This document shows positions 1 through 64,000 of a stretch of 64,000 nt of DNA, piece after piece (within the stretch, counting starts at the first letter, position 1; each line of letters begins with the position of its first letter). The DNA is taken from NCBI RefSeq assembly GCF_007990755.1, contig NZ_BJXA01000030.1, positions 1 to 64,000 of the forward strand, read 5' to 3'. The position numbers and the translations under genes were made by a program. This DNA is from Nocardia ninae NBRC 108245 (lineage in GTDB: Bacteria > Actinomycetota > Actinomycetes > Mycobacteriales > Mycobacteriaceae). The notes under the pieces are model-generated. The model did not search any database. It was not told the DNA's origin and worked only from the letters and a program-made list of their open reading frames with translations.

Positions 1-3000
1 CCTGCGCAGCAGCGGCGCGGTGGCGGTGCCGTCGGCCCGCAACGCGGGAAGGTCGAAGTCGATGGGCAGCAGCAGGGCTCGGTCCACCGCCCGGCCGCGA
101 TCGAACATCCGGATGCCCTGGTCGGCGGCGATGGGGCGCATTCCGGTGCGACGAAGCCGGGCGCGGTCCACCACGCTCAGCGAGCCGGTCATCGTGCTGC
201 CGAACTCGTCCCATACGCCCCATGCCAACGCGCGCCCGGGCAGGCCCCGGCTGCGGCGGTGACTGATCAGCGCGTCCAGGAAGGTATTCGCCGCGGCGTA
301 GTTGGCCTGGCCGGGCAAGCCGAGCGTCCCGGCGACCGACGAGAACACGACGAAATCCGAGAGTTCCGCGTCCCGGGTCAGGGTATGCAGATTCCATGCG
401 CCGTCGACCTTGGGCGCCAGCACCCGGTCGACCGATTCCGGGGTCAAAGATTCGACGGTGGCGTCGTCCAGCACGCCCGCGAGGTGAAAGACACCGGTCA
501 GGGGCGCCTCGGCGGGGACCTGCGCCAGCACGGCGGCCAGCGCCGATGCGTCGGCGACGTCGCACGCGGCCGAGGCGACGACGGCCCCGCAGGCGGTCAG
601 CTCGACGGTGAGGTCGTCGTGCTCGCCACTCCTGCTCAGCAGCAACAGATTCCGCACCCCGTGAACGGTGACCAGGTGCCGCGTTAAAAGCCCGGCGAGC
701 GCGCCGGACGCACCGGTGATCAGTACCGTGCCTGGTGCGATCGGCCGCGGCAGCGTGAGCACCAGTTTGCCGACGTGCTTGGCCATATTCATGTACCGCA
801 GGGCGTCGGCAGCGCGGTCCAGCGGCCAGCTCGCGATCGGCGGCACACGCAGTATGTCCTGCTCGACGAGCGTCACCAGCTCGCGCAGCATCGTCGCGAG
901 TACATCCGGTGCCACATCGCGCAGCAGGTCGAACGAGTGATAGGAGACGCCGGGGTGATCGTGGGCCACGTCGGCGGCGTCGCGGATGTCGGTCTTGCCG
1001 ATCTCGACGAACCGGCCGCCCGGCCGCGTCAGCCGCAGCGACGCGTCCACGAACTCGCCCGCCAGGGAGTCGAGGACCACGTCGAATCCGCCACTGCGCC
1101 CGGCGAACCGCGAGGCGAAATCGAGGGTGCGCGAGGAGCCGAGATGCTCGTCGTCCAGGCCGAGGGCACGCAGCGCATCCCATTTGTGCGCCGAGGCGGT
1201 CGCGAACACCTGGGCCCCGAGGTGGCGGGCCAGCTGGATCGCCGCCATACCGACCGCACCAGCCCCGGCATGGACGAGCACGGTGTCGCCCGCGCGCAGC
1301 CCGCCGAGGTGGACCAGCCCGTGATAGGCGGTCGCGAAGGCGACGGGCAGCGCCGCCGCCTGCTCGAAGGACAGTCTGGTCGGCATCGCCACCAGTGCCC
1401 GCCGCTCGGCAACGCTGACCGGGCCGAAGGCCCCGTTGACGAACACGCCGAGCACCCGGTCACCCGGTGCCAGATCACCGACGCCGCTGCCGACCTCGGT
1501 GACCACGCCCGCCGCTTCCAGGCCCAACGGCAGCCCGTCGACGACCAGGTCCAGCGCGCCGACAACATCGTGGAAATTCACGCCCGCCGCACGGATCTCC
1601 ACCCGCACCTCGCTCGCCGCCAGCGGTGCCGCCGCGGCGGGAAAATCGACGGCGACCACTCCGTCCAGGCTGCCCCGCAGCGCCGCCTCCAGTCGCCACG
1701 GACCGGTCCGTGCCTGCGGCGATGCCGTGACGGAACGGATCAGCCTGGGCACGGTCGGCACGCCCCGCCGGATCGCCACCTGCCGCTCCGTGCCGTCGGC
1801 GACGCGCCGCAGCACGCGCCAGCTTTCGGGTGCGTCGTCGATGTCGATGAGCAGGAAACGGCCGGGGTGTTCGGTCTGCGCCGTCCGGACCAGGCCCCAC
1901 GCCGGGGCGCCGATCAGATCGACTGCGGCCGCGCCCGGATCGAGCTCGATCGCGCCGCCAGTCAGAACGACCAATGTCGAGGCCGCGAACCGCTTGTCGG
2001 CGGACCACGACCCCACGATGCCGAGCAGCCGGTGCAGGCTGTCCCGGACCGCGGTCGGCACCGGCACGGCGGGATCCATGGTGTGCTCACGCCACGACAG
2101 CAGCACGAACTCGGGGGCCGAGATGCCCGATTCCACTGCGGCACGCAGGGATTCCCAGTCTCGGTACCCGATGGTGTCGTCGAGCGCGGCCGCTGGGGTG
2201 CCCACCAGCACCGCAGTGCCCAGCGCCTCCGCGGGAATCTCGACGGGCTCCCAGATGACCTCGTACAGACCATCGGATTCGCCGGTGGCCGTGCGCAATT
2301 GGGCTTCCGTGTACTCCCGCATCACAACCGAGCGCGCCGATCCCACCGATTGCCCGGTGCCATCGGCGAATTGGAGCGCGACCGCGTCGCCACCGATTCG
2401 TCGCATTCGGACCCGCAGCGTCACCGCGCCGACGGCGTGCACCGAAAGCCCGGACCAGGCGAATGGCAAAACCGGCGCGGTCCCGTCATCGGAGGCCAGC
2501 ACCGCGTGCAGCGCCGCATCCAGAAGTGCCGGATGCAGTCCGAAGGCCGCCGCGTCCAGCCCCGCGGGCAGGCCGACCTCGGCGAAGACGTCGTCGCCGC
2601 GCTCCCACAGCCCGGACAACCCCTGAAACGCCGGGCCGTACTCGTAGCCGCGCATGGCAAGTCGCTGATAGCAGTCTGTGAGATCGCGGGCCCGCGCGTC
2701 CTGCGGCGGCCAGACGCTCAGGTCGAGCGGTTCGACATCGGTCGGCTCCGGCACCAGGTATCCGGCGGCGTGCCGCACCCAGGCCGACTCGTCGATCGAC
2801 GTCTCGGGACGTGCGTAGATCTGTACTGGGCGGCGACGGTCGACCTCGACGCCGACGACGATCTGTATCGCGAGCACAGCCGCCTTGGGCAGCGCCAACG
2901 GCACTTCCAATACCAGCTCATCGACGCAATCCCACCCGACGTGATTACCTGCCTGCAACGCCATCTCGACCATCGCGGTGCCGGGCACCACTACGGTGCC

Positions 3001-6000
3001 CAGTACCTGGTGGTCGACCAGCCAGGGCTGATCCCCCAGCGACAGGCGTCCGGTCAGCACGGTTTCTCCTGTGCCTGCCAGCGTCACGGCGGCATTGCAC
3101 AGCGGGTGCGCGCCGACCGCGACGGTGCGCGGCGGGTCCAGCCAGAATCGCTGCCGTGCAAAGGCATAGGTAGGCAACTCGATCACATGCGCGCCGCTGC
3201 CCGCGAAGACGGCTGGCCAGTCGACCTCGACGCCCCAGGCGTGCGCGCGGCTCAGTGCGGTCACGAATTGTGCCGAGCTACCCTGTTCGCGACGCAACGA
3301 CTCGACAACGACGGCCTCGACGCCGACCGCCTCGATAGTCTCCTGGATACCGATCGTCAGCACGGGATGCGGACTACACTCGACGAACGCCGTATAGCCG
3401 GCGTGCAACAGCGCGACGGTCGCAGTTTCGAATAGTACTGTCCCACGCAGGTTTCGATACCAGTAGTCGCCGTCCAGTGCGGCGGTATCGATCGGCTCCC
3501 CGGTGACGGTGGAGTAGAACGGGATTCGGGCCGCCTGCGGCACGACGGGGGCCAGCGCGGCGGCCAGTTCGTCGTGTAGGGACGTCACTTGCGCGGAGTG
3601 CGAGGCGTAGTCCACGGTGATGCGCCGGGCCGTGATCCCGTCGGTCGCGCACTGTGCGAGTAACGAGTCGACGGCGGCGTTATCACCGGACACCACAATG
3701 GAATTCGGGCCATTAATGGCGGCCACCGATAGCCGACCGTCGAATCGGGCTACCAGGTCGAGGGCATCGGCGTGGGGTACCGCTAGCGACACCATGCCAC
3801 CATTACCCGCCAACGCCCGAATTGCCTTACTGCGCAACGCCACAATCCGTGCGGAATCGGCCAGCGTTAGCGCGCCCGCAACGTATGCGGCGGCGATCTC
3901 GCCCTGTGAGTGGCCGACGACGGCATCGGGGGTCACGCCGTGGGAACGCCATAGTTCGGCGAGGCTGATCATCATGGCCCACAACACCGGTTGCACAACG
4001 TCGACCCGGTCGAGCCACGAGAGATCTTCGCCCGTTAGCACCTCGAGCAGCGGCCAGTCGACGAACTCGGCCAACGCCGCCGCACAAGCCTGCATGGATT
4101 CGGCGAATACCGGTGCGGACGTGAGCAGTTCTCCTGCCATACCTGCCCATTGCGCGCCCTGGCCGGGGAATACGAACACGGTCTTTCCCCGCAGATCGCG
4201 CCCGGTCGCTACCGTCGCGACCGGCGTCGATCGCTGCGCGAGCGCCGCCAGGCTCGTCCGGAGATCCGCGGTGATCACCGTCCGGTGCGCGAACCGCGTC
4301 CGCGTGGTAGCCAGCGAGAACGCGATATCGCCCGGACGCGCGCCCGAGTTCTCGACGAACGCGAGCAATGCCGCCGCCTGTGCCACCAGTCCGTCGGCCG
4401 TCCGGCTCGACAACACCCACGGGCCGAAACTGCCTTCTTCACTTGGTTTTTCGGGAACGGCCTGGGGCATTGCCTCGATAATGAGGTGGGCATTGGTGCC
4501 GCTGATGCCGAACGAGGACACCGCGGCGCGGCGCGGCCGGTCGGTTTCGGGCCACGGCGTCGGCTCGGTGAGCAGCGACACCGTGCCGCCGGTCCAGTCG
4601 ACGTGGTGGGATGGCTCGTCGACGTGCAGGGTCTTGGGCAGCATGCCGTGCCGCATGGCCATGATCATCTTGATGATGCCCGCGACGCCCGCCGCGGCTT
4701 GGGTGTGGCCGATGTTGGATTTGAGCGAGCCGAGCCACAGCGGTGCGTCCGGGTCGCGGTCGCGGCCATAGGTCGCGATGATGGCCTCGGCTTCGATGGG
4801 GTCGCCGAGGCTGGTGCCGGTGCCATGCGCCTCGACAGCATCGACGTCGCCGGGTCGCAGTCCGGCGTCGGCCAGCGCCTGGCGGATAACCAGTTGCTGG
4901 GCCGGGCCGTTGGGGGCCGATAGGCCGTTGGACGCGCCGTCCTGGTTGATCGCCGAACCACGAATCACCGCGAGGATCGGAGTACCGGCCCGCTGCGCGT
5001 CCGACAAGCGTTGCAGCACAAGGACACCCGCGCCCTCGCCCCACGCGGTTCCGTCTGCGGCCGCCGCGAACGGCTTGCAGCGGCCGTCGGCGGCCAGGCC
5101 GCGCTGTCTGCTGAATTCGAGGAAGATGCCGGGCGTCGCCATTAGCGTGGCACCGCCCGCCAACGCCATATCGCATTCCCCGCCACGTAGCGCCTGCGCC
5201 GCCAGATGCACCGCGACCAACGACGACGAGCAAGCGGTGTCGATCGTGACGGCGGGGCCGGTGAAGCCGAGGGTGTAGGCGATGCGACCCGATGCCACGC
5301 TCGCCGTGTTACCGGTCAGCAGATAGCCCTCGCCCGCGCCGGTCTGCGACAGGGAGGTGTACTCCTGAGCCATCATCCCGACGTACACGCCGGTTCGACT
5401 GCCGCGTAAGGAAACCGGGTCGACCCCGAGCCGTTCGAGCGCCTCCCATGAGCTCTCCAGCAGCAGTCGCTGCTGAGGCTCGATCGCCAACGCCTCGCGT
5501 GGGTTCACACCGAAAAACTCCGCGTCGAATTTGTCCCCGTCATAGAGGAAACCCCCTTGACGGACATAGGTTTTGCCGGATGCGGCCGGATCAGGATCGA
5601 AAAGACCGCCCAGATCCCACCCCCGGTTCGCCGGGAACTCACCGATCGCGTCGATCCCCCCGGCAGCCAAGTCCCACAACGCTTCCGGTGTCGATACCCC
5701 GCCGGGGAAGCGGCAGCCGATGGCGACAATAGCGATAGGTTCATCCGAGCTGCGGGCCGCGACCGCGCCCACCGGGGATGTGCCCAATTGCGTCACCAGT
5801 CGTTGCGGCGTCGGATAGTCGAACAGCAGACCGGCGGGCAGTCGCAGACCGGTCGCGGCGGCGAGCCGGTTGCGCAACTCGAGCGATGACACGGAGTCGA
5901 AGCCGAGTTCCTTGAACGTCAGGGCCGGGTCGATGGCCTCGCCGGAGGAATACCCCAGCACCGCAGCCGCATTCGCCCGGACGGTCGCCAGCAGATCCGG

Positions 6001-8718
6001 CTCGCCAACCGCGACTCCCGGCACCGCCGCAACACCGGAGATCGCTGGCGCGGGCCGATCCGCGGCGGGGCCATCGGGCCACAGCCGTTGCCGCTGGAAG
6101 GGATAGGTCGGTAGGTCGATAGGCCGGCCCGGGGTCAGCAGCGACACCCAGTCGACTGCGGTCCCCGCGACCGACAGCGCCGCGGCATTGGCCAGCAGCC
6201 GCGCACGGCCACCGTCGTCGCGGCGCAGCGATCCCACCGCCACTGCCGTCGCCCCGATCGTCTCGATCGTCTGCTCGACGGCCATGGTCAGCACCGGGTG
6301 CGGGCCTGCCTCGACGAAGGCGGTGTAGCCGTCAGCCAGCAACGCTGCGGTGGCCTCGGCAAACCGCACTCGGCCGCGCAAGTTGGTGTACCAGTACTCG
6401 GCGTCACACTGTGCCGTGTCGAGCCGCGCCCCGGTGACAGTCGAATAGAACACCACGTCACCGGTGCGCGGCTCGATCCCGGCCAGCGCCGAGGGGATCG
6501 AGTCTCGCAAAGTCTCGACGTGCGCCGAGTGCGACGCGTAGTCGACCGGAATCCGGCGCACCTGCACCCCGTCGGCCTCGCACACCCGCAGCAACTCGTC
6601 GAGTGCACCGGTGTCGCCGGCTACCACGACCGATGCCGGGCCATTGACCGCCGCGATAGCAAGGCCATCCGCCCGCGGCGTACGACCCGGAATCTCGGTC
6701 CCGGACGCGACCTTGTCCAGCAAGCACTGCACGTCGGCCGCGGACGCGGACACCGACGCCATACCGCCCTTGCCTGCGAGCCCGCTCAGTGCCCGGCTGC
6801 GTAGCACCACGATCCGGACCGCATCGACCAGGCTCAGACCGCCCGCGATGTAGGCGGCGGCAATCTCGCCCTGCGAATGCCCGACCACGGCGTCCGGCCG
6901 CACACCGGCCGATATCCACCACTTCGCGAGCCCAGTCATCACCGCGAACAGCGCAGGCTGCACCACGTCGGTCCGCACGATCGACGGCGCGTCGGCGTCC
7001 CCGTCGAGCAGGCCGAGCAGCGACCATCCCGTCAGCGGGTCCATTGCCCGCGCGCAGGCCGCCAGGTGTGTACGGAAAATATCAGAGGACGCCGACAGCT
7101 CGGCGCCCATGCCGATCCACTGCGCACCCTGCCCGGGAAACACGAACACGGTCTTACCCGGCTCCGTGTCGGCCCGACCGGTGACAAGATTCGCGGCGGC
7201 GCCGGCTGTTTCCAGCGCGGCCAGCCCGGCGCACGTATCGGCGACGTCGGTACCGAGGATCACAGCGCGGTGGTCGAACAGGGTGCGCGTCGCGACCGAA
7301 GACCACGCCAGATCCGCCATCGACAAGTCCCGATCAGCATCGATGCGCGCCCGCAACCGTCCGGCGGCCGCCGCGAGCGCGGCACGGCTGCGCGCCGAGA
7401 CCAGTACCGGCACCGGCATGACCGGCACCGCAGCCGCCTGCTCGGCCCGCGCGGGCGCCGCGCCCACGACGACGTGGGCGTTAGTTCCACCCATGCCGAA
7501 TGAGCTGACCCCGGCAACCGCGTCCCCACCGGGCGACGGCCACGCCGACAGTTCGTCCTGCACACGCAAATGCAATTCCGCCAGCGGGATTCGCGGGTTA
7601 GGGGTGGTGTAGTTCAGGCTCGGCGGCAGTTGTCCATGCTGGATGCTCAGCACCGTTTTCAGCAGTCCGGCGATACCTGCGGCCGCTTCCAGGTGACCGA
7701 TGTTCGTCTTCACCGAACCGACGCGCAGCGGTGTCGACGAGGTCCGAGCGTCGCCGAAGGCCAGCCCGAGGCCGTGCGCCTCGATAGGGTCACCCACCGA
7801 AGTGCCGGTGCCGTGCAATTCGACATACTGCACCGCCGACGGTGCGATGTCCGCGTCCAGCAATGCGGCGGTAACCACCTCGGCCTGGGCCCTGGCGCTG
7901 GGCACCGTCAGTCCCGACGTCGCGCCGTCGTGGTTGATCGCGCTGCCCAGGATGACGCCGTGCACGGTGTGCCCGTTGGCCAGCGCGTCGGTGAGGCGCT
8001 CGAGCACCAGCACGACGCCGCCCTCGCCGCGGACGTACCCGTTGGCTCGCGCGTCGAAGGTGTAACAGCGGCCGTCGGGCGACAGCGCACCGAACGCCGC
8101 CGACTCCCGGCTGTGCTCCGCGCCGACGATCAGGTTGATGCCACCGACGATGGCGTGACTCGTCTCACCGCTCCGCAGGCTCTGGCACGCTAGATGCACC
8201 GCGACCAGCGACGATGACTGTGCCGCATCGACACAGAGACTCGGACCGGCGACGTCCAATAGATAGGAGACCCGGTTCGCGATCACGGCCCGGTTGGTCC
8301 CGGCCATGGCGTGGCGGTTCGCGGAGCCGATGTCGTAGCCCGCCAGCACCTCGCCGTATTCGTCGGTCATTGCGCCGACGAAGACCCCGGTCCGGCTGCC
8401 CGCCAGCGAGCCGGGCACGATCCCGGCGTGTTCCAGGGCGGTCCAGCTCAATTCCAGCATCAACCGCTGCTGGGGGTCCATCGCCAGTGCCTCGAGCGGC
8501 GCGATATCGAACACAGCGGGATCGAAGCGGTCGATGTCGTCCAACAGACCCGCGTGGCTCAAGCCCGTCGTCGCCGCCTTCCGGTCGTCTGCGGTATCGA
8601 CCTTGACGACCGCCGACCGACCGGCACGCAGCAGCGTCCAGAACGCATCGGGGTCGTCCGCCGCAGGGAGTCGGCACGACATTCCGACGATGGCGATGGA
8701 CTCACTGCGACTACTCAT
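1..8718 (-). CDS. Modular type I polyketide synthase: KSQ-AT-ACP loading module plus KS-AT-DH-ER-KR module (3' end outside window)
   Basis: Open for 2,906 codons from the ATG at 8718 to the left edge, so the C-terminus (at least an ACP) is missing. Loading module: KS (about 5-430) reads VDAAQSSS, with Gln167 where the catalytic Cys should be; AT (about 530-830) has GHSQG around Ser615 and YASH at 727-730; ACP has GFDS with Ser942. Extension module: intact KS with Cys1163 (DTACSSS), AT with Ser1604 and YASH at 1704-1707, DH with HxxxGxxxxP at His1903 and DxxxH at Asp2067, ER with HAGAGAVG near 2480, KR with TGASG near 2666, an LDD motif (B-type) and catalytic Tyr2807. KSQ domains decarboxylate the loaded extender, and YASH indicates methylmalonyl-CoA, so I infer a propionyl starter, then one methylmalonyl unit reduced to a methylene. 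Its start lies 88 bases after the aminotransferase, on the same strand, so it is probably the last or a middle gene of that operon. Confidence 0.95.
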
Positions 8719-8806
8719 TGCCTCGCAACAACTTTCAGTCAAACTTGATAGGTACTTGCCGGGCGGCGGCGCGCCCTCATGCGTCGTCGCCCATCGGTGG
8801 ATGCCG

Positions 8807-10072
8807 TCAGCTCGCGAGAGCTTCGAAGCCAGCTGCGATCCGGTCAAGCTGCGAAGCTACGTGCGGAAGCTGCGCAGGGTCGTCGGAGTGCAAGGCCTCG
8901 AGTTGTTGCTGCCGGTCGCCGTACAGCAAGCTCGTCGCGGCCTTGAAGCGCAGCGCTTGTGGATCATCGCCCAGCAGATGCCCGGCTAGTACGACGATGC
9001 CGAAGTCACGCAAGAGTGCTTCGGCCAAGGATGCGGAGTCCGTAATACCGCGCCCGGCCAGTTGCGCACGCCGCGGCTCGAAGTCCGGGTACACGTAGAA
9101 CCCTCCGACAGGGGGGCGGCAGCTGGCACCGGCGGCGACAGCCGTGCCATGTACCGCGCGGGCCACGGCGCCGTGCAGCCGGGCACAGGCGGCGAGCCGC
9201 TCGGTCACCTCCGGTGGCTCTGCGAAAGCGTGCTCGGCCACGTGCTGCATCGGTCCGGCCAGCGTCGACCACATTTCGCTGGCAATTGAGACCACCGAAT
9301 CGCGCAGGCGCTCCCCGCCCGCGCCAGTTGGAAAGCGCGCCACGCCGATGCGCCAGCCACCCAGCCCGAGAGACTTGGATAGACCGCTGGTTATCACCAC
9401 CCGATCCGGAATCACCTCGGCAGGACTGAGAACGGGTGTGGCCACCGGATCATGGACGACGTCGCGGTAGATCTCGTCCGAGACGACCAGCAGGTCCTCC
9501 GCCTCCGCGACGGCACAGACTGCCCGGACGAGCTCCGGCGACGCGAGCGTTCCGGTCGGGTTGTCAGGCAGGGTCAGCACTAGCAGACGGGGATTGCCGC
9601 CGGTGACCCGAGCTTTGCGGATCGTCTCTTGGAGCGCGCCGGGTTCCGGGACGCCACCGCACTCGGCGGGGATCGGAACACGGTAGACCTTCTTGTGGGC
9701 AAGTTCGGCCTGTGGTGCGTAGGTGTTCCAGGCAGGCTGCGGCAGCAGTACATCGCCCGGCACAGCGAATTGCAACGCCATCAGCAGCGGCTTGCTCCCC
9801 GGGGCGACAACCACCTGGTCGGCGACGGTGGGTATGCCACGACGGCCGAAATAGCCCGCCACCGCCGCCCGTACACCATGGTCTCCGGCGACCGGGCCAT
9901 AGGCGGCCCGCGACGCTCCGGCCGCCAGCCGTTGCGCCAATTCCGGCAGCACCGGCAGCCTGGCTTCGCCGAAAGCCAAGTGCACCAACAATTCTCCTGC
10001 TGCAACGCGCTCGTCGACAAGCTGGTTGAGTGCAAGGTTCGCAGAAGTGCGGTTGGGAACCATGATGTTCAT
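8807..10072 (-). CDS. PLP-dependent aminotransferase, class I/II
   Basis: 421 residues, normal length for fold-type I aminotransferases. It has an NPTG motif (DNPTGTL), the SDEIYRD segment that holds the cofactor-binding Asp/Tyr, and SGLSKSLGLGGWRIG, in which Lys233 is the expected Schiff-base lysine. These are family hallmarks; the substrate cannot be read from them. The ATG overlaps the stop of the upstream KamA gene in an ATGA, so translation is coupled. Together with KamA and the cyclodeaminase-like enzyme it probably makes or modifies an amino-acid-derived building block for the adjacent PKS. The substrate (a beta-amino acid, diamine or keto acid) is unknown. Confidence 0.88.
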   Translation of the reverse strand: MNIMVPNRTSANLALNQLVDERVAAGELLVHLAFGEARLPVLPELAQRLAAGASRAAYGPVAGDHGVRAAVAGYFGRRGIPTVADQVVVAPGSKPLLMALQFAVPGDVLLPQPAWNTYAPQAELAHKKVYRVPIPAECGGVPEPGALQETIRKARVTGGNPRLLVLTLPDNPTGTLASPELVRAVCAVAEAEDLLVVSDEIYRDVVHDPVATPVLSPAEVIPDRVVITSGLSKSLGLGGWRIGVARFPTGAGGERLRDSVVSIASEMWSTLAGPMQHVAEHAFAEPPEVTERLAACARLHGAVARAVHGTAVAAGASCRPPVGGFYVYPDFEPRRAQLAGRGITDSASLAEALLRDFGIVVLAGHLLGDDPQALRFKAATSLLYGDRQQQLEALHSDDPAQLPHVASQLDRIAAGFEALAS

Positions 10073-11421
10073 GACAGGCTCCCGGCGTTGTCGTTGCCGA
10101 CCGCTGCCGCCAAATCGGCGGGTGTTGCCGCATCGAGTTCCAGCTCATCGATCCAGGCCGCATCGGCCGAGAAACGCGCCCGGAACGGGCGGCCGACCAG
10201 TGCAGGTATGCGGGCCTGCACCATCTTGAGCCGAAAAAAGGCGCCCTCGGAAGTCTCCTCTATCCCCTCGACAGCGATCTTGCCCGGAGTCGCGGACATG
10301 ACGGGGCCACGAACGGTTCTCGCCAACCCCGGCAGCGTTCGATAAGCGTCCTGGAAAATCGTCACCGCCCTGGCCAGCGGCACCTTGAAGTAGTCATGTG
10401 GACCGGTGTCCCGCTCCACGAACAGGTAATAGGGCACCACTCCGGCCGCAGTTTCGGAACGCCACAGCTCACTCCACACCTCGGCCCTGTCATTGACGTG
10501 GGCGATCAACGGGGCCTGACCGTAGACCATGGCGCCCGTGGCGCGTATGCGCGCCAACGCTTTACGGGCGATATCGTCCTGCAGCTCTCGCGGGTGACTG
10601 AAGTGCGCCATAATCGCCAGCTGACGACCCGAGCCAATGATCCGCTCGAAGAGCCGTAGCACATCGTCGGCATCGGTATCGGTGGTGAACCGCTGTGGCC
10701 AGTAGGCCGGGGACTTCGTGCCGATCCGGATGGTGCGTACCGACTCCACTTCCAGCAATGGCAGCAAATGAGTGGCCAGGCGATCTGCGGACATCACCAT
10801 CGGATCCCCGCCGGTGACCAAGACGTCATGTATCTCGGGATGGTCGCGCAAGTAACCGATCAGTCCGCTCGGATCCGGTGCGGCGAAACGCAAGTCGGCG
10901 TCCCCGATGAACTGTGCCCAGCGGAAGCAGTAGGTGCAGTAGGCGTGACAGGTCTGGCCCTGACTAGGGAAGTACAGCACGGTCTCGCGATATTTGTGCT
11001 GCAGTCCGGGCAATACGGTGCCGTTGTGCCGGGGTACGGAGAGGTGCTGACCGGAAGGGTGCGGATTGAGGCCGTCGCGTATCTTTTTGACGGTGTCGGA
11101 CAACAGCTCCCGGTCCGCAGGATCCGCCGACACCTTGGCCAGTTGCTCCACCTGGGGCCGTGTCAGCATGCCCTCTTGCGGGAAGGTTAGCTGGAACATG
11201 GGATCGTCGGGGACTCGATCCCAGTCGATAAGCTGCGACAGGACGTGTTCGTTCACACGAAACGGCAGAACGAGCGAGATCAGCCGCATGACCTCGCGAG
11301 TCTGTTCCGGAAGACTGAACCGTTCGGCGATCTCATCGATATGGCGGGGGCCGTAGGCACGGAACCGCGACGCGGATGATGAATGCACGTATTCTACTTT
11401 CCTCGCAGTATAACGATTCAC
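10069..11421 (-). CDS. KamA-family radical SAM aminomutase (lysine 2,3-aminomutase-like)
   Basis: 450 residues. The iron-sulfur/SAM motif CxxxCxxC is present as CHAYCTYC (Cys158, 162, 165), followed by GGDP (VTGGDPMVM) as in KamA enzymes. Lys381 in TPGKIAVEG is in the position of the PLP lysine. Family members move an amino group from C2 to C3 using PLP and a 5'-deoxyadenosyl radical. The two Asp-containing loops that grip the lysine side-chain amine in clostridial KamA have counterparts here (HVNDRAEV and ERDTGPHDYF), so a basic amino acid is possible but not proven; arginine, ornithine or glutamate mutases are alternatives. It starts with GTG, overlapping the upstream stop by four bases, and its stop overlaps the aminotransferase start. 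Confidence 0.88.
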   Translation of the reverse strand: MNRYTARKVEYVHSSSASRFRAYGPRHIDEIAERFSLPEQTREVMRLISLVLPFRVNEHVLSQLIDWDRVPDDPMFQLTFPQEGMLTRPQVEQLAKVSADPADRELLSDTVKKIRDGLNPHPSGQHLSVPRHNGTVLPGLQHKYRETVLYFPSQGQTCHAYCTYCFRWAQFIGDADLRFAAPDPSGLIGYLRDHPEIHDVLVTGGDPMVMSADRLATHLLPLLEVESVRTIRIGTKSPAYWPQRFTTDTDADDVLRLFERIIGSGRQLAIMAHFSHPRELQDDIARKALARIRATGAMVYGQAPLIAHVNDRAEVWSELWRSETAAGVVPYYLFVERDTGPHDYFKVPLARAVTIFQDAYRTLPGLARTVRGPVMSATPGKIAVEGIEETSEGAFFRLKMVQARIPALVGRPFRARFSADAAWIDELELDAATPADLAAAVGNDNAGSLS

Positions 11422-12476
11422 CAGGAACTTAGATCGTACGGATTATGGACATCTTCAGGACAATGAACAATGGACACCTTTTCGCCGAGGCCAATATCTC
11501 TGGCCAGCTCGAGAAATACATCCATTGCAATATGATCTTCCCAAGCAAATCCGGTGGAATCGAACACGGTCAACGAATTCATGTGTTTCGATGCATCTTC
11601 CGGATGTGCACAGAAGTAGCTCAGCGGTAGGCCTATCTCCTCGGGTTCGAGCTGCTGAGATTCACCCTCGGTTCGTGCTTGCTCCGGATGATCCACACAA
11701 ACGTATGCCCTGCGCAACATACTCACCGGCAACTCAGTCTTTCCCACCTCATCGGCGCCGATCGAGTTTATGTGCAGATGAGGCAGATGCTCGACATCGG
11801 GGATAACCGGGCCCGCGCCAGGCACCACCGAGGTAGCAGTGAAAATTATGTCCGACGACGCCAGAAGCTCATGCGGGGATACTGTTTTGAATTCACAATC
11901 AATGAAGGATGCCCGCTGCTTCAGGCTTTTCGCGTTAACTGGGGAAACATCATGCACAAGAACAGTGTCGATATCGAACAATAGACTGAGTCCATGCAGT
12001 TGAGTGACAGCCTGAGCACCCGCACCGACGACTCCGACCGTCCTTGATTTCGGCAAGGCGAACAACCGGCTCGCAATGGCCGATGCTGCGCCAGTGCGCA
12101 CAGCCGTTAGTAGTACCGCGTCACATATTGCGATGGGTGCTCCACTTGCTTCGTCTATGCGTGCAATACTCCCTAGGACCGTCGGCAGATTTGCTTCCCG
12201 TCGGCCATTCGGGTTGTACGAGATGGTTTTTACCGTCAGTCCGGATCCAGGAAGGTAGTGGGGCATCACGTCGATCACGCCCCGCGCTCCAGCCCCCCTT
12301 GTAAAACCTGCCCTCGGAGGAGAATTGGGACATTCGCCCCGCCCCAGCTCTCCAAGCCCGTCGGACAACCGCTCGATTAAACAGGTCATCACGTGATCCC
12401 GACCGACGATCTCAAAGATGCGTCTGACATCTTCTTGCCGAAGCACCAGGGTTTCCAACTCAGCCACCAATCTCAT
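11418..12476 (-). CDS. Ornithine cyclodeaminase / mu-crystallin family protein
   Basis: 352 residues, full length for the family. It has the dinucleotide-binding GVVGAGAQA at about 148-156, Lys83 in the TVKTIS strand, Arg127 in VRTGAASAIA and the family signature DSTGFAWED at 306-314. Members are NAD(P)-dependent cyclodeaminases (ornithine to proline, lysine to pipecolate), ketimine reductases or amino-acid dehydrogenases; the reaction here is not identifiable. It is the first gene of the four-gene operon; the operon promoter should lie just upstream. The Shine-Dalgarno sequence is weak. The coding sequence is noticeably less GC-rich than the PKS and aminotransferase downstream, a mild hint of separate origin. 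Confidence 0.85.
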   Translation of the reverse strand: MRLVAELETLVLRQEDVRRIFEIVGRDHVMTCLIERLSDGLGELGRGECPNSPPRAGFTRGAGARGVIDVMPHYLPGSGLTVKTISYNPNGRREANLPTVLGSIARIDEASGAPIAICDAVLLTAVRTGAASAIASRLFALPKSRTVGVVGAGAQAVTQLHGLSLLFDIDTVLVHDVSPVNAKSLKQRASFIDCEFKTVSPHELLASSDIIFTATSVVPGAGPVIPDVEHLPHLHINSIGADEVGKTELPVSMLRRAYVCVDHPEQARTEGESQQLEPEEIGLPLSYFCAHPEDASKHMNSLTVFDSTGFAWEDHIAMDVFLELARDIGLGEKVSIVHCPEDVHNPYDLSSW

Positions 12477-13119
12477 TACCTGTTATTCCGATACCAAACG
12501 ATAAGCAATTGATCGCTACTCTTCGTCAACAATCACAAACGTTGAAGAGACACGGATATCTCAAGTTCGAGACCTTACATCAGGAACCCATAGCAGACGA
12601 GAATATTTTGCACTACATATTGTTCCAATATTCCCAGCAGCGCAATCGATTCAGCGCCAAACGGCCGACTGCTCACAACTATGCACGCGATGCTTAACAG
12701 CGACGTATTTAACAATGGCTTTTCACATGACACAGGAAAGCTGCGAAACAAACAGGCAGCACTCTAGTAGCCCCGAGAAAATCACGCTCACCACTTAGGA
12801 AGCCTAAGAGCTACCGATATCCACTACCGAAATAATCACGCTCGGCAGTTTCCCAGGAATCCGTCAAAGACCCTAAAGGCAGATGGCATGCCACAACGAG
12901 CACACGACTTCAAGGTTCACGCATGATCCGATAAACTCCCCTGCTCCCTCGTAGATTTCCCTTCGGATGCGAAACTACCAAACTGAAGGACCTTCCGCAA
13001 CCTGACCGACCAGTTTCTACGCCCACGCCCATGGTCCCGGATCAGGCGAACAAGGATGTAGCACAACGAAATACAGCTGCCTTACCAGGTGAAACGCCCC
13101 GATCGTAGCGCTAGACACG

Positions 13120-13154
13120 GTCCGTATTGACAGGCGCTGTCTGTCAATACGGAC
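13120..13154. repeat. Perfect 14-base inverted repeat, 7-base loop
   Basis: GTCCGTATTGACAG at 13120-13133 is exactly the reverse complement of 13141-13154, around the loop GCGCTGT. There is no T-run on either side, so it is not a typical intrinsic terminator. It could be an operator, a decayed transposon end or a structured RNA. Confidence 0.85.
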
Positions 13155-13339
13155 ACGTTGTCAAGGAGTGGTCAGGGTTACCGTCGCACGAGAACATCGA
13201 CACGGCGCCCCCGGTATCAACCCGCTGATCGGTTACGACAGGCCAACATAGGAACAGCTCGTCGCTGTCAGCAAGCGACTACGCACGGGCACCGTAGACA
13301 GCTCTGTTGCGCGACGCGGCAAGTTACCCCTCCGAGGAA

Positions 13340-13385
13340 GTGCTACGAGCAGGTCACCCGGCCCGACACGACCTGCTCGTAGCAC
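13340..13385. repeat. Perfect 16-base inverted repeat, 14-base loop
   Basis: GTGCTACGAGCAGGTC at 13340-13355 is exactly the reverse complement of 13370-13385. The arms differ from the hairpin at 13120-13154. It lies about 300 bases beyond the stop of the murJ-like gene, with no T-run, so a terminator role is possible but not typical. Confidence 0.85.
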
Positions 13386-13683
13386 GAATGGATTTGCACA
13401 ATTCGCGCCAAGTGCGTTGGACGCGAATTGCTCGCCATCACGGCCGACAACTCCGCGCGAAGACCCCAATAATCCGTCAGAAAGTCCGGCTGGCCGTTGA
13501 CCATCGTCCGACCATGTCTCGGGACACCGCAAACGGAATCCCAGATGAAGGCCGTCGCATAATAGCTGTGCACCTACGGGACCTTAAGACCAAGCACTCG
13601 TTTCATGACGGTGCCTCGTCGAGGACGACGATAAGGCATGTCACCGTCCTCCGCAGTATGCGCATAAGTATACGCACAGGATC

Positions 13684-16600
13684 CTATGGTGTGGCTTCGA
13701 AGTGAAGTTCACCGATCGACGACTGGAACTGGCCCCCCGTATTCGCTAGCGCGGTGATCCAGATGAGCACGTACCGAGATGGCTTGTCGGCGACTACAAC
13801 AATTTCTGTCGTACCTGACCTCAACATCGACCGGCCGATCAGCTGGGTCTGGTCGAGCGTAGGGGTCGCGGTTGGTGATGTGCGGATCTCCACCACCGTA
13901 TCGGGGGTCGCCGAATCCAGGCTTACCTTCGTCAGTTTGCTGGGACTGCCGAGGGTGGCCAGGATCCCAACGCCCTTCTTGAGTGCGGGGAACTGCTGAA
14001 AGTACTGATCGCTGCGCCATATGGTGGCCGGGTTGTCGTCCATCACGGCTGAGACGTGCCCCGGGTCGTCGGGGGTTCCCCCCGGCGAAAACACCGACAC
14101 ACTCGTCACAGAAGCCGGCACGCCACCACCCGGCGCCGATGGCGTCGCCGATCTCGAACTATGGTCCGGGCTCGGTGACCCGGCGGCGGTCGAGGTCAGT
14201 CCGAGCTTGCTGTGCTCGTTGAGCGGCGCGCTCGAGGACCTGGGCGCAAAGACGCTCAGTAGCCACCAGAGGATCACACCGACCACAAGCGCGGCGAGCA
14301 GGCCGACCCCGACCAGGATCCACATCCTTCGCCGAGAGCGTTCTTTTTCCACTGCAAGCAGGTCCAAATCGGCCAATGATTCGTCAGCAGCCGGCTGCGC
14401 GCGCGGACCCAGTCGAAGTACCGGAATGAACTCGGTCTTCTGGTCGACCACCGAGGCCTGCTCTAGCAAATCCCGGACGGTCGCCGCGGTCCGTATGTCT
14501 TTGTTCGACTCCAGCGAGCGGACGGCGACCGCCGAGATCTCGAACGGCGTCTCGGGGCGGATCTGGCGCGGTTCAACCGGGATGCCGTCGGGGGCGAAGT
14601 CGGCCAGTTGCAGACCCCCAACGGTGGCCGCGGTACCCCTGAGGTCCCCGGAAGGAATTGGCCAGCGAGCGGTGAGGAGCGCGTACAGCGTCGCGCCGAT
14701 TCCGCGTACATCGCTCTGCGCGTCGGAGTCGGCAAGTGTGCCTGGAAATGCGAGTACTGCGTCCCCGGATGCGCTGATCCGAATCCGATCGGGGTGGTCG
14801 ATCGATAGTGAACCGCCGCCTCGATGAGCCAGGTCGGCCGCAGCCGCCAAGGCCCGGACAGCGCGCGCTGCGCCTATCGCCGAAGGGCGTGTCTCGGCCA
14901 TCTCGCGCAGTGTCCGGCCAGGTGTCCATTCGGCCACCACGATGCCACCCGAACTGCCGCGTACCACGTCCAGCACGCGGGCCAGGCCCGAGGAGTTGAT
15001 GCGCCCCAGGCGCAAGGTGCGTGACAAAATCGCTTGCGGGCCGTCTTGACCGGCATTGTCGGCGGCCCTCCGGTCGGCATCGACGAAAGTCAGCGCCACC
15101 TCACGGCCCAGCTTCATATCCAGCGCCTTCCAGAATCGCAGACCGCGCGCACCGCCGTAACTGGCAAGCAGACGGTAGCGGCCATCGGCAACCGAGGCGC
15201 CCGGAATCAGTTGGGGGCCACGCGGGGCTCTCCGTGCCGCCGGCTCCACGCGCATCGGCGGCATCTCCGGCGACCCGACCGGCAGCATGCCGGTGTCGTA
15301 GGTTGTATCCTGCGGCTGGATTGTTTGAGGCTCGAAGTGACGTGGCGGAGAAGGCGTCATGCCGATGGGCGGCACCGCTTTCGAGGGTGTACCTGCGTCT
15401 GGAGTGAGACCTGTACCCGCGTGTCCAACGACAGGGTGGCGCCCACTCCGATCGGGCCGAATGACCGGCAGAACCATCGTCTGGGCATCCATGTATGGCT
15501 CGTAGCGGTAATAGTAGGGGTCTACATGTTCAGGACGCGGCAATACCATTGTTTCGTGTACTTCACCAACCGTCCCACCCATGCCGAGGTCAGGAGACGG
15601 TGGTGTCAGGCCGAGTCTGCGGGAAATCGCAACCGTGATGGCAACGATCTCGGGAATGCGCACGATCCGCATTAGCCCGAATGCGACGCCAAACATCACA
15701 ACGGCGTCAATAATAACGCGGAACAGCGAGCCTGAACCGCTGTGCAGACGCGAAAGCCCCAGCACCTGTTCCATTATCAACGTGACTGCAGCGCCAGCGA
15801 CCGAGGCCAAGACAACGCGGGTGACAGTCCGACCGACATTGACCATCCGCAAGTCACCGAGACTGCGGTGCAGCAGCCATCCGCCTGTCACCGCACCCGC
15901 TATGTAGCCGAGCCCGGTCGCGGCTCCAAGCGCGATTGCTACATGGTCGTCGGGAACAATCAGAGGGGCTATTGCGGTAAAGATAACTCGAACTATGGTA
16001 ATACCTAGAATGATCCAAGTCGGCGTCCACGCCTGTTCCCGAGCATAAAATACTCGCAGATGAATCAGCACTAGCGAATAAGGAATAAGAGTAAATGCCG
16101 ACCAGCTAATTGCTTCGCCGAGGCGACCGGCATCAGAAGTCCCGAAATTTCCGTAACCATAGAGCGCCATTCCCACCTGCGGACCTGCAATTGACAGGAA
16201 TACAACGACAGGAACCAAGGCCATCATCGTCAACCTGGTCGCCGCGCCGAGGTCATCGACCACTGCGGGCGTGTCACCTTCAGCGGCGTTGCGACTCAAA
16301 CGCGGCATTAGCGCGGTCAGCAGGGTCACACCAAGCACGCCATATGGCAATTGAAGCACTAGCCAAGTAGTCTGGTAAATTGCGGGCCCTGCAGCATCAG
16401 CGTGCGACGAAATACGCATCGCGAATATCAAACCGACCTGACTGATGAACACATACACAATGATCGCTGCGCACATGCCACCAAACTGCTTAATCCGAGG
16501 ATCTATTCCCCAAAGCGGCCTTAGGTCTATATTCGATCGCCTAGTCGCTAAGAGCAGGCTCAGCGCTTGCACTATTACGCCGAACGTGACGCCGATACCC

Positions 16601-17742
16601 AGAACAAGCAGTTTGGGATCGCTCATCCGGACAGGATTCAGAGACAATTCACCTGGCGTCAAAGCATAGAGCCCCAACACCGATAGCATAACCACATTGT
16701 TTAACACCGGCGCCCATGCGCCAGGTTTGAACGATTGATGCGTATTCAGGATGGCCGTAAGAAGTCCGGACATTCCATAAAAGAGAATCGCCGGCAACAA
16801 CAAGAAAGTTAAGGCTGTAGTGAGCTGTGTATTAACCTTACTATCGCTTGACAGAAAAACATGCGTCGTCAAAATCGGCGCCGATGCTGTCGCCAGTATG
16901 GCAGCGACAGACAAAATAACAAACGCCGCGGTCACCAAACGGCGAACGAAGGCAGCACCGGCATCCGGGTCCTCTTTTTCTGCCCGAACCAGAGTCGGCA
17001 CTACGATCGCAGTGAGAACCGCGCCGAGAACTAACTCGGAAATCATATTCGGTATTTGACTCGCCACCGTAAAAGAGCTGGCGATAGCAGGTCCCAACAC
17101 AGTCAGGAGCATCAATGTCTTGCCGAAGCCGGTCATCCGGCTTATCAGCGTAGCAAATGCAATTGACCTAGAATCCCTGAGCAAGCGTGAATTCGAGTTG
17201 GTCTCAGGTAGTACCTTGGCGTCAGACCGAGGCCCGCCGCGCGGATCCTGTTCCGATCGCTTCGGGCCAGGTAAACGCCCGGACGGCTGTCCAGGAAGGT
17301 GCCCTTGCGGCGCCGGAGGCGGTCTAAACTGTCGGTGGGATTGAGGACCAACAGGCTCCGGCGCAGAATGGCGAATCGACTCTCCCGGATTCGATCTGTT
17401 TTCGGGGCCCCTTTGATTATTCCGCATGCCGTCGTGGCCAACGGTAGGCAAGCCTGGCGACTGCGGCAACCTCGGTTGACTACGGGGGTGATCGAAAACC
17501 GGCGGTTGCGATGTCGGCCAACCCAGAGGCGTACGTGAAGGATGGTCGGCAAGCCGGCGCTGACGCTGCCGATCATTCTCGAGCGCATCGATCGACGCTG
17601 GTGGCTCCTCTCCGCCCTGCCGCAGATGGCCTCCCCCGGTTTCCGATGGCGACCGACCAGGAGACGGGCCGTAGTGTTCGGCGTTCGATTCCGGTTCTCC
17701 CGAACGCGCGAACCCTGCGGCCCGATCGCTGCCCTCACTCAC
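13684..17742 (-). CDS. MurJ/MviN lipid II flippase fused to pseudokinase and extracytoplasmic domain
   Basis: 1,352 residues. Layout: Pro/Gly/Arg-rich disordered cytoplasmic N-terminus (about 1-190); polytopic MurJ core (about 200-710, starting SIAFATLISRMTGFGKTL, with many membrane helices); linker; protein-kinase-like domain (about 850-1110); one membrane helix (about 1139-1161); exported C-terminal domain of discoidin type. The kinase domain is dead: the VAIK lysine is replaced (REVALTFVD) and the HRD and DFG motifs are unrecognisable. This matches mycobacterial MviN (Rv3910), which flips lipid II and recruits FhaA through its pseudokinase. Start is GTG with a strong AGGAGGG five bases upstream. 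The usual neighbours (sigM, trxB, trxA, Nudix gene) are absent, so this may be a second copy. The membrane core is clearly lower in GC than its own ends. Confidence 0.9.
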   Translation of the reverse strand: MSEGSDRAAGFARSGEPESNAEHYGPSPGRSPSETGGGHLRQGGEEPPASIDALENDRQRQRRLADHPSRTPLGWPTSQPPVFDHPRSQPRLPQSPGLPTVGHDGMRNNQRGPENRSNPGESIRHSAPEPVGPQSHRQFRPPPAPQGHLPGQPSGRLPGPKRSEQDPRGGPRSDAKVLPETNSNSRLLRDSRSIAFATLISRMTGFGKTLMLLTVLGPAIASSFTVASQIPNMISELVLGAVLTAIVVPTLVRAEKEDPDAGAAFVRRLVTAAFVILSVAAILATASAPILTTHVFLSSDSKVNTQLTTALTFLLLPAILFYGMSGLLTAILNTHQSFKPGAWAPVLNNVVMLSVLGLYALTPGELSLNPVRMSDPKLLVLGIGVTFGVIVQALSLLLATRRSNIDLRPLWGIDPRIKQFGGMCAAIIVYVFISQVGLIFAMRISSHADAAGPAIYQTTWLVLQLPYGVLGVTLLTALMPRLSRNAAEGDTPAVVDDLGAATRLTMMALVPVVVFLSIAGPQVGMALYGYGNFGTSDAGRLGEAISWSAFTLIPYSLVLIHLRVFYAREQAWTPTWIILGITIVRVIFTAIAPLIVPDDHVAIALGAATGLGYIAGAVTGGWLLHRSLGDLRMVNVGRTVTRVVLASVAGAAVTLIMEQVLGLSRLHSGSGSLFRVIIDAVVMFGVAFGLMRIVRIPEIVAITVAISRRLGLTPPSPDLGMGGTVGEVHETMVLPRPEHVDPYYYRYEPYMDAQTMVLPVIRPDRSGRHPVVGHAGTGLTPDAGTPSKAVPPIGMTPSPPRHFEPQTIQPQDTTYDTGMLPVGSPEMPPMRVEPAARRAPRGPQLIPGASVADGRYRLLASYGGARGLRFWKALDMKLGREVALTFVDADRRAADNAGQDGPQAILSRTLRLGRINSSGLARVLDVVRGSSGGIVVAEWTPGRTLREMAETRPSAIGAARAVRALAAAADLAHRGGGSLSIDHPDRIRISASGDAVLAFPGTLADSDAQSDVRGIGATLYALLTARWPIPSGDLRGTAATVGGLQLADFAPDGIPVEPRQIRPETPFEISAVAVRSLESNKDIRTAATVRDLLEQASVVDQKTEFIPVLRLGPRAQPAADESLADLDLLAVEKERSRRRMWILVGVGLLAALVVGVILWWLLSVFAPRSSSAPLNEHSKLGLTSTAAGSPSPDHSSRSATPSAPGGGVPASVTSVSVFSPGGTPDDPGHVSAVMDDNPATIWRSDQYFQQFPALKKGVGILATLGSPSKLTKVSLDSATPDTVVEIRTSPTATPTLDQTQLIGRSMLRSGTTEIVVVADKPSRYVLIWITALANTGGQFQSSIGELHFEATP

Positions 17743-18442
17743 GGCGTCCCTCCTGCAACTCTCGAATCTCCACGCGGGGCCTCCCTCGTGCCTGGCCTAG
17801 CTCGAACGGACAGAAGGTCCGCAGGAACGCCGTTGCCCGTTCCACCCACCGTGCCTCCAGTCGCCCTTAACTGTCCCGTTGGGACGACGTCATAGTGGCG
17901 ATGCCCGACCTCCCTCTCGGCGGCTACGGCTGCCTAATACAGCACATGGCAGCTTTGACCAACAATCAGAAACAGTAGTGCACACCCACCTGGGCCGGGA
18001 TAAGCCCAGGCCACGAGCGGGACTGCGCACTTCCTTCGCTCACGCTGGGGTAGGCACAACCAGCCGTACTCATGGCGTCGATCTACTCGTTCCGGTATGC
18101 ATCGAGGACGGACTGGTATTAGCAGGCTCCGAAAGCGCAGGGACCGATCCTGTCGCATTCGTCCGGTAGTGCAGGAGATGTTGCGCAGGCGCGTCGGGAT
18201 GCGAGCGGCGGCGACTTCCATTCACATGCTGAGCGGATGTAACTGTCACCACAGCAGCGCGGGAGGAATGTACGCCCATTTGTCAACCGAGTCCTTGAGG
18301 TCGGGCAAGCTTCCAACTCTGCGGATCTGCGGCCCACACCTACACAGCCCGGAACGGACAAAGGACTCAAACCGGCCTGTACCGCCGCCCAGAAGGGCAG
18401 TCGTGGCAAATTCAATAGGGATTGAATTTGTAGAACAATCGT
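17743..18442. other. About 700 bases without a supported gene
   Basis: This stretch lies between the start of the murJ-like gene and the stop of the membrane-protein gene at 18443, both on the minus strand. It should carry the murJ promoter. Open frames here on both strands overlap each other and show no domain or good ribosome-binding site. Confidence 0.5.
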
Positions 18443-19549
18443 TCACTCTGCCAGATCCTCACAAATTCCCCAAATTTCTTGCGCTCGCCTTACGAGCTCA
18501 TGTGTTTCGAATTCGCCGAGCGCGGCGTCGACGTGGAGTTGTTGAACAAACGAATCAGGGTTATATTTCGTGGCGGCGTTCAATAGTTCGAGATCATGCA
18601 GGACAATATCAATCGGAGCTATAGCAGCGAGATATTCTGCCAACAGAAGAACACGGTAGACAAGAGCATCCCACGCTACTTCAGCTGCGAACTCGACTGC
18701 AGATCCGTAATCGGCAACCGCTTGCGCAACAATTCCTCTTCCGCGCGGCTTCGCGGTATTAGCGTGCGCCAACCATACGCGGTGGGCTCGGCAATTTATG
18801 TCTGCGATTCCAGCTTCGAGATCGATCCTTGCCCGATGCACACTGAGCAATTCACTTCGCCAGGAGCGACTCGCACGAATCTCGTCGCACAGCATTTCTG
18901 CCAAACCGACCAGTTGGGCTTCCCTCCACACGTACGCAGCCAAATCGCTCGCATGTCCGGAATAGACGGCAGCAGTATCCCATTCTTTTTCTAAGCACTC
19001 TCGGTTCAGATATTCATGCCCGAGCTCGTGACGTTCAGCTGGCCACTTAAATTCGGCCGCACGGAGTAACTGACGATCACTGCGACTAAACTTAGGGGGA
19101 TCTGCACGCTTAATTTGTAAGATAGCTTTTAATCCAAGGAAAGAAGCAAGGACGAGTACAAAATTCCCGAGAATCAGTAGCCATGTCCAGCTCGCAGAGT
19201 CATCCCCAAACACCGCTACCCAAAAACCGCTAAACAGCCACACAGAAATCGAGGCGGCAAGGAATTCTCCACCGCTTCCGCCAGAATAGGATTTAACCGG
19301 CTCTCGACGCCCGGGTTGCGCTTTTACATACCTGCTTGCCAGCTCTCCAGGCAGCTGGCTAAGATCCATACTAACGCGGCTCGCCCAGGACATGTTGAAC
19401 TTTTCGGCTATAACGTGTCCGCCATATTCGTCAATAAGGTCATTGAGCATGTCCTGACGGGTTCGATGCCCGATCAGCCCTCCGACCAAGCCACCTTCCG
19501 GCGGATTGGGAGCACTCGGAGCCGGCCCGGCGGTAAGGTCACTGAGCAA
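18443..19549 (-). CDS. Hypothetical protein with two membrane segments
   Basis: 368 residues, function not recognised. The N-terminal third is followed by two adjacent hydrophobic segments at roughly 95-140 (FLAASISVWLFSGFWVAVF and WLLILGNFVLVLASFLGL), then a long soluble, charged, probably helical C-terminal part that contains several Trp and His residues. The start is likely TTG at 19549, because GGGGAG lies six bases upstream; no ATG in frame fits better. GC content is lower than in the neighbours, especially in the second half, suggesting acquired DNA. It stands alone between two gene-poor stretches. Confidence 0.6.
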   Translation of the reverse strand: MLSDLTAGPAPSAPNPPEGGLVGGLIGHRTRQDMLNDLIDEYGGHVIAEKFNMSWASRVSMDLSQLPGELASRYVKAQPGRREPVKSYSGGSGGEFLAASISVWLFSGFWVAVFGDDSASWTWLLILGNFVLVLASFLGLKAILQIKRADPPKFSRSDRQLLRAAEFKWPAERHELGHEYLNRECLEKEWDTAAVYSGHASDLAAYVWREAQLVGLAEMLCDEIRASRSWRSELLSVHRARIDLEAGIADINCRAHRVWLAHANTAKPRGRGIVAQAVADYGSAVEFAAEVAWDALVYRVLLLAEYLAAIAPIDIVLHDLELLNAATKYNPDSFVQQLHVDAALGEFETHELVRRAQEIWGICEDLAE

Positions 19550-19892
19550 CGTGTTCTCCCCATCTGTCTGAAACCAGGACCACCGTACCGGATTAGCTCT
19601 ACCTCGAAAAGCTCGAAAAGGCCGCCATGCGCCGTATCACGATCGCGCGCGACAGCGACGCATCCAGGTTCATCCGATCGGCATGAGGGGCTTACTATCT
19701 CCGAAGCCAACGACACACCGCGGGTGGAGACCTTGTTGGACGCGGTGTGAACGAAACGGGATGACGGTAACGCGAAGACGACCACAGTCGCACTCAGCGG
19801 CATGTTCGAGTTGGCGCCCTGGTCGGTGCCCAGGCTCGGCGAGGTCAATCGGGCGCGTGAGATCAGTGCAATCACCCTCTCGCCGAATTCAA
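19550..19892. other. Intergenic stretch between divergent genes; no gene supported
   Basis: I looked for a RelE/HigB-type toxin in front of the HTH gene at 19930 because such HTH proteins are usually antitoxins, and found no open frame with toxin motifs on the plus strand. The minus-strand frame covering 19474-19902 overlaps the membrane-protein gene and has no domain. Confidence 0.4.
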
Positions 19893-19923
19893 TTGTTCGC
19901 ACCGTAGGGCTATCTCCTATGCT
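19893..19923 (+). promoter_or_regulatory. Probable promoter of a leaderless mRNA
   Basis: TTGTTC at 19893-19898 and TATGCT at 19918-19923 are spaced by 19 bases, and the -10 element ends only six bases before the ATG at 19930. That leaves no room for a Shine-Dalgarno sequence and none is seen, which is the layout of actinobacterial leaderless transcripts. It is inferred from pattern only. Confidence 0.45.
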
Positions 19924-19929
19924 GGCAGC

Positions 19930-20187
19930 ATGGCAGCACGCGCACCGCTAGACAAAGACGAGCGAGCACTCCGTCTGCAGCTGATGGAGGCAATCGACAA
20001 CGAGCGGGCCCAGCGCTGTCTGAACATCACCGAAGCGGCGGGCCTCCTCGGAGTACGACGCCCCGAATACTCTTACCTCGTTAACCAACACGTCGACCGA
20101 CTCAGCCTCAGCAAGCTGCTCAGCTGGGCACGGACGATGGGGGTCAACTACAAACTCTCGCTGGAAATCAGCTCACCACCCCAGTGA
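19930..20187 (+). CDS. Small XRE/HTH protein, antitoxin-like (HTH_37/HigA type)
   Basis: 85 residues. The central part, LNITEAAGLLGVRRPEYSYL, followed by DRLSLSKLLSWARTMGV, matches the helix-turn-helix and following helix of HTH_37 proteins, the antitoxins of HigB-2/RelE-like pairs. No toxin gene is found on either side, so it is an orphan antitoxin or a stand-alone repressor. It probably represses its own promoter, as family members do. The start is leaderless or nearly so. Confidence 0.7.
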   Translation: MAARAPLDKDERALRLQLMEAIDNERAQRCLNITEAAGLLGVRRPEYSYLVNQHVDRLSLSKLLSWARTMGVNYKLSLEISSPPQ

Positions 20188-20929
20188 AAGATTGCAAAAT
20201 CCGTGCGGCACAGTGAATCAATCAGCCAACCATTGACAGCGGCCAGCGACACCAGTTGACCGGTTCGATCGCCGCCGAGTAGTGACCTGGCGTGCGGCAT
20301 ACGCCGCGGTCGGGCGCAGAGCCCATACCCACGGCGGGGTAGCACTACTTGCTGGAGCCCCCTCAAGAAGCTGTGTCGGGGTGCTACCTGATCATCGACA
20401 ACTTCGGATGTCCGTCAGCTGAGAGCGTCAATCGGCCGACAGCACGAAATCGGTTTTGAAAACCAGCTGCCCATCGAGAGCCTGCTGGCTGGAATGGTCT
20501 TCATCTGGACGGATCCCCGACAAGGACACGGACCTCCGGACCTGACGAAACCTGTTTGCATACAACCTTTTTCACCCCATAGAGCCATCAGCTGCTACGA
20601 AAACAGACGTCTGGCCGCCACGGCAAGGCCACTCGCCGACCGAGCCCTGCCTCCACCGAACCCACCAGCGCTGCATCGCGCCATCCAACTAGACATCTCC
20701 TCGGGAACAGAGACCGGAATGCGCGATGAGGCGCGCGGCCCGCCGCTGCTTCGACGGGCTCCTGAAACGGAGCCGACCAAAACCAGCCCTTCTGTTGACA
20801 CACCGAATCGGGCTTGCGAATTCCCGCTGCCACGACGCGCAGCCGTCCGGAGGGCCTGGCCTTCTTACCTCTTCGGCTACCATTGCCACCCGACACCCAC
20901 CGCTCATCAGTCACGGAGGAAATTTTTTA
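20188..20929. other. About 740 bases without a supported gene, upstream of lsr2
   Basis: The stretch must contain the promoter of the lsr2 gene. The longest plus-strand frame simply extends the lsr2 N-terminus upstream without domain content; the minus-strand frames overlap one another. Nothing structured was noticed. Confidence 0.45.
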
Positions 20930-21263
20930 TGGCACGCCAAGTTGTTGTCACCCTTGTCGATGACTACGACGGCAAGTCGCCGCTGAAGAAACCGTCATCT
21001 TCGGACTGGACGGGGTGACCTACGAGATAGATCTGTCCGTCCTCAACGCCAGCACACTGCGCGGCATCTTCGAATACTGGACTCCTCACGCCCGCAAGGT
21101 TGGACGCGCACCGCGGGGCAAGAGCAGCAAGGCCCGGCCAGTAGCTACCCGTGAGGACTCAGCCGCCATCCGCGACTGGGCGACCAAGAACGGACACAAA
21201 GTGTCGGCACGAGGACGAATCTCCGCTGATATCACCGAGGCATACAACAAGGCGAACGCATAG
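20930..21263 (+). pseudogene. lsr2: lsr2, nucleoid-associated protein, split by a one-base frameshift
   Basis: Lsr2 is the actinobacterial H-NS analogue: it oligomerises through its N-terminus and silences AT-rich horizontally acquired DNA through its C-terminal RGR hook. The first 21 codons from the ATG at 20930 read as Lsr2 (MARQVVVTLVDDYDG), with a strong GGAGG eight bases before the start. Then the frame changes near 20978: the expected AEETVIFGLDGVTYEIDL continues in another frame to the stop at 21263, including DSAAIRDWATKNG and SARGRISADITEAY. Adding one base at about 20977-20979 restores a 111-residue Lsr2 of normal length. As given, translation stops at 21018. A sequencing error or a real mutation are both possible. 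An internal GTG at 21015 could start the C-terminal DNA-binding part alone. Confidence 0.88.
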
Positions 21264-21687
21264 CCCCAACCTTGGCGCTATGTACTGACCAGGTGCTGCC
21301 CTAACATGATCTCCTGTGTTCGGACGCCCGACGCGAGAACCTCAGGAGCGGCTGACGCCCACAAGACGGGCAGAGGTGGCAGTGCGAAGGCCTCGGTTTC
21401 GAGGCGCCGTGGGGGAAAGTAACTGTGCCATAGCCCGAGCGGCGGCGGAGCCCCTAGACTGTCCATCAGCCTGGATTCGGCTGCTGCTTTGGCGGGCCGC
21501 TACGTCGCCTGACGACCGCGGCTACGTAACACCTGGGAACGGGGACCGCGCGCGGTCACTTCGATCTCGGCGAGCGAGGTCCAGCCAACGAAGCGTTCAG
21601 TGGTCGCCCGCCCAACAAGCACGGAGGCATCCGATCTCACCGGGCAAGTTGCCGACGGCACCGGCGACTTCTGCGGCAGCTCATGAC
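21264..21687. other. About 420 bases without a supported gene
   Basis: This lies between the convergent ends of lsr2 and the EspG-like gene. It should hold their terminators, but I see no hairpin followed by a T-run. The plus-strand frame from 21316 runs antisense into the EspG-like gene and is not credible. Confidence 0.4.
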
Positions 21688-22452
21688 TCATGGGTGACCG
21701 ACTTCAGCTCTGTGGTGCAGTTCGTTGGCGATGGTGTCTGCGGAGGCTGGGGTTACGGTGGTGTCGTTGGCGTTGACATCGATCAGGTACCGTCCGGCGG
21801 CCGGGTGTCCGTTTCGGATGTCGATCCAGCTCAGGTAGGCGGCGGGGTGGTGGTGCCGTCGGTCGTGAAGGTAGCGTTCAATTTTCAGGTGGCCTTCGGC
21901 GGTCCGTGGTGCACGCAATAGGGTTCGGATGCGTTCTTCGATGGATTGTTGACCGTCGTCAGGGTGTCGGTATGAAGTGGATGGTTCTTGTCCGCGTACT
22001 CGTCGGGTGTATCCGATCATTTGTCCTGCTGCGCCGGGGGGCGCTGTGGGCATGGTGGCGGCGAGGTGCTTGCCGAGGTTGCGCCGTTGGGTAACGACCA
22101 GCTTGATGTTGCCGCCGAAATCTGCTGTCGAACCCGACTTTTGGAACAGGACCACGCCGAGGTCTCCGACTGCCCCGCCGACAGATCGAACCCGTTTGTG
22201 CGAGGTGAGGGATCGGCCGGTGCAGATGATCCGGAGGTCTGGGTTGGCGAGCACTCGTAGTGGGCCGGTGAGGTCGGCATCGGCGTAATGCGGGTATCGG
22301 GCGCTGATTTCGCCGATCAGGCGGGCGTAGTCGTCCTGGTTCGTGGCCGATTCGATGATGCTGATCGGGTCCGGATACTCGTCCAGTCCAGTTTCGGCCC
22401 ACACCCAGGCGAATTCGTCAGGTGTGAAGTCCCAGACCGTCCTCGTGTTCAC
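21688..22452 (-). CDS. EspG-like type VII secretion chaperone
   Basis: 254 residues, the usual EspG length. The opening TVWDFTPDEFAWVWAETGLDEYPDPI is characteristic of EspG, the cytosolic chaperone that binds the tip of PE-PPE pairs and keeps them soluble until they reach the ESX membrane complex. Its GTG or ATG region overlaps the stop of the PPE-like gene by four bases, so both are made together; I infer that the PPE-like protein is its client. No EccB/C/D/E genes are in the window, so it must work with an ESX system elsewhere. Confidence 0.82.
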   Translation of the reverse strand: MNTRTVWDFTPDEFAWVWAETGLDEYPDPISIIESATNQDDYARLIGEISARYPHYADADLTGPLRVLANPDLRIICTGRSLTSHKRVRSVGGAVGDLGVVLFQKSGSTADFGGNIKLVVTQRRNLGKHLAATMPTAPPGAAGQMIGYTRRVRGQEPSTSYRHPDDGQQSIEERIRTLLRAPRTAEGHLKIERYLHDRRHHHPAAYLSWIDIRNGHPAAGRYLIDVNANDTTVTPASADTIANELHHRAEVGHP

Positions 22453-24044
22453 CTGGTGGAGCGACCGGCTGAACCGCCGGGGTTGCTATCCAGGGGCCCG
22501 ACACCGGTGAATGTGACCGGCGGTGCCAATTGCGGATCATCCACCGGAGGCGCTGGGTCGGTGCTGGCCGAATTCACACCGGATCCCGGAGCGGGATTCG
22601 GCACCGCGTCTTCATGCCTCGACTCATTCATATTGAAGGCGACGTCGTGGTCTGGGACCAAGTCGGCGCCAATGGTGCCGCTCGGGCTTTCCAAACCTTC
22701 GGTCCAATCGGGCTGCACGCGTCGCAAGTAGTCGGGTGCCGAGTGTTCGGCTTCATCGTCCTGTCGGCGCGCTCCGGCTCCTGGGGCAATCGGCGCTCCC
22801 ATCTGCCGGGCAGGGGTGCCTACTCCGGGCCGTGCACCGGCACTCGGGGTCCCTGCGCCGACCGGGCTCGCGCCTGGTGTGCCGGGTCGGGAAGAACCGG
22901 GCCCGCCGGGCAAGGAACTCGGGGCGCCCAATCCGCCAGGTCCCGGCCCGCTAGGACTGCCCGGACTCGAGTTATACGGCCCAACTCCTGGACTGCCCGG
23001 ACTGGTTCCCGGGATTCCAGGGCTGGTTGTCGTGTTGGGGCTCAGTCCCGCAGGAGTAGTACTGGCCGGATTGGTGGATGCGTTGTTCGTGTCCGGAACC
23101 AACCCTGTGGGGAGTCCGAGACCTGCCGGATTGGTTGCCGGCACATTGGGGTCAGCCGAAGGGGCCGCGCCGGTGAGGCTTTGGGTCGGCGACTCCGGGT
23201 CGGCATCCGGAGGATCCCCGCCCACGTTGCTGGGTCCGTTGGCTCCAGTGTCGGCGCTGGGGCTGATGTTCGGGGCGTCGGTACCCGCGATCTGCGGCAC
23301 GGTTGTGTAGGCGGGAACACCGGTCCCCGCAGGTGGAAAGGTCGGCGTATAGGCGCTGTTGAGTGCGCGGATAGCTGCTTGACGTGCTTGTTCGCGGGCG
23401 GTACGGACTTGTTCGTCGAACTCGGGGTTTATCAGGCCGGGCAGGATCGACTCAACGGGACTGTCAGGATCGGGAGCCACAACGACCGACGTCGGCGGTG
23501 GTTGGACTGCCGTGCGCACGGCTTCGGCCGACCATGCCAGAGCATCCATGCGGTTGGCGACCGAATCGAAGACACGGCCGATCTGGTTGGCTGCCTGAGA
23601 GAATCGCTGAGACGCGGCCTGTGCCGCCTCGCCGCTGGCGCCCTGCCAGCCCCCATCGCCGAAGATCCGGTTCATACCCATCAGATTGAAGGTCGATAGG
23701 TTGACCAGCTCGGAGTAGCTGTCGAACCAGGTTCGTTGCAGCGTCCGTAGCCCGGCAGCGTCCATGCCGCCCGGTCCGTGCACCGCTTGGTACATGGCCT
23801 CGTGCGTCATGCCTTCGAAGTGTTCGATCGTGTTGACGAAATCGGGGTCAGTCCCGGCGCCGAGATCATTGAGTTCGGAATCGCCCCGGCTGCCCCGGCC
23901 TTGGGCTTCTCCGGCTTTGGTCTGTGCGTTCACAGTCTGTTGCAGGGCCGCGGGATCCATCGCGCCGGGGATCGGCAGCGGAATAGGAACCACTATCCCT
24001 GGTAGTGGGGTCGGATTCGCTATTGGTTCGTCCTGCCCACCCAT
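22449..24044 (-). CDS. PPE-like type VII secretion substrate with Pro/Gly-rich C-terminus
   Basis: 531 residues from the ATG at 24044, chosen because AAGGGGG lies six bases upstream. Residues about 70-200 form a helical PPE/WXG-like domain with the turn motif GGWQGASGEAA (WxG type). The remaining half is low-complexity, rich in Pro, Gly, Thr, Asn and Ser (repeats such as PGSPGVGP), typical of secreted or cell-surface PPE and EspB-like proteins. It is coupled to the EspG-like gene and divergent from the effector-like operon starting at 24327. A classical PE partner is missing; one of the small proteins nearby may serve. Confidence 0.72.
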   Translation of the reverse strand: MGGQDEPIANPTPLPGIVVPIPLPIPGAMDPAALQQTVNAQTKAGEAQGRGSRGDSELNDLGAGTDPDFVNTIEHFEGMTHEAMYQAVHGPGGMDAAGLRTLQRTWFDSYSELVNLSTFNLMGMNRIFGDGGWQGASGEAAQAASQRFSQAANQIGRVFDSVANRMDALAWSAEAVRTAVQPPPTSVVVAPDPDSPVESILPGLINPEFDEQVRTAREQARQAAIRALNSAYTPTFPPAGTGVPAYTTVPQIAGTDAPNISPSADTGANGPSNVGGDPPDADPESPTQSLTGAAPSADPNVPATNPAGLGLPTGLVPDTNNASTNPASTTPAGLSPNTTTSPGIPGTSPGSPGVGPYNSSPGSPSGPGPGGLGAPSSLPGGPGSSRPGTPGASPVGAGTPSAGARPGVGTPARQMGAPIAPGAGARRQDDEAEHSAPDYLRRVQPDWTEGLESPSGTIGADLVPDHDVAFNMNESRHEDAVPNPAPGSGVNSASTDPAPPVDDPQLAPPVTFTGVGPLDSNPGGSAGRSTR

Positions 24045-24326
24045 GTCGCGCCCCCTTGTATCGCAAACAGAGTTTCCTCGCACGGGGAGATTAGCACGTC
24101 ACGCAGTATCGCTCGCCGAGCCTGCAACAACCTCGAGTGTGCTTGGCCCCCAACGTAGATGGGCATCTCAGTAGGCTGAATCAAGGCTGCTCGGCCAGCC
24201 CGCTGACGGCACTCCAGCGCAACTATCTTGGGCATCGAACTTGTCATAGCGAGCGGCGTGGTCACCCGATGGCACGGGATAGGATCCTTGGCGGAGTGGA
24301 ATCTTCAACCGAGAAGGGGGCGGTGC

Positions 24327-24635
24327 ATGCTGAAGGCCGATATCGACCAGCTGAACAAACTCGCGTCGGTACTCGACGGCGTCGGCAAGGATGTCGACGA
24401 CATCGACGTGCGCACAGGGGCAGGATTGCTCGCTGATGCCTTGCCCGGATGCGAGATTTCGCAAGCATGCACCCAGGCGGGTGAGTTCGTGGAGGGTGCC
24501 TACCTTCGGGTGGCCGCCCGGATGCGCCAAGTGGCGGCTATCACCACAGACTGCGCCCAGAAATTCAATACCACCGACGCCGAGTTCGCTCGTCGAATGA
24601 ACGAGATCGACGTGACCCCAGTCGGGAGACGTTGA
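24327..24635 (+). CDS. Small ESX-type (EspC/WXG100-like) protein
   Basis: 102 residues, predicted all-helical, starting MLKADIDQLNKLASVLDGVG. Size and pattern resemble the ESX-associated small proteins encoded in front of large WXG-domain proteins, such as the Rv0025-Rv0026 pair. The ATG at 24327 has a purine-rich GGGGGCGG upstream. It overlaps the next gene by TGATG. I infer that it is the secretion partner of the 763-residue protein downstream. The opposite-facing PPE-like gene starts 282 bases away, so the intergenic stretch is a divergent promoter region. Confidence 0.7.
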   Translation: MLKADIDQLNKLASVLDGVGKDVDDIDVRTGAGLLADALPGCEISQACTQAGEFVEGAYLRVAARMRQVAAITTDCAQKFNTTDAEFARRMNEIDVTPVGRR

Positions 24636-26926
24636 TGCCTACCCGCTCCCAAGTCGAGAAATGGAACATCAGCGCACTGGAGAGCTGGGCGACGACAGTC
24701 GCCGCGAAGAACAGTGATTGCCTGGCATACCTTGACAAGGCGAAGACACACTTCTCCGATGTGCACGCGGACTGGTCGGGCGCGGCCTACAACGCCGCCT
24801 ACGATCGAGTGCTCGAAGACCACGACCAGGGTCGTAAGCTGACCGTCGAGGTCGGCGATCTGGCCACAATATTGACCGGCGCCGTCTCCACGCTCACCTC
24901 GTACCGAAATGCGTTGCTCGCCAAGGTGACCGACGCCGAGCAAGCCGCCCTCACAGTGGCCGACGACTGGCGGGTCTCTGGTGAATCCGAGGAAACAGTC
25001 AATGCCCATCAGGGCCTGATCAACAGCGCGTACTTCGAACTCAACAACGCAGTCTCCGACGCCGCCCGCAAAATCAGCGAACAAGCTGACATCGTCCGCT
25101 CCGCAGGAGATCTCCTCGGCTCTGGCCTGGATGTGTCCGCCGCCGAGGACGAGACCGGCCGCCTCGGGCAACAAGACGGCAAGGCACTCGCCGATTGGGC
25201 CAACACCCCGTCCGTCGAGCGCGACCCCGCCGTTCTCGACAGCATCGCCAGCCAGCTACCGGGACACCCGCTGACCGACGCCGAGCTCCAGATCCTTGCC
25301 AACGGCGGCGAAGTCGACACCCTGCCCCAGGCCGTGCAGGACTACTACCGCGACTTCTACAATTCCGCGGGCAAGGAAGGCGTCCTCGCACTGAGCGAGC
25401 ACCTCAAGACTCAGGAAGAAGCGGGCAACACCGTCGCCGCATCACAGCGCGACTCCCTGGCCAACGGGCTCGCACTGATCAGCAACGAAGACGTCGGCAC
25501 CGGCCGCACCCCCGATGGCAAACTCACCGGCAACGGCAGCTACCAGAACGTGCCCACCGACATACGGGAACTCATCGAAGCCCGCCGCACGGATCCGAAC
25601 CCGATCAATGCCAACACCACACCCGGTGGGCCGACTGTCGCGCTGCAACAGCAATGGAAAGACACCAACGCGCTAGCTGACCTCATGGGTCAAACCAATC
25701 CGGGCTATGAGCCAGGAACCGAACTCGGCACCCAGCTATACCTGAAGTCCTCGGACATGGTCCAAGACCAATTCAACCCGCCCGGCCGCGACGACGCCGC
25801 AGGCACCTTCGCCCAATTCGCCGGGCGCAACGACGATTCCGCCCACCAGATCTGGTCCGGCCAAGGCATGCCCGACGACTACGACGAGAAGGAGACAGTC
25901 CGTTCACTGACCGGCCACGACTGGTCCGAGTCCGACAACGGCCGCGGCGCAGCGACTCTCATCGACCGCATCACCGAAGAATCACAGCTTCCGGCCGATG
26001 ACCCGCGCGGCATGCGAGGACGGGAAGCACTGGCCGGACTCGGACAGATGCTCGCTCCCGACGATGATGACGACAAGGTCTGGGAGCAGCAAAAGCAGAG
26101 TTTCCACGACAACCCCGAGCTAGCGACTTCGGTGAGCAAGGCCCTCTCCGCCAATCTCGACGCCATAAGCACACCCGGCTATCAGGCCGGTTACCCCGCA
26201 AACATCATCCACTCCGACGGGCGAGTGGAGTTCCACGCCGAAGAAGCCAATCGACTGCTCCAGCTCGGTTCTTATTCCGAGGATGGGCGAGTTAACCTCA
26301 CCGCCGCCGCCGAACAACACCGCCTCGCCGAACTCACAAGAGTAATGCAGGCAAATCCGCCCAGCGAGGTTCCAGAAGCCCTCGCTCTCAGCGACGCCGG
26401 CACCCTGTCCGGACGCGTCGACAACGCGATCTGGGATGCATTGGTCCATGACGATCAGCTGAACGGCGACGAGGCCACCAACAAAGCCGATGCCCTGTAT
26501 CAAGCGAAAATGATGGGCGCAACGATCGCCGGCCAACTAGCCGACGAAGCGGTCGGCAAGATCCCTGGCGCCGATACCGCCACCGGAATCACTGGCATCG
26601 AGGTCGGCGACGGAGTGGAAAGCAAACTACAAGAATGGCTCGGCAAACCCGAGTACGAGTACCTGGAACGCCCCAGCGAAGCGGTACTCAAAGCCCAGAC
26701 GGCCGAGCACGTGCACCAGTCCATTCTCAACGCCGCCTACGCGGCCGGAGAGCTACCACCGGAATTGCAGACCGGCAGTGGGCCAATCAACGCTGCTGAA
26801 CTGAGAGAGAAGGAGTCGACAAAACTGGTGTTTACCAACTTCCTGACGACGCACGGCCTAAGTCAATACGTCGCCGACTACAACCAGTCGTACGCGATCG
26901 ACCTCGGACGACAAGGCGGTTCCTGA
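24635..26926 (+). CDS. Large WXG-like domain protein, probable type VII secretion effector or surface protein
   Basis: 763 residues from the ATG at 24635. The first 120 or so residues are helical with VHADWSGAAYNAAYDR, a WxG-type turn, as in WXG100/LXG secretion domains. The middle and C-terminal parts are acidic, hydrophilic and rich in Asp/Ala, without signal peptide or membrane helix; similar mycobacterial and nocardial proteins carry the loose annotation 'TPR repeat region'. No enzymatic motif is visible. It sits between its presumed partner and a lipoprotein in one coupled operon. A polymorphic toxin is possible, but no cognate immunity gene is obvious unless the lipoprotein plays that part. 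Confidence 0.65.
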   Translation: MPTRSQVEKWNISALESWATTVAAKNSDCLAYLDKAKTHFSDVHADWSGAAYNAAYDRVLEDHDQGRKLTVEVGDLATILTGAVSTLTSYRNALLAKVTDAEQAALTVADDWRVSGESEETVNAHQGLINSAYFELNNAVSDAARKISEQADIVRSAGDLLGSGLDVSAAEDETGRLGQQDGKALADWANTPSVERDPAVLDSIASQLPGHPLTDAELQILANGGEVDTLPQAVQDYYRDFYNSAGKEGVLALSEHLKTQEEAGNTVAASQRDSLANGLALISNEDVGTGRTPDGKLTGNGSYQNVPTDIRELIEARRTDPNPINANTTPGGPTVALQQQWKDTNALADLMGQTNPGYEPGTELGTQLYLKSSDMVQDQFNPPGRDDAAGTFAQFAGRNDDSAHQIWSGQGMPDDYDEKETVRSLTGHDWSESDNGRGAATLIDRITEESQLPADDPRGMRGREALAGLGQMLAPDDDDDKVWEQQKQSFHDNPELATSVSKALSANLDAISTPGYQAGYPANIIHSDGRVEFHAEEANRLLQLGSYSEDGRVNLTAAAEQHRLAELTRVMQANPPSEVPEALALSDAGTLSGRVDNAIWDALVHDDQLNGDEATNKADALYQAKMMGATIAGQLADEAVGKIPGADTATGITGIEVGDGVESKLQEWLGKPEYEYLERPSEAVLKAQTAEHVHQSILNAAYAAGELPPELQTGSGPINAAELREKESTKLVFTNFLTTHGLSQYVADYNQSYAIDLGRQGGS

Positions 26927-27630
26927 TGCGCGCCCCAAGAATGACTGTTTTTAGTGCTTTCGTTTTGGCCGCGAGCCTCACCGCATGCAATGGGCCCACT
27001 GCCGATAACCCCACCCAGCCCCCCACCACGACCTTGGCGTTCCCATACCCCCCGAAGCAGTACTACACGGAGGTAGCGGTGCCGTTGGAGGAACCGCTAC
27101 TGTCGGCCGCCAATTTCGCACTTGAGATGCTAGTCGACGATGAACGCGTATACGACCCCAGAGAGGCAGCGAGCATTCGCCCTGCCTTCTTGAGCAAAGC
27201 AGATCCCGATGGGTACACCCGCGCAAACGCCAACCCGTATCAGCCGTCTGATTTCGTTGACGACACCGGCGGTGAGACCCTGCGGGCCATCGATGTTCAA
27301 GAATTGTCCGACGGCCTTGTCGAGGTTTCGATTTGCATTTTCGACTCACCCGGCGTCTACACGCTGAAGAAGGGAGGTAACGTCCAGGGCCCGGATTCAC
27401 CCCAGAATCCCTACGGTCTCCGTCGCACGCAAGTGAGGTGGACGAATCAACCCGCTGCTGATGGGTCCATACCAGCCAGTTCTCGATGGTTGTGGGTGCA
27501 CAATGGATTAGATCTGCACATGAATTATCGGACTATGGAGTCGGCATGTCAGCCATTCAAGCCGGACCCCTTCATCCAGAAGATGCCGGACCCGACAACA
27601 CCAATACCCGCGCCCACGCCTACGCGCTGA
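26926..27630 (+). CDS. Putative lipoprotein of the type VII locus
   Basis: 234 residues. A signal peptide ends in the lipobox LTAC at about residues 18-21, so the protein should be lipid-anchored outside the membrane. Two further Cys lie in the mature part. The C-terminus is Pro-rich (PTTPIPAPTPTR). No domain recognised. The ATG overlaps the stop of the 763-residue protein (TGATG), so the two are coupled; an anchor or an immunity-like partner of that protein is a reasonable guess. Confidence 0.72.
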   Translation: MRAPRMTVFSAFVLAASLTACNGPTADNPTQPPTTTLAFPYPPKQYYTEVAVPLEEPLLSAANFALEMLVDDERVYDPREAASIRPAFLSKADPDGYTRANANPYQPSDFVDDTGGETLRAIDVQELSDGLVEVSICIFDSPGVYTLKKGGNVQGPDSPQNPYGLRRTQVRWTNQPAADGSIPASSRWLWVHNGLDLHMNYRTMESACQPFKPDPFIQKMPDPTTPIPAPTPTR

Positions 27631-27685
27631 TTACTGAGAAAACCATGCCCTCAGCGGAGCGCAGCTCAACGCCGCAAAACATGTA

Positions 27686-28282
27686 TCAGCGACCGCCAAG
27701 AGCTGACTCTATAGTCTCAGATACTTCGTTGATGCGGTCGCACGGTCGCTCAGTTGTAAATGCGGCGTTGGTGCTGGTTCGCAAGCTGACAACGCCATCA
27801 GGCGCTTGCATTGCCACATAACAAGTATCTGATTTGCGGTATGTTATGGCAGTACGACTGCCGACCTTTATCTCAGTGGCGCCGCCGCCCTCTCGTCGGC
27901 GGAACTCATCGAGAGTGATATTCGTCGACCAGACCGCCATAGAACGCACTGCTAGATTCTGCCCGCGAACGTCTTCCTTATGATCGAATTCGCAGCCAAT
28001 AAAAGAGTAGTTATCGGAAATGAAATCGTTGCGTTCGCGTGTGGTCGGATCAAATCCTGCTCGCGCGATGGTTGCATCGTCGATCTCTACGCAAGGGTCG
28101 AATTTGATCCTGTCGCGCCCTTGGTTGTATTGGGGTGGCACCGGTGACACGGAGACAGCCAGGCTCGGCCGTGTTGTCATGGTTTCTGTGGTGAATGTGC
28201 CGTTCCCTGCCCCGTCCTTGCCGCACCCGCCGAGAACCAGCACTACAGCAGTGACCGCCACAGTTGTATGGATTTTGTTCAT
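27686..28282 (-). CDS. DUF3558-type lipoprotein
   Basis: 198 residues, with signal peptide and lipobox LGGC. The mature part has the DUF3558 pattern: IKFDPCVEIDD, then AGFDP, a CEF segment, a late SDTCYVAM and a C-terminal PCDRINEV, giving conserved Cys pairs likely to form disulfides. DUF3558 lipoproteins are common in Nocardia and mycobacteria (LprB/LprC type) and often lie next to small ESX-like genes; function is unknown. It is translated from an ATG overlapping the stop of the upstream small gene by four bases. Confidence 0.82.
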   Translation of the reverse strand: MNKIHTTVAVTAVVLVLGGCGKDGAGNGTFTTETMTTRPSLAVSVSPVPPQYNQGRDRIKFDPCVEIDDATIARAGFDPTTRERNDFISDNYSFIGCEFDHKEDVRGQNLAVRSMAVWSTNITLDEFRRREGGGATEIKVGSRTAITYRKSDTCYVAMQAPDGVVSLRTSTNAAFTTERPCDRINEVSETIESALGGR

Positions 28283-28671
28283 GCTTTAGGGCTGCCCGGC
28301 TCTGCGGCTTCGGCAACGAACCGTAGCGTATCGGCGTTCCTTTGGTCAGCCTCGGAAATTAGGTTTCCTGCGCGTAGATACGCCTCCTGTAGGCGCATGG
28401 CACCCTCAATAAGCTGGTTGATGGCGTTTATGCCGTCTGCGGCCTTGTTGCAGAAACCTCGCTGCAGCTCAAGTCCGGACTCGAACCCGCCAAATCCGGT
28501 CTGAAACACCGCGTCACGCATTCTGTCTCGAATCTGGTAGAGCCCGGCGATCATCCGGTCGTAAAGCCCTACGGCTTCAGTGACAGCTGCCGGATCGAAC
28601 TCGATGGTCCCGGCCTCCGCAGCAGCATTGAACGCCGCAATCTCCGCCTGGCCGTAGTCGACATCTGCCAT
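28279..28671 (-). CDS. Small helical ESX-like protein
   Basis: 130 residues, helical, without Cys-rich or membrane parts except one Cys. Residues about 20-120 resemble the EspC/PE-like helical proteins that precede DUF3558 lipoproteins in nocardiae; the FQTGFGGFESG stretch could be the turn between the helices. It is the first gene of a two-gene unit with the lipoprotein. No signal peptide, consistent with type VII export, but that is inference from context. Confidence 0.6.
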   Translation of the reverse strand: MADVDYGQAEIAAFNAAAEAGTIEFDPAAVTEAVGLYDRMIAGLYQIRDRMRDAVFQTGFGGFESGLELQRGFCNKAADGINAINQLIEGAMRLQEAYLRAGNLISEADQRNADTLRFVAEAAEPGSPKA

Positions 28672-28868
28672 CGCCTCAACCCCCTAGTCGTGTACCCGTT
28701 GTGCGAGAATATCAGCTTCGTATCATCCGATCCTTGATGCGCCGAAGTCTTCTGGGCTGTCGATGCGCCGCGCCGCCGCCATGCCCGCTGCGACGTTCTC
28801 GACGGACATGCCGAGACCAGAGGCCCCACCGGAATACAGCCGCGGCAGCCGCCTCTGCCGCTGGTATC

Positions 28869-29373
28869 TCACCCGCTCGGCCGCTGGCCCGCCCCCTCTC
28901 CATCTAAGGGGAATGAGAAGTCGGGCAGTCGACGGGCTCCAGCAGCAACTTCGAAAGCGAGATCACCGTAGGCGAATGCGAGCTGGGTGAGGCGGTGCTG
29001 GGCGTAGACGAGCCGCAGTGTCGGGGCGTTCGGCCCGGAGATGGGACGTGCGTCGACCGAGAACTGGGCGAGGCGATCGATGACCATGCCGACGGTCTCG
29101 GTGTGCAGGTACGCAGCGCCAGAGGCCGAGGGCTTCTCGGCATTCACCCAGCCGTCGATACGGCTGACTAGCCGAGCGCGCTCGTGATCGATTGCGTGGA
29201 AGTCGGCGGTTAGGTCCAGGCGCGCTTCGTGCAAGCTGGCAAGTTCGTAGGCGGCTTGCAGAACGAGGTGCGGGATTGCCACGGTTCCTGCGCATGCTTG
29301 CAAGACCATATCCTTGGATGGCAGCGCTACCCTCATGACCGCCTCGCCGTCTGCACCGTCGTGATCATTCACG
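28869..29373 (-). CDS. DUF4254 protein (first copy)
   Basis: 167 residues from the GTG at 29373, which overlaps the TGA of the upstream gene as GTGA; the frame stays open upstream but only as antisense sequence. The DUF4254 pattern is clear: LHEARLDLTADFHAIDHERARLVSRIDGW, then LHTETVGMVIDRLAQ, and RLTQLAFAYGDLAFEVAAGARRLP near the end. The His, Asp and Arg in the first motif are the most conserved positions. Function is unknown for the family. It closes the coupled cassette starting at 33738. Confidence 0.8.
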
Positions 29374-30106
29374 TGAATTCCATTCTCCTGTCGGTAAATA
29401 AAGCAGACAGCACGGCCATGAGGATGTCTGGCTTGTCGGGCGACCGATGAGTGCTCGCGGCAGTGGTGAGCGGCAGGTCGCAGACCGTAGATGGAACCGT
29501 GTAGTGGACGAAGGCCGACGACTGCGGTTCTGAACATTCGGAGTACCTCAATTTCGGCAAATTTGTTGCACGGCAATGGATGTCAGGAAGATTTGGATCA
29601 CAGGGACCGTCGCGACGACGGGGGCCGCGCACACCGTCGGCGACTTCGTCGCGCAAGGCGTCGTTTCCGTTGATCACACCGGAGTCCGCAGCCATGGCAC
29701 TGTGTACCCGCAATCGCATCGACCGGAAGACTCGATAGCCGCAGCCACCGTCAGTGACTTCGGCGCCCGCAGGAGCCGAACTGTTTGCAGGGCAATCAGA
29801 TTCCGCCTCTGGACAGGTGGCATCCCACGCCTCTATCGACAGCACCGTCGCGGTGCTCCACCGCTCGCGATCAGCGGCTACTCTGGCCCAGCTGACCATC
29901 TGCCCGATCATGTGCACTGTGGCGTCCCCGACCAAGTCCGTCCAATCGTCGAGTCCCCACACAGCAGCGAACTCGGCGGCGAAATCCCGCGTTTCGTGGA
30001 CGATGTTCCGGGTGGACCACGTCAGCGATACCGTGCGCTCTGTACAAGGCGGCGACCCGTTGATGTCGTCGACCGAGGTCATCGGGCCCATCTCTGTGCC
30101 GGTCAT
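29369..30106 (-). CDS. Degenerate HATPase-like (anti-sigma-factor kinase type) protein
   Basis: 245 residues. The N-terminal half follows the RsbW-like GHKL layout: RDFAAEFAAVWGLDDWTDLVGDATVHMIGQM in place of the N-box helix, then VLSIEAWDATCP for the VEVWD strand and a Gly-rich GGCGY that may be the ATP lid. The usual Asn of the N-box (ELVTNA) is not there, so ATP binding is doubtful. The C-terminal 100 residues match nothing. Start overlaps the nucleoside hydrolase stop (ATGA), end overlaps the DUF4254 start. It may be a partly decayed gene, like the hydrolase before it. Confidence 0.5.
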   Translation of the reverse strand: MTGTEMGPMTSVDDINGSPPCTERTVSLTWSTRNIVHETRDFAAEFAAVWGLDDWTDLVGDATVHMIGQMVSWARVAADRERWSTATVLSIEAWDATCPEAESDCPANSSAPAGAEVTDGGCGYRVFRSMRLRVHSAMAADSGVINGNDALRDEVADGVRGPRRRDGPCDPNLPDIHCRATNLPKLRYSECSEPQSSAFVHYTVPSTVCDLPLTTAASTHRSPDKPDILMAVLSALFTDRRMEFT

Positions 30107-31067
30107 GATTGGGTCGGTGGCGCGGGCCTGAGCGACTCGGAGGCGAGAGAAGTAAGGCAGTCGAGGCTACATTCCCGTCCGGGTGGCCGCGCAGGCTTAC
30201 CGTCGCGCAGTGTGAGATGGACCCAGTCGAGGAAGCCGGTATAGTCGACGCCGGTGGTCAATTTCGCGACGTAACCGGGGCCGACGAACATGCGCGCATC
30301 GGGTTCGAGCCGAAATTCTCGATGCTGGAAGGTCACGAACGGCAGATCCACCGCGGCAGAGAGCGCCAGCGGGTCGTGCAACATGCTGGCAGGATGAAAC
30401 CGCGAGAACCACTGGTCAAGGTGCGCGATCAGCAACTGTGCCCACGGTGTAGGTGAGGCGGCCAGCAGGCGATAGATCGGGCTGTCTGCGTCGATTGCGA
30501 TCACTGGGGTGAAAGTGTGATCCGACATCACCAGGGCCACATGCTCAGCGCGAGACAAGACCTCATCGACTGCGCCAGGGTCGAGCCGGAAGTTGTGCTC
30601 GGCGCGACGTGGATCGCGGTAGTGCAGCGCGCCACCCATCTGCATGATGCGCAGACGGGTGGCTAGGCCCAGCGGATAACGGTGCGTGGCGTCAGCCCCC
30701 AGGAGATAAGCCAGATCGGTCATAGGCCCGATCCCGAGCCACCGCAGCGGATGAGATGAGGTCCCCTGGCATACTGCTGCCACCGCGTCGTAAAGATCGA
30801 GTGTCCAGCTGTGGGCATCGGAGGGAAAGAGTCCATCCGCGGCCCAGTACTTGCTCTGGCCCAGGACATGGCCCGCCGCAACGTCGACGTCGTCGCGGCC
30901 GAGCAGGTCCAGCAGGTGACGGGCGAGCTTCGAGCGGCGCCCGTCGGGGAGTTCGTCGGCGGTGATGACCTCTTTAGTTTCGGCTGGGTCAGTGCGGCAA
31001 GGCCAAGGGCGAAGGCGTCGTCTGGGTCGCCCCCGATGTCGGTGCTGATGATGAGTGGACAGTCCAT
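30103..31067 (-). pseudogene. Nucleoside hydrolase-like gene with a one-base frameshift
   Basis: The ATG at 31067 follows GAGGA and begins MDCPLIISTDIGGDPDDAFALG, the calcium-binding DTDxGxDDA signature of inosine-uridine type nucleoside hydrolases, which split the N-glycosidic bond of nucleosides. Around 30989 the frame changes: the following AETKEVITADELPDGRR and everything to the stop at 30103 (about 300 more residues, including WLGIGPMTDLAYL and MGGALHYRD) reads in another frame. One missing base in the CACTGACCC region explains it. As given, the first frame ends at 30720 with nonsense sequence. A real knock-out or a sequencing error are equally open. Total length matches the family (about 320). 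Confidence 0.78.
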
Positions 31068-31171
31068 ATTTCCTCGCAAGGGGTTCTCGCTGAGCCTCGG
31101 ATGGTTCGGCTCGAAGTCGATACGCAGCTACGTGTCCTGGTTCGGCCGGACAAGACCAAAGATGGGGTAGG

Positions 31172-31621
31172 TCAGCCCGTTTCAGGCATCGCCTTGCAGG
31201 CCAGTACTGCGTCTACTACGTCATCCGGTGAGGGGCGGAAGGCGTCGACGGGTTTGTCCACGAGCCACCGAAAGATCGGGTCACGCGGAACCGGTAGCCG
31301 GACCTCATGACCGAGGGGGATCACCATCGCTTCCGACGCGGCCAGCAGCGCGAACATTTCACACTCACTCAGGTGAGGACCGGCAAAACCGGTCAGCATC
31401 GTCCACCATGCCCGTGACTGTCGGTCGAACTCCACGACGACCGGACCACGACACGGCAACTTTTCGCGGACGCGGACACCGAGGGTGCTCGGCATACGAA
31501 CACCACCGACCGCGCCGACCCGCATGAAGATGCCACCTTCCCGCATGTACGCGGAGATCGCACACACCTCGCGGTAGTAACGGCACCGATCCAGGATCCG
31601 GTCCACTCCCGCCGCATTCAT
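31172..31621 (-). CDS. Hypothetical protein of the HATPase/DUF4254 cassette
   Basis: 149 residues from the ATG at 31621, which overlaps the previous stop (ATGA). No known domain. It is globular, with conserved-looking Cys and Trp residues (DRCRYYREVC; SRAWWTML). Its C-terminal FRPSPDDVVDAVL resembles the C-terminal LPSISDVVDAVL of the small protein at 33541-33738, which suggests a common docking or regulatory tail. A gap of 104 bases separates it from the nucleoside hydrolase gene. Confidence 0.6.
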   Translation of the reverse strand: MNAAGVDRILDRCRYYREVCAISAYMREGGIFMRVGAVGGVRMPSTLGVRVREKLPCRGPVVVEFDRQSRAWWTMLTGFAGPHLSECEMFALLAASEAMVIPLGHEVRLPVPRDPIFRWLVDKPVDAFRPSPDDVVDAVLACKAMPETG

Positions 31622-32022
31622 CGGCTCACGGCCGAGCCATACACGGCCTGGCTGGGGCTGCACAGCCGCAGCCCGGAGAAACGAAACTCACTCCCCGAAA
31701 ACAGGATTTGACAACTGTCGGCGCTTGGTCGGCCACGGATCACCCCGTCGTCATCGATAGCCAACCTCAGCGTGGTGGGCCGCAGCGCATAGATGCGGGC
31801 GATCCAGATCTGCACCCACAATCCCCGCGTCAGGATGGTAATCCCTGCGTGCAGCAAGTGATTCGGACGCGGACCGGGCTGCCGCACAATTGTCACGCCA
31901 TTCCCGCGCAGCAGAACCTCGCAACGCGTGCGCTGCACCTGCCACGCGATCGCGGTGTCGAGTATCTGACGCTGCTGGATGGCCAAGAACTGGAGTGGCG
32001 GAACATATCCCGGCGCGATCAT
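31618..32022 (-). CDS. Hypothetical protein of the HATPase/DUF4254 cassette
   Basis: 134 residues, not recognised. Beta-rich in appearance (VLLRGNGVTIVRQ, HAGITILTRGLWVQIWIARI, TTLRLAIDDDGVI), without membrane helix or signal peptide. Both ends overlap neighbours by four bases, so it belongs to the coupled cassette and is probably made in stoichiometric amounts with them. Confidence 0.6.
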   Translation of the reverse strand: MIAPGYVPPLQFLAIQQRQILDTAIAWQVQRTRCEVLLRGNGVTIVRQPGPRPNHLLHAGITILTRGLWVQIWIARIYALRPTTLRLAIDDDGVIRGRPSADSCQILFSGSEFRFSGLRLCSPSQAVYGSAVSR

Positions 32023-32639
32023 GCCTCACCTCGCCTACGGGGGCCCGCGCATGCTGTTGCTTCGATGCAGGGCCATCCGATACCCGGCCACGACTTCGGC
32101 AGAATGATCAGCCCGTCCATCACCATCCGCACCAAGTCCTCGTATCCCTCGCTCATCTCCGCCAGGTGATCCCATGCCCGATGCCGTTGCACAGCGTCAT
32201 CGAGATCGTGCAGCGCCCAATTGGCGCACGCCCACGCCTCTGCGACCCGGGCGATAACCCCGCCAACTGAATCCGTGCCGCGAGGGACGCCCGGCAGTGG
32301 ACGCGGCAGCTGCCCGCAGACCCAGGCGTCGATGGCAGCGATCACATCACCGATCTGCTCACGAATCCGTTGTCCCGCAGCGGGGTCGGTGATCCAGTCT
32401 CGATACAAGCAGCTCAGCTGCCGAGCCCACCGCGCCATCGGCGCGTCACTGTCCAGATGCCCCTGAATCGCGCACAACAGCACCTCCGGCGAGAGGAACG
32501 GTCCCCGCCCGTCGGAAATCCCGACCACTACCGTCGCACCGTATGGGCCCATCGCAATCACCGCCCACCCGGCAGCGACGGCGCCCAGCCAGGCGGCAGC
32601 CAGTGCCCTTGGTCGTCGAAAGGCCGGCGCCGGGGGCAT
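32019..32639 (-). CDS. DUF4254-like protein (second copy)
   Basis: 206 residues. The C-terminal half has the DUF4254 layout also seen at 28869-29373: SVGGVIARVAEAWACANWAL, then HRAWDHLAEMSEGYEDLVRMVMDG and a final LPKSWPG. The N-terminal part is longer and hydrophobic (ALAAAWLGAVAAGWAVIAMG), more like a linker than a membrane helix. It overlaps the end of the upstream gene by 81 bases in another frame, so either the start is later or the overlap is genuine; no better start with a ribosome-binding site is obvious. Confidence 0.6.
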   Translation of the reverse strand: MPPAPAFRRPRALAAAWLGAVAAGWAVIAMGPYGATVVVGISDGRGPFLSPEVLLCAIQGHLDSDAPMARWARQLSCLYRDWITDPAAGQRIREQIGDVIAAIDAWVCGQLPRPLPGVPRGTDSVGGVIARVAEAWACANWALHDLDDAVQRHRAWDHLAEMSEGYEDLVRMVMDGLIILPKSWPGIGWPCIEATACAGPRRRGEA

Positions 32640-33544
32640 GTCAACTCTGCCGTGTTCGTCTCGGGCATCGGCGGATGCGCCCGTCGGTTCCGCCGATCTA
32701 ACCCCGGTAGCGGAATCTCACATCGCGTTACCGTGCCACCCGTGTCGGACCGGGCACGCCGTGCGCTACCTCCATGGTCGGTGCCGCAGATCTGTTGCAC
32801 TGCTTCGCTGACCGGCTCGTCGGCATGATCTCGTGTCTCATAGAGCTCCACCATTACAGTGGCGGACTCCGGCGGGCACCAAACCTCGACGCGCATCCTG
32901 CCCGGCTCCGACCCGAGGTTGGTGACGCTCGCCCGCACCGCATCACCAACCAGCTCATGCATAAGGTCATCGACCGCCTCGACCAGGTCACCGAGTCCCG
33001 AGCGTGTCAACTGCTTACGCAGGTTCAATTCCACGATCTCTTCGGCCAGCGAGAAGGCAGGAACTTCGAACTCCGCTATCCGCCCGGGCCGCTCGCCACA
33101 ACCGAGACTGGAATCGACGTAGAGCACCTTCGCTTGCGGCGCGACCTGCGAAATGCGGTGTAGCAGAACGTGACGCGGAACACCCAGGTTGTCGAAGTGC
33201 TCCGGGGACGGAACCAGCAGATGCCCGGCATCGGCGTTATCCAGCGCATCCAGCAGCGACCACAGTGCTGAGGTCGGTGGCGCGCTCCTCAACAGCTTCT
33301 CCAGGTCCACTCTCTCGCGCTCGGCGAACTGCCACAGACGGGCTACCACTTGCGCGCCGGACTCGCGATCGAACGCATGCAACAGCGCCCACAGATCGCG
33401 CACAGGTGACCGTGCCTCACAGAAGATCCGCCCCCACACGGAACCCCCGTAGCTGCGAGCGGACTCCTCCAGCTGCTCCGCCATTCTGTTCGGCGAGGTC
33501 TGAGCCGCCGCCAGCTGCACATAACCGAACATCTGAGCTGTCAC
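32558..33544 (-). CDS. Resolvase-like N-terminal region fused to HATPase-like domain
   Basis: 328 residues. The first about 150 resemble a serine-recombinase catalytic fold (GYVQLAAAQ, QLEESARSYG, then AGHLLVPSPEHFDNLG and VLLHRISQVAPQAKVLYVD), but the catalytic Arg and Ser of the usual GYxRxS are absent, so it cannot act as a recombinase. From about 190, DDLMHELVGDAVRASVTNLG and a later GGTVTRCEIPLP fit a GHKL/HATPase domain. Actinobacterial genes of this type pair with DUF4254 genes. The last about 35 residues overlap the DUF4254-like gene and may be less conserved. Start overlaps the previous stop by four bases. Confidence 0.6.
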   Translation of the reverse strand: MTAQMFGYVQLAAAQTSPNRMAEQLEESARSYGGSVWGRIFCEARSPVRDLWALLHAFDRESGAQVVARLWQFAERERVDLEKLLRSAPPTSALWSLLDALDNADAGHLLVPSPEHFDNLGVPRHVLLHRISQVAPQAKVLYVDSSLGCGERPGRIAEFEVPAFSLAEEIVELNLRKQLTRSGLGDLVEAVDDLMHELVGDAVRASVTNLGSEPGRMRVEVWCPPESATVMVELYETRDHADEPVSEAVQQICGTDHGGSARRARSDTGGTVTRCEIPLPGLDRRNRRAHPPMPETNTAELTCPRRRPFDDQGHWLPPGWAPSLPGGR

Positions 33545-33738
33545 TGCGGCACCCCCAAAACCGCATCAACGACGTCGCTGATCGACGGAAGCACGTCACT
33601 GTCTGGCAACTCGACCCCCTCGCGATATCCATCTCCAGTCGAAAAGGGGATGAAATCCGTGTCGGTGCCGCCATTCTCATCGCCAACCCACTCGCGATTC
33701 GCTAGGTGCTGTTGACCTATAATCATGTACCGAGTCAA
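33541..33738 (-). CDS. Small hypothetical protein, first gene of the cassette
   Basis: 65 residues, acidic, no known domain. The tail DVLPSISDVVDAVL is shared in pattern with the protein at 31172-31621. Its stop overlaps the next ATG by four bases, the same tight spacing as the rest of the cassette, which supports that it is real in spite of its size. The cassette promoter should be in the 120 bases upstream. Confidence 0.5.
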   Translation of the reverse strand: MTRYMIIGQQHLANREWVGDENGGTDTDFIPFSTGDGYREGVELPDSDVLPSISDVVDAVLGVPQ

Positions 33739-33859
33739 GCCCCGATACCCCTGCTAGTTCAACGGCACGAAATTACGGCAGATACGGCACGTTTACACAC
33801 CATGAATACAGCACGGAATTGATGCGGATATACATCACGAACGGGAAACCTTCGGTGGT

Positions 33860-34753
33860 CTATTGGTAGCGGTGCCATATGGCGGCGGTACACCCTGATC
33901 GCAGGGTCGACAGGCGATGTGCGTGTTCAGCGGCTACATCAGGGCGATGCCCGAGATCAGGCAAGACACTCGTGACCATGATCAGCTCACGGATGCGGGC
34001 CAGGACAGGCCAGTACGGCTCCTCCCGGACGTCCGAGCCGTAGGCGTCGACGAACTGCGCGTAGAAGCCTGCGCGGTCGAACCGCGCAGCCCCCACAGCC
34101 TGGGGAACGAGATCCCATGCCAGCGGCCCGATTCCGGTCTCGTCGAGGTCGCACAGCACGATCCGACCTGATTCCTCCAGAAGAAGATTGCCAGTGTGTG
34201 GATCGCCGTGAATGATTCCCATAGGCATGAACGTTTGCAAGGCGAGGTAGTCCTGCTCGATGGCAAGCCACTGGTCGCGTAGCCAGTCGACGTCCCCTGA
34301 CGGCAGACCGGGATCGGCGTCGGCGAGTCGGCGGCGCGCATTGTCGAACGGGTTCCACTTCTGCAGCGAGTCATCGATGGCCAGACTGTGAAGGGCATGC
34401 AGTGGGTTAGCCAACTGCGCTGCTGTCCAATTCTCCCTGGTTGTCAGCTCGTGCCACAGCGTCACGGTGAATTGATCGCCCACATGAATTGGCTGTTCGC
34501 CCGCTAGTAGCTGGACGATCGGCGCGCCTTGGTCCTGTAGCCAACGCGCCATCTCGACAAGCCGGCGCCCGCGGTGGTGTCCTATATCGCCGCTTCCGAC
34601 GCGAACAATGATTGGGGTGCGCAGTCGATAAACTGCGTTCACGGTGTACTTGATCAGCTCTGCGCCGGCCGCATCGAGGTCCATCCGAGCACAGGCCTCC
34701 GCCACCGCGTCGTGCAGCTCTGCGGCACGACGCGGCGAGATTTTGGTCGCCAC
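33860..34753 (-). CDS. Phosphotransferase, APH / choline-kinase-like fold
   Basis: 297 residues. IIHGDPHTGNLLL carries the catalytic HGD and the Asn of Brenner's motif; VLCDLDETGIGPLAWDL supplies the metal-binding Asp. The N-terminal lobe has IIVRVGS in place of the usual Lys strand (no clear Lys). The family phosphorylates aminoglycosides, choline, homoserine or other small alcohols. The substrate is unknown, and nothing around suggests drug resistance specifically. It follows the TPR regulator gene by 40 bases on the same strand, so the two are likely one operon. Confidence 0.8.
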   Translation of the reverse strand: MATKISPRRAAELHDAVAEACARMDLDAAGAELIKYTVNAVYRLRTPIIVRVGSGDIGHHRGRRLVEMARWLQDQGAPIVQLLAGEQPIHVGDQFTVTLWHELTTRENWTAAQLANPLHALHSLAIDDSLQKWNPFDNARRRLADADPGLPSGDVDWLRDQWLAIEQDYLALQTFMPMGIIHGDPHTGNLLLEESGRIVLCDLDETGIGPLAWDLVPQAVGAARFDRAGFYAQFVDAYGSDVREEPYWPVLARIRELIMVTSVLPDLGHRPDVAAEHAHRLSTLRSGCTAAIWHRYQ

Positions 34754-34793
34754 TCCATCATCCTAGATTGCGTGCCAGCGAGTGCCAGGCCCC

Positions 34794-36185
34794 TCAACTC
34801 GTCAACGCCTTCGGCTCAGGCAGCGCCAATTGCTCGACCCGGTGACAGATGTCCTGCACTTCTGAGGTCTGCGGAAAGGTTGGCGCCTCCTCACTCATGG
34901 AGCGCAGTCGGCCGACTACGCGTGCGCTGACGACTTCTCGTGTCATGGACAGAGCGGTGTGCGCTGACCGTACCGCTGAATCTATGTCGCCCAGTCGGAA
35001 CTGGGAGGTGGCTGCGGTCGTGTGATCGAACAGCAGGCTGCGTTTCGGGCGGTTAGCGCCCGACGCTTCGAGCGAATCCAACGCCTGGCCCAGAGCGTCG
35101 ATCGTGTAGCGCTCCGCTGCGCGCGGATCGTCGGTCGCACGGGCAAACTCGTTGAAAATCACCGACCTGAGACCAGCATGCTCGCCGGAGGTGAAGAAGA
35201 CCTCGGTCCAGGGATCGGCGGCCGATGCTTCGACGCCACTCAGCTCGTGCTCGGCTCGCCCCAGCGCATCGTGCATCCGCCGCCGGTTGCCCATCATTGC
35301 GTGAGCCCACGCCTCGTTTGTGTACAGCCGGGCGCTCTCGCCGGAATTCGAGGCGTCCTGAGCACTCAGCTGTCCCAGCTGAAACACGCGTAACGCCTCA
35401 CGCGGTCGGTTCTCTACCAGGCTGACTCGCCCCAGAACATAGTAGATCGAGGCCGAGAGGCTGTCAGCACCCGCAAGGCACGCGTAGGACAGTGCCCATG
35501 CGAGAAAGGCCCGCGCGCTATCTTGCGCGCCGATGTCGTGATAAGCCCAGCCGGTCAGCCGTGCGAGGTCTGCCAACGCGACCGCCATCGAGTTCTCAGT
35601 TGCTGTGTCCTCGCACATGTGAAGCATGCAGCTGCTCGAGGTCAGCAGCGCCGAGGCCGCGTCCACTATGGCGAAGCCACCGTGCCGCTGATCGAGCCCG
35701 CGCAATCCTGCCGTGACACCTCGGACGTACTCGACATCAGCCATCCCGACGTTGCCGAGGGCCGGCCCAGCATGCTTGGGAAACCAGGACTTCAACTCCG
35801 ATGTCGACCCGACGGTCGCCGCTGCGGCAATCGCGGCAAGAAACTCTCGGCGATCTTCGCCGTCCGCGTATTCCAGGGTAATGACGGCGGATCGCGAGGG
35901 GTACGGCATGTCTCTGGAATTGGATACAGCATCCGGGACCACGAGTACGGCATCCGGGACCGGAGCACCGAGTTCGCGTAGTGCAATCGTGTATTCGGGT
36001 CCGGGCTGCTTGACCGCTCCGCATTCCCAGCGTGAAACATGCTGCTGCTCACAGGAAAGTCTGAGCCCGAGTTCGGCCCCCTTGTCGTTCAATGCCTGGG
36101 CGAATTCGTGCTGATTGAGTCCCAGCGTGAGCCTGCGGTACATGCGCAGGCGGCCACCCCAAGCGGCTGCTCTGGATCCTGCCAT
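34794..36185 (-). CDS. XRE-type HTH regulator with TPR-like C-terminus
   Basis: 463 residues. The N-terminus (RRLTLGLNQHEFAQALNDKG to QQHVSRWECG) is an XRE helix-turn-helix. The rest (about 110-440) is helical with TPR-like repeats (ARAFLAWALSYACLAGADSL, REALRVFQLGQL, ARLYTNEAWAHAMMGNRRR), the architecture of actinobacterial signal-responsive regulators whose ligands are often unknown. The first start at 36185 or an internal ATG at 36143 (MYRRLT) could be used. The DUF5753 gene diverges 251 bases away, so a shared regulatory region is likely. Confidence 0.78.
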   Translation of the reverse strand: MAGSRAAAWGGRLRMYRRLTLGLNQHEFAQALNDKGAELGLRLSCEQQHVSRWECGAVKQPGPEYTIALRELGAPVPDAVLVVPDAVSNSRDMPYPSRSAVITLEYADGEDRREFLAAIAAAATVGSTSELKSWFPKHAGPALGNVGMADVEYVRGVTAGLRGLDQRHGGFAIVDAASALLTSSSCMLHMCEDTATENSMAVALADLARLTGWAYHDIGAQDSARAFLAWALSYACLAGADSLSASIYYVLGRVSLVENRPREALRVFQLGQLSAQDASNSGESARLYTNEAWAHAMMGNRRRMHDALGRAEHELSGVEASAADPWTEVFFTSGEHAGLRSVIFNEFARATDDPRAAERYTIDALGQALDSLEASGANRPKRSLLFDHTTAATSQFRLGDIDSAVRSAHTALSMTREVVSARVVGRLRSMSEEAPTFPQTSEVQDICHRVEQLALPEPKALTS

Positions 36186-36436
36186 GGTTTGCCTCCGGCC
36201 CCAGCTTGTGACTGCCGACTCTGCGAAGGTCAGCCCGGCTCCGTGGTGAGCCGAGGGTGACCGCCGTCATAGCAGTGTCCTCCGAGGTACCATCAGATCA
36301 CAAGCTTGCATTTGAGTGTCGTTCAAATATCGTGCAGTCATACGGAAGATCTGGTGGCGTGGCCTTGTTTGCAATCAATAGGCGATGTTCAATTGAGTGA
36401 CACATGGTCGACGCATGTTGAGCAGACGGGAGGCTC

Positions 36437-37330
36437 GTGTCCATCAACGTGGGCGAGGCGATCCTTCGTCGTCACATCGGACGTCGCCTGGCAGAGCTGC
36501 GCGAAGGCCGTGGGTTAACCCAGCGGCAAGCAGCTGAAGCTATCCAAAGGGGGATCTCAACTATCTCGCGGATGGAGGACGGTAACCTCGGCGTCCGGTA
36601 TCGGGATGTAGACGTCCAGCTGATCCTCGACGTGTACAACGTCAGCGGTGAAGAGAGGGAGCGACTGCTCGCCTACACCGCGGCAACCCGAAACGGCCGT
36701 ACCACCCAGTGGTGGGAGGGCTACTCCCAGGACATGCCCGAATGGTTCAGCATGTATGTGATCCTGGAGGATTCGGCCAGCTCGATCCGCGAGTATGAGT
36801 CCGAGCTCATCCCGGGGCTGTTACAGACCCGCGACTACATCGAACAACTCGCTCGCACTCCGGCTGGGCTTCTGGATGACGCCGCCGTGGAGCGAGCGGT
36901 CCAGATCCGTCTCGAACGGCAGAGTCTCCTAGCGCGTCCACATGCACCACACCTCGATGCGATCCTCAACGAATCCGTCATTCGACGTCCGGTCGGCACC
37001 CCGGAGGTGATGGCCGGTCAGCTCGAGCATCTGCTGGAAGCGTCGAACCAGGGCAACATCACAGTTCGTCTTCTCCCTTACTCTGCTGGCGTTCACGGCG
37101 GCATGGGAGCGAGCGCATTTATCCTGCTTGACTTCCCGACCGGTTCCAACGGCGAGCGCCTGGAGCCGCCGATCGCCTACGTCGATACCCTGACGGGCTC
37201 CATGTATTTGAACAAGGTTGACGAGTTCCGCAGCTACGAACTTGCTTGGGCAGACCTCGAATCGAAGGCGCTCAGCGAGGAAGAGTCGCGGCGACTCATT
37301 GTCTCGGCAATGGAAGGACTTCATCAATGA
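36437..37330 (+). CDS. XRE regulator with DUF5753 (Scr1-type)
   Basis: 297 residues, from a GTG following GGGAGG. HTH at about 12-70 (RRLAELREGRGLTQRQAAEAI, STISRMEDG) and then the DUF5753 domain with the hallmark SIREYESELIPGLLQTRDYI. Proteins of this type (WhiJ, Scr1) are DNA-binding partners of DUF397 proteins and act as antitoxin-like or developmental regulators in streptomycetes. The stop overlaps the DUF397 start (ATGA), confirming the pair. Confidence 0.88.
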   Translation: MSINVGEAILRRHIGRRLAELREGRGLTQRQAAEAIQRGISTISRMEDGNLGVRYRDVDVQLILDVYNVSGEERERLLAYTAATRNGRTTQWWEGYSQDMPEWFSMYVILEDSASSIREYESELIPGLLQTRDYIEQLARTPAGLLDDAAVERAVQIRLERQSLLARPHAPHLDAILNESVIRRPVGTPEVMAGQLEHLLEASNQGNITVRLLPYSAGVHGGMGASAFILLDFPTGSNGERLEPPIAYVDTLTGSMYLNKVDEFRSYELAWADLESKALSEEESRRLIVSAMEGLHQ

Positions 37331-37695
37331 TCACCGGTGTCTGGCGCAAGGCGACCTACAGCAACAACCAGGGCGCCTGCGTCGAGGTCCGCGTCGACAC
37401 CGGCACGGTGTCGATTCGCGACAGCAAATACCTACAGGACCCAAACAACGATCCTCACGTGCAGCCGGTCATCAGCATCACCACTACGCAGTGGACCAGC
37501 ATTCTCGATTGGGTCGCCGGGCGGACCTCAATGAAGCCCCAAGCCACGCGGGTAGAGATAGCAACCAACGGCTCGGTTCTGATGAGCACCTCGGACGGTA
37601 CTGTGACCTTGGCCTACACGGTCGCGGAATGGGAAGCATTCACCGCTGGTGTGCGCGACGGTGAGTTTGATCCGGCAGTCACCCATGCCGCTTGA
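37327..37695 (+). CDS. DUF397 protein (Scr2/Scr3-like partner)
   Basis: 122 residues: WRKATYSNNQGACVEV and VSIRDSKYLQDP are the DUF397 signature. It is longer than the usual 60-70, because a second half (VTLAYTVAEWEAFTAGVRDGEFD) adds the AEWEAF-GVRDGEF segment that normally ends the family, after an inserted 40 or so residues. DUF397 proteins bind and neutralise or are neutralised by the adjacent DUF5753 HTH protein; in streptomycetes such pairs regulate development and antibiotic production. Confidence 0.85.
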   Translation: MITGVWRKATYSNNQGACVEVRVDTGTVSIRDSKYLQDPNNDPHVQPVISITTTQWTSILDWVAGRTSMKPQATRVEIATNGSVLMSTSDGTVTLAYTVAEWEAFTAGVRDGEFDPAVTHAA

Positions 37696-37868
37696 CCGGG
37701 CGTGCCGGGTCCTGCGGCGCGCTTCGTAATCTCATCGCTGACATCGTCTCAACCGCACATCCGGGTGACGAAGTTGAGACACAGCAGGTCAAAGTATCTG
37801 CCCGGGCCTGGTTCAATTGAGTCCCGGCATAGCAACCCAGGGGCCGCTTTCGATGGTGAGAGAACGCA

Positions 37869-38540
37869 ATGGGTAAAGACGATGATGACGCGGCTCGTGC
37901 TGTCGCGCCGTATACGCGCCCGTTCCTGGGCATTTATGACCTGTGGGTTATCCAGTTGTCCAACCGGTTTGCGTGGAGGTGTCCCGCGAAGACGATGCTC
38001 GAGCTGTACAACCAGCATCTCGGTGAACGGCATCTTGAGGTTGGCCCGGGGTCAGGCTGGTATTTGGCCAAGGCGACGATGCCTGCGGCCGGAGAGGTCA
38101 CTCTGGTTGACTTGAACCCGACTCCACTGGCATACACCCGCCGACGGCTGGAATCGCTAGGCCACCGTGTTCATACGGTGTCACACAATGTTCTCGAACC
38201 CGTTCCCGCGAGCGTCGGTACCGGGTTCACCTCGGTCGGCATCAACTTCGTCATGCATTGTGTGCCGGGCAGTTTCGCGCAGAAGGGGGTTGCCTTCGCG
38301 CATTTGGCCAGAGTACTGGCCGACGAGGGAACGCTGTTCGGGTCGACCATCCTGAATCGGCGGCCGGGCACGTTGTTCGGCCGCACACTGACCTTCGCCT
38401 ACGGGCGGCTGGGTGCGTTCAACAACACCCGCGACGACCAGGCCGGACTGGAGACCGCACTGCAGGCGGCGTTCAAGCAGGTCACTATCACCGAAGTCGG
38501 CGACGTGACGCTATTCACCGCCCGGCGGCCGCGACGCTGA
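37869..38540 (+). CDS. Class I SAM-dependent methyltransferase
   Basis: 223 residues. The SAM-binding motif I HLEVGPGSGWYL is at about 55-66, motif II VTLVDLNPTPLAY follows, and VGINFVMHCVPG is the post-II region. The substrate is not predictable; no membrane segments. Similar stand-alone methyltransferases in Nocardia occur near P450 genes. It converges with the P450 gene (18 bases between the stops), so the two are not cotranscribed. Confidence 0.85.
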   Translation: MGKDDDDAARAVAPYTRPFLGIYDLWVIQLSNRFAWRCPAKTMLELYNQHLGERHLEVGPGSGWYLAKATMPAAGEVTLVDLNPTPLAYTRRRLESLGHRVHTVSHNVLEPVPASVGTGFTSVGINFVMHCVPGSFAQKGVAFAHLARVLADEGTLFGSTILNRRPGTLFGRTLTFAYGRLGAFNNTRDDQAGLETALQAAFKQVTITEVGDVTLFTARRPRR

Positions 38541-38557
38541 ACCCTCCCGCCCGCATC

Positions 38558-39982
38558 TCATTGTCGGCGCGTGAGGCGGAGCCGAAAACCGCGCGGCTTG
38601 AGCGTGATCTGTTCGGCGATATCGAGTGTGTAGGCGGGATCGTGCTCGAAGTCGAAGGCTCTCAGGACATGAGCAAGCGCCAGCGTCACTTCGGCCTGCG
38701 CAAATTGCCTGCCAATGCAGGCTCGAGGTCCAGTGCCGAACGGCTTGTAGATGTGGTCGCCGAGCTGGCTTCGGCGCTCGGGTAGCCAGCGATCGGGATC
38801 CCATTCCTCGGCATCGTGCCCCCACGCTGACTGGTCGCGGTGGGCCTGGAGTGTCAGCACGAGCACCCAATCCCCGGCTTCGAACCGATAGCGGCCATCA
38901 CCGATGGTCACCGTGTGCCGGGCTTCGCGGAAATAGCCGGGTGCGACGGGCCATAACCGCAGTGTTTCGTCGATGATGCGGCGAACGGTACGCAGCGCGG
39001 CTACGTCGTCGAATCCGATCGCCGGACGGCCGGGGCCTGGGAACCGGCCGTTGAGTTCGGCGCGGGCCTGGGCGGCGACCTCAGGGTGCCGGGCGAGTTC
39101 GTACAGAGCGAAAGCGAGTGTGCCAGCGGATGTTTCGTGTCCTGCGACGAGGAAGGTGAGCAGGTTGTTACGGATACTGAGGGGCTCCAGCTGCTCACCA
39201 CTCTGTGGGTCGAGTACGGTGAGCATCCGGTCGAGCAGGTCACCATGCTTACCGACAGTGCCGCTGGCCTGCCGCGCGGTGATCACCTCGTCAACGACCC
39301 GATGGACGTACACGATGTCGCGACGATGCTGCGCGGCTGCTCGCCGACCCAATGTCCGCTGGAGTAGCGGCGGCAAATTCGCGTTCCGGTTGATATAGGT
39401 AAGTCCGCGCAACATCGCTGCGACGAACGGGTGCACATCGGTGCGGGCGAACGAATCGAAGGTGTACCCGAATCCAGCCCGACTGATGATTTCGAGGGTT
39501 GCCTTGTTCATGTCCTCGGCCACATCGACCCAATCGCCGGACTCTGCGTAGCCGTCCCAGTAGTCGAGCAGCTCGCCGACCACCTGGTTCATGGTGTCGT
39601 GGTAACCGCGCATCGCGGAGCGTGTGAACGCGGGGGCGAGAATGTTATGGGCCTTGGCCCAGTTCGGTTCGTGGTTGTATGCGGTGAACAAGCCGTCCCG
39701 CGCAACGGGGCGGATTTTCTTGAATAGGACTCCGACATGTTTGCACCAGTCGCGCTCATCGTTGATTTCGGCGATAAGGTCGGTCCCTGAGACTATGATC
39801 ATTGGCCAGTTGACGATCTTGCGCTGAAAGATTGGTCCCAGCTTCTGCGCGTCGCGCATCGAGGTCTGCGTTGGTTTCACGGGGTTGATCGTCAGCAGGT
39901 CACCCAGCAGCGGTAAACGCCAACGCGGGTGTGGCAGAGCAGGATTCGGGTTCTGAGTACCGGGTCTCGCGCTCAATGCCAT
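38558..39982 (-). CDS. Cytochrome P450, CYP102-like haem domain without reductase
   Basis: 474 residues. Haem ligand motif FGTGPRACIGRQFA, I-helix AGHETSAG, ExxR in ETLRLW. The sequence GLFTAYNHEPNWAKAHNILAPAF and the ending YTLDIAEQITLKPRGF are distinctly P450BM3 (CYP102A)-like, a family of fatty-acid hydroxylases normally fused to a diflavin reductase. Here the protein ends right after the haem domain and no reductase gene lies nearby. It must therefore take electrons from a ferredoxin or another partner encoded elsewhere. Fatty-acid oxidation is inferred from the family only. Confidence 0.88.
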   Translation of the reverse strand: MALSARPGTQNPNPALPHPRWRLPLLGDLLTINPVKPTQTSMRDAQKLGPIFQRKIVNWPMIIVSGTDLIAEINDERDWCKHVGVLFKKIRPVARDGLFTAYNHEPNWAKAHNILAPAFTRSAMRGYHDTMNQVVGELLDYWDGYAESGDWVDVAEDMNKATLEIISRAGFGYTFDSFARTDVHPFVAAMLRGLTYINRNANLPPLLQRTLGRRAAAQHRRDIVYVHRVVDEVITARQASGTVGKHGDLLDRMLTVLDPQSGEQLEPLSIRNNLLTFLVAGHETSAGTLAFALYELARHPEVAAQARAELNGRFPGPGRPAIGFDDVAALRTVRRIIDETLRLWPVAPGYFREARHTVTIGDGRYRFEAGDWVLVLTLQAHRDQSAWGHDAEEWDPDRWLPERRSQLGDHIYKPFGTGPRACIGRQFAQAEVTLALAHVLRAFDFEHDPAYTLDIAEQITLKPRGFRLRLTRRQ

Positions 39983-40009
39983 GGGGGACTCCTATCTAGT
40001 CAGGCCGTG

Positions 40010-41185
40010 CTATCGGTGGGCGACCGTGGTGGTGATTCGACGCGCGTGCGGCCATGCCTCGGCAAGGGCAAGTAGCTGCTGCAGTTCCGCGGTCAGATTC
40101 CGGACGCCTAGCTGAGCGGGCGGCCGAGGATCGCCGACTTTAGTAACGGGTGCGTGACCGGCCGTTTTGGCGTCGATCGCCGCGGCAACGTGCCGTGCGT
40201 AGCCGTCTGGATCCTGTGCGAACGAATCGAATTCGACATCGGCGTCGGTGTAGCGGCGCAAGTGCTGCAGGCTGTCGCGGATCTCGACTGTCATCCGGTG
40301 CAACCGGGTCGCCGGTTCGACCCGGCCGTGCCGATCGCGAGGCAGCTCCAGCACGATCTCGGGCACAGCGGCGGTCAGATCGCGCCACACCGGACGCAGG
40401 CGGCGGCAGTAGCGCCCGGTGCGGTCCCAGCCGGTGATAGTCAGCACGGTGCTGATCAGAGGCACCGCGACGACACAGCCCGCCCCCGCAGCCGCCCCGA
40501 AAAAGGTCCAGGCTTTCATGCGCATCTCCGGATCTCGTGACGGCTCGTCGTTGAGCACCTCGATAGCGGTGATCAACGGAGAGGCCATGGCATCCAGCCC
40601 GATAGCCGCCGCAATGCCGAAAACCCCCAGATATAGGGTGCGCTCGCGCCACGTCGTGGTTGCGTCTGCGGTCCGGATCTCATGGATGCTGATGCGGCCC
40701 ACCAGCATGGCGGTGGCGCCGATCGGCCCATAGAAGGCAACCCATGCGACCACTGCGGGCCAACCCATCGCCTGGTCGATCAGTTGATTCGATCGCCGCG
40801 CCGGCGTTCCCGCGATCAACACCACAACACTTGCCGCTACCGTGATCGCGTCGTACACCCTCTGCCGACGACCGGTCTGATCGGGATCCGCCCCGCCCCA
40901 CAGCCGGGCGATTCCGTAGATCGGCCCGACCGTTAGCAAGATGCAACCGAAAGACAGCTGCCGGGCGATGTTCACCACGTCGGCATCGTCGAATGGCAGC
41001 AATTGCGTGAGCAACCGCTCCATCGAGCTCTCCCGCAGGAGCAGACCTAAGAGCGCCGCAGCGAGTGCGCGGTTGATGAGCCGATCGACGTGGTCGTCGT
41101 TGAGCAGCCACCAGCGGCCCACGGTGATCAGGGAAAGGAGCCCCAGCACCGGCCAGGCGATAACGCCCGGGATCGGCGAAGTCAT
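40010..41185 (-). CDS. MAB_1171c-type membrane protein
   Basis: 391 residues. The first two thirds contain about six to seven membrane helices (IAWPVLGLLSLITVG, LSFGCILLTVGPIYGI, AITVAASVVVLIAG and so on). The cytoplasmic C-terminal part has LRPVWRDLTAAVPEIVLELP and RDRHGRVEPATRLHRMTVEIRDSLQHLRRY, the recognisable block of the MAB_1171c family, often labelled a putative transporter; function is unproven. The family regularly follows a HEIGH metallopeptidase and an XRE gene, as here. Start overlaps the peptidase stop by four bases. Confidence 0.85.
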   Translation of the reverse strand: MTSPIPGVIAWPVLGLLSLITVGRWWLLNDDHVDRLINRALAAALLGLLLRESSMERLLTQLLPFDDADVVNIARQLSFGCILLTVGPIYGIARLWGGADPDQTGRRQRVYDAITVAASVVVLIAGTPARRSNQLIDQAMGWPAVVAWVAFYGPIGATAMLVGRISIHEIRTADATTTWRERTLYLGVFGIAAAIGLDAMASPLITAIEVLNDEPSRDPEMRMKAWTFFGAAAGAGCVVAVPLISTVLTITGWDRTGRYCRRLRPVWRDLTAAVPEIVLELPRDRHGRVEPATRLHRMTVEIRDSLQHLRRYTDADVEFDSFAQDPDGYARHVAAAIDAKTAGHAPVTKVGDPRPPAQLGVRNLTAELQQLLALAEAWPHARRITTTVAHR

Positions 41186-41703
41186 TGTCGCCGAGCCCGG
41201 CCGCGGAAGAAGGTCGACCGGAAGCGAGACGGAGTGCGCCGGGGAAGAGTGGCCTCAACCATCACCATGTCGGCCCATGTTTCGGCGTCGCGTTCGCGAT
41301 CGCTACCGTAGTCCTGTCTGCGCAAGACGCTGCGGATCGTTTCAAGCGACAATGACGGCATCAGCATGTGCAACGGCAGGTCCGTTGCACCGGTGGGGGC
41401 TTCGCTGGCTCCGGATCCGTGCCCGAGCAGCATGTGCCCGATCTCGTGCGCGATGATGTGATCGGCATGCCACTGGGTGGCGGCACCGTACAGGATCACG
41501 TCGTCCTCGTCGCGAGCGATCCACAGGCCGCTACCTGTTCCGCAGCCGGTGCCCGACAGAGCGCTGGCATCGATCGGATACACCGCGATTGGACGCCTGC
41601 GGTACTCGGCAACCCGACGGATGTATTCGGCGGTGTCCCACGGATACGGGATCGGGATCGCACGAGCCAGTTCCTCGAATCGCGCGCTCAGATCAATGCC
41701 CAT
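41182..41703 (-). CDS. HEIGH zinc metallopeptidase (ImmA/IrrE-like)
   Basis: 173 residues from the ATG at 41703, chosen because GGGGAGGG stands six bases upstream. The zinc site HEIGH is in IIAHEIGHMLLGHG; ERDAETWADMVMVEA supplies the downstream acidic ligand (E-x-x-A-x-x-A/M). ImmA/IrrE peptidases cleave XRE-type repressors when a signal is sensed. The EspR-like protein encoded 80 bases upstream is the natural candidate substrate; that is inference from context. Confidence 0.82.
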   Translation of the reverse strand: MGIDLSARFEELARAIPIPYPWDTAEYIRRVAEYRRRPIAVYPIDASALSGTGCGTGSGLWIARDEDDVILYGAATQWHADHIIAHEIGHMLLGHGSGASEAPTGATDLPLHMLMPSLSLETIRSVLRRQDYGSDRERDAETWADMVMVEATLPRRTPSRFRSTFFRGRARRQ

Positions 41704-41782
41704 ATCGCCCTCCCCTACCGGGTCACGTGGCGGCTGCGGATGCACTCTCCGCGTTGTTGATCATGCTCCCTACCTGCACATT

Positions 41783-42211
41783 CTAGGTCGCCCTGCCTGT
41801 TTCACCCGATCTATCGTCCGCTAACCGTGAGAACTGACCGGCGAGTTCATCAATGTCGATCTCCTCGCCACGCAGCGCCAGGTGACGGACACCGGCGTCC
41901 CGCGCGGCCGCCAGCAGCCGCAGCTCCCGATCGATGCCCGCCGCGACGGCGTTGTCGCCGCCCAGGTACGCCGCGGGCACCTGAAAATGCTGGGCAAGAG
42001 CGGCAAGCAGAGCTGGATCCACCGGGCTGCCGTCGCGCTCACCCGCGCGCAGGGCGGTGATCTGACCGCCCGATACCTCCCGGCCCAACTTTTTGCTGAT
42101 CGAGAGCGCCACGGCGTCCACCGATTGCTCGGGATCGGTGCGGGTGTGGAATGTGGCGAACAGCTGGTTCACACGGGCGCTGAGAGGCTGGGAGCCGACG
42201 TCACTAGTCAT
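41783..42211 (-). CDS. EspR-like XRE regulator
   Basis: 142 residues. The pattern follows mycobacterial EspR: LSARVNQLFATFHTRTDPEQS at the start, a helix-turn-helix (VSGGQITALRAGERDGSPVDPALLAALAQHFQVPAAYLGGD), and ELRLLAAARDAGVRHLALRGE at the end. EspR is a dimeric nucleoid-associated regulator of the ESX-1 effector operon. This one is followed by peptidase and membrane-protein genes, so it is more likely a local regulator. It overlaps the upstream XRE gene by eight bases. Confidence 0.8.
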   Translation of the reverse strand: MTSDVGSQPLSARVNQLFATFHTRTDPEQSVDAVALSISKKLGREVSGGQITALRAGERDGSPVDPALLAALAQHFQVPAAYLGGDNAVAAGIDRELRLLAAARDAGVRHLALRGEEIDIDELAGQFSRLADDRSGETGRAT

Positions 42212-42887
42212 TTTCGCCTCCTCGCTGTCGTGACTGCTGGTACCTCAGTTCGAACTTTTCGCGAAGCTCCTTACCCACACCGGCGGCTTCTCGCCCACCC
42301 AGCAACCACCGGCGGTACCAGCGCTCCTCGGCGTCTGGGTCGTCGCGGTCAACCGGTGCGGCCAGCGCCTCGGCTAGTGCGATCTCCAGGCCGGCGTGCG
42401 TGGTTCCCCGACTGCGATTGATCTCCAGCATATCGGTGGCCCATGCGCCGATGATGGAGCTGATCTCGCGGTCGAGTCGGCGAGCAAACTGTTGGATATC
42501 GGCGGCGGATAGGGATTCCCCACTGTCGGCCGCTGCATTGAGTTCGCGCTGTAGGCCCGTCAGAGCCAAGACGCGATCCAGAGGAACCCCCACCACCTCG
42601 TGCCCCGCGCGCAACGGGGCGGGTGCCAACCGTGGTGTGTCGGTTGAAGCCGGTTGCTCGGCGCTCCAGTACGCGCGCGCTGCCGACCCCGGCTCCCAGC
42701 GCAACGCGGTGTCGAACTTGGCGAATGTCTTCGGCTGCGGGGATCGCAGTCCACGAGCCTCGGCCTTGACGATGGTCGGAACGGCTGGCCCGTCTGCAGC
42801 GCTGACCGCCTGAATGGTCATGCCCAACTGATTGCGGCGGGCTTTGATAACCGTCGCAAAGAACTCGGGATGCCCGGAGCTCACCAT
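42204..42887 (-). CDS. XRE-family HTH regulator
   Basis: 227 residues from the ATG at 42887 (MVSSGHPEFFA); a longer start at 42926 is possible. ATVIKARRNQLGMTIQAVSAADGPAVPTIVKAEAR is an XRE-like helix-turn-helix, followed by KTFAKFDTALRWEPGSAARAYW, the usual last part of that domain. The C-terminal 150 residues are helical and unmatched (REISSIIGAWATDMLEINRSRG). It is the first gene of the operon XRE - EspR-like - peptidase - MAB_1171c type. Confidence 0.75.
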   Translation of the reverse strand: MVSSGHPEFFATVIKARRNQLGMTIQAVSAADGPAVPTIVKAEARGLRSPQPKTFAKFDTALRWEPGSAARAYWSAEQPASTDTPRLAPAPLRAGHEVVGVPLDRVLALTGLQRELNAAADSGESLSAADIQQFARRLDREISSIIGAWATDMLEINRSRGTTHAGLEIALAEALAAPVDRDDPDAEERWYRRWLLGGREAAGVGKELREKFELRYQQSRQRGGEND

Positions 42888-43079
42888 AGACCATAGCGTA
42901 ACTACAATTGAGGACAAATGCAGCACTAGGGGCCGCTAACACTGCAAATCGGTCCACAATGAAGCAATATATTAGTAAGAACGATTGCCAGCGGAGTGTG
43001 GAGTGACTACCCTTCGGAGTGATACACCTCACAATCCAGCGACCCCGATACAAGCTCGACGGAGACGAGAGGCACGACG

Positions 43080-44153
43080 ATGTCAGGAGACCGAGCGGCC
43101 GGGAGCAACGAGGATCCGGACCTCGTCCCGACGGGCGGCGCCCGGGGCGCGGTTCGCCATCCTGGTGGTCACCGCGTCCGGTCGAAAGAGGGCTGGGTTC
43201 TCATCGAGACGATGACCGGCGAGCCGTCGGTGATTCTCGAGGATGGCCGGGTGCGGAAATTCGGTCACACCAACAGGACTCGCATCGCGGGCAGCGCCAA
43301 CGTCGCTGCCCAGCTCGATGAGGTCCTGCGTCAGGTGCGCGGGGCGGCGCACCCCGTTCGGAGACAGATCCGGCTCGCATCCAGTCTGCCACTGCAAATC
43401 GTCGGGGTTCCCGTCGTCGGACCCTACGATCAGGTGTACGCCATTCAGCTCTGGGTTGGCCGCGCCGATGCTGCGATGCCGCCCAGGCTACCGATCGGCA
43501 CATTGTCGCTCAATCCACGCACCGGCATCGCGCACGGCTGTGAAATCAGTCGAAAGACCGAAAATCCCGAAATCACCGGCACGAGCGTTCTGCCGCGCCT
43601 GTTGACGCAACTGGACGGCTGCGACGATCGCGCCGGGCTGCTGGGGTTGATGTCCGCACCGGTCGGTCGGCGGTGGATCGGCACCGCGACAAGCGTCGGT
43701 CCGATACGTCGCCATCTGTGCATCGCGGCACGATGCTGTGCCTCAGCCGCCGGCCCGATCGTGCGAATCATCGTGTGTGACATCACCGAAGTGCAACCCC
43801 CGGCGCCGATGTCACTCGACATCGGAGTTCTGCGCAAGATGCCGGTCCCTGCTGGCCACGCTGCGGGCCTGGTAGACCTGCGATCTGGCCTCGTGCACGA
43901 GTGGATCGCGCTGGGACCGCCGCCGCTGGATCGCTGGCTAACCGAGATCCCGCAGATTTACCCCGACGACGCCGCCGAGCTACAACGTTGCCGCAACGCC
44001 CTGATCGGCGGAGCAACCTCCGAAATGTGTTTGTTCCGAGTCCGATTCGGTGACGACAAGCCGTGGAGTCGTGTTGAGGCCCATTGGGTCGCTGTTCCAT
44101 GCGACGACGCGCCCCAAGCATTGCTCGACGTGACCCTGCATGAGCCCGGGTAA
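43080..44153 (+). CDS. DUF5593 / GAF-like protein (first copy)
   Basis: 357 residues. The middle has VGVPVVGPYDQVYAIQLWVG and IGTLSLNPRTGIAHGC, the end RWIGTATSVGPIRRHLCIAARC and IVRIIVCDITEVQPP, which is the mycobacterial DUF5593 (GAF- or PAS-like) arrangement. These proteins are thought to be ligand-binding or regulatory; none is well characterised. GAGAGG stands seven bases before the ATG. A paralogue follows at 44416. It diverges from the XRE operon with 192 bases between. Confidence 0.72.
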   Translation: MSGDRAAGSNEDPDLVPTGGARGAVRHPGGHRVRSKEGWVLIETMTGEPSVILEDGRVRKFGHTNRTRIAGSANVAAQLDEVLRQVRGAAHPVRRQIRLASSLPLQIVGVPVVGPYDQVYAIQLWVGRADAAMPPRLPIGTLSLNPRTGIAHGCEISRKTENPEITGTSVLPRLLTQLDGCDDRAGLLGLMSAPVGRRWIGTATSVGPIRRHLCIAARCCASAAGPIVRIIVCDITEVQPPAPMSLDIGVLRKMPVPAGHAAGLVDLRSGLVHEWIALGPPPLDRWLTEIPQIYPDDAAELQRCRNALIGGATSEMCLFRVRFGDDKPWSRVEAHWVAVPCDDAPQALLDVTLHEPG

Positions 44154-44189
44154 CGGCTGGACCCACTAGGCCAGCCACCTGACAAGTGA

Positions 44190-44260
44190 ATTGCGCCCTC
44201 TTCGTAGGGTTTCCCGGCGTCAGCTGGAGGCGACGCCGGATGTAGCCGCCGAATGATCGA
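44190..44260 (+). repeat. Structured element, copy A (upstream of the second DUF5593 gene)
   Basis: From TTGCGCCC at 44191 this stretch matches 45752 onward over about 70 bases with small gaps. Shared cores are GGGTTTCCCGG, GCTGG and CCGGATGTAGC. Within it CCGGCGTC and GACGCCGG form an 8-base stem around a 10-base loop holding GCTGG. Possible roles are an RNA leader, a protein-binding site or a recombination site. Confidence 0.6.
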
Positions 44261-44415
44261 TGCCTGGTTCAGCCAGCAACGGTCCGGCCGACCGATCTGT
44301 TCGACGACACGAGTGCGATTCGCGGTCGTCGTCTACGCCGGTCGCATCCGACGGAGTCGCTGCAGCGTCCGCTCACCAGCGGCTCCGACAAGCCAATCGG
44401 ACAGAGGAGCCCGCG

Positions 44416-45624
44416 ATGACCATCGACCCGCGCCCCGACATCAATCCCAAACCCACCAAGCATCTTCCGAGTCGAGTGGTCCACAACACGCCGTCGCAGA
44501 GCACCCACGAAGACCAACCTGCCACGACCGCCGAGCGCTGCCCATCACCGGCGCGATTGCCACGTCGACGTCCGGCAACCCCGAATCAGGACACCGCGGT
44601 ACCTGCGCTTGCGCCCAAGCGCCAACCTGAGCTGCTGGGTTGGGTTCTCGCCGAAACATTGGCCGACAATGCCGAGGCAGTCGTGGTCGCTGAAGGTGAA
44701 AAGCTCAAATCCCTTGGGATGCTTCACCGCACACGGATCGCGCAGAGCAGGCGGGCATCGACGGCGATGCCGCCACTCGTGCATCAATGCCTCATCACAA
44801 AGAAACGTCAGTATCGCGAGATCCCAGGCACCCACCCGTTGACCGTCCACGTCGTTCCCGCTGTTGGCCCATCAGGCACGGTTCATGCCGTCCAACTCTG
44901 GACCGGCACGCCGGTCCAGAACCCGCCCCTGCGGGCACCCGTCGGCACAGTCGAGTGGGACGCCGCAACCGGTGTTGCTGAACTCAACACGGCGCTGGAA
45001 CGACAGTTGGGGATCCCCACGCAGTTGTCCCGACCTCAGTACACATTGCCGGATCTTCTGAGTCACATCGACGGGTTCGACGACTTTCTCGGCTTCCTCG
45101 ATCTGTTCGATCGGGTATCAACAGTCGATCGATGGGTTGGGACAGTGACGACTCGGGGCCGATTCAGCATGATCCGCCGCCATCTGCGCATCGTGGCCCG
45201 AGTCCGTGTCGAGTCCGGTAAGCGTCGCGTGCGCGCCATCGTCCACGACATCACGACCCTGCAGCCACCGCCGCCGCCGCACGTCGACTCGGTCACGCTC
45301 GCGGGCTACCCGGGATTGTCGACCCACGCAATCGCCCGCATCGATCTCGGCACCTGCCTGATCAATCGATGGCTCTGCCTCGGTCCCGGAACCCTTGAGC
45401 CATGGGCACACCAGAATCCGGAGATCGATGACTACAGCACAGCCGACATCGCACGATGCTGCGCCGAGTTGCACCGTGGCGCGACCACCGCCGCAGCGGA
45501 TCTTCGAATCCGCTTCGCGGAGTCGAACATTTGGATACCTATTCACGCCGAATGGACCGCACTTCCCGGAGCCCACCGACCGCAGGCCGTCGTCATCCTC
45601 GTGCCAGGTGAGCCGCGACCATGA
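44416..45624 (+). CDS. DUF5593 / GAF-like protein (second copy)
   Basis: 402 residues from the ATG at 44416, which has GAGGAG six bases upstream; the frame is open from 44260 but the extra part has no ribosome-binding site. It parallels the gene at 43080 in order and motifs: ILAETLADNAEAVVV, VVPAVGPSGTVHAVQLWTG, RWVGTVTTRGRFSMIRRHLRI, RVRAIVHDITTLQPPPP. The first about 75 residues are an added, Pro/Arg-rich, disordered tail. Probably a tandem duplication of the neighbour, since then diverged. Confidence 0.72.
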   Translation: MTIDPRPDINPKPTKHLPSRVVHNTPSQSTHEDQPATTAERCPSPARLPRRRPATPNQDTAVPALAPKRQPELLGWVLAETLADNAEAVVVAEGEKLKSLGMLHRTRIAQSRRASTAMPPLVHQCLITKKRQYREIPGTHPLTVHVVPAVGPSGTVHAVQLWTGTPVQNPPLRAPVGTVEWDAATGVAELNTALERQLGIPTQLSRPQYTLPDLLSHIDGFDDFLGFLDLFDRVSTVDRWVGTVTTRGRFSMIRRHLRIVARVRVESGKRRVRAIVHDITTLQPPPPPHVDSVTLAGYPGLSTHAIARIDLGTCLINRWLCLGPGTLEPWAHQNPEIDDYSTADIARCCAELHRGATTAAADLRIRFAESNIWIPIHAEWTALPGAHRPQAVVILVPGEPRP

Positions 45625-45750
45625 TCGCCCTACGGCCTCACCTGTCAATTGAACACGTCCATCGGATGCGGCCAATCGCGCCACTCCTCGCGCCCGAAAT
45701 TGTAGCCAGATGGTGCGTTGCAGTTGCAATACCGCCTGGTCTACAATTGC

Positions 45751-45823
45751 GTTGCGCCCCTGTTCAGAGGGTTTCCCGGTGATCGCTGGCAGCGAATCCG
45801 GATGTAGCGCCGTCGATCAGCGG
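45751..45823 (+). repeat. Structured element, copy B (upstream of the integrase operon)
   Basis: This is the partner of 44190-44260. The flanks of the stem (CCGG on both sides) and the GCTGG loop are kept, while the inner stem is changed to CGCT/AGCG, so pairing seems conserved although bases differ. The rest of 45625-45962 holds no gene. Confidence 0.6.
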
Positions 45824-45962
45824 TTTTCTTCCCGACGGTTCCCGATCTTGATGACTACGGCACGTTCGCCGTCTCGGATCGAGTCTACCCGCTACCTCCG
45901 GCGGCCCACCGGCTGATGGTCAGCCTTACTACGCCCGTCGGATGCCCCTGTGAGGTGTTCCC

Positions 45963-46232
45963 ATGGCGCAAGTCCAGCAAGACCCGGCTTCGATCCGCGA
46001 ACAGCAGATTGCTATGTCCGCGCTCGCTCACACGGTCCGCGGAGATTTCAAAGCCGTGACCGCTCTCGTAGACATGATCCAGGACCCCGACGAAGGGGTA
46101 CGCCCCGCCTTCGTCATCGTCACCTTGCTGGCCGAGTTCAAGAAGGGCATAGACCAGCACGACGCGGAGGAGCTGGCACTCTGGTTTTCCCACGAGGCCC
46201 AAGCCCTCGCCGCGCAGGCCGATCTCACCTGA
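45963..46232 (+). CDS. Small helical protein of the integrase operon
   Basis: 89 residues, acidic, predicted all-helical (VTALVDMIQDPDEGVRPAFVIVTLLAEFKKGI), no known domain. GAGGTG precedes the ATG at a good distance. Twelve bases separate it from the HTH gene. It leads the four-gene unit that ends in a tyrosine recombinase, so a role in control of integration or directionality is possible but not shown. Confidence 0.6.
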   Translation: MAQVQQDPASIREQQIAMSALAHTVRGDFKAVTALVDMIQDPDEGVRPAFVIVTLLAEFKKGIDQHDAEELALWFSHEAQALAAQADLT

Positions 46233-46244
46233 CCTGGCCGCGAT

Positions 46245-46484
46245 ATGGAATCCACCCAAGGCCGCCACGGTGGTCGCGGACGAATTCTGCGAATCCACCA
46301 GGTCTCGGCCCGAACCGGACACAGCCCCGACCGCATTCGCCATCTTCGCGTCAAAGGCCACGAACTCTACGACCGGGCCTGGAAAGCGGGCGGTGCCCGA
46401 AATTCTCCTCTGCTCTTTGACGAAGCCGACGTCGACGAGTGGGTGGCGTGCAAGAAGACGCCACTCGAACAGGACAGCCAATGA
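46245..46484 (+). CDS. Small HTH protein, excisionase/MerR-like
   Basis: 79 residues. RILRIHQVSARTGHSPDRIRHLRVKGHELYDRAWK resembles the winged HTH of excisionases and MerR-like DNA-binding domains; FDEADVDEWVACK is the typical ending of the helix_turn_helix_17 excisionase fold. Such proteins bend DNA and control integrase direction. Stop overlaps the next ATG by four bases. Confidence 0.68.
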   Translation: MESTQGRHGGRGRILRIHQVSARTGHSPDRIRHLRVKGHELYDRAWKAGGARNSPLLFDEADVDEWVACKKTPLEQDSQ

Positions 46485-46954
46485 GTAGCGACGCGAAAGG
46501 CATCGCCTTACCACTGACCTGGTCCGCCAACCAATCCGCGACTCCGGCGGATACCGATCTACCGATACGACTTCCGATGCCGGAACTAATTGGCGACATC
46601 GACGCCCAGACTGATCAATTCCACTACAGCGTCGCGTCGGTCGGCGTCAACGGCCGCCTCAGTGACCGCAGGCCAGTCGGAGTCTTGAACTGGGGACCGG
46701 AGTCGAGGTTGGCAATCGAGGTCGTCGGACGAACCATTGTCATCAGAGAGCACCAGCGCGGCGACCGCCGCCTAACAGGTCGAGGACATCTACTTCTACC
46801 GGCAGGTTGCCGCCATCGCTGCCAGATCGAACCGGGCGAGCAAGTTCTTGTCGCAACGTCAGTGCAACGCACACTTCTTCTTGTTTATCCGATACGGCTT
46901 ATCGAGCAGGCGTTATCACCGTTGCATGAGCAAGCGACAGGTGGTGCCCGATGA
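46481..46954 (+). CDS. AbrB/MazE-like small protein
   Basis: 157 residues from the ATG at 46481. The segment VASVGVNGRLSDRRPVGVLNWGPESRLAIEVVGRTIVIRE is a plausible swapped-hairpin AbrB strand pattern, then a second hairpin-like repeat, GRGHLLLPAGCRHRCQIEPGEQVLVATSVQRTLLLVYP. AbrB folds bind DNA or act as antitoxins. It overlaps the integrase start by four bases. The assignment rests on the strand pattern only. Confidence 0.5.
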   Translation: MSSDAKGIALPLTWSANQSATPADTDLPIRLPMPELIGDIDAQTDQFHYSVASVGVNGRLSDRRPVGVLNWGPESRLAIEVVGRTIVIREHQRGDRRLTGRGHLLLPAGCRHRCQIEPGEQVLVATSVQRTLLLVYPIRLIEQALSPLHEQATGGAR

Positions 46955-47967
46955 CAACCGCCACCGAGATCGAGGCCGCCAGGCTGTTGCTTGCGAAACT
47001 CGGACTCACGCCGCAGCAACTCGTCGAAGCCACCCCGCCGGTCCACGTCCCGACCTTCAACACCTATATACAGGCGATCATCGCCACGATGCCGCCGACC
47101 ACGCTCCGCGTCTACGGCCCCTACCTGCGACGCATCGAGGAGGCATGGAGTGCGCGTCTCATCACCGAGCCAACCCCTACCGAGCTGCGACAACTCGCCG
47201 AACAGACCAAACAGCAGGCTATCGTTCGTCGCAACTCGCGCGGTGGGCGTAGCGCAGTCGAGAGTCTCATCGCCGCCGCCCGGTATCTCTACCGGCACGC
47301 TGAAGAAGACGGTTACATCCGCCCCGCTGACAACCCGGCGCGAAAGGTACCCAAACCCCGGAGGCTGGCCAGCACCAGGCGGGCGATACCCCACCAGCAA
47401 CTCGCCGAAATCGTGCACGTCGCGGCGACCACCGGAAACGACCCGTACCTGGATGCCATGCTGCTTCGCCTTCATATCGAAACCGCCTGTCGGCGAGCTG
47501 GCGCTCTTGCCTTAAGGCCGATGGACCTCGATCCACAACAATGCCTCGTTTTTCTACGCGAGAAGGGCGAAACAGTCCGTTGGCAACCAGTGTCGTACCC
47601 GCTCATGCATGCCATGCTCAACCACATTGCGGAACGACACGGTGACAACCCCGTCGAATCCGAACCGTTGTTCCGTCAACGCGACGGCCGAGTGGTCACG
47701 CGGCGACGCTACGACTCCCTATGGAATCGGATCGGTGCTCGCCTCGAATGGGTCCGGCGCCAGCAGATCAGCACCCACTGGCTCCGCCACACGACCCTGA
47801 CCTGGGTCGAGCGCAACTTCGGCTACGCCGTCGCCCGTGCCTACGCCGGACACACCGAACCAGACAGCCGTACCGGACAAACAGCCACCTACATCCGCGC
47901 CAGCGTCCAAGAGGTCGCCGAAGCGCTGTCCGCTATGACCGGAATCCCACATCCGCTCACCGGCTGA
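46951..47967 (+). CDS. Tyrosine site-specific recombinase / integrase
   Basis: 338 residues. The catalytic set is readable in the C-terminal half: Arg in LHIETACRRAGALAL, HxxR in HWLRHTTL, the GH of YAGHTEPD and the Tyr in TATYIRAS. The N-terminal part has a SAM-like core-binding domain (TFNTYIQAIIATMPPTTLRVYGPYLRRIE). It is the last gene of a coupled unit (small protein - HTH - AbrB-like - integrase). No phage structural or plasmid genes surround it, so it is either a resident recombinase or the remains of an element. Confidence 0.85.
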   Translation: MTTATEIEAARLLLAKLGLTPQQLVEATPPVHVPTFNTYIQAIIATMPPTTLRVYGPYLRRIEEAWSARLITEPTPTELRQLAEQTKQQAIVRRNSRGGRSAVESLIAAARYLYRHAEEDGYIRPADNPARKVPKPRRLASTRRAIPHQQLAEIVHVAATTGNDPYLDAMLLRLHIETACRRAGALALRPMDLDPQQCLVFLREKGETVRWQPVSYPLMHAMLNHIAERHGDNPVESEPLFRQRDGRVVTRRRYDSLWNRIGARLEWVRRQQISTHWLRHTTLTWVERNFGYAVARAYAGHTEPDSRTGQTATYIRASVQEVAEALSAMTGIPHPLTG

Positions 47968-48140
47968 TCAGTCGGAGGCAATCACGTCCCCAGGGAGACC
48001 CGTTCGAAGCCAACCGATAAATCGCCACCGGGGCAGGTTAAACCGAACCGGCTAGCTGTACGAGTTTCCCCCCAGTCCGACAACTCAAGCGCGCCTGGCA
48101 AATCGCTCATCGCAGAGATTGGTCAGAGGAGGGTTGCGGG

Positions 48141-48678
48141 CTATCTGAAGTCCGGGAAACGGGTCAAGATCATGGCCGCGGCCATGGCCGACTCGGCGAC
48201 CGTATGGAAGTCGTCGCAGATGTCCGTGCTGGCGTGCTCGTCCAACCAGGGCTCCGACATTTGGACGATCGCGTTCCGCAGCGCTGCGGCCTCGGTCGGG
48301 TGGCCGTTGGCGAGCACCACGGCTGCGGTGGCGACGCGGATATCGAGCGAGTGTTTGAACTGCGGGTCGACGGCAAGGACCGCGCGGACAGCAACTGCGG
48401 ATCGACCCACCGCTGCTCCAGCGCGGCCACCGAGAACGCCCCCGGATCCCACGCCCAGATATCACCATCGAGAAAGCAGCCGTATCCCGCACGCTCGGCA
48501 AGCTCTGGATCGTGCTGGCGCGCCAGCTCTCCGGCATCCCACCGGCGAGCGGGACCGGGCCCGAGGTCGTGCGCTCGGCCGCCGCCAAATCCCACAGCCC
48601 GGCCGAGGACTCCACACCACCGGGAAAACGACAACCCACACCAACAATCGCAATAGGATCACTATTCGAAGCAGACAC
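48141..48678 (-). pseudogene. Ketosynthase N-terminal remnant, frame-broken
   Basis: From a GTG at 48678 with GAGGAG upstream comes [26 protein letters not shown], the start of a modular PKS ketosynthase. Near 48560 homology continues in another frame (WDAGELARQHDPEL, then GCFLDGDIWAWDPGAFSVAAL), and after VDPQ it is lost. A third frame carries unrelated sequence (DIRVATAAVVLANGHPTEAAALRN) to 48141 that I do not recognise. So the KS is truncated long before its active site and is not functional. It points to a former modular PKS at this place, on the opposite strand to the present cluster. Confidence 0.72.
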
Positions 48679-48749
48679 AACAACTCCTCGGATACGCAGG
48701 GCTCGGTGATATGAGGATTGCAAAAGGGATCGAAGGAAATTCGAGGCCG

Positions 48750-49016
48750 CTACTCGGCGATACTCGTCACGTAGGACAAGCGATAAACCGGTGCCATGGT
48801 GACCGCAGGGGGCTGCCCCACCATCTCGAGCCCGTCCGTGGCAATGAAATGCAGATGTCTACCCCGGTAATCGACGGTGATACGCCCGTCTGATATGTCG
48901 TCTGGCTCGACCAGCATGGTTTGGCGCACTCCTGCCGGCGCGTCGGTCAAAACGATCAGTATCCGATCGGGCATATGATCAATTTTTGGCAATAGGGGAT
49001 CGTCGACAGCTTCCAT
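48750..49016 (-). CDS. DUF5988-like small protein
   Basis: 88 residues from the ATG at 49016 with GGAGG five bases upstream. Beta-rich (RILIVLTDAPAGVRQTMLV, GRITVDYRGRHLHFIATDG, VYRLSYVTSIAE), similar to DUF5988 proteins often found at the side of actinobacterial PKS clusters; function unknown. It lies between the KS remnant and the intergenic stretch leading to the iterative PKS operon. Confidence 0.55.
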   Translation of the reverse strand: MEAVDDPLLPKIDHMPDRILIVLTDAPAGVRQTMLVEPDDISDGRITVDYRGRHLHFIATDGLEMVGQPPAVTMAPVYRLSYVTSIAE

Positions 49017-50130
49017 CACTACCTCCGTAGAATGTAACACCTATCGAGCGCGTATCGCAGACTCGACTGAGGCGTAGAGCGTATTACCGCGACCATGGAA
49101 TGGCCCGCGAAATGGTTTTCCAGCGGGACAGGCGCGGGATCCGAGAGCAAATGCTCTGCTCTAATACTCGGGTAAATAGCTTCCCGTGTCGAGCGGTCAA
49201 TTCGGGCGGTACCGTACCGGTCACCCGGACGTCGCAGACAGGTCACGGACCGCGAAGTCCCGGCAATCCGGCTGCTGGGCGGTCTCTATCACCGTAAATG
49301 CCGAACGTCGACAGACCAGCGCGAGCTCAGCTACACCGTGCTCGCCGAAAGGTAACGAATCGGCTACATCGGCGAGCCCGCAATCTGGGCGTGTTGCTCA
49401 CCTCGTCGACGTGCGTCTCGCGGCGTGGCGGTGGACGCGTGGCCGATAGGGTTGCGGTGTATGGATGAGCGATCAGCCCTGATGATGTAGCGATATCCAC
49501 GTTGTGGATGGCGAAATGCCAGCTGCCGGTTGGCCACTCGGCCTCTGCGTGAGGTTCTGTCGACTTGTGCGATCGGGTGCGTTCACGCGGACACGCTCGG
49601 ATGTGCCGGCATGACACGCCCGGAGTGGTCGGCCTGTAGCGACTTGTCGGCACATGACATCAGCAAAGGTGCTCGCCGCCCAATCCGTCGTTCGAATGCG
49701 CCGCTTCGCGCAGCCCACCGGATTTCAGCGAACATTTCGCAATCAAGCTTGTTGTGAATGCGGTTGCACTATGGCCGGTAAGCACGCATTATGAGTTTAT
49801 GAGTGCTGAGCTGGCATTTCTGCTCCGCAGCGGGGCACTGCAGATTGTCGGGTCGTTCGAGACTATTTGAATCTTTCGGCGCGCTGTGCCTAAGTTTTCA
49901 GGCTTATGTGGTGGCGCGTGCCCAATGTCTTCGCCGTGGTTTGGATTATGACTATCGACCGAAGTTCTGTCCGAAATATCCATTCCGGTGAGCCGGATTC
50001 TGTTACGGCGGTGTTGTCGGGCGGCCCGCCGGGGCTTGCCCGGATTGTGCCGATTTCGGACGAGGCGGCCGTGTCCGGCCGTCTCATGGCGAGGCTGCCG
50101 ATAATTGTTCGCTGTTTCTAGGAGGATGTT
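49017..50130. other. About 1.1 kb intergenic, upstream of the iterative PKS operon
   Basis: This lies between divergent genes. None of the small frames here has a domain or good ribosome-binding site. Composition drops below the neighbours towards 49750-50130, as expected for promoter DNA. It should hold the promoter of the plus-strand operon that starts at 50131. No operator-like palindrome stood out. Confidence 0.45.
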
Positions 50131-51456
50131 GTGAGAAGTTCTGTCCTTATCCAGTTCCCGGGGCTGGGTGGTTACGCTCCGGGGATCCTCGCTCGGCTGG
50201 TCGCGGACTCACCGCGCCTGGGCGCGGTCTTGTCCGAGGTCGACGCTGTCGCCGCCGGATATGGGTTCGGTCCGGTATCGGGGCCGTTGACCGATCCCGA
50301 TGGTCCGCCGATCGAGGACCTCGCCCAGACGCCGACACTGTTGCACTTGGCGTCGTTCGCCTCGTCCTATCTGCTCTACCAGGCGTTGCATGACAAAGGG
50401 ATCGACGGTGACGTGCTGTTGGGGCACAGCACCGGTGAGCTCACCGCTCTGGCTGCCGCAGGGGCGCTATCGGTGCCGGACACGGCGCGGGTGTTGTGCG
50501 AGCGGGAGGTTGCCCTCGCCGAGGCCGGCATCGGCGGTGGCCTGGTCGCGGTGCGCGTCGGCGCACGGCATGCGGAGTATCTGTGCGGCGCGGCCGGTGG
50601 CTGGTCGCTGCTGGTATCGCTGTCGAACTCGCCCGAACAGACGGTGGTTTCGGGCTGCGCCCAGGATCTCCCGCGCTTCGAGGCGGTAGCTCAGGCTGCG
50701 GGGGTGCAGGCGACTCGGTTGCTTGTGCGCTATCCGCATCACAATCCGGTGTTGCAGACGGCTGCGCGGCGGGTGACCGCGGCGGTGGCGGCATATCAGA
50801 TGCACGATCCCGCGGCGCGGGTGTATTCACCGATCCTGGGGCGCTGGGTAACGGGCGCCGCGGACGTGCGTCGTATTGTCGAACGGCATCTGATCGATCC
50901 GGTGGACTATCTGCGGGCCCTGCGCACCCTCTACGACGGTTTCGCTGTGCGGGAGTTCATCGAGGTCGGCGTCCGTCCGGTGCTGACCGAGTCGGCCCGC
51001 GAGAGCCTGCCCACCGGCGCCACATTCGTGGGCCCACCGCCGAACGCGTGTGACGCGCAAGAGATCCTGAACGTTCTGGCAAGTACCGGCGAGCCAGAGG
51101 TTGCGGCACGGGTCGCGTCGGCGTCGGCGTCTGCGGTCGCCGAGACCAGCGGCGAGCCGGGACCGGGGGCCACGACGGACGCGCGGTCACTACCCGACCG
51201 CGACACGCTGCTGGCCCGGCTGCGGACGATGTTCGCCGAAACACTGGGCTATCCCGAAGATGTATTCACCGATGACGCCCATCTGGAAGCGGATCTCGGG
51301 ATCGCATCGGTGAAGAAGACCGAGCTGCTGGTGCGACTGCTCGACGAGTACCAGTTGCCGACACCGCCGGCCCGGCTGCGCATGCGCGACTACACCACCC
51401 TGCCGAAACTGGCCGCACTCATGGAGACACTCGCAGTGGACGGGGCGAAGCCGTGA
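50131..51456 (+). CDS. Acyltransferase - acyl carrier protein didomain
   Basis: 441 residues from a GTG with AGGAGG five bases upstream. The AT part (about 1-310) begins SVLIQFPGLGGYAP and has the nucleophile in GHSTGE (Ser100). The linker of about 50 residues is Ala/Ser-rich, then comes an ACP (about 355-435) with phosphopantetheine Ser393 in DLGIASVKKTELL, more like PUFA/enediyne or CurA-type carriers than modular ones. It supplies extender units and the carrier for the KS protein that follows, whose start overlaps its stop by four bases. The extender specificity cannot be read confidently. No phosphopantetheinyl transferase is in the window. Confidence 0.88.
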   Translation: MRSSVLIQFPGLGGYAPGILARLVADSPRLGAVLSEVDAVAAGYGFGPVSGPLTDPDGPPIEDLAQTPTLLHLASFASSYLLYQALHDKGIDGDVLLGHSTGELTALAAAGALSVPDTARVLCEREVALAEAGIGGGLVAVRVGARHAEYLCGAAGGWSLLVSLSNSPEQTVVSGCAQDLPRFEAVAQAAGVQATRLLVRYPHHNPVLQTAARRVTAAVAAYQMHDPAARVYSPILGRWVTGAADVRRIVERHLIDPVDYLRALRTLYDGFAVREFIEVGVRPVLTESARESLPTGATFVGPPPNACDAQEILNVLASTGEPEVAARVASASASAVAETSGEPGPGATTDARSLPDRDTLLARLRTMFAETLGYPEDVFTDDAHLEADLGIASVKKTELLVRLLDEYQLPTPPARLRMRDYTTLPKLAALMETLAVDGAKP

Positions 51457-54400
51457 ACACCACTTCGACACCGGCGCGGGGCACGGTGGCGATCGTCGGC
51501 ATCGGCCTGGTCGCCCCGGGCGTCAATGATCCACCACAATTGTGGCAGGTGCTGCACGGTCAGACGAGCACGCTGTGCCAACCCGAACACTTCGATGTGA
51601 GCCGATGGTTCGACCCCGACCGGTCGGCACCGGACAAGACCTACGTGCGCACCGCGGGATTCCTGCACTCGTTCACCCCACATCCGCGGCTGGCACGCGA
51701 GCAAAGCCTCGGCTACTGGGAGGGAGCCGACCGCACGACGCTGCTGCTGCGCCACAGCCTGCTGCAGGCCATGGACGGTGTCATCGTCGGCCCGGATGAC
51801 CGCCTCGGCGCGTATGTCGGTGCACAGCCGGGCGGACTAGGGCTCGAAGACGCGATCCTGCTCGCCACCGCGGCCCACCCTCGCCTATCGCCGACCCTCG
51901 AGCAGTTACGCGCCCGGTACCCGCACGCACCCGCCCGCCCGTCCGACGCCTTCCCGGACCGGCTGCTGCGGGCAGCGTGCCGGGATCTGCTGCCCGAGGG
52001 CAGCGACCTGCTCGTGGTCGACACCGCCTGCTCCTCGTCGTTGTATGCCGTCGATCTCGGCGTCAAGAGCCTATTGGCCGGTGAACGCGATGTCGTGTTC
52101 TGCGGCGGCGCCAACACCGGGTCACGGCGCGACCTGGTGCTGTTCGCGAAGCTGCAGGGCCTCTCGGCCACCGGTGAGATCCGCGCGTTCGACCGCGACG
52201 CGACCGGGGTGCTGTTCTCCGACGCGGCCGCGGTCCTCGCGCTGAAGATGCTCGACCGCGCACTCGCCGACGGCGACGAAATCCACGGCCTGGTGGGCGG
52301 ATTCGGCGGATCAAGCGACGGTGAGGGCAGCGTGATGGCCTCCTCGCCGCGGGGACAGCGTCTGGCGATCGACCGCGCCCGCGCCGTCTGCGCTGTCGAG
52401 GCCGGCGCGGTCGATTGGATCGTCGCGCACGGTACCGGCACCCCGGTCGGTGACGACGTGGAACTCGAAACACTCACCGGTGCAGCAGGACCCGGCGGTG
52501 TGTGGTGCACGTCGAACAAGCCGCTGATCGGGCACGGCGCGTGGGCGGCCGGGGCGATCAATGTGGTACATGCGGTACTGGCGATGCGGCACGGCGAAAT
52601 CCCTGCCCAACGCTACTTCACCGTGCTGCCCGACAGTGTGCATGCGGACCGGATCAGGATTCCGCTGGAACCGGTGCCGTGGCCGGTGAGTGCGGGCCGC
52701 CGCCGGGTTGCCGGGGTCTGCGCGTACGGTTTCGGGGGAACCAACGCACATCTGCTGGTGCAGGCCGCGGACCCGGGAGTCGATGCGCCGCGCATGGCAG
52801 CACCGACCCACAGTGCGCACCAGGATGATCCGATGGTGCTGGTCGGCCACGCGGTGCACGTCCCCGGCGGCATGACGCACGACGCGATCGCCGGGTGGCT
52901 GGGTGGTGAACTGCCCGCGCCGCCACGGTCGTTCGGCGAGCAGTACCCGCTGCCGCCGTTGCGCGAGTTGCGGATGCCGCCGGTCAGCGCGCGCAGCGTC
53001 GACCGGACCCATCTGATGGCGCTCGCCGCCGTGGCGAACCTCGTGACCGAATACGGCTCGATGTGGGAGCACCTGCGCGAACGCAGCGGGGTGTTCACCG
53101 CGCACACCGGCCCGACCCGCTGCATGACCGACTACACCATTCGGGTCGGCGCGGACGATCTGCACGCGGCCGTCGCGACACCGCCCTCCGGGGATGTCGC
53201 GTGGCTCGACGAGGGTCTCGCCGCGCTGCGGCAGCGGCTGCCCGAAGCCAACGACCGGAGCATGACCGGGCAGCTCACCAACATCATCTCCGCGATGGTG
53301 GTGAACCGGTACCGGCTCAACGGGTCGGCGATGAACATCGACTGCGGCCGATCCTCGACGCAGGGTGCGTTGCATGCCGCCGAGCGATACCTGCGCTCCC
53401 AGGAATTGGACTTCGCGCTGGTGATCGGCCTGCACGGCAACAGCACCCCGCTGCTGGCCGAACTCAGCGGGACCCCGGTAGACCAGATCGCCGAGGCCGC
53501 CGTGGTGCTGGCGCTGACCCGACGCTCGGTCGCCGAGCGGCACGGCTGGTCCTTCGACGCCGTCATCCGCAGCGACGCCGCCCGCACCGGACGGCACGCG
53601 GGTATTCCCGGTGTCGTCGGCCGATGCTACTTCGGCGCCGACGGGGCCCTCGGCGTGCTGCGAGCCCTGCACCGCGCAGGCACCGGCCCGATCGTGCTGC
53701 AGAACCTGGATCCCGCACCGCGGGTAGAGATCCAGCCGACGCACCCGCCCGCGGAGCCACTCGCACCGGCACCCGGTCGCCGCCACGGAGTGCGCCGCGC
53801 GGCGCCGCCCAGCGGCACCGATACCCCGCCGCAAGCGAATCATCCTGTCCCCGTGACGGATTCGACCATCAATAGCGAGACAATGTCACCACGCATCGGG
53901 TCGCCCTCGCCGGTACGGGACCGCTCGGTGGTCGTGCTTCGCCGCGTGGACGTGGAGCGCGGCACGGAGCCGAGGGCGGCAATCACATCCGGGACGCTCG
54001 TCCTGACCCACAGCGCCGACCTCGCATACCAGCTCGATGCCCTTGCCGTAGAGACCGATTCGCGAGTCGTGTGCACCGACCCGGAAACCGCCGGAAACGA
54101 CCGGATCATCGTGGTCGGTGGCGCCGGGACACGGGCGGCGGTCGACGCCGTGCGAGCAGCGATACCCGGCGGAGTCGAGCATGTGCTGATCGTGGCCTCG
54201 GCCCGCGTCCCGCAGGCCGACTGGCCCGCCCCACCGTCACCCGAGCTGCTCGCCATGCAGGAATACGCGCTCGCAGCGGCCGCGGCCTTCGGCGACCGAC
54301 CCGGCCCTGCCGCCTCGGTCACCGCGCTGCTACTGGATCCATTGCGACTCAGTGTTGTTCACCCACATCTGACGATGATCACCGGATTCCTGCGCGGCCT

Positions 54401-56327
54401 CGCGCACGAACTGCCCTGCCCCGTCTACGGGGTGGTCACCGATGCCGCACTCACCGCCGGGATCGAGCAGCTGAGCCGCGAATCCGCCGCTGTGCGCGAC
54501 GCCACGATCGTGTACTACCGGCAGGGGCTGCGGTATCTCGAACAACTCTGTAGCGCACCACTTCCCGACACACGCCGGGCGGGCCCGTTGCCGTGGACGG
54601 ATCGGCCGGTGATCGTCGCCACCGGCGGGGCAAGGGGTGCCACTGCGGTGGTGGTGACCGCCCTGGCACGACGTGTGCACCCAGTGCTGTGGCTGCTGGG
54701 TACCACACCACCCGACGCGGCGCCTGCCGATCTGCTCGCCGCTGCCGACGGCGAACTCAGGGCCAAGCGCACGGAGTACCTGTCGCGGGAGCGCACCCGC
54801 GATCCCGCTGTCAGTGTCGCCATCCTGAACCAGCGATTCGACGCGATGGTTCGTGCCCGCGAGATCCATCACACCCTGCGCCGACTGGAGCAACTGTGCG
54901 GCACCGACAACGTCCACTACCTTGTCTGCGACCTGCGCGAGCGGGAACAGGTGACGCGGGCGGCGAAGTCCGTGCACGCCAAGCACGGTCGCGTCGATCT
55001 GCTCATCCACGGCGCGGGGCGGATCCGATCCGCCGCGGTCGCCGACAAATCCCTCGCCCATTTCCGGGAGGTCCGCGACATCAAGGTGGCGGGCTACCAT
55101 CATCTGAAAGAAGCGTTCGCCGACCCCGCTCCGGCGCTGTGGTGCAATTTCGGTTCCGGCAACGCCATGCGCGGCTGCGCCGGTGATACCGACTACGTTG
55201 CCGCCAACGAATACCTGTGCGCGGCAGCGCGATACGGTGACGGCACCGAATTCACCCCGGCATGGGGATTGTGGACCGAGACCGGAATGGTCTGCGGCAT
55301 CGCCGACGAGCTGAGCCGCGAACACGGATTCACCGGCATCAGCAACACCGACGGCGCGGATCTGCTGCTGGCCGAACTCGCCCTACCGCGACCACTGGAC
55401 GTGGTCCCGTTCTACGGGGTCACCGACTCCTGGACCCGGCCACCGGGTCCAGTCGGCCCGCTGCTCGGCGACCCGGACACCGTGGATCATGTCGCGGGAA
55501 CGTGGACGTGGCGGCCCGACCCGGTGCGCGACAGCTACCTGACCGAACATCTCATCGACCGGCGACCGGTGTTGCCTGCGGCGATGATGCTGGCGATGGC
55601 CGCCGACGCGGCCCTGCGGCTCCATCCTGGAACGCAGGTCACCGCGTTGACCGGTACACGGATCGAGGCCCCGCTCTACACCGACGTTCGGGCGGCAGGG
55701 TGCCGGATCACCGCCGAAACCAGCGCAGGCGGCGAGGTCCGCGTCGAGCTGCGTTCGGACGTACTCGCCTCGGATGGTCGGATTCTGGCCTGCGACCGGC
55801 TGCACTGCCGGGTCGATGTCCATGTCGGAAACCAGGCACCGTCACCACCGGCTCCACCCGCGCGGGAGATGACCGCGCTCGCCGGCGATCCGGCGGTGCG
55901 GCCGGATACCTGCGCCCAGCTGTCCGGGGTCTGGCGGACCATCCACCACCCCGCCGCCGACGCGGCGGGCGCGGCGGCGCTCTGCCTGCCGCAACCGCAA
56001 CCGCATACCGTTTTCGCGCGACTGCCGATCCCGGCACTGCTGCTGGACTCCGCCTTCCGGCTCTTCGGGTACCCACCGCAACCTGATGGCACCCACATCA
56101 TGGCGGTCCCCAGCGCCTGCGACCGAATCGACCTCTACACCGCCGACACCGATGTCGTGTTGGCCCAACGATATCCAGCCGGCATCCCCCTGTCCTACGA
56201 CAGCGCACAACAGCGGGCCGTCGCCGCGACCGACGACGGTGCGACCCTGCTCACCGTCACCGGCCTGACGATCCACACCGTGGACTCCCTCCCCGCGCAC
56301 ATCCCCTACCAGGAATGGCAACCATGA
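51453..56327 (+). CDS. Iterative PKS: KS - KS-like (CLF) - KR - DH
   Basis: 1,624 residues. KS (about 8-435): Cys193 in DTACSSS, His in AHGTGTP (about 326) and IGHGAWAAG (about 360), FGGTNAHL. Second KS-like domain (about 455-760): MNIDCGRSSTQGAL at 627 onward, where the catalytic Cys position is Arg633; this is a chain-length-factor-type partner. A Pro/Arg-rich linker follows to about 860, then a KR (ATGGARGATA near 1055, catalytic Tyr1248 in DYVAANEYL) and a C-terminal hot-dog DH (EHLIDRRPVLPAAMM with His1366; a second half to the end). No AT, ACP, ER or thioesterase; AT and ACP are on the preceding protein. KS plus CLF recalls PfaC, KR-DH recalls enediyne PKSs. A polyene chain is the expected kind of product. 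Confidence 0.88.
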   Translation: MNTTSTPARGTVAIVGIGLVAPGVNDPPQLWQVLHGQTSTLCQPEHFDVSRWFDPDRSAPDKTYVRTAGFLHSFTPHPRLAREQSLGYWEGADRTTLLLRHSLLQAMDGVIVGPDDRLGAYVGAQPGGLGLEDAILLATAAHPRLSPTLEQLRARYPHAPARPSDAFPDRLLRAACRDLLPEGSDLLVVDTACSSSLYAVDLGVKSLLAGERDVVFCGGANTGSRRDLVLFAKLQGLSATGEIRAFDRDATGVLFSDAAAVLALKMLDRALADGDEIHGLVGGFGGSSDGEGSVMASSPRGQRLAIDRARAVCAVEAGAVDWIVAHGTGTPVGDDVELETLTGAAGPGGVWCTSNKPLIGHGAWAAGAINVVHAVLAMRHGEIPAQRYFTVLPDSVHADRIRIPLEPVPWPVSAGRRRVAGVCAYGFGGTNAHLLVQAADPGVDAPRMAAPTHSAHQDDPMVLVGHAVHVPGGMTHDAIAGWLGGELPAPPRSFGEQYPLPPLRELRMPPVSARSVDRTHLMALAAVANLVTEYGSMWEHLRERSGVFTAHTGPTRCMTDYTIRVGADDLHAAVATPPSGDVAWLDEGLAALRQRLPEANDRSMTGQLTNIISAMVVNRYRLNGSAMNIDCGRSSTQGALHAAERYLRSQELDFALVIGLHGNSTPLLAELSGTPVDQIAEAAVVLALTRRSVAERHGWSFDAVIRSDAARTGRHAGIPGVVGRCYFGADGALGVLRALHRAGTGPIVLQNLDPAPRVEIQPTHPPAEPLAPAPGRRHGVRRAAPPSGTDTPPQANHPVPVTDSTINSETMSPRIGSPSPVRDRSVVVLRRVDVERGTEPRAAITSGTLVLTHSADLAYQLDALAVETDSRVVCTDPETAGNDRIIVVGGAGTRAAVDAVRAAIPGGVEHVLIVASARVPQADWPAPPSPELLAMQEYALAAAAAFGDRPGPAASVTALLLDPLRLSVVHPHLTMITGFLRGLAHELPCPVYGVVTDAALTAGIEQLSRESAAVRDATIVYYRQGLRYLEQLCSAPLPDTRRAGPLPWTDRPVIVATGGARGATAVVVTALARRVHPVLWLLGTTPPDAAPADLLAAADGELRAKRTEYLSRERTRDPAVSVAILNQRFDAMVRAREIHHTLRRLEQLCGTDNVHYLVCDLREREQVTRAAKSVHAKHGRVDLLIHGAGRIRSAAVADKSLAHFREVRDIKVAGYHHLKEAFADPAPALWCNFGSGNAMRGCAGDTDYVAANEYLCAAARYGDGTEFTPAWGLWTETGMVCGIADELSREHGFTGISNTDGADLLLAELALPRPLDVVPFYGVTDSWTRPPGPVGPLLGDPDTVDHVAGTWTWRPDPVRDSYLTEHLIDRRPVLPAAMMLAMAADAALRLHPGTQVTALTGTRIEAPLYTDVRAAGCRITAETSAGGEVRVELRSDVLASDGRILACDRLHCRVDVHVGNQAPSPPAPPAREMTALAGDPAVRPDTCAQLSGVWRTIHHPAADAAGAAALCLPQPQPHTVFARLPIPALLLDSAFRLFGYPPQPDGTHIMAVPSACDRIDLYTADTDVVLAQRYPAGIPLSYDSAQQRAVAATDDGATLLTVTGLTIHTVDSLPAHIPYQEWQP

Positions 56328-56872
56328 CACTGACAGCCGACCTCGACGCCACGACCGCAACCGGCCGAGAACCGACGCGGCCGTGGTTCACCATCGAGCA
56401 CCGTGTCACCGCCGGCGACACCAGTGCCGTTGGCCCCGTCTACTACGCCCGCCTGATCGACTGGCAGGGCCAATGCCGAGAACGCTGCGGACAATTCGGC
56501 GCCCCAATCTTCAGCAGCGACATCTCCGGCGACTACATCATGCTCACCCAATCCTGCTCCTGTGAGTACCTCGCCGAACTCTGGTTCGGCGACCTCGTCG
56601 CCATCCGGCTCACCGTTCTGTGGGTCCGAATGACCCTGATGAAAGCTGAATTCCGCTACCACCGCATCACCGCCCCCGGTGCACCCGACGGCGACCTCGT
56701 CGCCCGAGGCGAACAGATGTGGGCCAGCGCCCGCCTGGCCGGCGACCACTACGAACCCTGCCCATGGCCCCGCGAACTCGCCGACTGCGCAGCCGCGTTC
56801 GGCGCCGACCTCAGCCGAGCCCAGATCGACGATTCATCGAATCAACCCGCACCGGAAAGGATTCCCCGATGA
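56324..56872 (+). CDS. Hot-dog thioesterase of the enediyne (CalE7/SgcE10) type
   Basis: 182 residues from the ATG at 56324, overlapping the PKS stop. HRVTAGDTSAVGPVYYARLIDWQGQCRE and SGDYIMLTQSCSCEYLAELWFGDLVAIR follow the CalE7/SgcE10 pattern, thioesterases that hydrolyse the polyene beta-keto acyl chain from enediyne PKS ACP. In those enzymes the stretch reads GNVYY; here Asn is replaced by Pro (GPVYY), so catalysis may differ. The C-terminal 40 residues are extra. Genes on both sides are coupled to it. Confidence 0.8.
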   Translation: MTLTADLDATTATGREPTRPWFTIEHRVTAGDTSAVGPVYYARLIDWQGQCRERCGQFGAPIFSSDISGDYIMLTQSCSCEYLAELWFGDLVAIRLTVLWVRMTLMKAEFRYHRITAPGAPDGDLVARGEQMWASARLAGDHYEPCPWPRELADCAAAFGADLSRAQIDDSSNQPAPERIPR

Positions 56873-58476
56873 CCACCATCAATCATGGCACCGATTTACC
56901 AGGGCACCCGGGCACTGACACACCGCCTCCTTCATTACCCCTCGTCCCGATCACCGCGCGGTCCGCCTGGGCCGCACAACTGATGACCATCGCCCTCAGC
57001 GGTTGGATCGATGATCCCGGCAAGAAATCCCGAGACGCCGGTGAAATCACCCGCGCCGCCTACCCGGTGCTGCCCAAACCACTACGCCTGCTGTTTCCCG
57101 ACCCCTATGCCGACGGCTGGACCGGCGAAACCGTATTCGTGAACTCACCGCGGATCGCCCACGAGATGTACAACCTGCCGCCCGGTCACCTCGACCACGA
57201 GGCATGGAAGAAGGCCCATACCCTGCTGCTGGGCTCGCAGAGCCCCTTCGTCCTGCGTGAACCCGACCACACCAGAGTGCGCCGGGCACTCGCCACCGAA
57301 CTCACACCGCCCCGCATCGAAACCTATCGCCAGCGCAGCGTCGAACGACTCGACGCCATGATCGACCAACTGCCCCTGGACACGCCCGTCTCGCTGCACG
57401 ACTTCTACACCCGCTTCACCCAGGACGTGATCCTGCGCGTCGTATTCGGCTGGGACGACTGCCGCGACCTCGACGAACTGGCCGAGTTTCTTTACCGCGC
57501 GAGCCGCCATTACGCCACCCGCAAGATCGGCGGCCTGCTCGCGTACCAGCTCAACGCCCGGATCAAAATGCGCCCACGCGCCAACCGGGACGTGGCCGAC
57601 CGTGACGACGTGCCCCTGCGGATCCTGTACAAGGCCTACCGGCTACGCAAACACGCCGACGAGCTCCTCTACCGCAAGATCGCCGAACTGCGCGCCCGCC
57701 CCAACGACAGCATCGCGACCCGGCTCATCGAACGCGGCGCACGGGAGGACCCACCCTGGACCGACAAGCGTCTGCGCGACATCATCGCCACCCTCACCGT
57801 CGCCGGGCACGACACCTCGGTCCTCGGCTACGCCTGGGCTACCCAGTACCTGCTGCACAACCCCGAACCACGCGCCACAGTCACCGCCGAGGCCCGCGCA
57901 GCCATCACCGACCGCTACGCCCAAGCGTGCAACACCGAGGCATTGCGCATGCAGGCCCCGGTCCTCGCGGCCTTGCCCTCCCCGTTGCGACAAGACATCG
58001 TCCTGGGCGGCTACCGAATTCGCAAAGGAACCCTGCTCTTCCTGCCGGCAACCGCACTGCACTACAACACGGACCTCTACCCCGAACCCGAGACATACCG
58101 CCCCGAACGGTGGTTCGAAACCAAACCCGAACGCTACGGATTCATCCCATTCGGAGCCGGACCACACCGCTGCCCGGGCAGCACCTTCTACCTCACCGAA
58201 GCAGCCATCGTCACCCACCGCGTCTTCGGCCGCCTCGACCTGGAACCCCGCCGACGCCGCGTCGACCCGGCACGCTTCATCTTCGCCACGGTCAGCCGCC
58301 CGAAAAGCGGGACCGACGTCATCATCCGGCACCGCCGACCCGCCGCGGAAGTGCCCTGGTACCGACCAGGGCACGCCGAAGGGCTCACACCCCTCAAACA
58401 AGCACTACTCCCTCCCGACCCCGGCGCCGACGAACCAGCCCGCTGCCCCTATCCCACCCCGGCACCAACCGCCTGA
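56869..58476 (+). CDS. Cytochrome P450 of the iterative PKS operon
   Basis: 535 residues from the ATG at 56869, overlapping the thioesterase stop. Haem motif FGAGPHRCPGSTF, I-helix TVAGHDTSVLGY, ExxR in EALRMQAP. Closer to eukaryotic-like (class II, CYP110/CYP120-like) bacterial P450s than to the short ferredoxin-dependent ones; no N-terminal membrane anchor is visible. It likely oxidises the chain made by the PKS. The last about 40 residues are Pro-rich. No redox partner is encoded next to it. Confidence 0.87.
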   Translation: MTTINHGTDLPGHPGTDTPPPSLPLVPITARSAWAAQLMTIALSGWIDDPGKKSRDAGEITRAAYPVLPKPLRLLFPDPYADGWTGETVFVNSPRIAHEMYNLPPGHLDHEAWKKAHTLLLGSQSPFVLREPDHTRVRRALATELTPPRIETYRQRSVERLDAMIDQLPLDTPVSLHDFYTRFTQDVILRVVFGWDDCRDLDELAEFLYRASRHYATRKIGGLLAYQLNARIKMRPRANRDVADRDDVPLRILYKAYRLRKHADELLYRKIAELRARPNDSIATRLIERGAREDPPWTDKRLRDIIATLTVAGHDTSVLGYAWATQYLLHNPEPRATVTAEARAAITDRYAQACNTEALRMQAPVLAALPSPLRQDIVLGGYRIRKGTLLFLPATALHYNTDLYPEPETYRPERWFETKPERYGFIPFGAGPHRCPGSTFYLTEAAIVTHRVFGRLDLEPRRRRVDPARFIFATVSRPKSGTDVIIRHRRPAAEVPWYRPGHAEGLTPLKQALLPPDPGADEPARCPYPTPAPTA

Positions 58477-58506
58477 GCCACCCCCGGCCTCGAACAGGAA
58501 ACCAGA

Positions 58507-59244
58507 ATGGAAGCCACACACAACTACCGCCGTTGGGCGGGATACCTGTGCTTCGTCCCACTGCCCGGCCTGATTGTCAGCCTCGCGGTCGCGCGATTCC
58601 CCTATCCCGACGACAACCTCGACGGGCGGCACTACCTCGACTACGGTCTCCCGCACCGCACAATCGAAATCCAAATCCTGACCTGGATCGTGACGACCCT
58701 CGCGACCTGCGGATTCATCCTGCTACTCGCCACCATATTATGGCGCACGGCCCGACATGTCACGATCACAGCACTCATCATGGTCTGCTCCGCCACCGCA
58801 TGCGTCACCACCACTCTGGTCTGCATGGGCATGTACCTCACGCTATCCATGACCGCGCGAGGCCCGAACTTCCAAGCCGATCGCGTCGACCTCGAATTTT
58901 CGACCTATTCCTGGAATGCGACCCAAATCCTCGCTTGCTTCGCAGCGGTATTCCTCGGCCTCGCATGGGCGATGATCGCCGCCGCCAACCACAGACATCC
59001 AGTGCTCCCGCGCGCGCTCGCCAACACCGCCATCGCGGTCGCGGCCCTCGACATCCTGCCCATCCTGTCCATATTTGTCGACTCCGGACCCTGGTCGCCC
59101 GGATCCGTCGGCAGCTACATACCAGGCGCTGTCGCCACCTACGGATGGATGATCGTCACCGGTTCAGTGCTGCTGCGATCCCAGCCGAAGCACCCCACCA
59201 CCCCGATCAAGCTGCAATTTTCTTCGACGGAAAGGATTCAATGA
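58507..59244 (+). CDS. Membrane protein of the iterative PKS operon
   Basis: 245 residues with about six hydrophobic helices (YLCFVPLPGLIVSLAVA, ILTWIVTTLATCGFILLLATI, ITALIMVCSATACVTTTLVCM, ILACFAAVFLGLAWAMIAAA, AIAVAALDILPILSIF, YGWMIVTGSVLL). No transporter family recognised. It begins 30 bases after the P450 stop and overlaps the Rieske gene by four bases. Export, or anchoring the oxidative enzymes, are possible roles. Confidence 0.78.
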   Translation: MEATHNYRRWAGYLCFVPLPGLIVSLAVARFPYPDDNLDGRHYLDYGLPHRTIEIQILTWIVTTLATCGFILLLATILWRTARHVTITALIMVCSATACVTTTLVCMGMYLTLSMTARGPNFQADRVDLEFSTYSWNATQILACFAAVFLGLAWAMIAAANHRHPVLPRALANTAIAVAALDILPILSIFVDSGPWSPGSVGSYIPGAVATYGWMIVTGSVLLRSQPKHPTTPIKLQFSSTERIQ

Positions 59245-60311
59245 TGACAATCGTCGAGCGATCAGTGAAAGACGAGGCCGAAGACATACAGCCGACGCAC
59301 CTCTTTGCCAGCGCGGCCGACCAGTTGCCTCTCCCGAACGGGTGGTTCCCGGTCGGATTCACGAACGAGTTTCCGATGCGGAAGGTGGTCCGTCGAAAGC
59401 TGTGCGGCGAGGAGATCATTCTTTGGCGCACCAAGAAAGCAGGGCTGATGGCGAGCCGCGCGTATTGCCCGCACCTGGGCGGGCACATCGGATACGGCGG
59501 GCGGGTCCGTGATGATCTGCTGGTGTGCCCGTACCACGAGTTCACCTACGATCAAACGGGCAAGTGCACCGGCTCGGGTTACGGCACGCCTGCCCCACAC
59601 CGAACGACCCTATCGATGATGGAAGTTCATGAGGTCAATCATATGGTGTTCGTGTGGCATCACGACCAGAGTATCGGTCCGACCTGGGATATTCCACAAG
59701 TCGGGGAGGACGTTTTCACATTCCCCGTGCAAGGCGGCGACACATCTTTTCCTGTCCATATCCGCGAACTCATTGAAAATGCGTTCGACATCGGGCACCT
59801 TCTGCCGATCCACAACATCAAGCCGATCCAGATGGGGCGCCTCGATCAGGACGGGGCGATTGCCAGATTGAACACCTACACGTCCATGCCATTCCTCGGG
59901 TTCGATGTAAAATTCCACAGCGCGTATACCGCAGTCGGGCTCGGTGCCACATTCATAGACTCATACATTCCCATTGCTCGCATCCGGGTTTTGACATCCA
60001 TTTCGATGACTCCCATTGATCGCAATCTAACTCAGGTAAAAATCGGCTTCAGCGCGCGGTTCACCGCCGTGAAGTCAAAAGCACTTCCGCCTCCCGCGAA
60101 ATTGGTGGACGCACTCACAAAACCACTCGGACTAGCATTTCTCGGATACATCAATCGGCAAGCAGAATTAGACCGCGCATACTTTGCCAACAAGTGCTAC
60201 ACGAACCGCCCCGCCCTCGCAAAGGGAGACGATTTGATCGGCCCATACCGCCGTTGGGAGAAACAATTCTACACCCGAGTCGTCAGCGATCCGAACGGAC
60301 ACAGAGTATGA
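59241..60311 (+). CDS. Rieske non-haem iron oxygenase
   Basis: 356 residues; ATG at 59241 or 59244 after GGAAAGGA. The Rieske cluster motif CxH-x17-CxxH is CPHLGGH (Cys76, His78) and CPYHEF (Cys96, His99). The mononuclear iron site is ENAFDIGHLLPIHN, the D-x2-H-x4-H of the family. The overall type resembles the KshA/DAF-36 (cholesterol desaturase) branch, which oxidises hydrophobic substrates. It is the last gene of the operon; ferredoxin and reductase must come from elsewhere. GC falls in its second half. Confidence 0.88.
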   Translation: MMTIVERSVKDEAEDIQPTHLFASAADQLPLPNGWFPVGFTNEFPMRKVVRRKLCGEEIILWRTKKAGLMASRAYCPHLGGHIGYGGRVRDDLLVCPYHEFTYDQTGKCTGSGYGTPAPHRTTLSMMEVHEVNHMVFVWHHDQSIGPTWDIPQVGEDVFTFPVQGGDTSFPVHIRELIENAFDIGHLLPIHNIKPIQMGRLDQDGAIARLNTYTSMPFLGFDVKFHSAYTAVGLGATFIDSYIPIARIRVLTSISMTPIDRNLTQVKIGFSARFTAVKSKALPPPAKLVDALTKPLGLAFLGYINRQAELDRAYFANKCYTNRPALAKGDDLIGPYRRWEKQFYTRVVSDPNGHRV

Positions 60312-60758
60312 CCACCGCCGCATCCTCGCGGTTCCGAATCAGACATATGCCGATATTGACCAAAGTCGAATCCATAAGACAAGCGAACATTCGGTGAACT
60401 CGCACACTCCGGGTCCTCAGCCGCAGCAGCTCGCCCCGGAGGCGAACTGATGCTTGATGATTCATATGTCGCGGGTGTTCTGAACCTGGTCCGGTGCGGG
60501 TGTTGTTCCCGCATCTGAATGGACTACGGATCGACGGGATGGATTCGACAGGGCTAACCGCAATGCCGCGCAGCTTGGGTGTTGGGCCAGTCGTCAAGTC
60601 GGCGGCCTCGGTGTTGAAGCCGACCGGCTGGTGTTCGATGTAGTGATATCGAATTCTATTGGCCGCCAAGGCGTGTCGGTGGCGCAAAGACAGCGGAACT
60701 CCGAGTAAACGATGAGTTTGTCCTACCAAGACAACTTGTCGCCACCATTGGAGTTCCG
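60312..60758. other. About 450 bases without a gene at the end of the iterative PKS operon
   Basis: No supported gene. Short decayed stretches towards the right lead into the transposase remnant at 60759. No clean intrinsic terminator was seen after the Rieske gene. Confidence 0.4.
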
Positions 60759-61065
60759 ATGTCTGCTCAGTCTGTCATCCCTCGCGTTGTCACGGTAGCC
60801 ACGGGCCGGTTCGCGCCGGGCCACCTCGGTGAGCTGACCCGGATCGTGCCGTTCGAGATGCTCGACGCGGCACTGGAATCGACGCGGGCGACACAGGTGC
60901 GGGGAGTTGCCGTCGCGGGTGGTGGTGTATCTGCTGCTGGCGGGTTGTTTGTTCCCTGATATCGGCTATGGCGGGTGTGGGCGAAACTGTGTTCGGACAC
61001 TGCGCCGGTGAGGTGTACGCGCAGCTCGATTCATTGAAGTTCGAGCTGGCCAGCGCTGGATGACC
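60759..61065 (+). pseudogene. IS4-family transposase N-terminal fragment
   Basis: SVIPRVVTVATGRFAPGHLGELTRIVPFEMLDAAL is the N-terminal domain of IS4-type transposases. Near 60903 the frame is lost and continues in another as ELPSRVVVYLLLAGCLF and PDIGYGG, then after about 60974 in a third as WAKLCSDTAP. So there are at least two indels in 300 bases and the rest of the transposase is missing. A dead insertion-sequence remnant. Confidence 0.7.
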
Positions 61066-61665
61066 CACTGTCCGACGGCGTGTCGCCGCGCGGGGGTCCG
61101 GGCTCGCGGGAACGCTTTCCCAGGTGACATGCTGTCGGGCGGCCTCGTGTTACGACGGCCGCACAGAGTAACCGGGATGATCCGGCGGCACCTCCCCCGG
61201 GTGCACGCACGCCTGCAACTCTGGGTGATAGACGGTGCCGGGGCTGCATTGATAATCGGGCCGGACCAGCTCGCCGTCGATGTTGCTACAGCGATGGAAC
61301 CGAGTCGGGTCGGCCCCCACGTCGCGATCGACATGTCGTGGACGCCGGCCAGAACGCACGGCTGTCAGCGACCTGAGCTGGCCGACAAACACATTGAGGC
61401 TGATCGGAGGTCCTTGCTGTCCAAGTCGGTGCCCTGTCCGAACAGCGACTGGCGATATGGCGCGAAAACGGGTGCGGAGAATTCAAGACCCACCGCCGAG
61501 ATCGCCGCCACCCTGAGAGTCCTGGGCGTAGCCTCTCCGATCGTCGGCGTATCCAGTCACACACATCACCAGGCACGTCACCACCTCCGAACCACCCGGA
61601 CCGGAGGCGATGCTGCAGACCTGAATCCAGTCCACCACCGACTTGACTTCGCTCTCATGGGCTGT
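61066..61665. other. About 600 bases without a supported gene
   Basis: A plus-strand frame (61060-61794) crosses this stretch and runs antisense into the inhibitor gene; its sequence has no domain and no ribosome-binding site. The composition and lack of coding signal fit decayed DNA. Confidence 0.4.
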
Positions 61666-62085
61666 TCAGAAGTCGAATACCGACACCGTCGTAGCGCGCA
61701 ATACGCAGGCATTGGAGAAGAAGCCGTGATCGGAGATCGGCTGCCCACGCCAGACTCCATCGATGGTGGCGACGATGGGATCGAAATCCTGTGAACACAG
61801 CGGCGGCACGGTGAAATCCGCGAGCTCGCGGATGTTCCCGTTGGCCGCTTCCAAATTCTTACAGGCCTCCTTGGCTTTCGGATGGGTCCCGCCGATCGTT
61901 GGCGCACAAATCAAGCTGACCACGCGCTTGTAGATAACCTCGACCGAAACCCCAGGCGCCACTGAGAGCGACACCACCGATTGCGTGATCTGGTCGGTCG
62001 CGGCGCCGACCGGCGCGGCCATCGACACCCCGAACACCACCGCCGCACCGATCGAAACACCGACAACCCGACCGGTGCGCGCCAT
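61666..62085 (-). CDS. SSI-family secreted serine protease inhibitor
   Basis: 139 residues from the ATG at 62085, preferred because AAGGG is eight bases upstream (an ATG at 62091 is possible). A signal peptide ends at APVGAA. The mature part matches Streptomyces subtilisin inhibitor: ICAPTIGGTHPKAKEACKNLEAANGNI, then CSQDFDPIVATIDGVWRGQPIS and FFSNAC, with four Cys for two disulfides. The reactive loop reads C-S-Q-D where SSI has C-P-M-V, so P1 would be Gln and P1' Asp, unusual for inhibition of subtilisin or trypsin. It is isolated among mobile remnants. Confidence 0.83.
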   Translation of the reverse strand: MARTGRVVGVSIGAAVVFGVSMAAPVGAATDQITQSVVSLSVAPGVSVEVIYKRVVSLICAPTIGGTHPKAKEACKNLEAANGNIRELADFTVPPLCSQDFDPIVATIDGVWRGQPISDHGFFSNACVLRATTVSVFDF

Positions 62086-62215
62086 GGCCATCACCCTTCG
62101 TAGACGGAGCCGATCCGACCTGCTGCGAGGTTAATCCACCAATCACCCCGCTCGCCGCAATTGACGTCGCCCGGCTGGGTCACGCCGACCCGCGGAGCGT
62201 GCGCCTACGACAGGC

Positions 62216-62437
62216 TCAGCTGACGGTGCGCTCCTCGCGGAAATCGGGCATCCAGGTGCATCCAGTTCCAGGAAGGGTGTCGGATTCGCGGATAAGGCTA
62301 ACTCCGCGAGCGTGGTCCAGCAGCGGCTTCCAGCGATGCTCGGTCGGTTCGCAGCCCAAAACCACACCCCCGTAGCCGGCTTTAACGCGATCGGCGAGCC
62401 ACCGCACCGGGCGGCTTGCGTCATCGTCCACGCTCAC
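62216..62437 (-). pseudogene. IS110-like transposase N-terminal fragment
   Basis: 74 codons. RWLADRVKAGYGGVVLGCEPTEHRWKPLLDHAR resembles the N-terminal region of IS110-type DEDD transposases, where a VVVGCEPTGHRW stretch precedes the catalytic part. The similarity ends after DHAR and the rest of the gene is missing. Assigned on this motif only. Confidence 0.45.
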
Positions 62438-63305
62438 TGAACCTACTCAGTCCCACACTGTCTCGCAGAGGATCTGGGAGGCTTGCTGTGTCAGCCCTCG
62501 AGGGGTGGTTCCGGGATATCGGTGCCGGTATCCCGCCTCAGCGGTTCAGGAGCGCCCGGGGAGACCCCGCGGGCGAGGACGGCCCTGCGGCGGTGCAGTC
62601 GAATATTCTAAGGCGGCTTCGTCCGGACGCGTGTCGATTCGAGCCAGGCGCCAGCACTTGCCGTTTGAAGCCCTTTCCGATCGTCACCGTCGAATAACGA
62701 TTGGTCCGCGAATCGGCACGCCGCACACCCATCCATGAAGGCCGCGAGTACGAACCAATATGGCGACACTCGACGTATCCCTGTCGGTCTCGCTGCCCTG
62801 ATAATCTGCTTCGATGGGAGCGACCCGATGTGGATCCGCTCTAGCTGGTGGTCAATTGTGGTCCTGGTGGCGGCAGTAGTTGTACGTTCGGCGGCCATCA
62901 CGGCACCAGCCCATGCCGGAGAAGGCTTTACGTTGTCGGTGAATCACGCCGCATATCTGGTCCACTTACAGCCGACGACAATGGGCCAGCCGCCGAAAGC
63001 TTAGGACCGCTCGGATCGGGGAAGAAAGCACGCATGAACGGATATCACCAAGAAGGCCTGGTATCCGATATTGTATAGCGAGCCGAGCAGGAGGTGCTCC
63101 GGACCGCGACAGAGTTGCGCAAGAACCGCATCAGCAATAGAAAGTGAGCCTTCCAACGTGCCCTCGACAACCGTCAGTGGTCAACAACTCCTCGCCTGAC
63201 CACCGCACGAACCTGCGGCTGCCATGGGCGCTGATCGCGGTGCCTCGACAACAAGCGGTGGCCACCGTCTTGTCGTAGTGGAACCGCCACCAAGGAGGTA
63301 AACCC
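62438..63305. other. About 870 bases without a convincing gene
   Basis: A plus-strand frame at 62828-63004 could code a 58-residue peptide with a signal-like hydrophobic stretch (SIVVLVAAVVVRSAAITAPAHA), but its start has no good ribosome-binding site. The rest shows no coding signal. The CoA transferase ribosome-binding site is at the right end. Confidence 0.4.
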
Positions 63306-64000
63306 GTGAGCAGCACCGAGATTCTGGACAGCCTGTACGAGCTACTGGGCATCAGGGCCGAGGAGACCGGCGGCAAGGTCACCATCACCGGTGCCGACCC
63401 GGTGACACCGTCGGTCCATCGAATCGGCGACGCCGCCGCGGCCGCGTATGCCGCCATGGGTACCGAGGTGGCCGCGCTGTGGCGGCAACGCTCTGGACAG
63501 GGGCAGGACGTGACCGTGGATACCGCCGCGGCCGCGCACTCGCTGATCGAGCCCGGCTTCATCCGGCAAGCAGACCGGCCGGTGATCGAGTTGCTGGAAG
63601 ACCCACGCATGCTCAACACCTGCACCTTCTACAAAGCCAGGGACGGCCGCTACATCTACCTGATGCAGGAGATGCCGCACCTGCGCGATATCACCCTCGA
63701 AGTGCTGAACTGCCCCGTCGACCGCAGAGCCATCGCCGACTCCGTGGCAAGTTGGGACGCCTTCGCCTTGGAGGAAGCCATTCAGGTGCGAGGTGGCACC
63801 GCCGCCGCCGCGCGAACCCAGCAGGAGTGGCGCGCGCACCCACAGGGACGGTTGCTCGCCGAGCAGCCCGTCGTCCGGCTGCAAAGAATCGGTGACGCGG
63901 ACCCCGAACCGTTTCCTGAACTCCCCTGCGAGGATCCACTTCCCATGAGTGGACTGAAAGTGCTCGACAACACCCATATCATGGCCGGTCCGATCTCGGC
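63306..64000 (+). CDS. Family III CoA transferase (CaiB/BaiF type), 5' part
   Basis: GTG at 63306 with AAGGAGG eight bases upstream; open to the right edge (231 codons). DAAAAAYAAMGTEVAALWRQRSGQGQDVTVDTAAAA is the CoA-transferase core with the conserved RSGQGQ-V-V segment. From about 215, PMSGLKVLDNTHIMAGPIS is the opening motif that usually begins such proteins, so two CoA-transferase halves are joined here. The family moves CoA between carboxylic acids through an Asp-bound intermediate; that Asp is not in the visible part. Confidence 0.8.
   Translation, partial: MSSTEILDSLYELLGIRAEETGGKVTITGADPVTPSVHRIGDAAAAAYAAMGTEVAALWRQRSGQGQDVTVDTAAAAHSLIEPGFIRQADRPVIELLEDPRMLNTCTFYKARDGRYIYLMQEMPHLRDITLEVLNCPVDRRAIADSVASWDAFALEEAIQVRGGTAAAARTQQEWRAHPQGRLLAEQPVVRLQRIGDADPEPFPELPCEDPLPMSGLKVLDNTHIMAGPIS

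Follow-up and report, generated by a model that had tools for sequence, protein, structure and literature searches.

We describe here a compact set of biosynthetic genes in Nocardia ninae NBRC 108245, situated within the 64,000-nucleotide stretch of contig NZ_BJXA01000030.1 that was analysed (hereafter the window). Six co-directional genes on the forward strand, from an AT-ACP gene through a Rieske oxygenase gene, occupy positions 50131-60311, and open reading frames together with Pfam place all of them, with their domains, where the original prediction had put them. The first encodes an AT-ACP protein of 441 residues (50131..51456, + strand, as are all that follow; Acyl_transf_1, 2.2e-18; PP-binding, 1.6e-07), and the second a putative iterative synthase of 1,624 residues with KS-CLF-KR-DH architecture (51453..56327; assigned by Pfam and by its relatives). 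These are followed by a hot-dog thioesterase (TE) of the ACP-polyene (enediyne) type (56315..56872; Pfam 4HBT_2), a cytochrome P450 of 535 residues with the motifs AGHDTS and FGAGPHRCPG (56869..58476; Pfam p450, 5.1e-42), a hydrophobic protein of 245 residues that is probably a multi-pass membrane protein and has no Pfam family (58507..59244), and a KshA-type Rieske oxygenase (59256..60311; Rieske, 1.3e-16; KshA_C, 1.4e-15; KshA structure 4qdc, 6e-19), such that both predicted oxygenases are present. The five gene junctions measure -4, -13, -4, +30 and +11 bases; the earlier description of overlaps of at most 4 bases or gaps of less than 31 holds for four of them and fails at one, which is a 13-base overlap. 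Because the junctions are tight and an AGGAGG lies directly 5' of the GTG start of the AT-ACP gene, the six genes likely form a single operon.

The active sites of the two synthase proteins are largely recognizable. The AT carries GHSTGE and YPHHN motifs, and the single ACP on the same protein has the serine motif LGIASVK, with Ala at a position that is Asp in 33 of 45 family ACPs. Asp or Glu precedes the ACP serine in 37 of the 45 distinct family ACPs, and the Asp is replaced in all six TE-bearing loci (by Ala in three, Thr in one and Ser in two); the remaining two ACPs without either residue (L085 and L153) are from loci with no TE match. In the second protein the catalytic KS (KS1, 51480..52802; Pfam KS N- and C-terminal halves) has its Cys and both His residues, and its motifs include one of 13 residues and NKPLIGH, while the short CLF-like second KS (KS2, 52824..53747; identified by motif and profile comparison) reads IDCGRSST at the same place, with Arg at the nucleophile position. 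This agrees with the prediction that the second KS is dead, and it is a property of the whole family: of the 44 family KSs, 43 have Cys at the nucleophile position and all have both His residues, and none of the 44 CLFs has the Cys. The sole KS lacking it carries Ser at that position, and is found in L082, which also encodes a second KS-CLF protein. The KR (53922..55442, structural and catalytic half; Pfam KR, 8.4e-17) keeps GGARGAT, Ser, Tyr and Lys, the last two of which are kept in 40 of 40 family KRs. The hot-dog-type DH (55455..56297; PKS_DH_N, 1.8e-06) has the His of HLIDRRPVLP and the Asp of LLLD, the family totals being 43/43 and 41/43 respectively, and Arg in place of the Gly seen in 34 of the 43 family DHs. 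The best NCBIfam model for both synthase proteins is NF045894 ('type I polyketide synthase', PKS_plus_SDR), at 254.0 and 133.8 bits, well short of its cut-off of 1740.

Electron partners and a PPTase are absent from the six-gene operon. Consistent with the earlier statement that there is no PPTase, a genome-wide scan gives no match on the contig of the window, and the five matches in the genome all lie on other contigs; one falls within the frame of an enediyne-type PKS (contig C54). No enediyne accessory genes were recognized among the Pfam-scanned proteins of the window, a scan that covers part of the frames and includes no enediyne-specific model. As to the surroundings, a phage-integrase-type recombinase is encoded some 2 kb 5' of the operon (46951-47967), and GC content is 66-71% in windows across 50-58 kb as compared to 60% on both flanks; the integrase-type gene and the GC step hint at an acquired segment. 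A minus-strand frame at 48085-48723 weakly resembles the beginning of a KS over a short span (21.5 bits) and is possibly a PKS remnant. A subtilisin-inhibitor-like (SSI) protein is encoded on the opposite strand downstream of the operon (61666-62094), and a modular PKS runs off the left end of the window (1-8847), with genes for an aminotransferase and an ornithine cyclodeaminase-like protein after it.

By sequence comparison the synthase family is real and recurrent. A Streptomyces relative (L011) matches synthase residues 2-1622, with 64% identity in the best segment, and is laid out as a synthase with an AT fused in front, accompanied by an AT-ACP gene and by genes for a thioesterase, an FAD enzyme and a membrane protein. 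Searching with a CLF profile finds 18 family places in 16 of 148 Nocardia genomes, all at or above 231.8 bits with the next match at 81.0, and matches in 25 of 246 Streptomyces genomes (E 1e-25; scores from 398.8 down to 145.0 bits). About a tenth of the sampled genomes in each genus therefore carry the synthase, and these counts are lower bounds as only some candidates per genome were scored. A class sample of 394 genomes adds six further carriers (G137, G199, G197, G187, G409 and G288), and plasmid records add three from Streptomyces (one of them Streptomyces sp. NBC_01237), one from Paraburkholderia and one rearranged relative from Azospirillum. The related loci are not independent of one another, L013 and L058 being almost identical, and L084 is the same record as L150 (1,601,525 bases) and was excluded from the trees and from the scoring of 43 loci; one set of motif tables counts it, the other does not, and the TE table is unaffected by it. 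Local models recover a separate AT-ACP gene in 40 of the 43 loci and KS-CLF-KR-DH in one frame in 35, which bears out the predicted arrangement of an AT-ACP protein acting in trans to KS-CLF-KR-DH. The three loci without a separate AT-ACP are one that starts inside the synthase frame at a contig end (L072), one with AT and ACP in two frames (L146), and the rearranged Azospirillum locus (L086). Within the stretches examined, TE matches are found in six of the 43 loci, P450 in 24 and Rieske in five.

The KS phylogeny separates the family from the better-known iterative systems. All 44 family KSs fall into a single clade (SH-aLRT/UFBoot 99.8/100) in a tree of 81 KSs, and the three reference clades, made up of 11 enediyne-type KSs (100/100), four from PfaA (99/100) and three from PfaC (100/100), contain no family member. 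Of the 94 KS or KS-like pieces extracted, 81 entered the tree, those dropped being too short or duplicate, and references were picked by architecture rather than by name, with PfaA taken as TIGR02813 matches over the cut-off; four plasmid loci initially taken as Pfa candidates (L121, L122, L124 and L125) turned out to be PKSs of other kinds, and their KSs were used as outside sequences. A second tree of 83 KSs with more reference types, which took 29 of the 44 family KSs, again holds these together (99.5/100), and when rooted on type II KSs as outgroup the other 52 type I KSs group with 87/89 support. The sampling covers enediyne, PfaA, PfaC, modular and type II KSs, and not the heterocyst glycolipid, aryl polyene, fungal and some other known classes; within it the family clade stands by itself, and judged by the sampled clades the window KS is neither PUFA-type nor enediyne-type. 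A KS placed firmly inside an enediyne or PfaC clade, which the original prediction had named as a refuting outcome, was thus not obtained with these references. The family is apparently a variant of iterative type I PKS that we have not found described.

These positions bear directly on two alternative origins. One is that the operon arose by rearrangement of a PUFA-synthase (Pfa) system and makes a secondary lipid, with the KS-CLF from PfaC and the AT-ACP from PfaA. A CLF placed after the KS and an ACP that works with a different protein are shared with PfaA-PfaC, alongside which the heterocyst glycolipid synthases are to be named, as is the dead second KS, the CLF profile matches the corresponding region of PfaC, and the PfaA model TIGR02813 matches both proteins, though at 175.6 and 77.6 bits it does so far below its cut-off of 1010.1. 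Nonetheless, the KS lies outside both sampled Pfa clades, the operon has a single ACP, a single DH, a short CLF, an AT-ACP gene and no PfaD-type reductase, and four Streptomyces Pfa pairs look quite different, each with a KS-AT-tandem ACP-KR protein (in L139 a single ACP is matched) and, apart from it, a KS protein of about 2,500 residues. We consider such an origin quite unlikely, and the earlier designation of the KS-CLF as PUFA-type is not sustained. The other is that the operon is a diverged enediyne PKS cassette, a single protein that was split and makes an enediyne-type polyene precursor. It would account for the same catalytic set of KS, AT, ACP, KR and DH and for the adjoining enediyne-type TE, but the window KS falls outside the enediyne-type clade, and in 12 enediyne loci found via their TEs no separate CLF was seen, with KS and AT in one large frame in 11 of them and the twelfth (L119) cut by the end of the stretch. 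In addition, no PPTase lies on the contig, and the same genome has an enediyne-type PKS with its own TE on contig C54; this origin appears very improbable. The C54 locus (L114, 20000-33000) consists of a 1,971-residue frame with the PPTase match inside it and the TE adjoining.

By hhalign the CLF matches the region of PfaC that follows its KS (99.3%, E 4.2e-20, columns 9-267) and matches enediyne KSs about equally (E 1.4e-20), followed by the PfaC KS (8.1e-14), the family KS (3.1e-10), type II KSs (5.7e-8) and type II CLFs (1.7e-4). Derivation from PfaC was considered and set aside, as it cannot be told from a KS origin when enediyne KSs match equally. The profile match spans approximately the first two thirds of a KS, indicating a short CLF, and as judged by profile comparison the CLF has a KS-type fold, in accord with the prediction. 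A profile search also matches the CLF region to residues 521-691 of 'ORF10' in PDB entry 6riw (E 8e-07), which we take to be the Moritella PfaC KS-CLF, and other KSs in the PDB match better, to 6.4e-13. An AlphaFold model of the KS-CLF region, built on a two-row alignment of the window and L011 only, has a pLDDT of 29.9, too low for use. The family CLF profile also matches non-family KSs at up to 108.0 bits, so that low CLF-profile scores prove nothing, and the CLF identity of the Azospirillum L086 region, which scores 99.1 bits and is thus inside the KS range, is uncertain.

Whether the chain leaves the synthase as a polyene or in reduced form depends on enoyl reduction, and here the family is divided. 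In 30 of the 43 loci an SDR match lies in the CLF-bearing frame in front of the synthase. The domain of L013, the one compared, best matches FabL enoyl reductase (3oic, E 1.2e-54; next an oxoacyl reductase, 7.2e-39), and a Yx6K motif is present in all 29 distinct SDR domains aligned (those of at least 180 bits, plus L070), a spacing given for FabL in PMC9260719. L013 resembles FabL in this N-terminal domain, with the difference that the domain is fused to an iterative PKS. By Pfam, the fused SDR is absent from the window synthase, and it is missing also from its three nearest relatives (L011, L059 and L060), and the six operon proteins contain no reductase besides the KR. With neither an enoyl reductase in the operon nor a fused SDR, an unreduced product is favored, and a conjugated polyene is most likely, in preference to a reduced chain. 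The competing view is that an enoyl reductase, which could act from elsewhere, yields a fatty-acid-like chain that is then hydroxylated by the P450 and the Rieske oxygenase. The prevalence of the fused SDR, FabL-like in L013, lends this some credence, as do an SDR-bearing paralogue in the same genome and four Streptomyces loci that have a fused SDR together with P450 and Rieske, but no such reductase is seen in the operon or fused in the three nearest relatives, and both the TE and the L011 epoxidase described below point to alkenes; we regard a reduced chain as unlikely. The paralogous locus (L013; contig C19, 48000-67900) encodes AT-ACP, FabL-like-KS-CLF-KR-DH, P450, a second KR protein and another P450. 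With L086 set aside, 11 loci lack an SDR match, whether in the synthase protein or, for L070, in the KS frame; the TE is present in five of these and in one of the 30 with a fused SDR. The association is partial, in that L069 has both and L071 and L151-L155 have neither. The window locus is probably an oxidising family member of the polyene type.

The TE itself is of the predicted CalE7-like kind. Its PDB matches are 5vpj (4.1e-23), 4i4j, an 'ACP-polyene thioesterase' (2.7e-16), CalE7 2w3x (4.4e-15) and DynE7 2xem (1.7e-13), and being of the enediyne ACP-polyene type it would make release the sole enediyne-like step. Asn19 and Arg37 of CalE7 are presumably the defining positions of ACP-polyene thioesterases, and by the offset of the matched ranges these correspond approximately to Ser37 and Arg55 in the window. 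Arg is present in all 18 aligned TEs and Asn in 14; Ser replaces Asn in the window, L011, L059 and L060, and Asn is kept in L069, L082 and all 12 enediyne-locus TEs. The window TE keeps Arg55 and has both Ser37 and Pro41 where the 12 have Asn, and with these two replacements its hydrolysis may differ from that of the enediyne TEs.

The P450 and Rieske motifs are intact on reading of the sequences. Neither enzyme was found in the stretches examined around the nearest relatives L011, L059 and L060. In their place L011 has an epoxidase similar to LasC/Lsd18 and MonCI (1.1e-38 and 7.3e-37), which suggests an alkene substrate. Elsewhere, L149 has a KAS III-like protein, a P450 and a Rieske protein after the synthase, the first post-synthase frame of L144 is similar to that of L149, and L148 and L150 have P450 and Rieske. 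The window Rieske protein shares 31-33% identity with those of the four Streptomyces loci and 39% with one from G532, a genome without a family-level CLF match in the scan of the window's genus. Inheritance of P450 and Rieske as one pair was considered and rejected, as four Streptomyces loci have both and yet the Rieske protein is nearer to that of G532; the pattern is consistent with recurrent recruitment of the two enzymes. The membrane protein is weakly similar to that of L011 (22% identity, E 7e-06).

We think it probable, if by no means certain, that the operon encodes an iterative type I PKS of an apparently undescribed family, in which a trans-acting ACP serves a KS-CLF protein, a polyene is released by the TE, and the P450 and Rieske oxygenase oxidise it. 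The AT of the first protein would load units, assumed to be malonyl, onto its own ACP, which would work in trans with the KS-CLF-KR-DH protein. The KS would extend the chain, with the dead CLF half pairing with it and helping to set chain length, and the KR and DH would convert each beta-keto group to a double bond. The hot-dog thioesterase would then release a conjugated polyene for oxidation by the P450 and the Rieske oxygenase, perhaps at the membrane, with electron partners supplied from outside the operon. Several features sit awkwardly with this model, namely the ACP without Asp before its Ser, the DH with Arg for Gly, and the changes at Asn in the TE; L082, too, shares the core and the TE of the window and yet has Ser for Cys in its KS. 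A broader view, which we advance tentatively and regard as somewhat doubtful, is that the family is a separate ancient iterative type I class outside the sampled type I KSs, with AT-ACP in trans to a KS that is joined by a shortened dead partner, KR and DH. On this view an N-terminal FabL-like enoyl reductase, gained or lost, would decide whether a member makes a reduced or a polyene product, and the window would lie on a polyene branch that has acquired a TE of the enediyne type.

Among known systems, the enediyne iterative PKSs with their ACP-polyene TEs, such as CalE8/CalE7, DynE7 and SgcE10, share the KS, AT, ACP, KR and DH set, the TE sequence family and likely the polyene logic. They are single KS-AT-ACP-KR-DH-PPTase proteins, in contrast to the two proteins, CLF, other KS clade and PPTase-free contig seen here. 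Type II PKS KS-alpha/CLF pairs also consist of an active KS and a Cys-less partner, but in the window the KS-CLF is fused to KR and DH. The type R secondary lipid synthase, given as KS-MAT-CLF-ACP-KR in PMC3098273, has a similar domain set, but on one protein and in another order. L158 and L159 encode KS-AT-weak second KS-ACP-KR-DH on one protein, and their KSs group with non-family KSs. The accessible portion of PMC4035055 includes PfaA-like and enediyne-like PKSs in Nocardia, and KS-CLF-KR-DH with a trans AT-ACP is not among them. No description of that arrangement or of the same gene order, and no product or name for the family, was found in the open literature searched, including the available parts of PMC3098273, PMC13291983, PMC9582728, PMC3107222, PMC12895367 and PMC11804610, and a prior description is possible. 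The family would add a class to genome-mining rules, and its two proteins would make a compact system in which to study chain counting by a KS-CLF pair. Its SDR-bearing branch would provide a natural test of how a single domain may turn polyene output into reduced chains.

Departures from the common architecture are seen at several related loci. In L015, L074 and L075 the synthase is divided between frames close to the CLF-KR junction, and the L015 frames overlap at an ATGA near the CLF end. L082 (7212-17243) has two synthase proteins, a KS-CLF protein encoded on the minus strand and the KS-CLF-KR-DH protein with the Ser-for-Cys KS, the latter followed by a TE, and in L153 (8338-16914) two KS-CLF-DH proteins flank one AT-ACP protein. 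On the Azospirillum plasmid, a single gene run in L086 (7041-16928) encodes AT-KS-CLF-like and KR-DH proteins, another protein that combines three ACPs with an SDR, and a pair of fatty acid desaturases.
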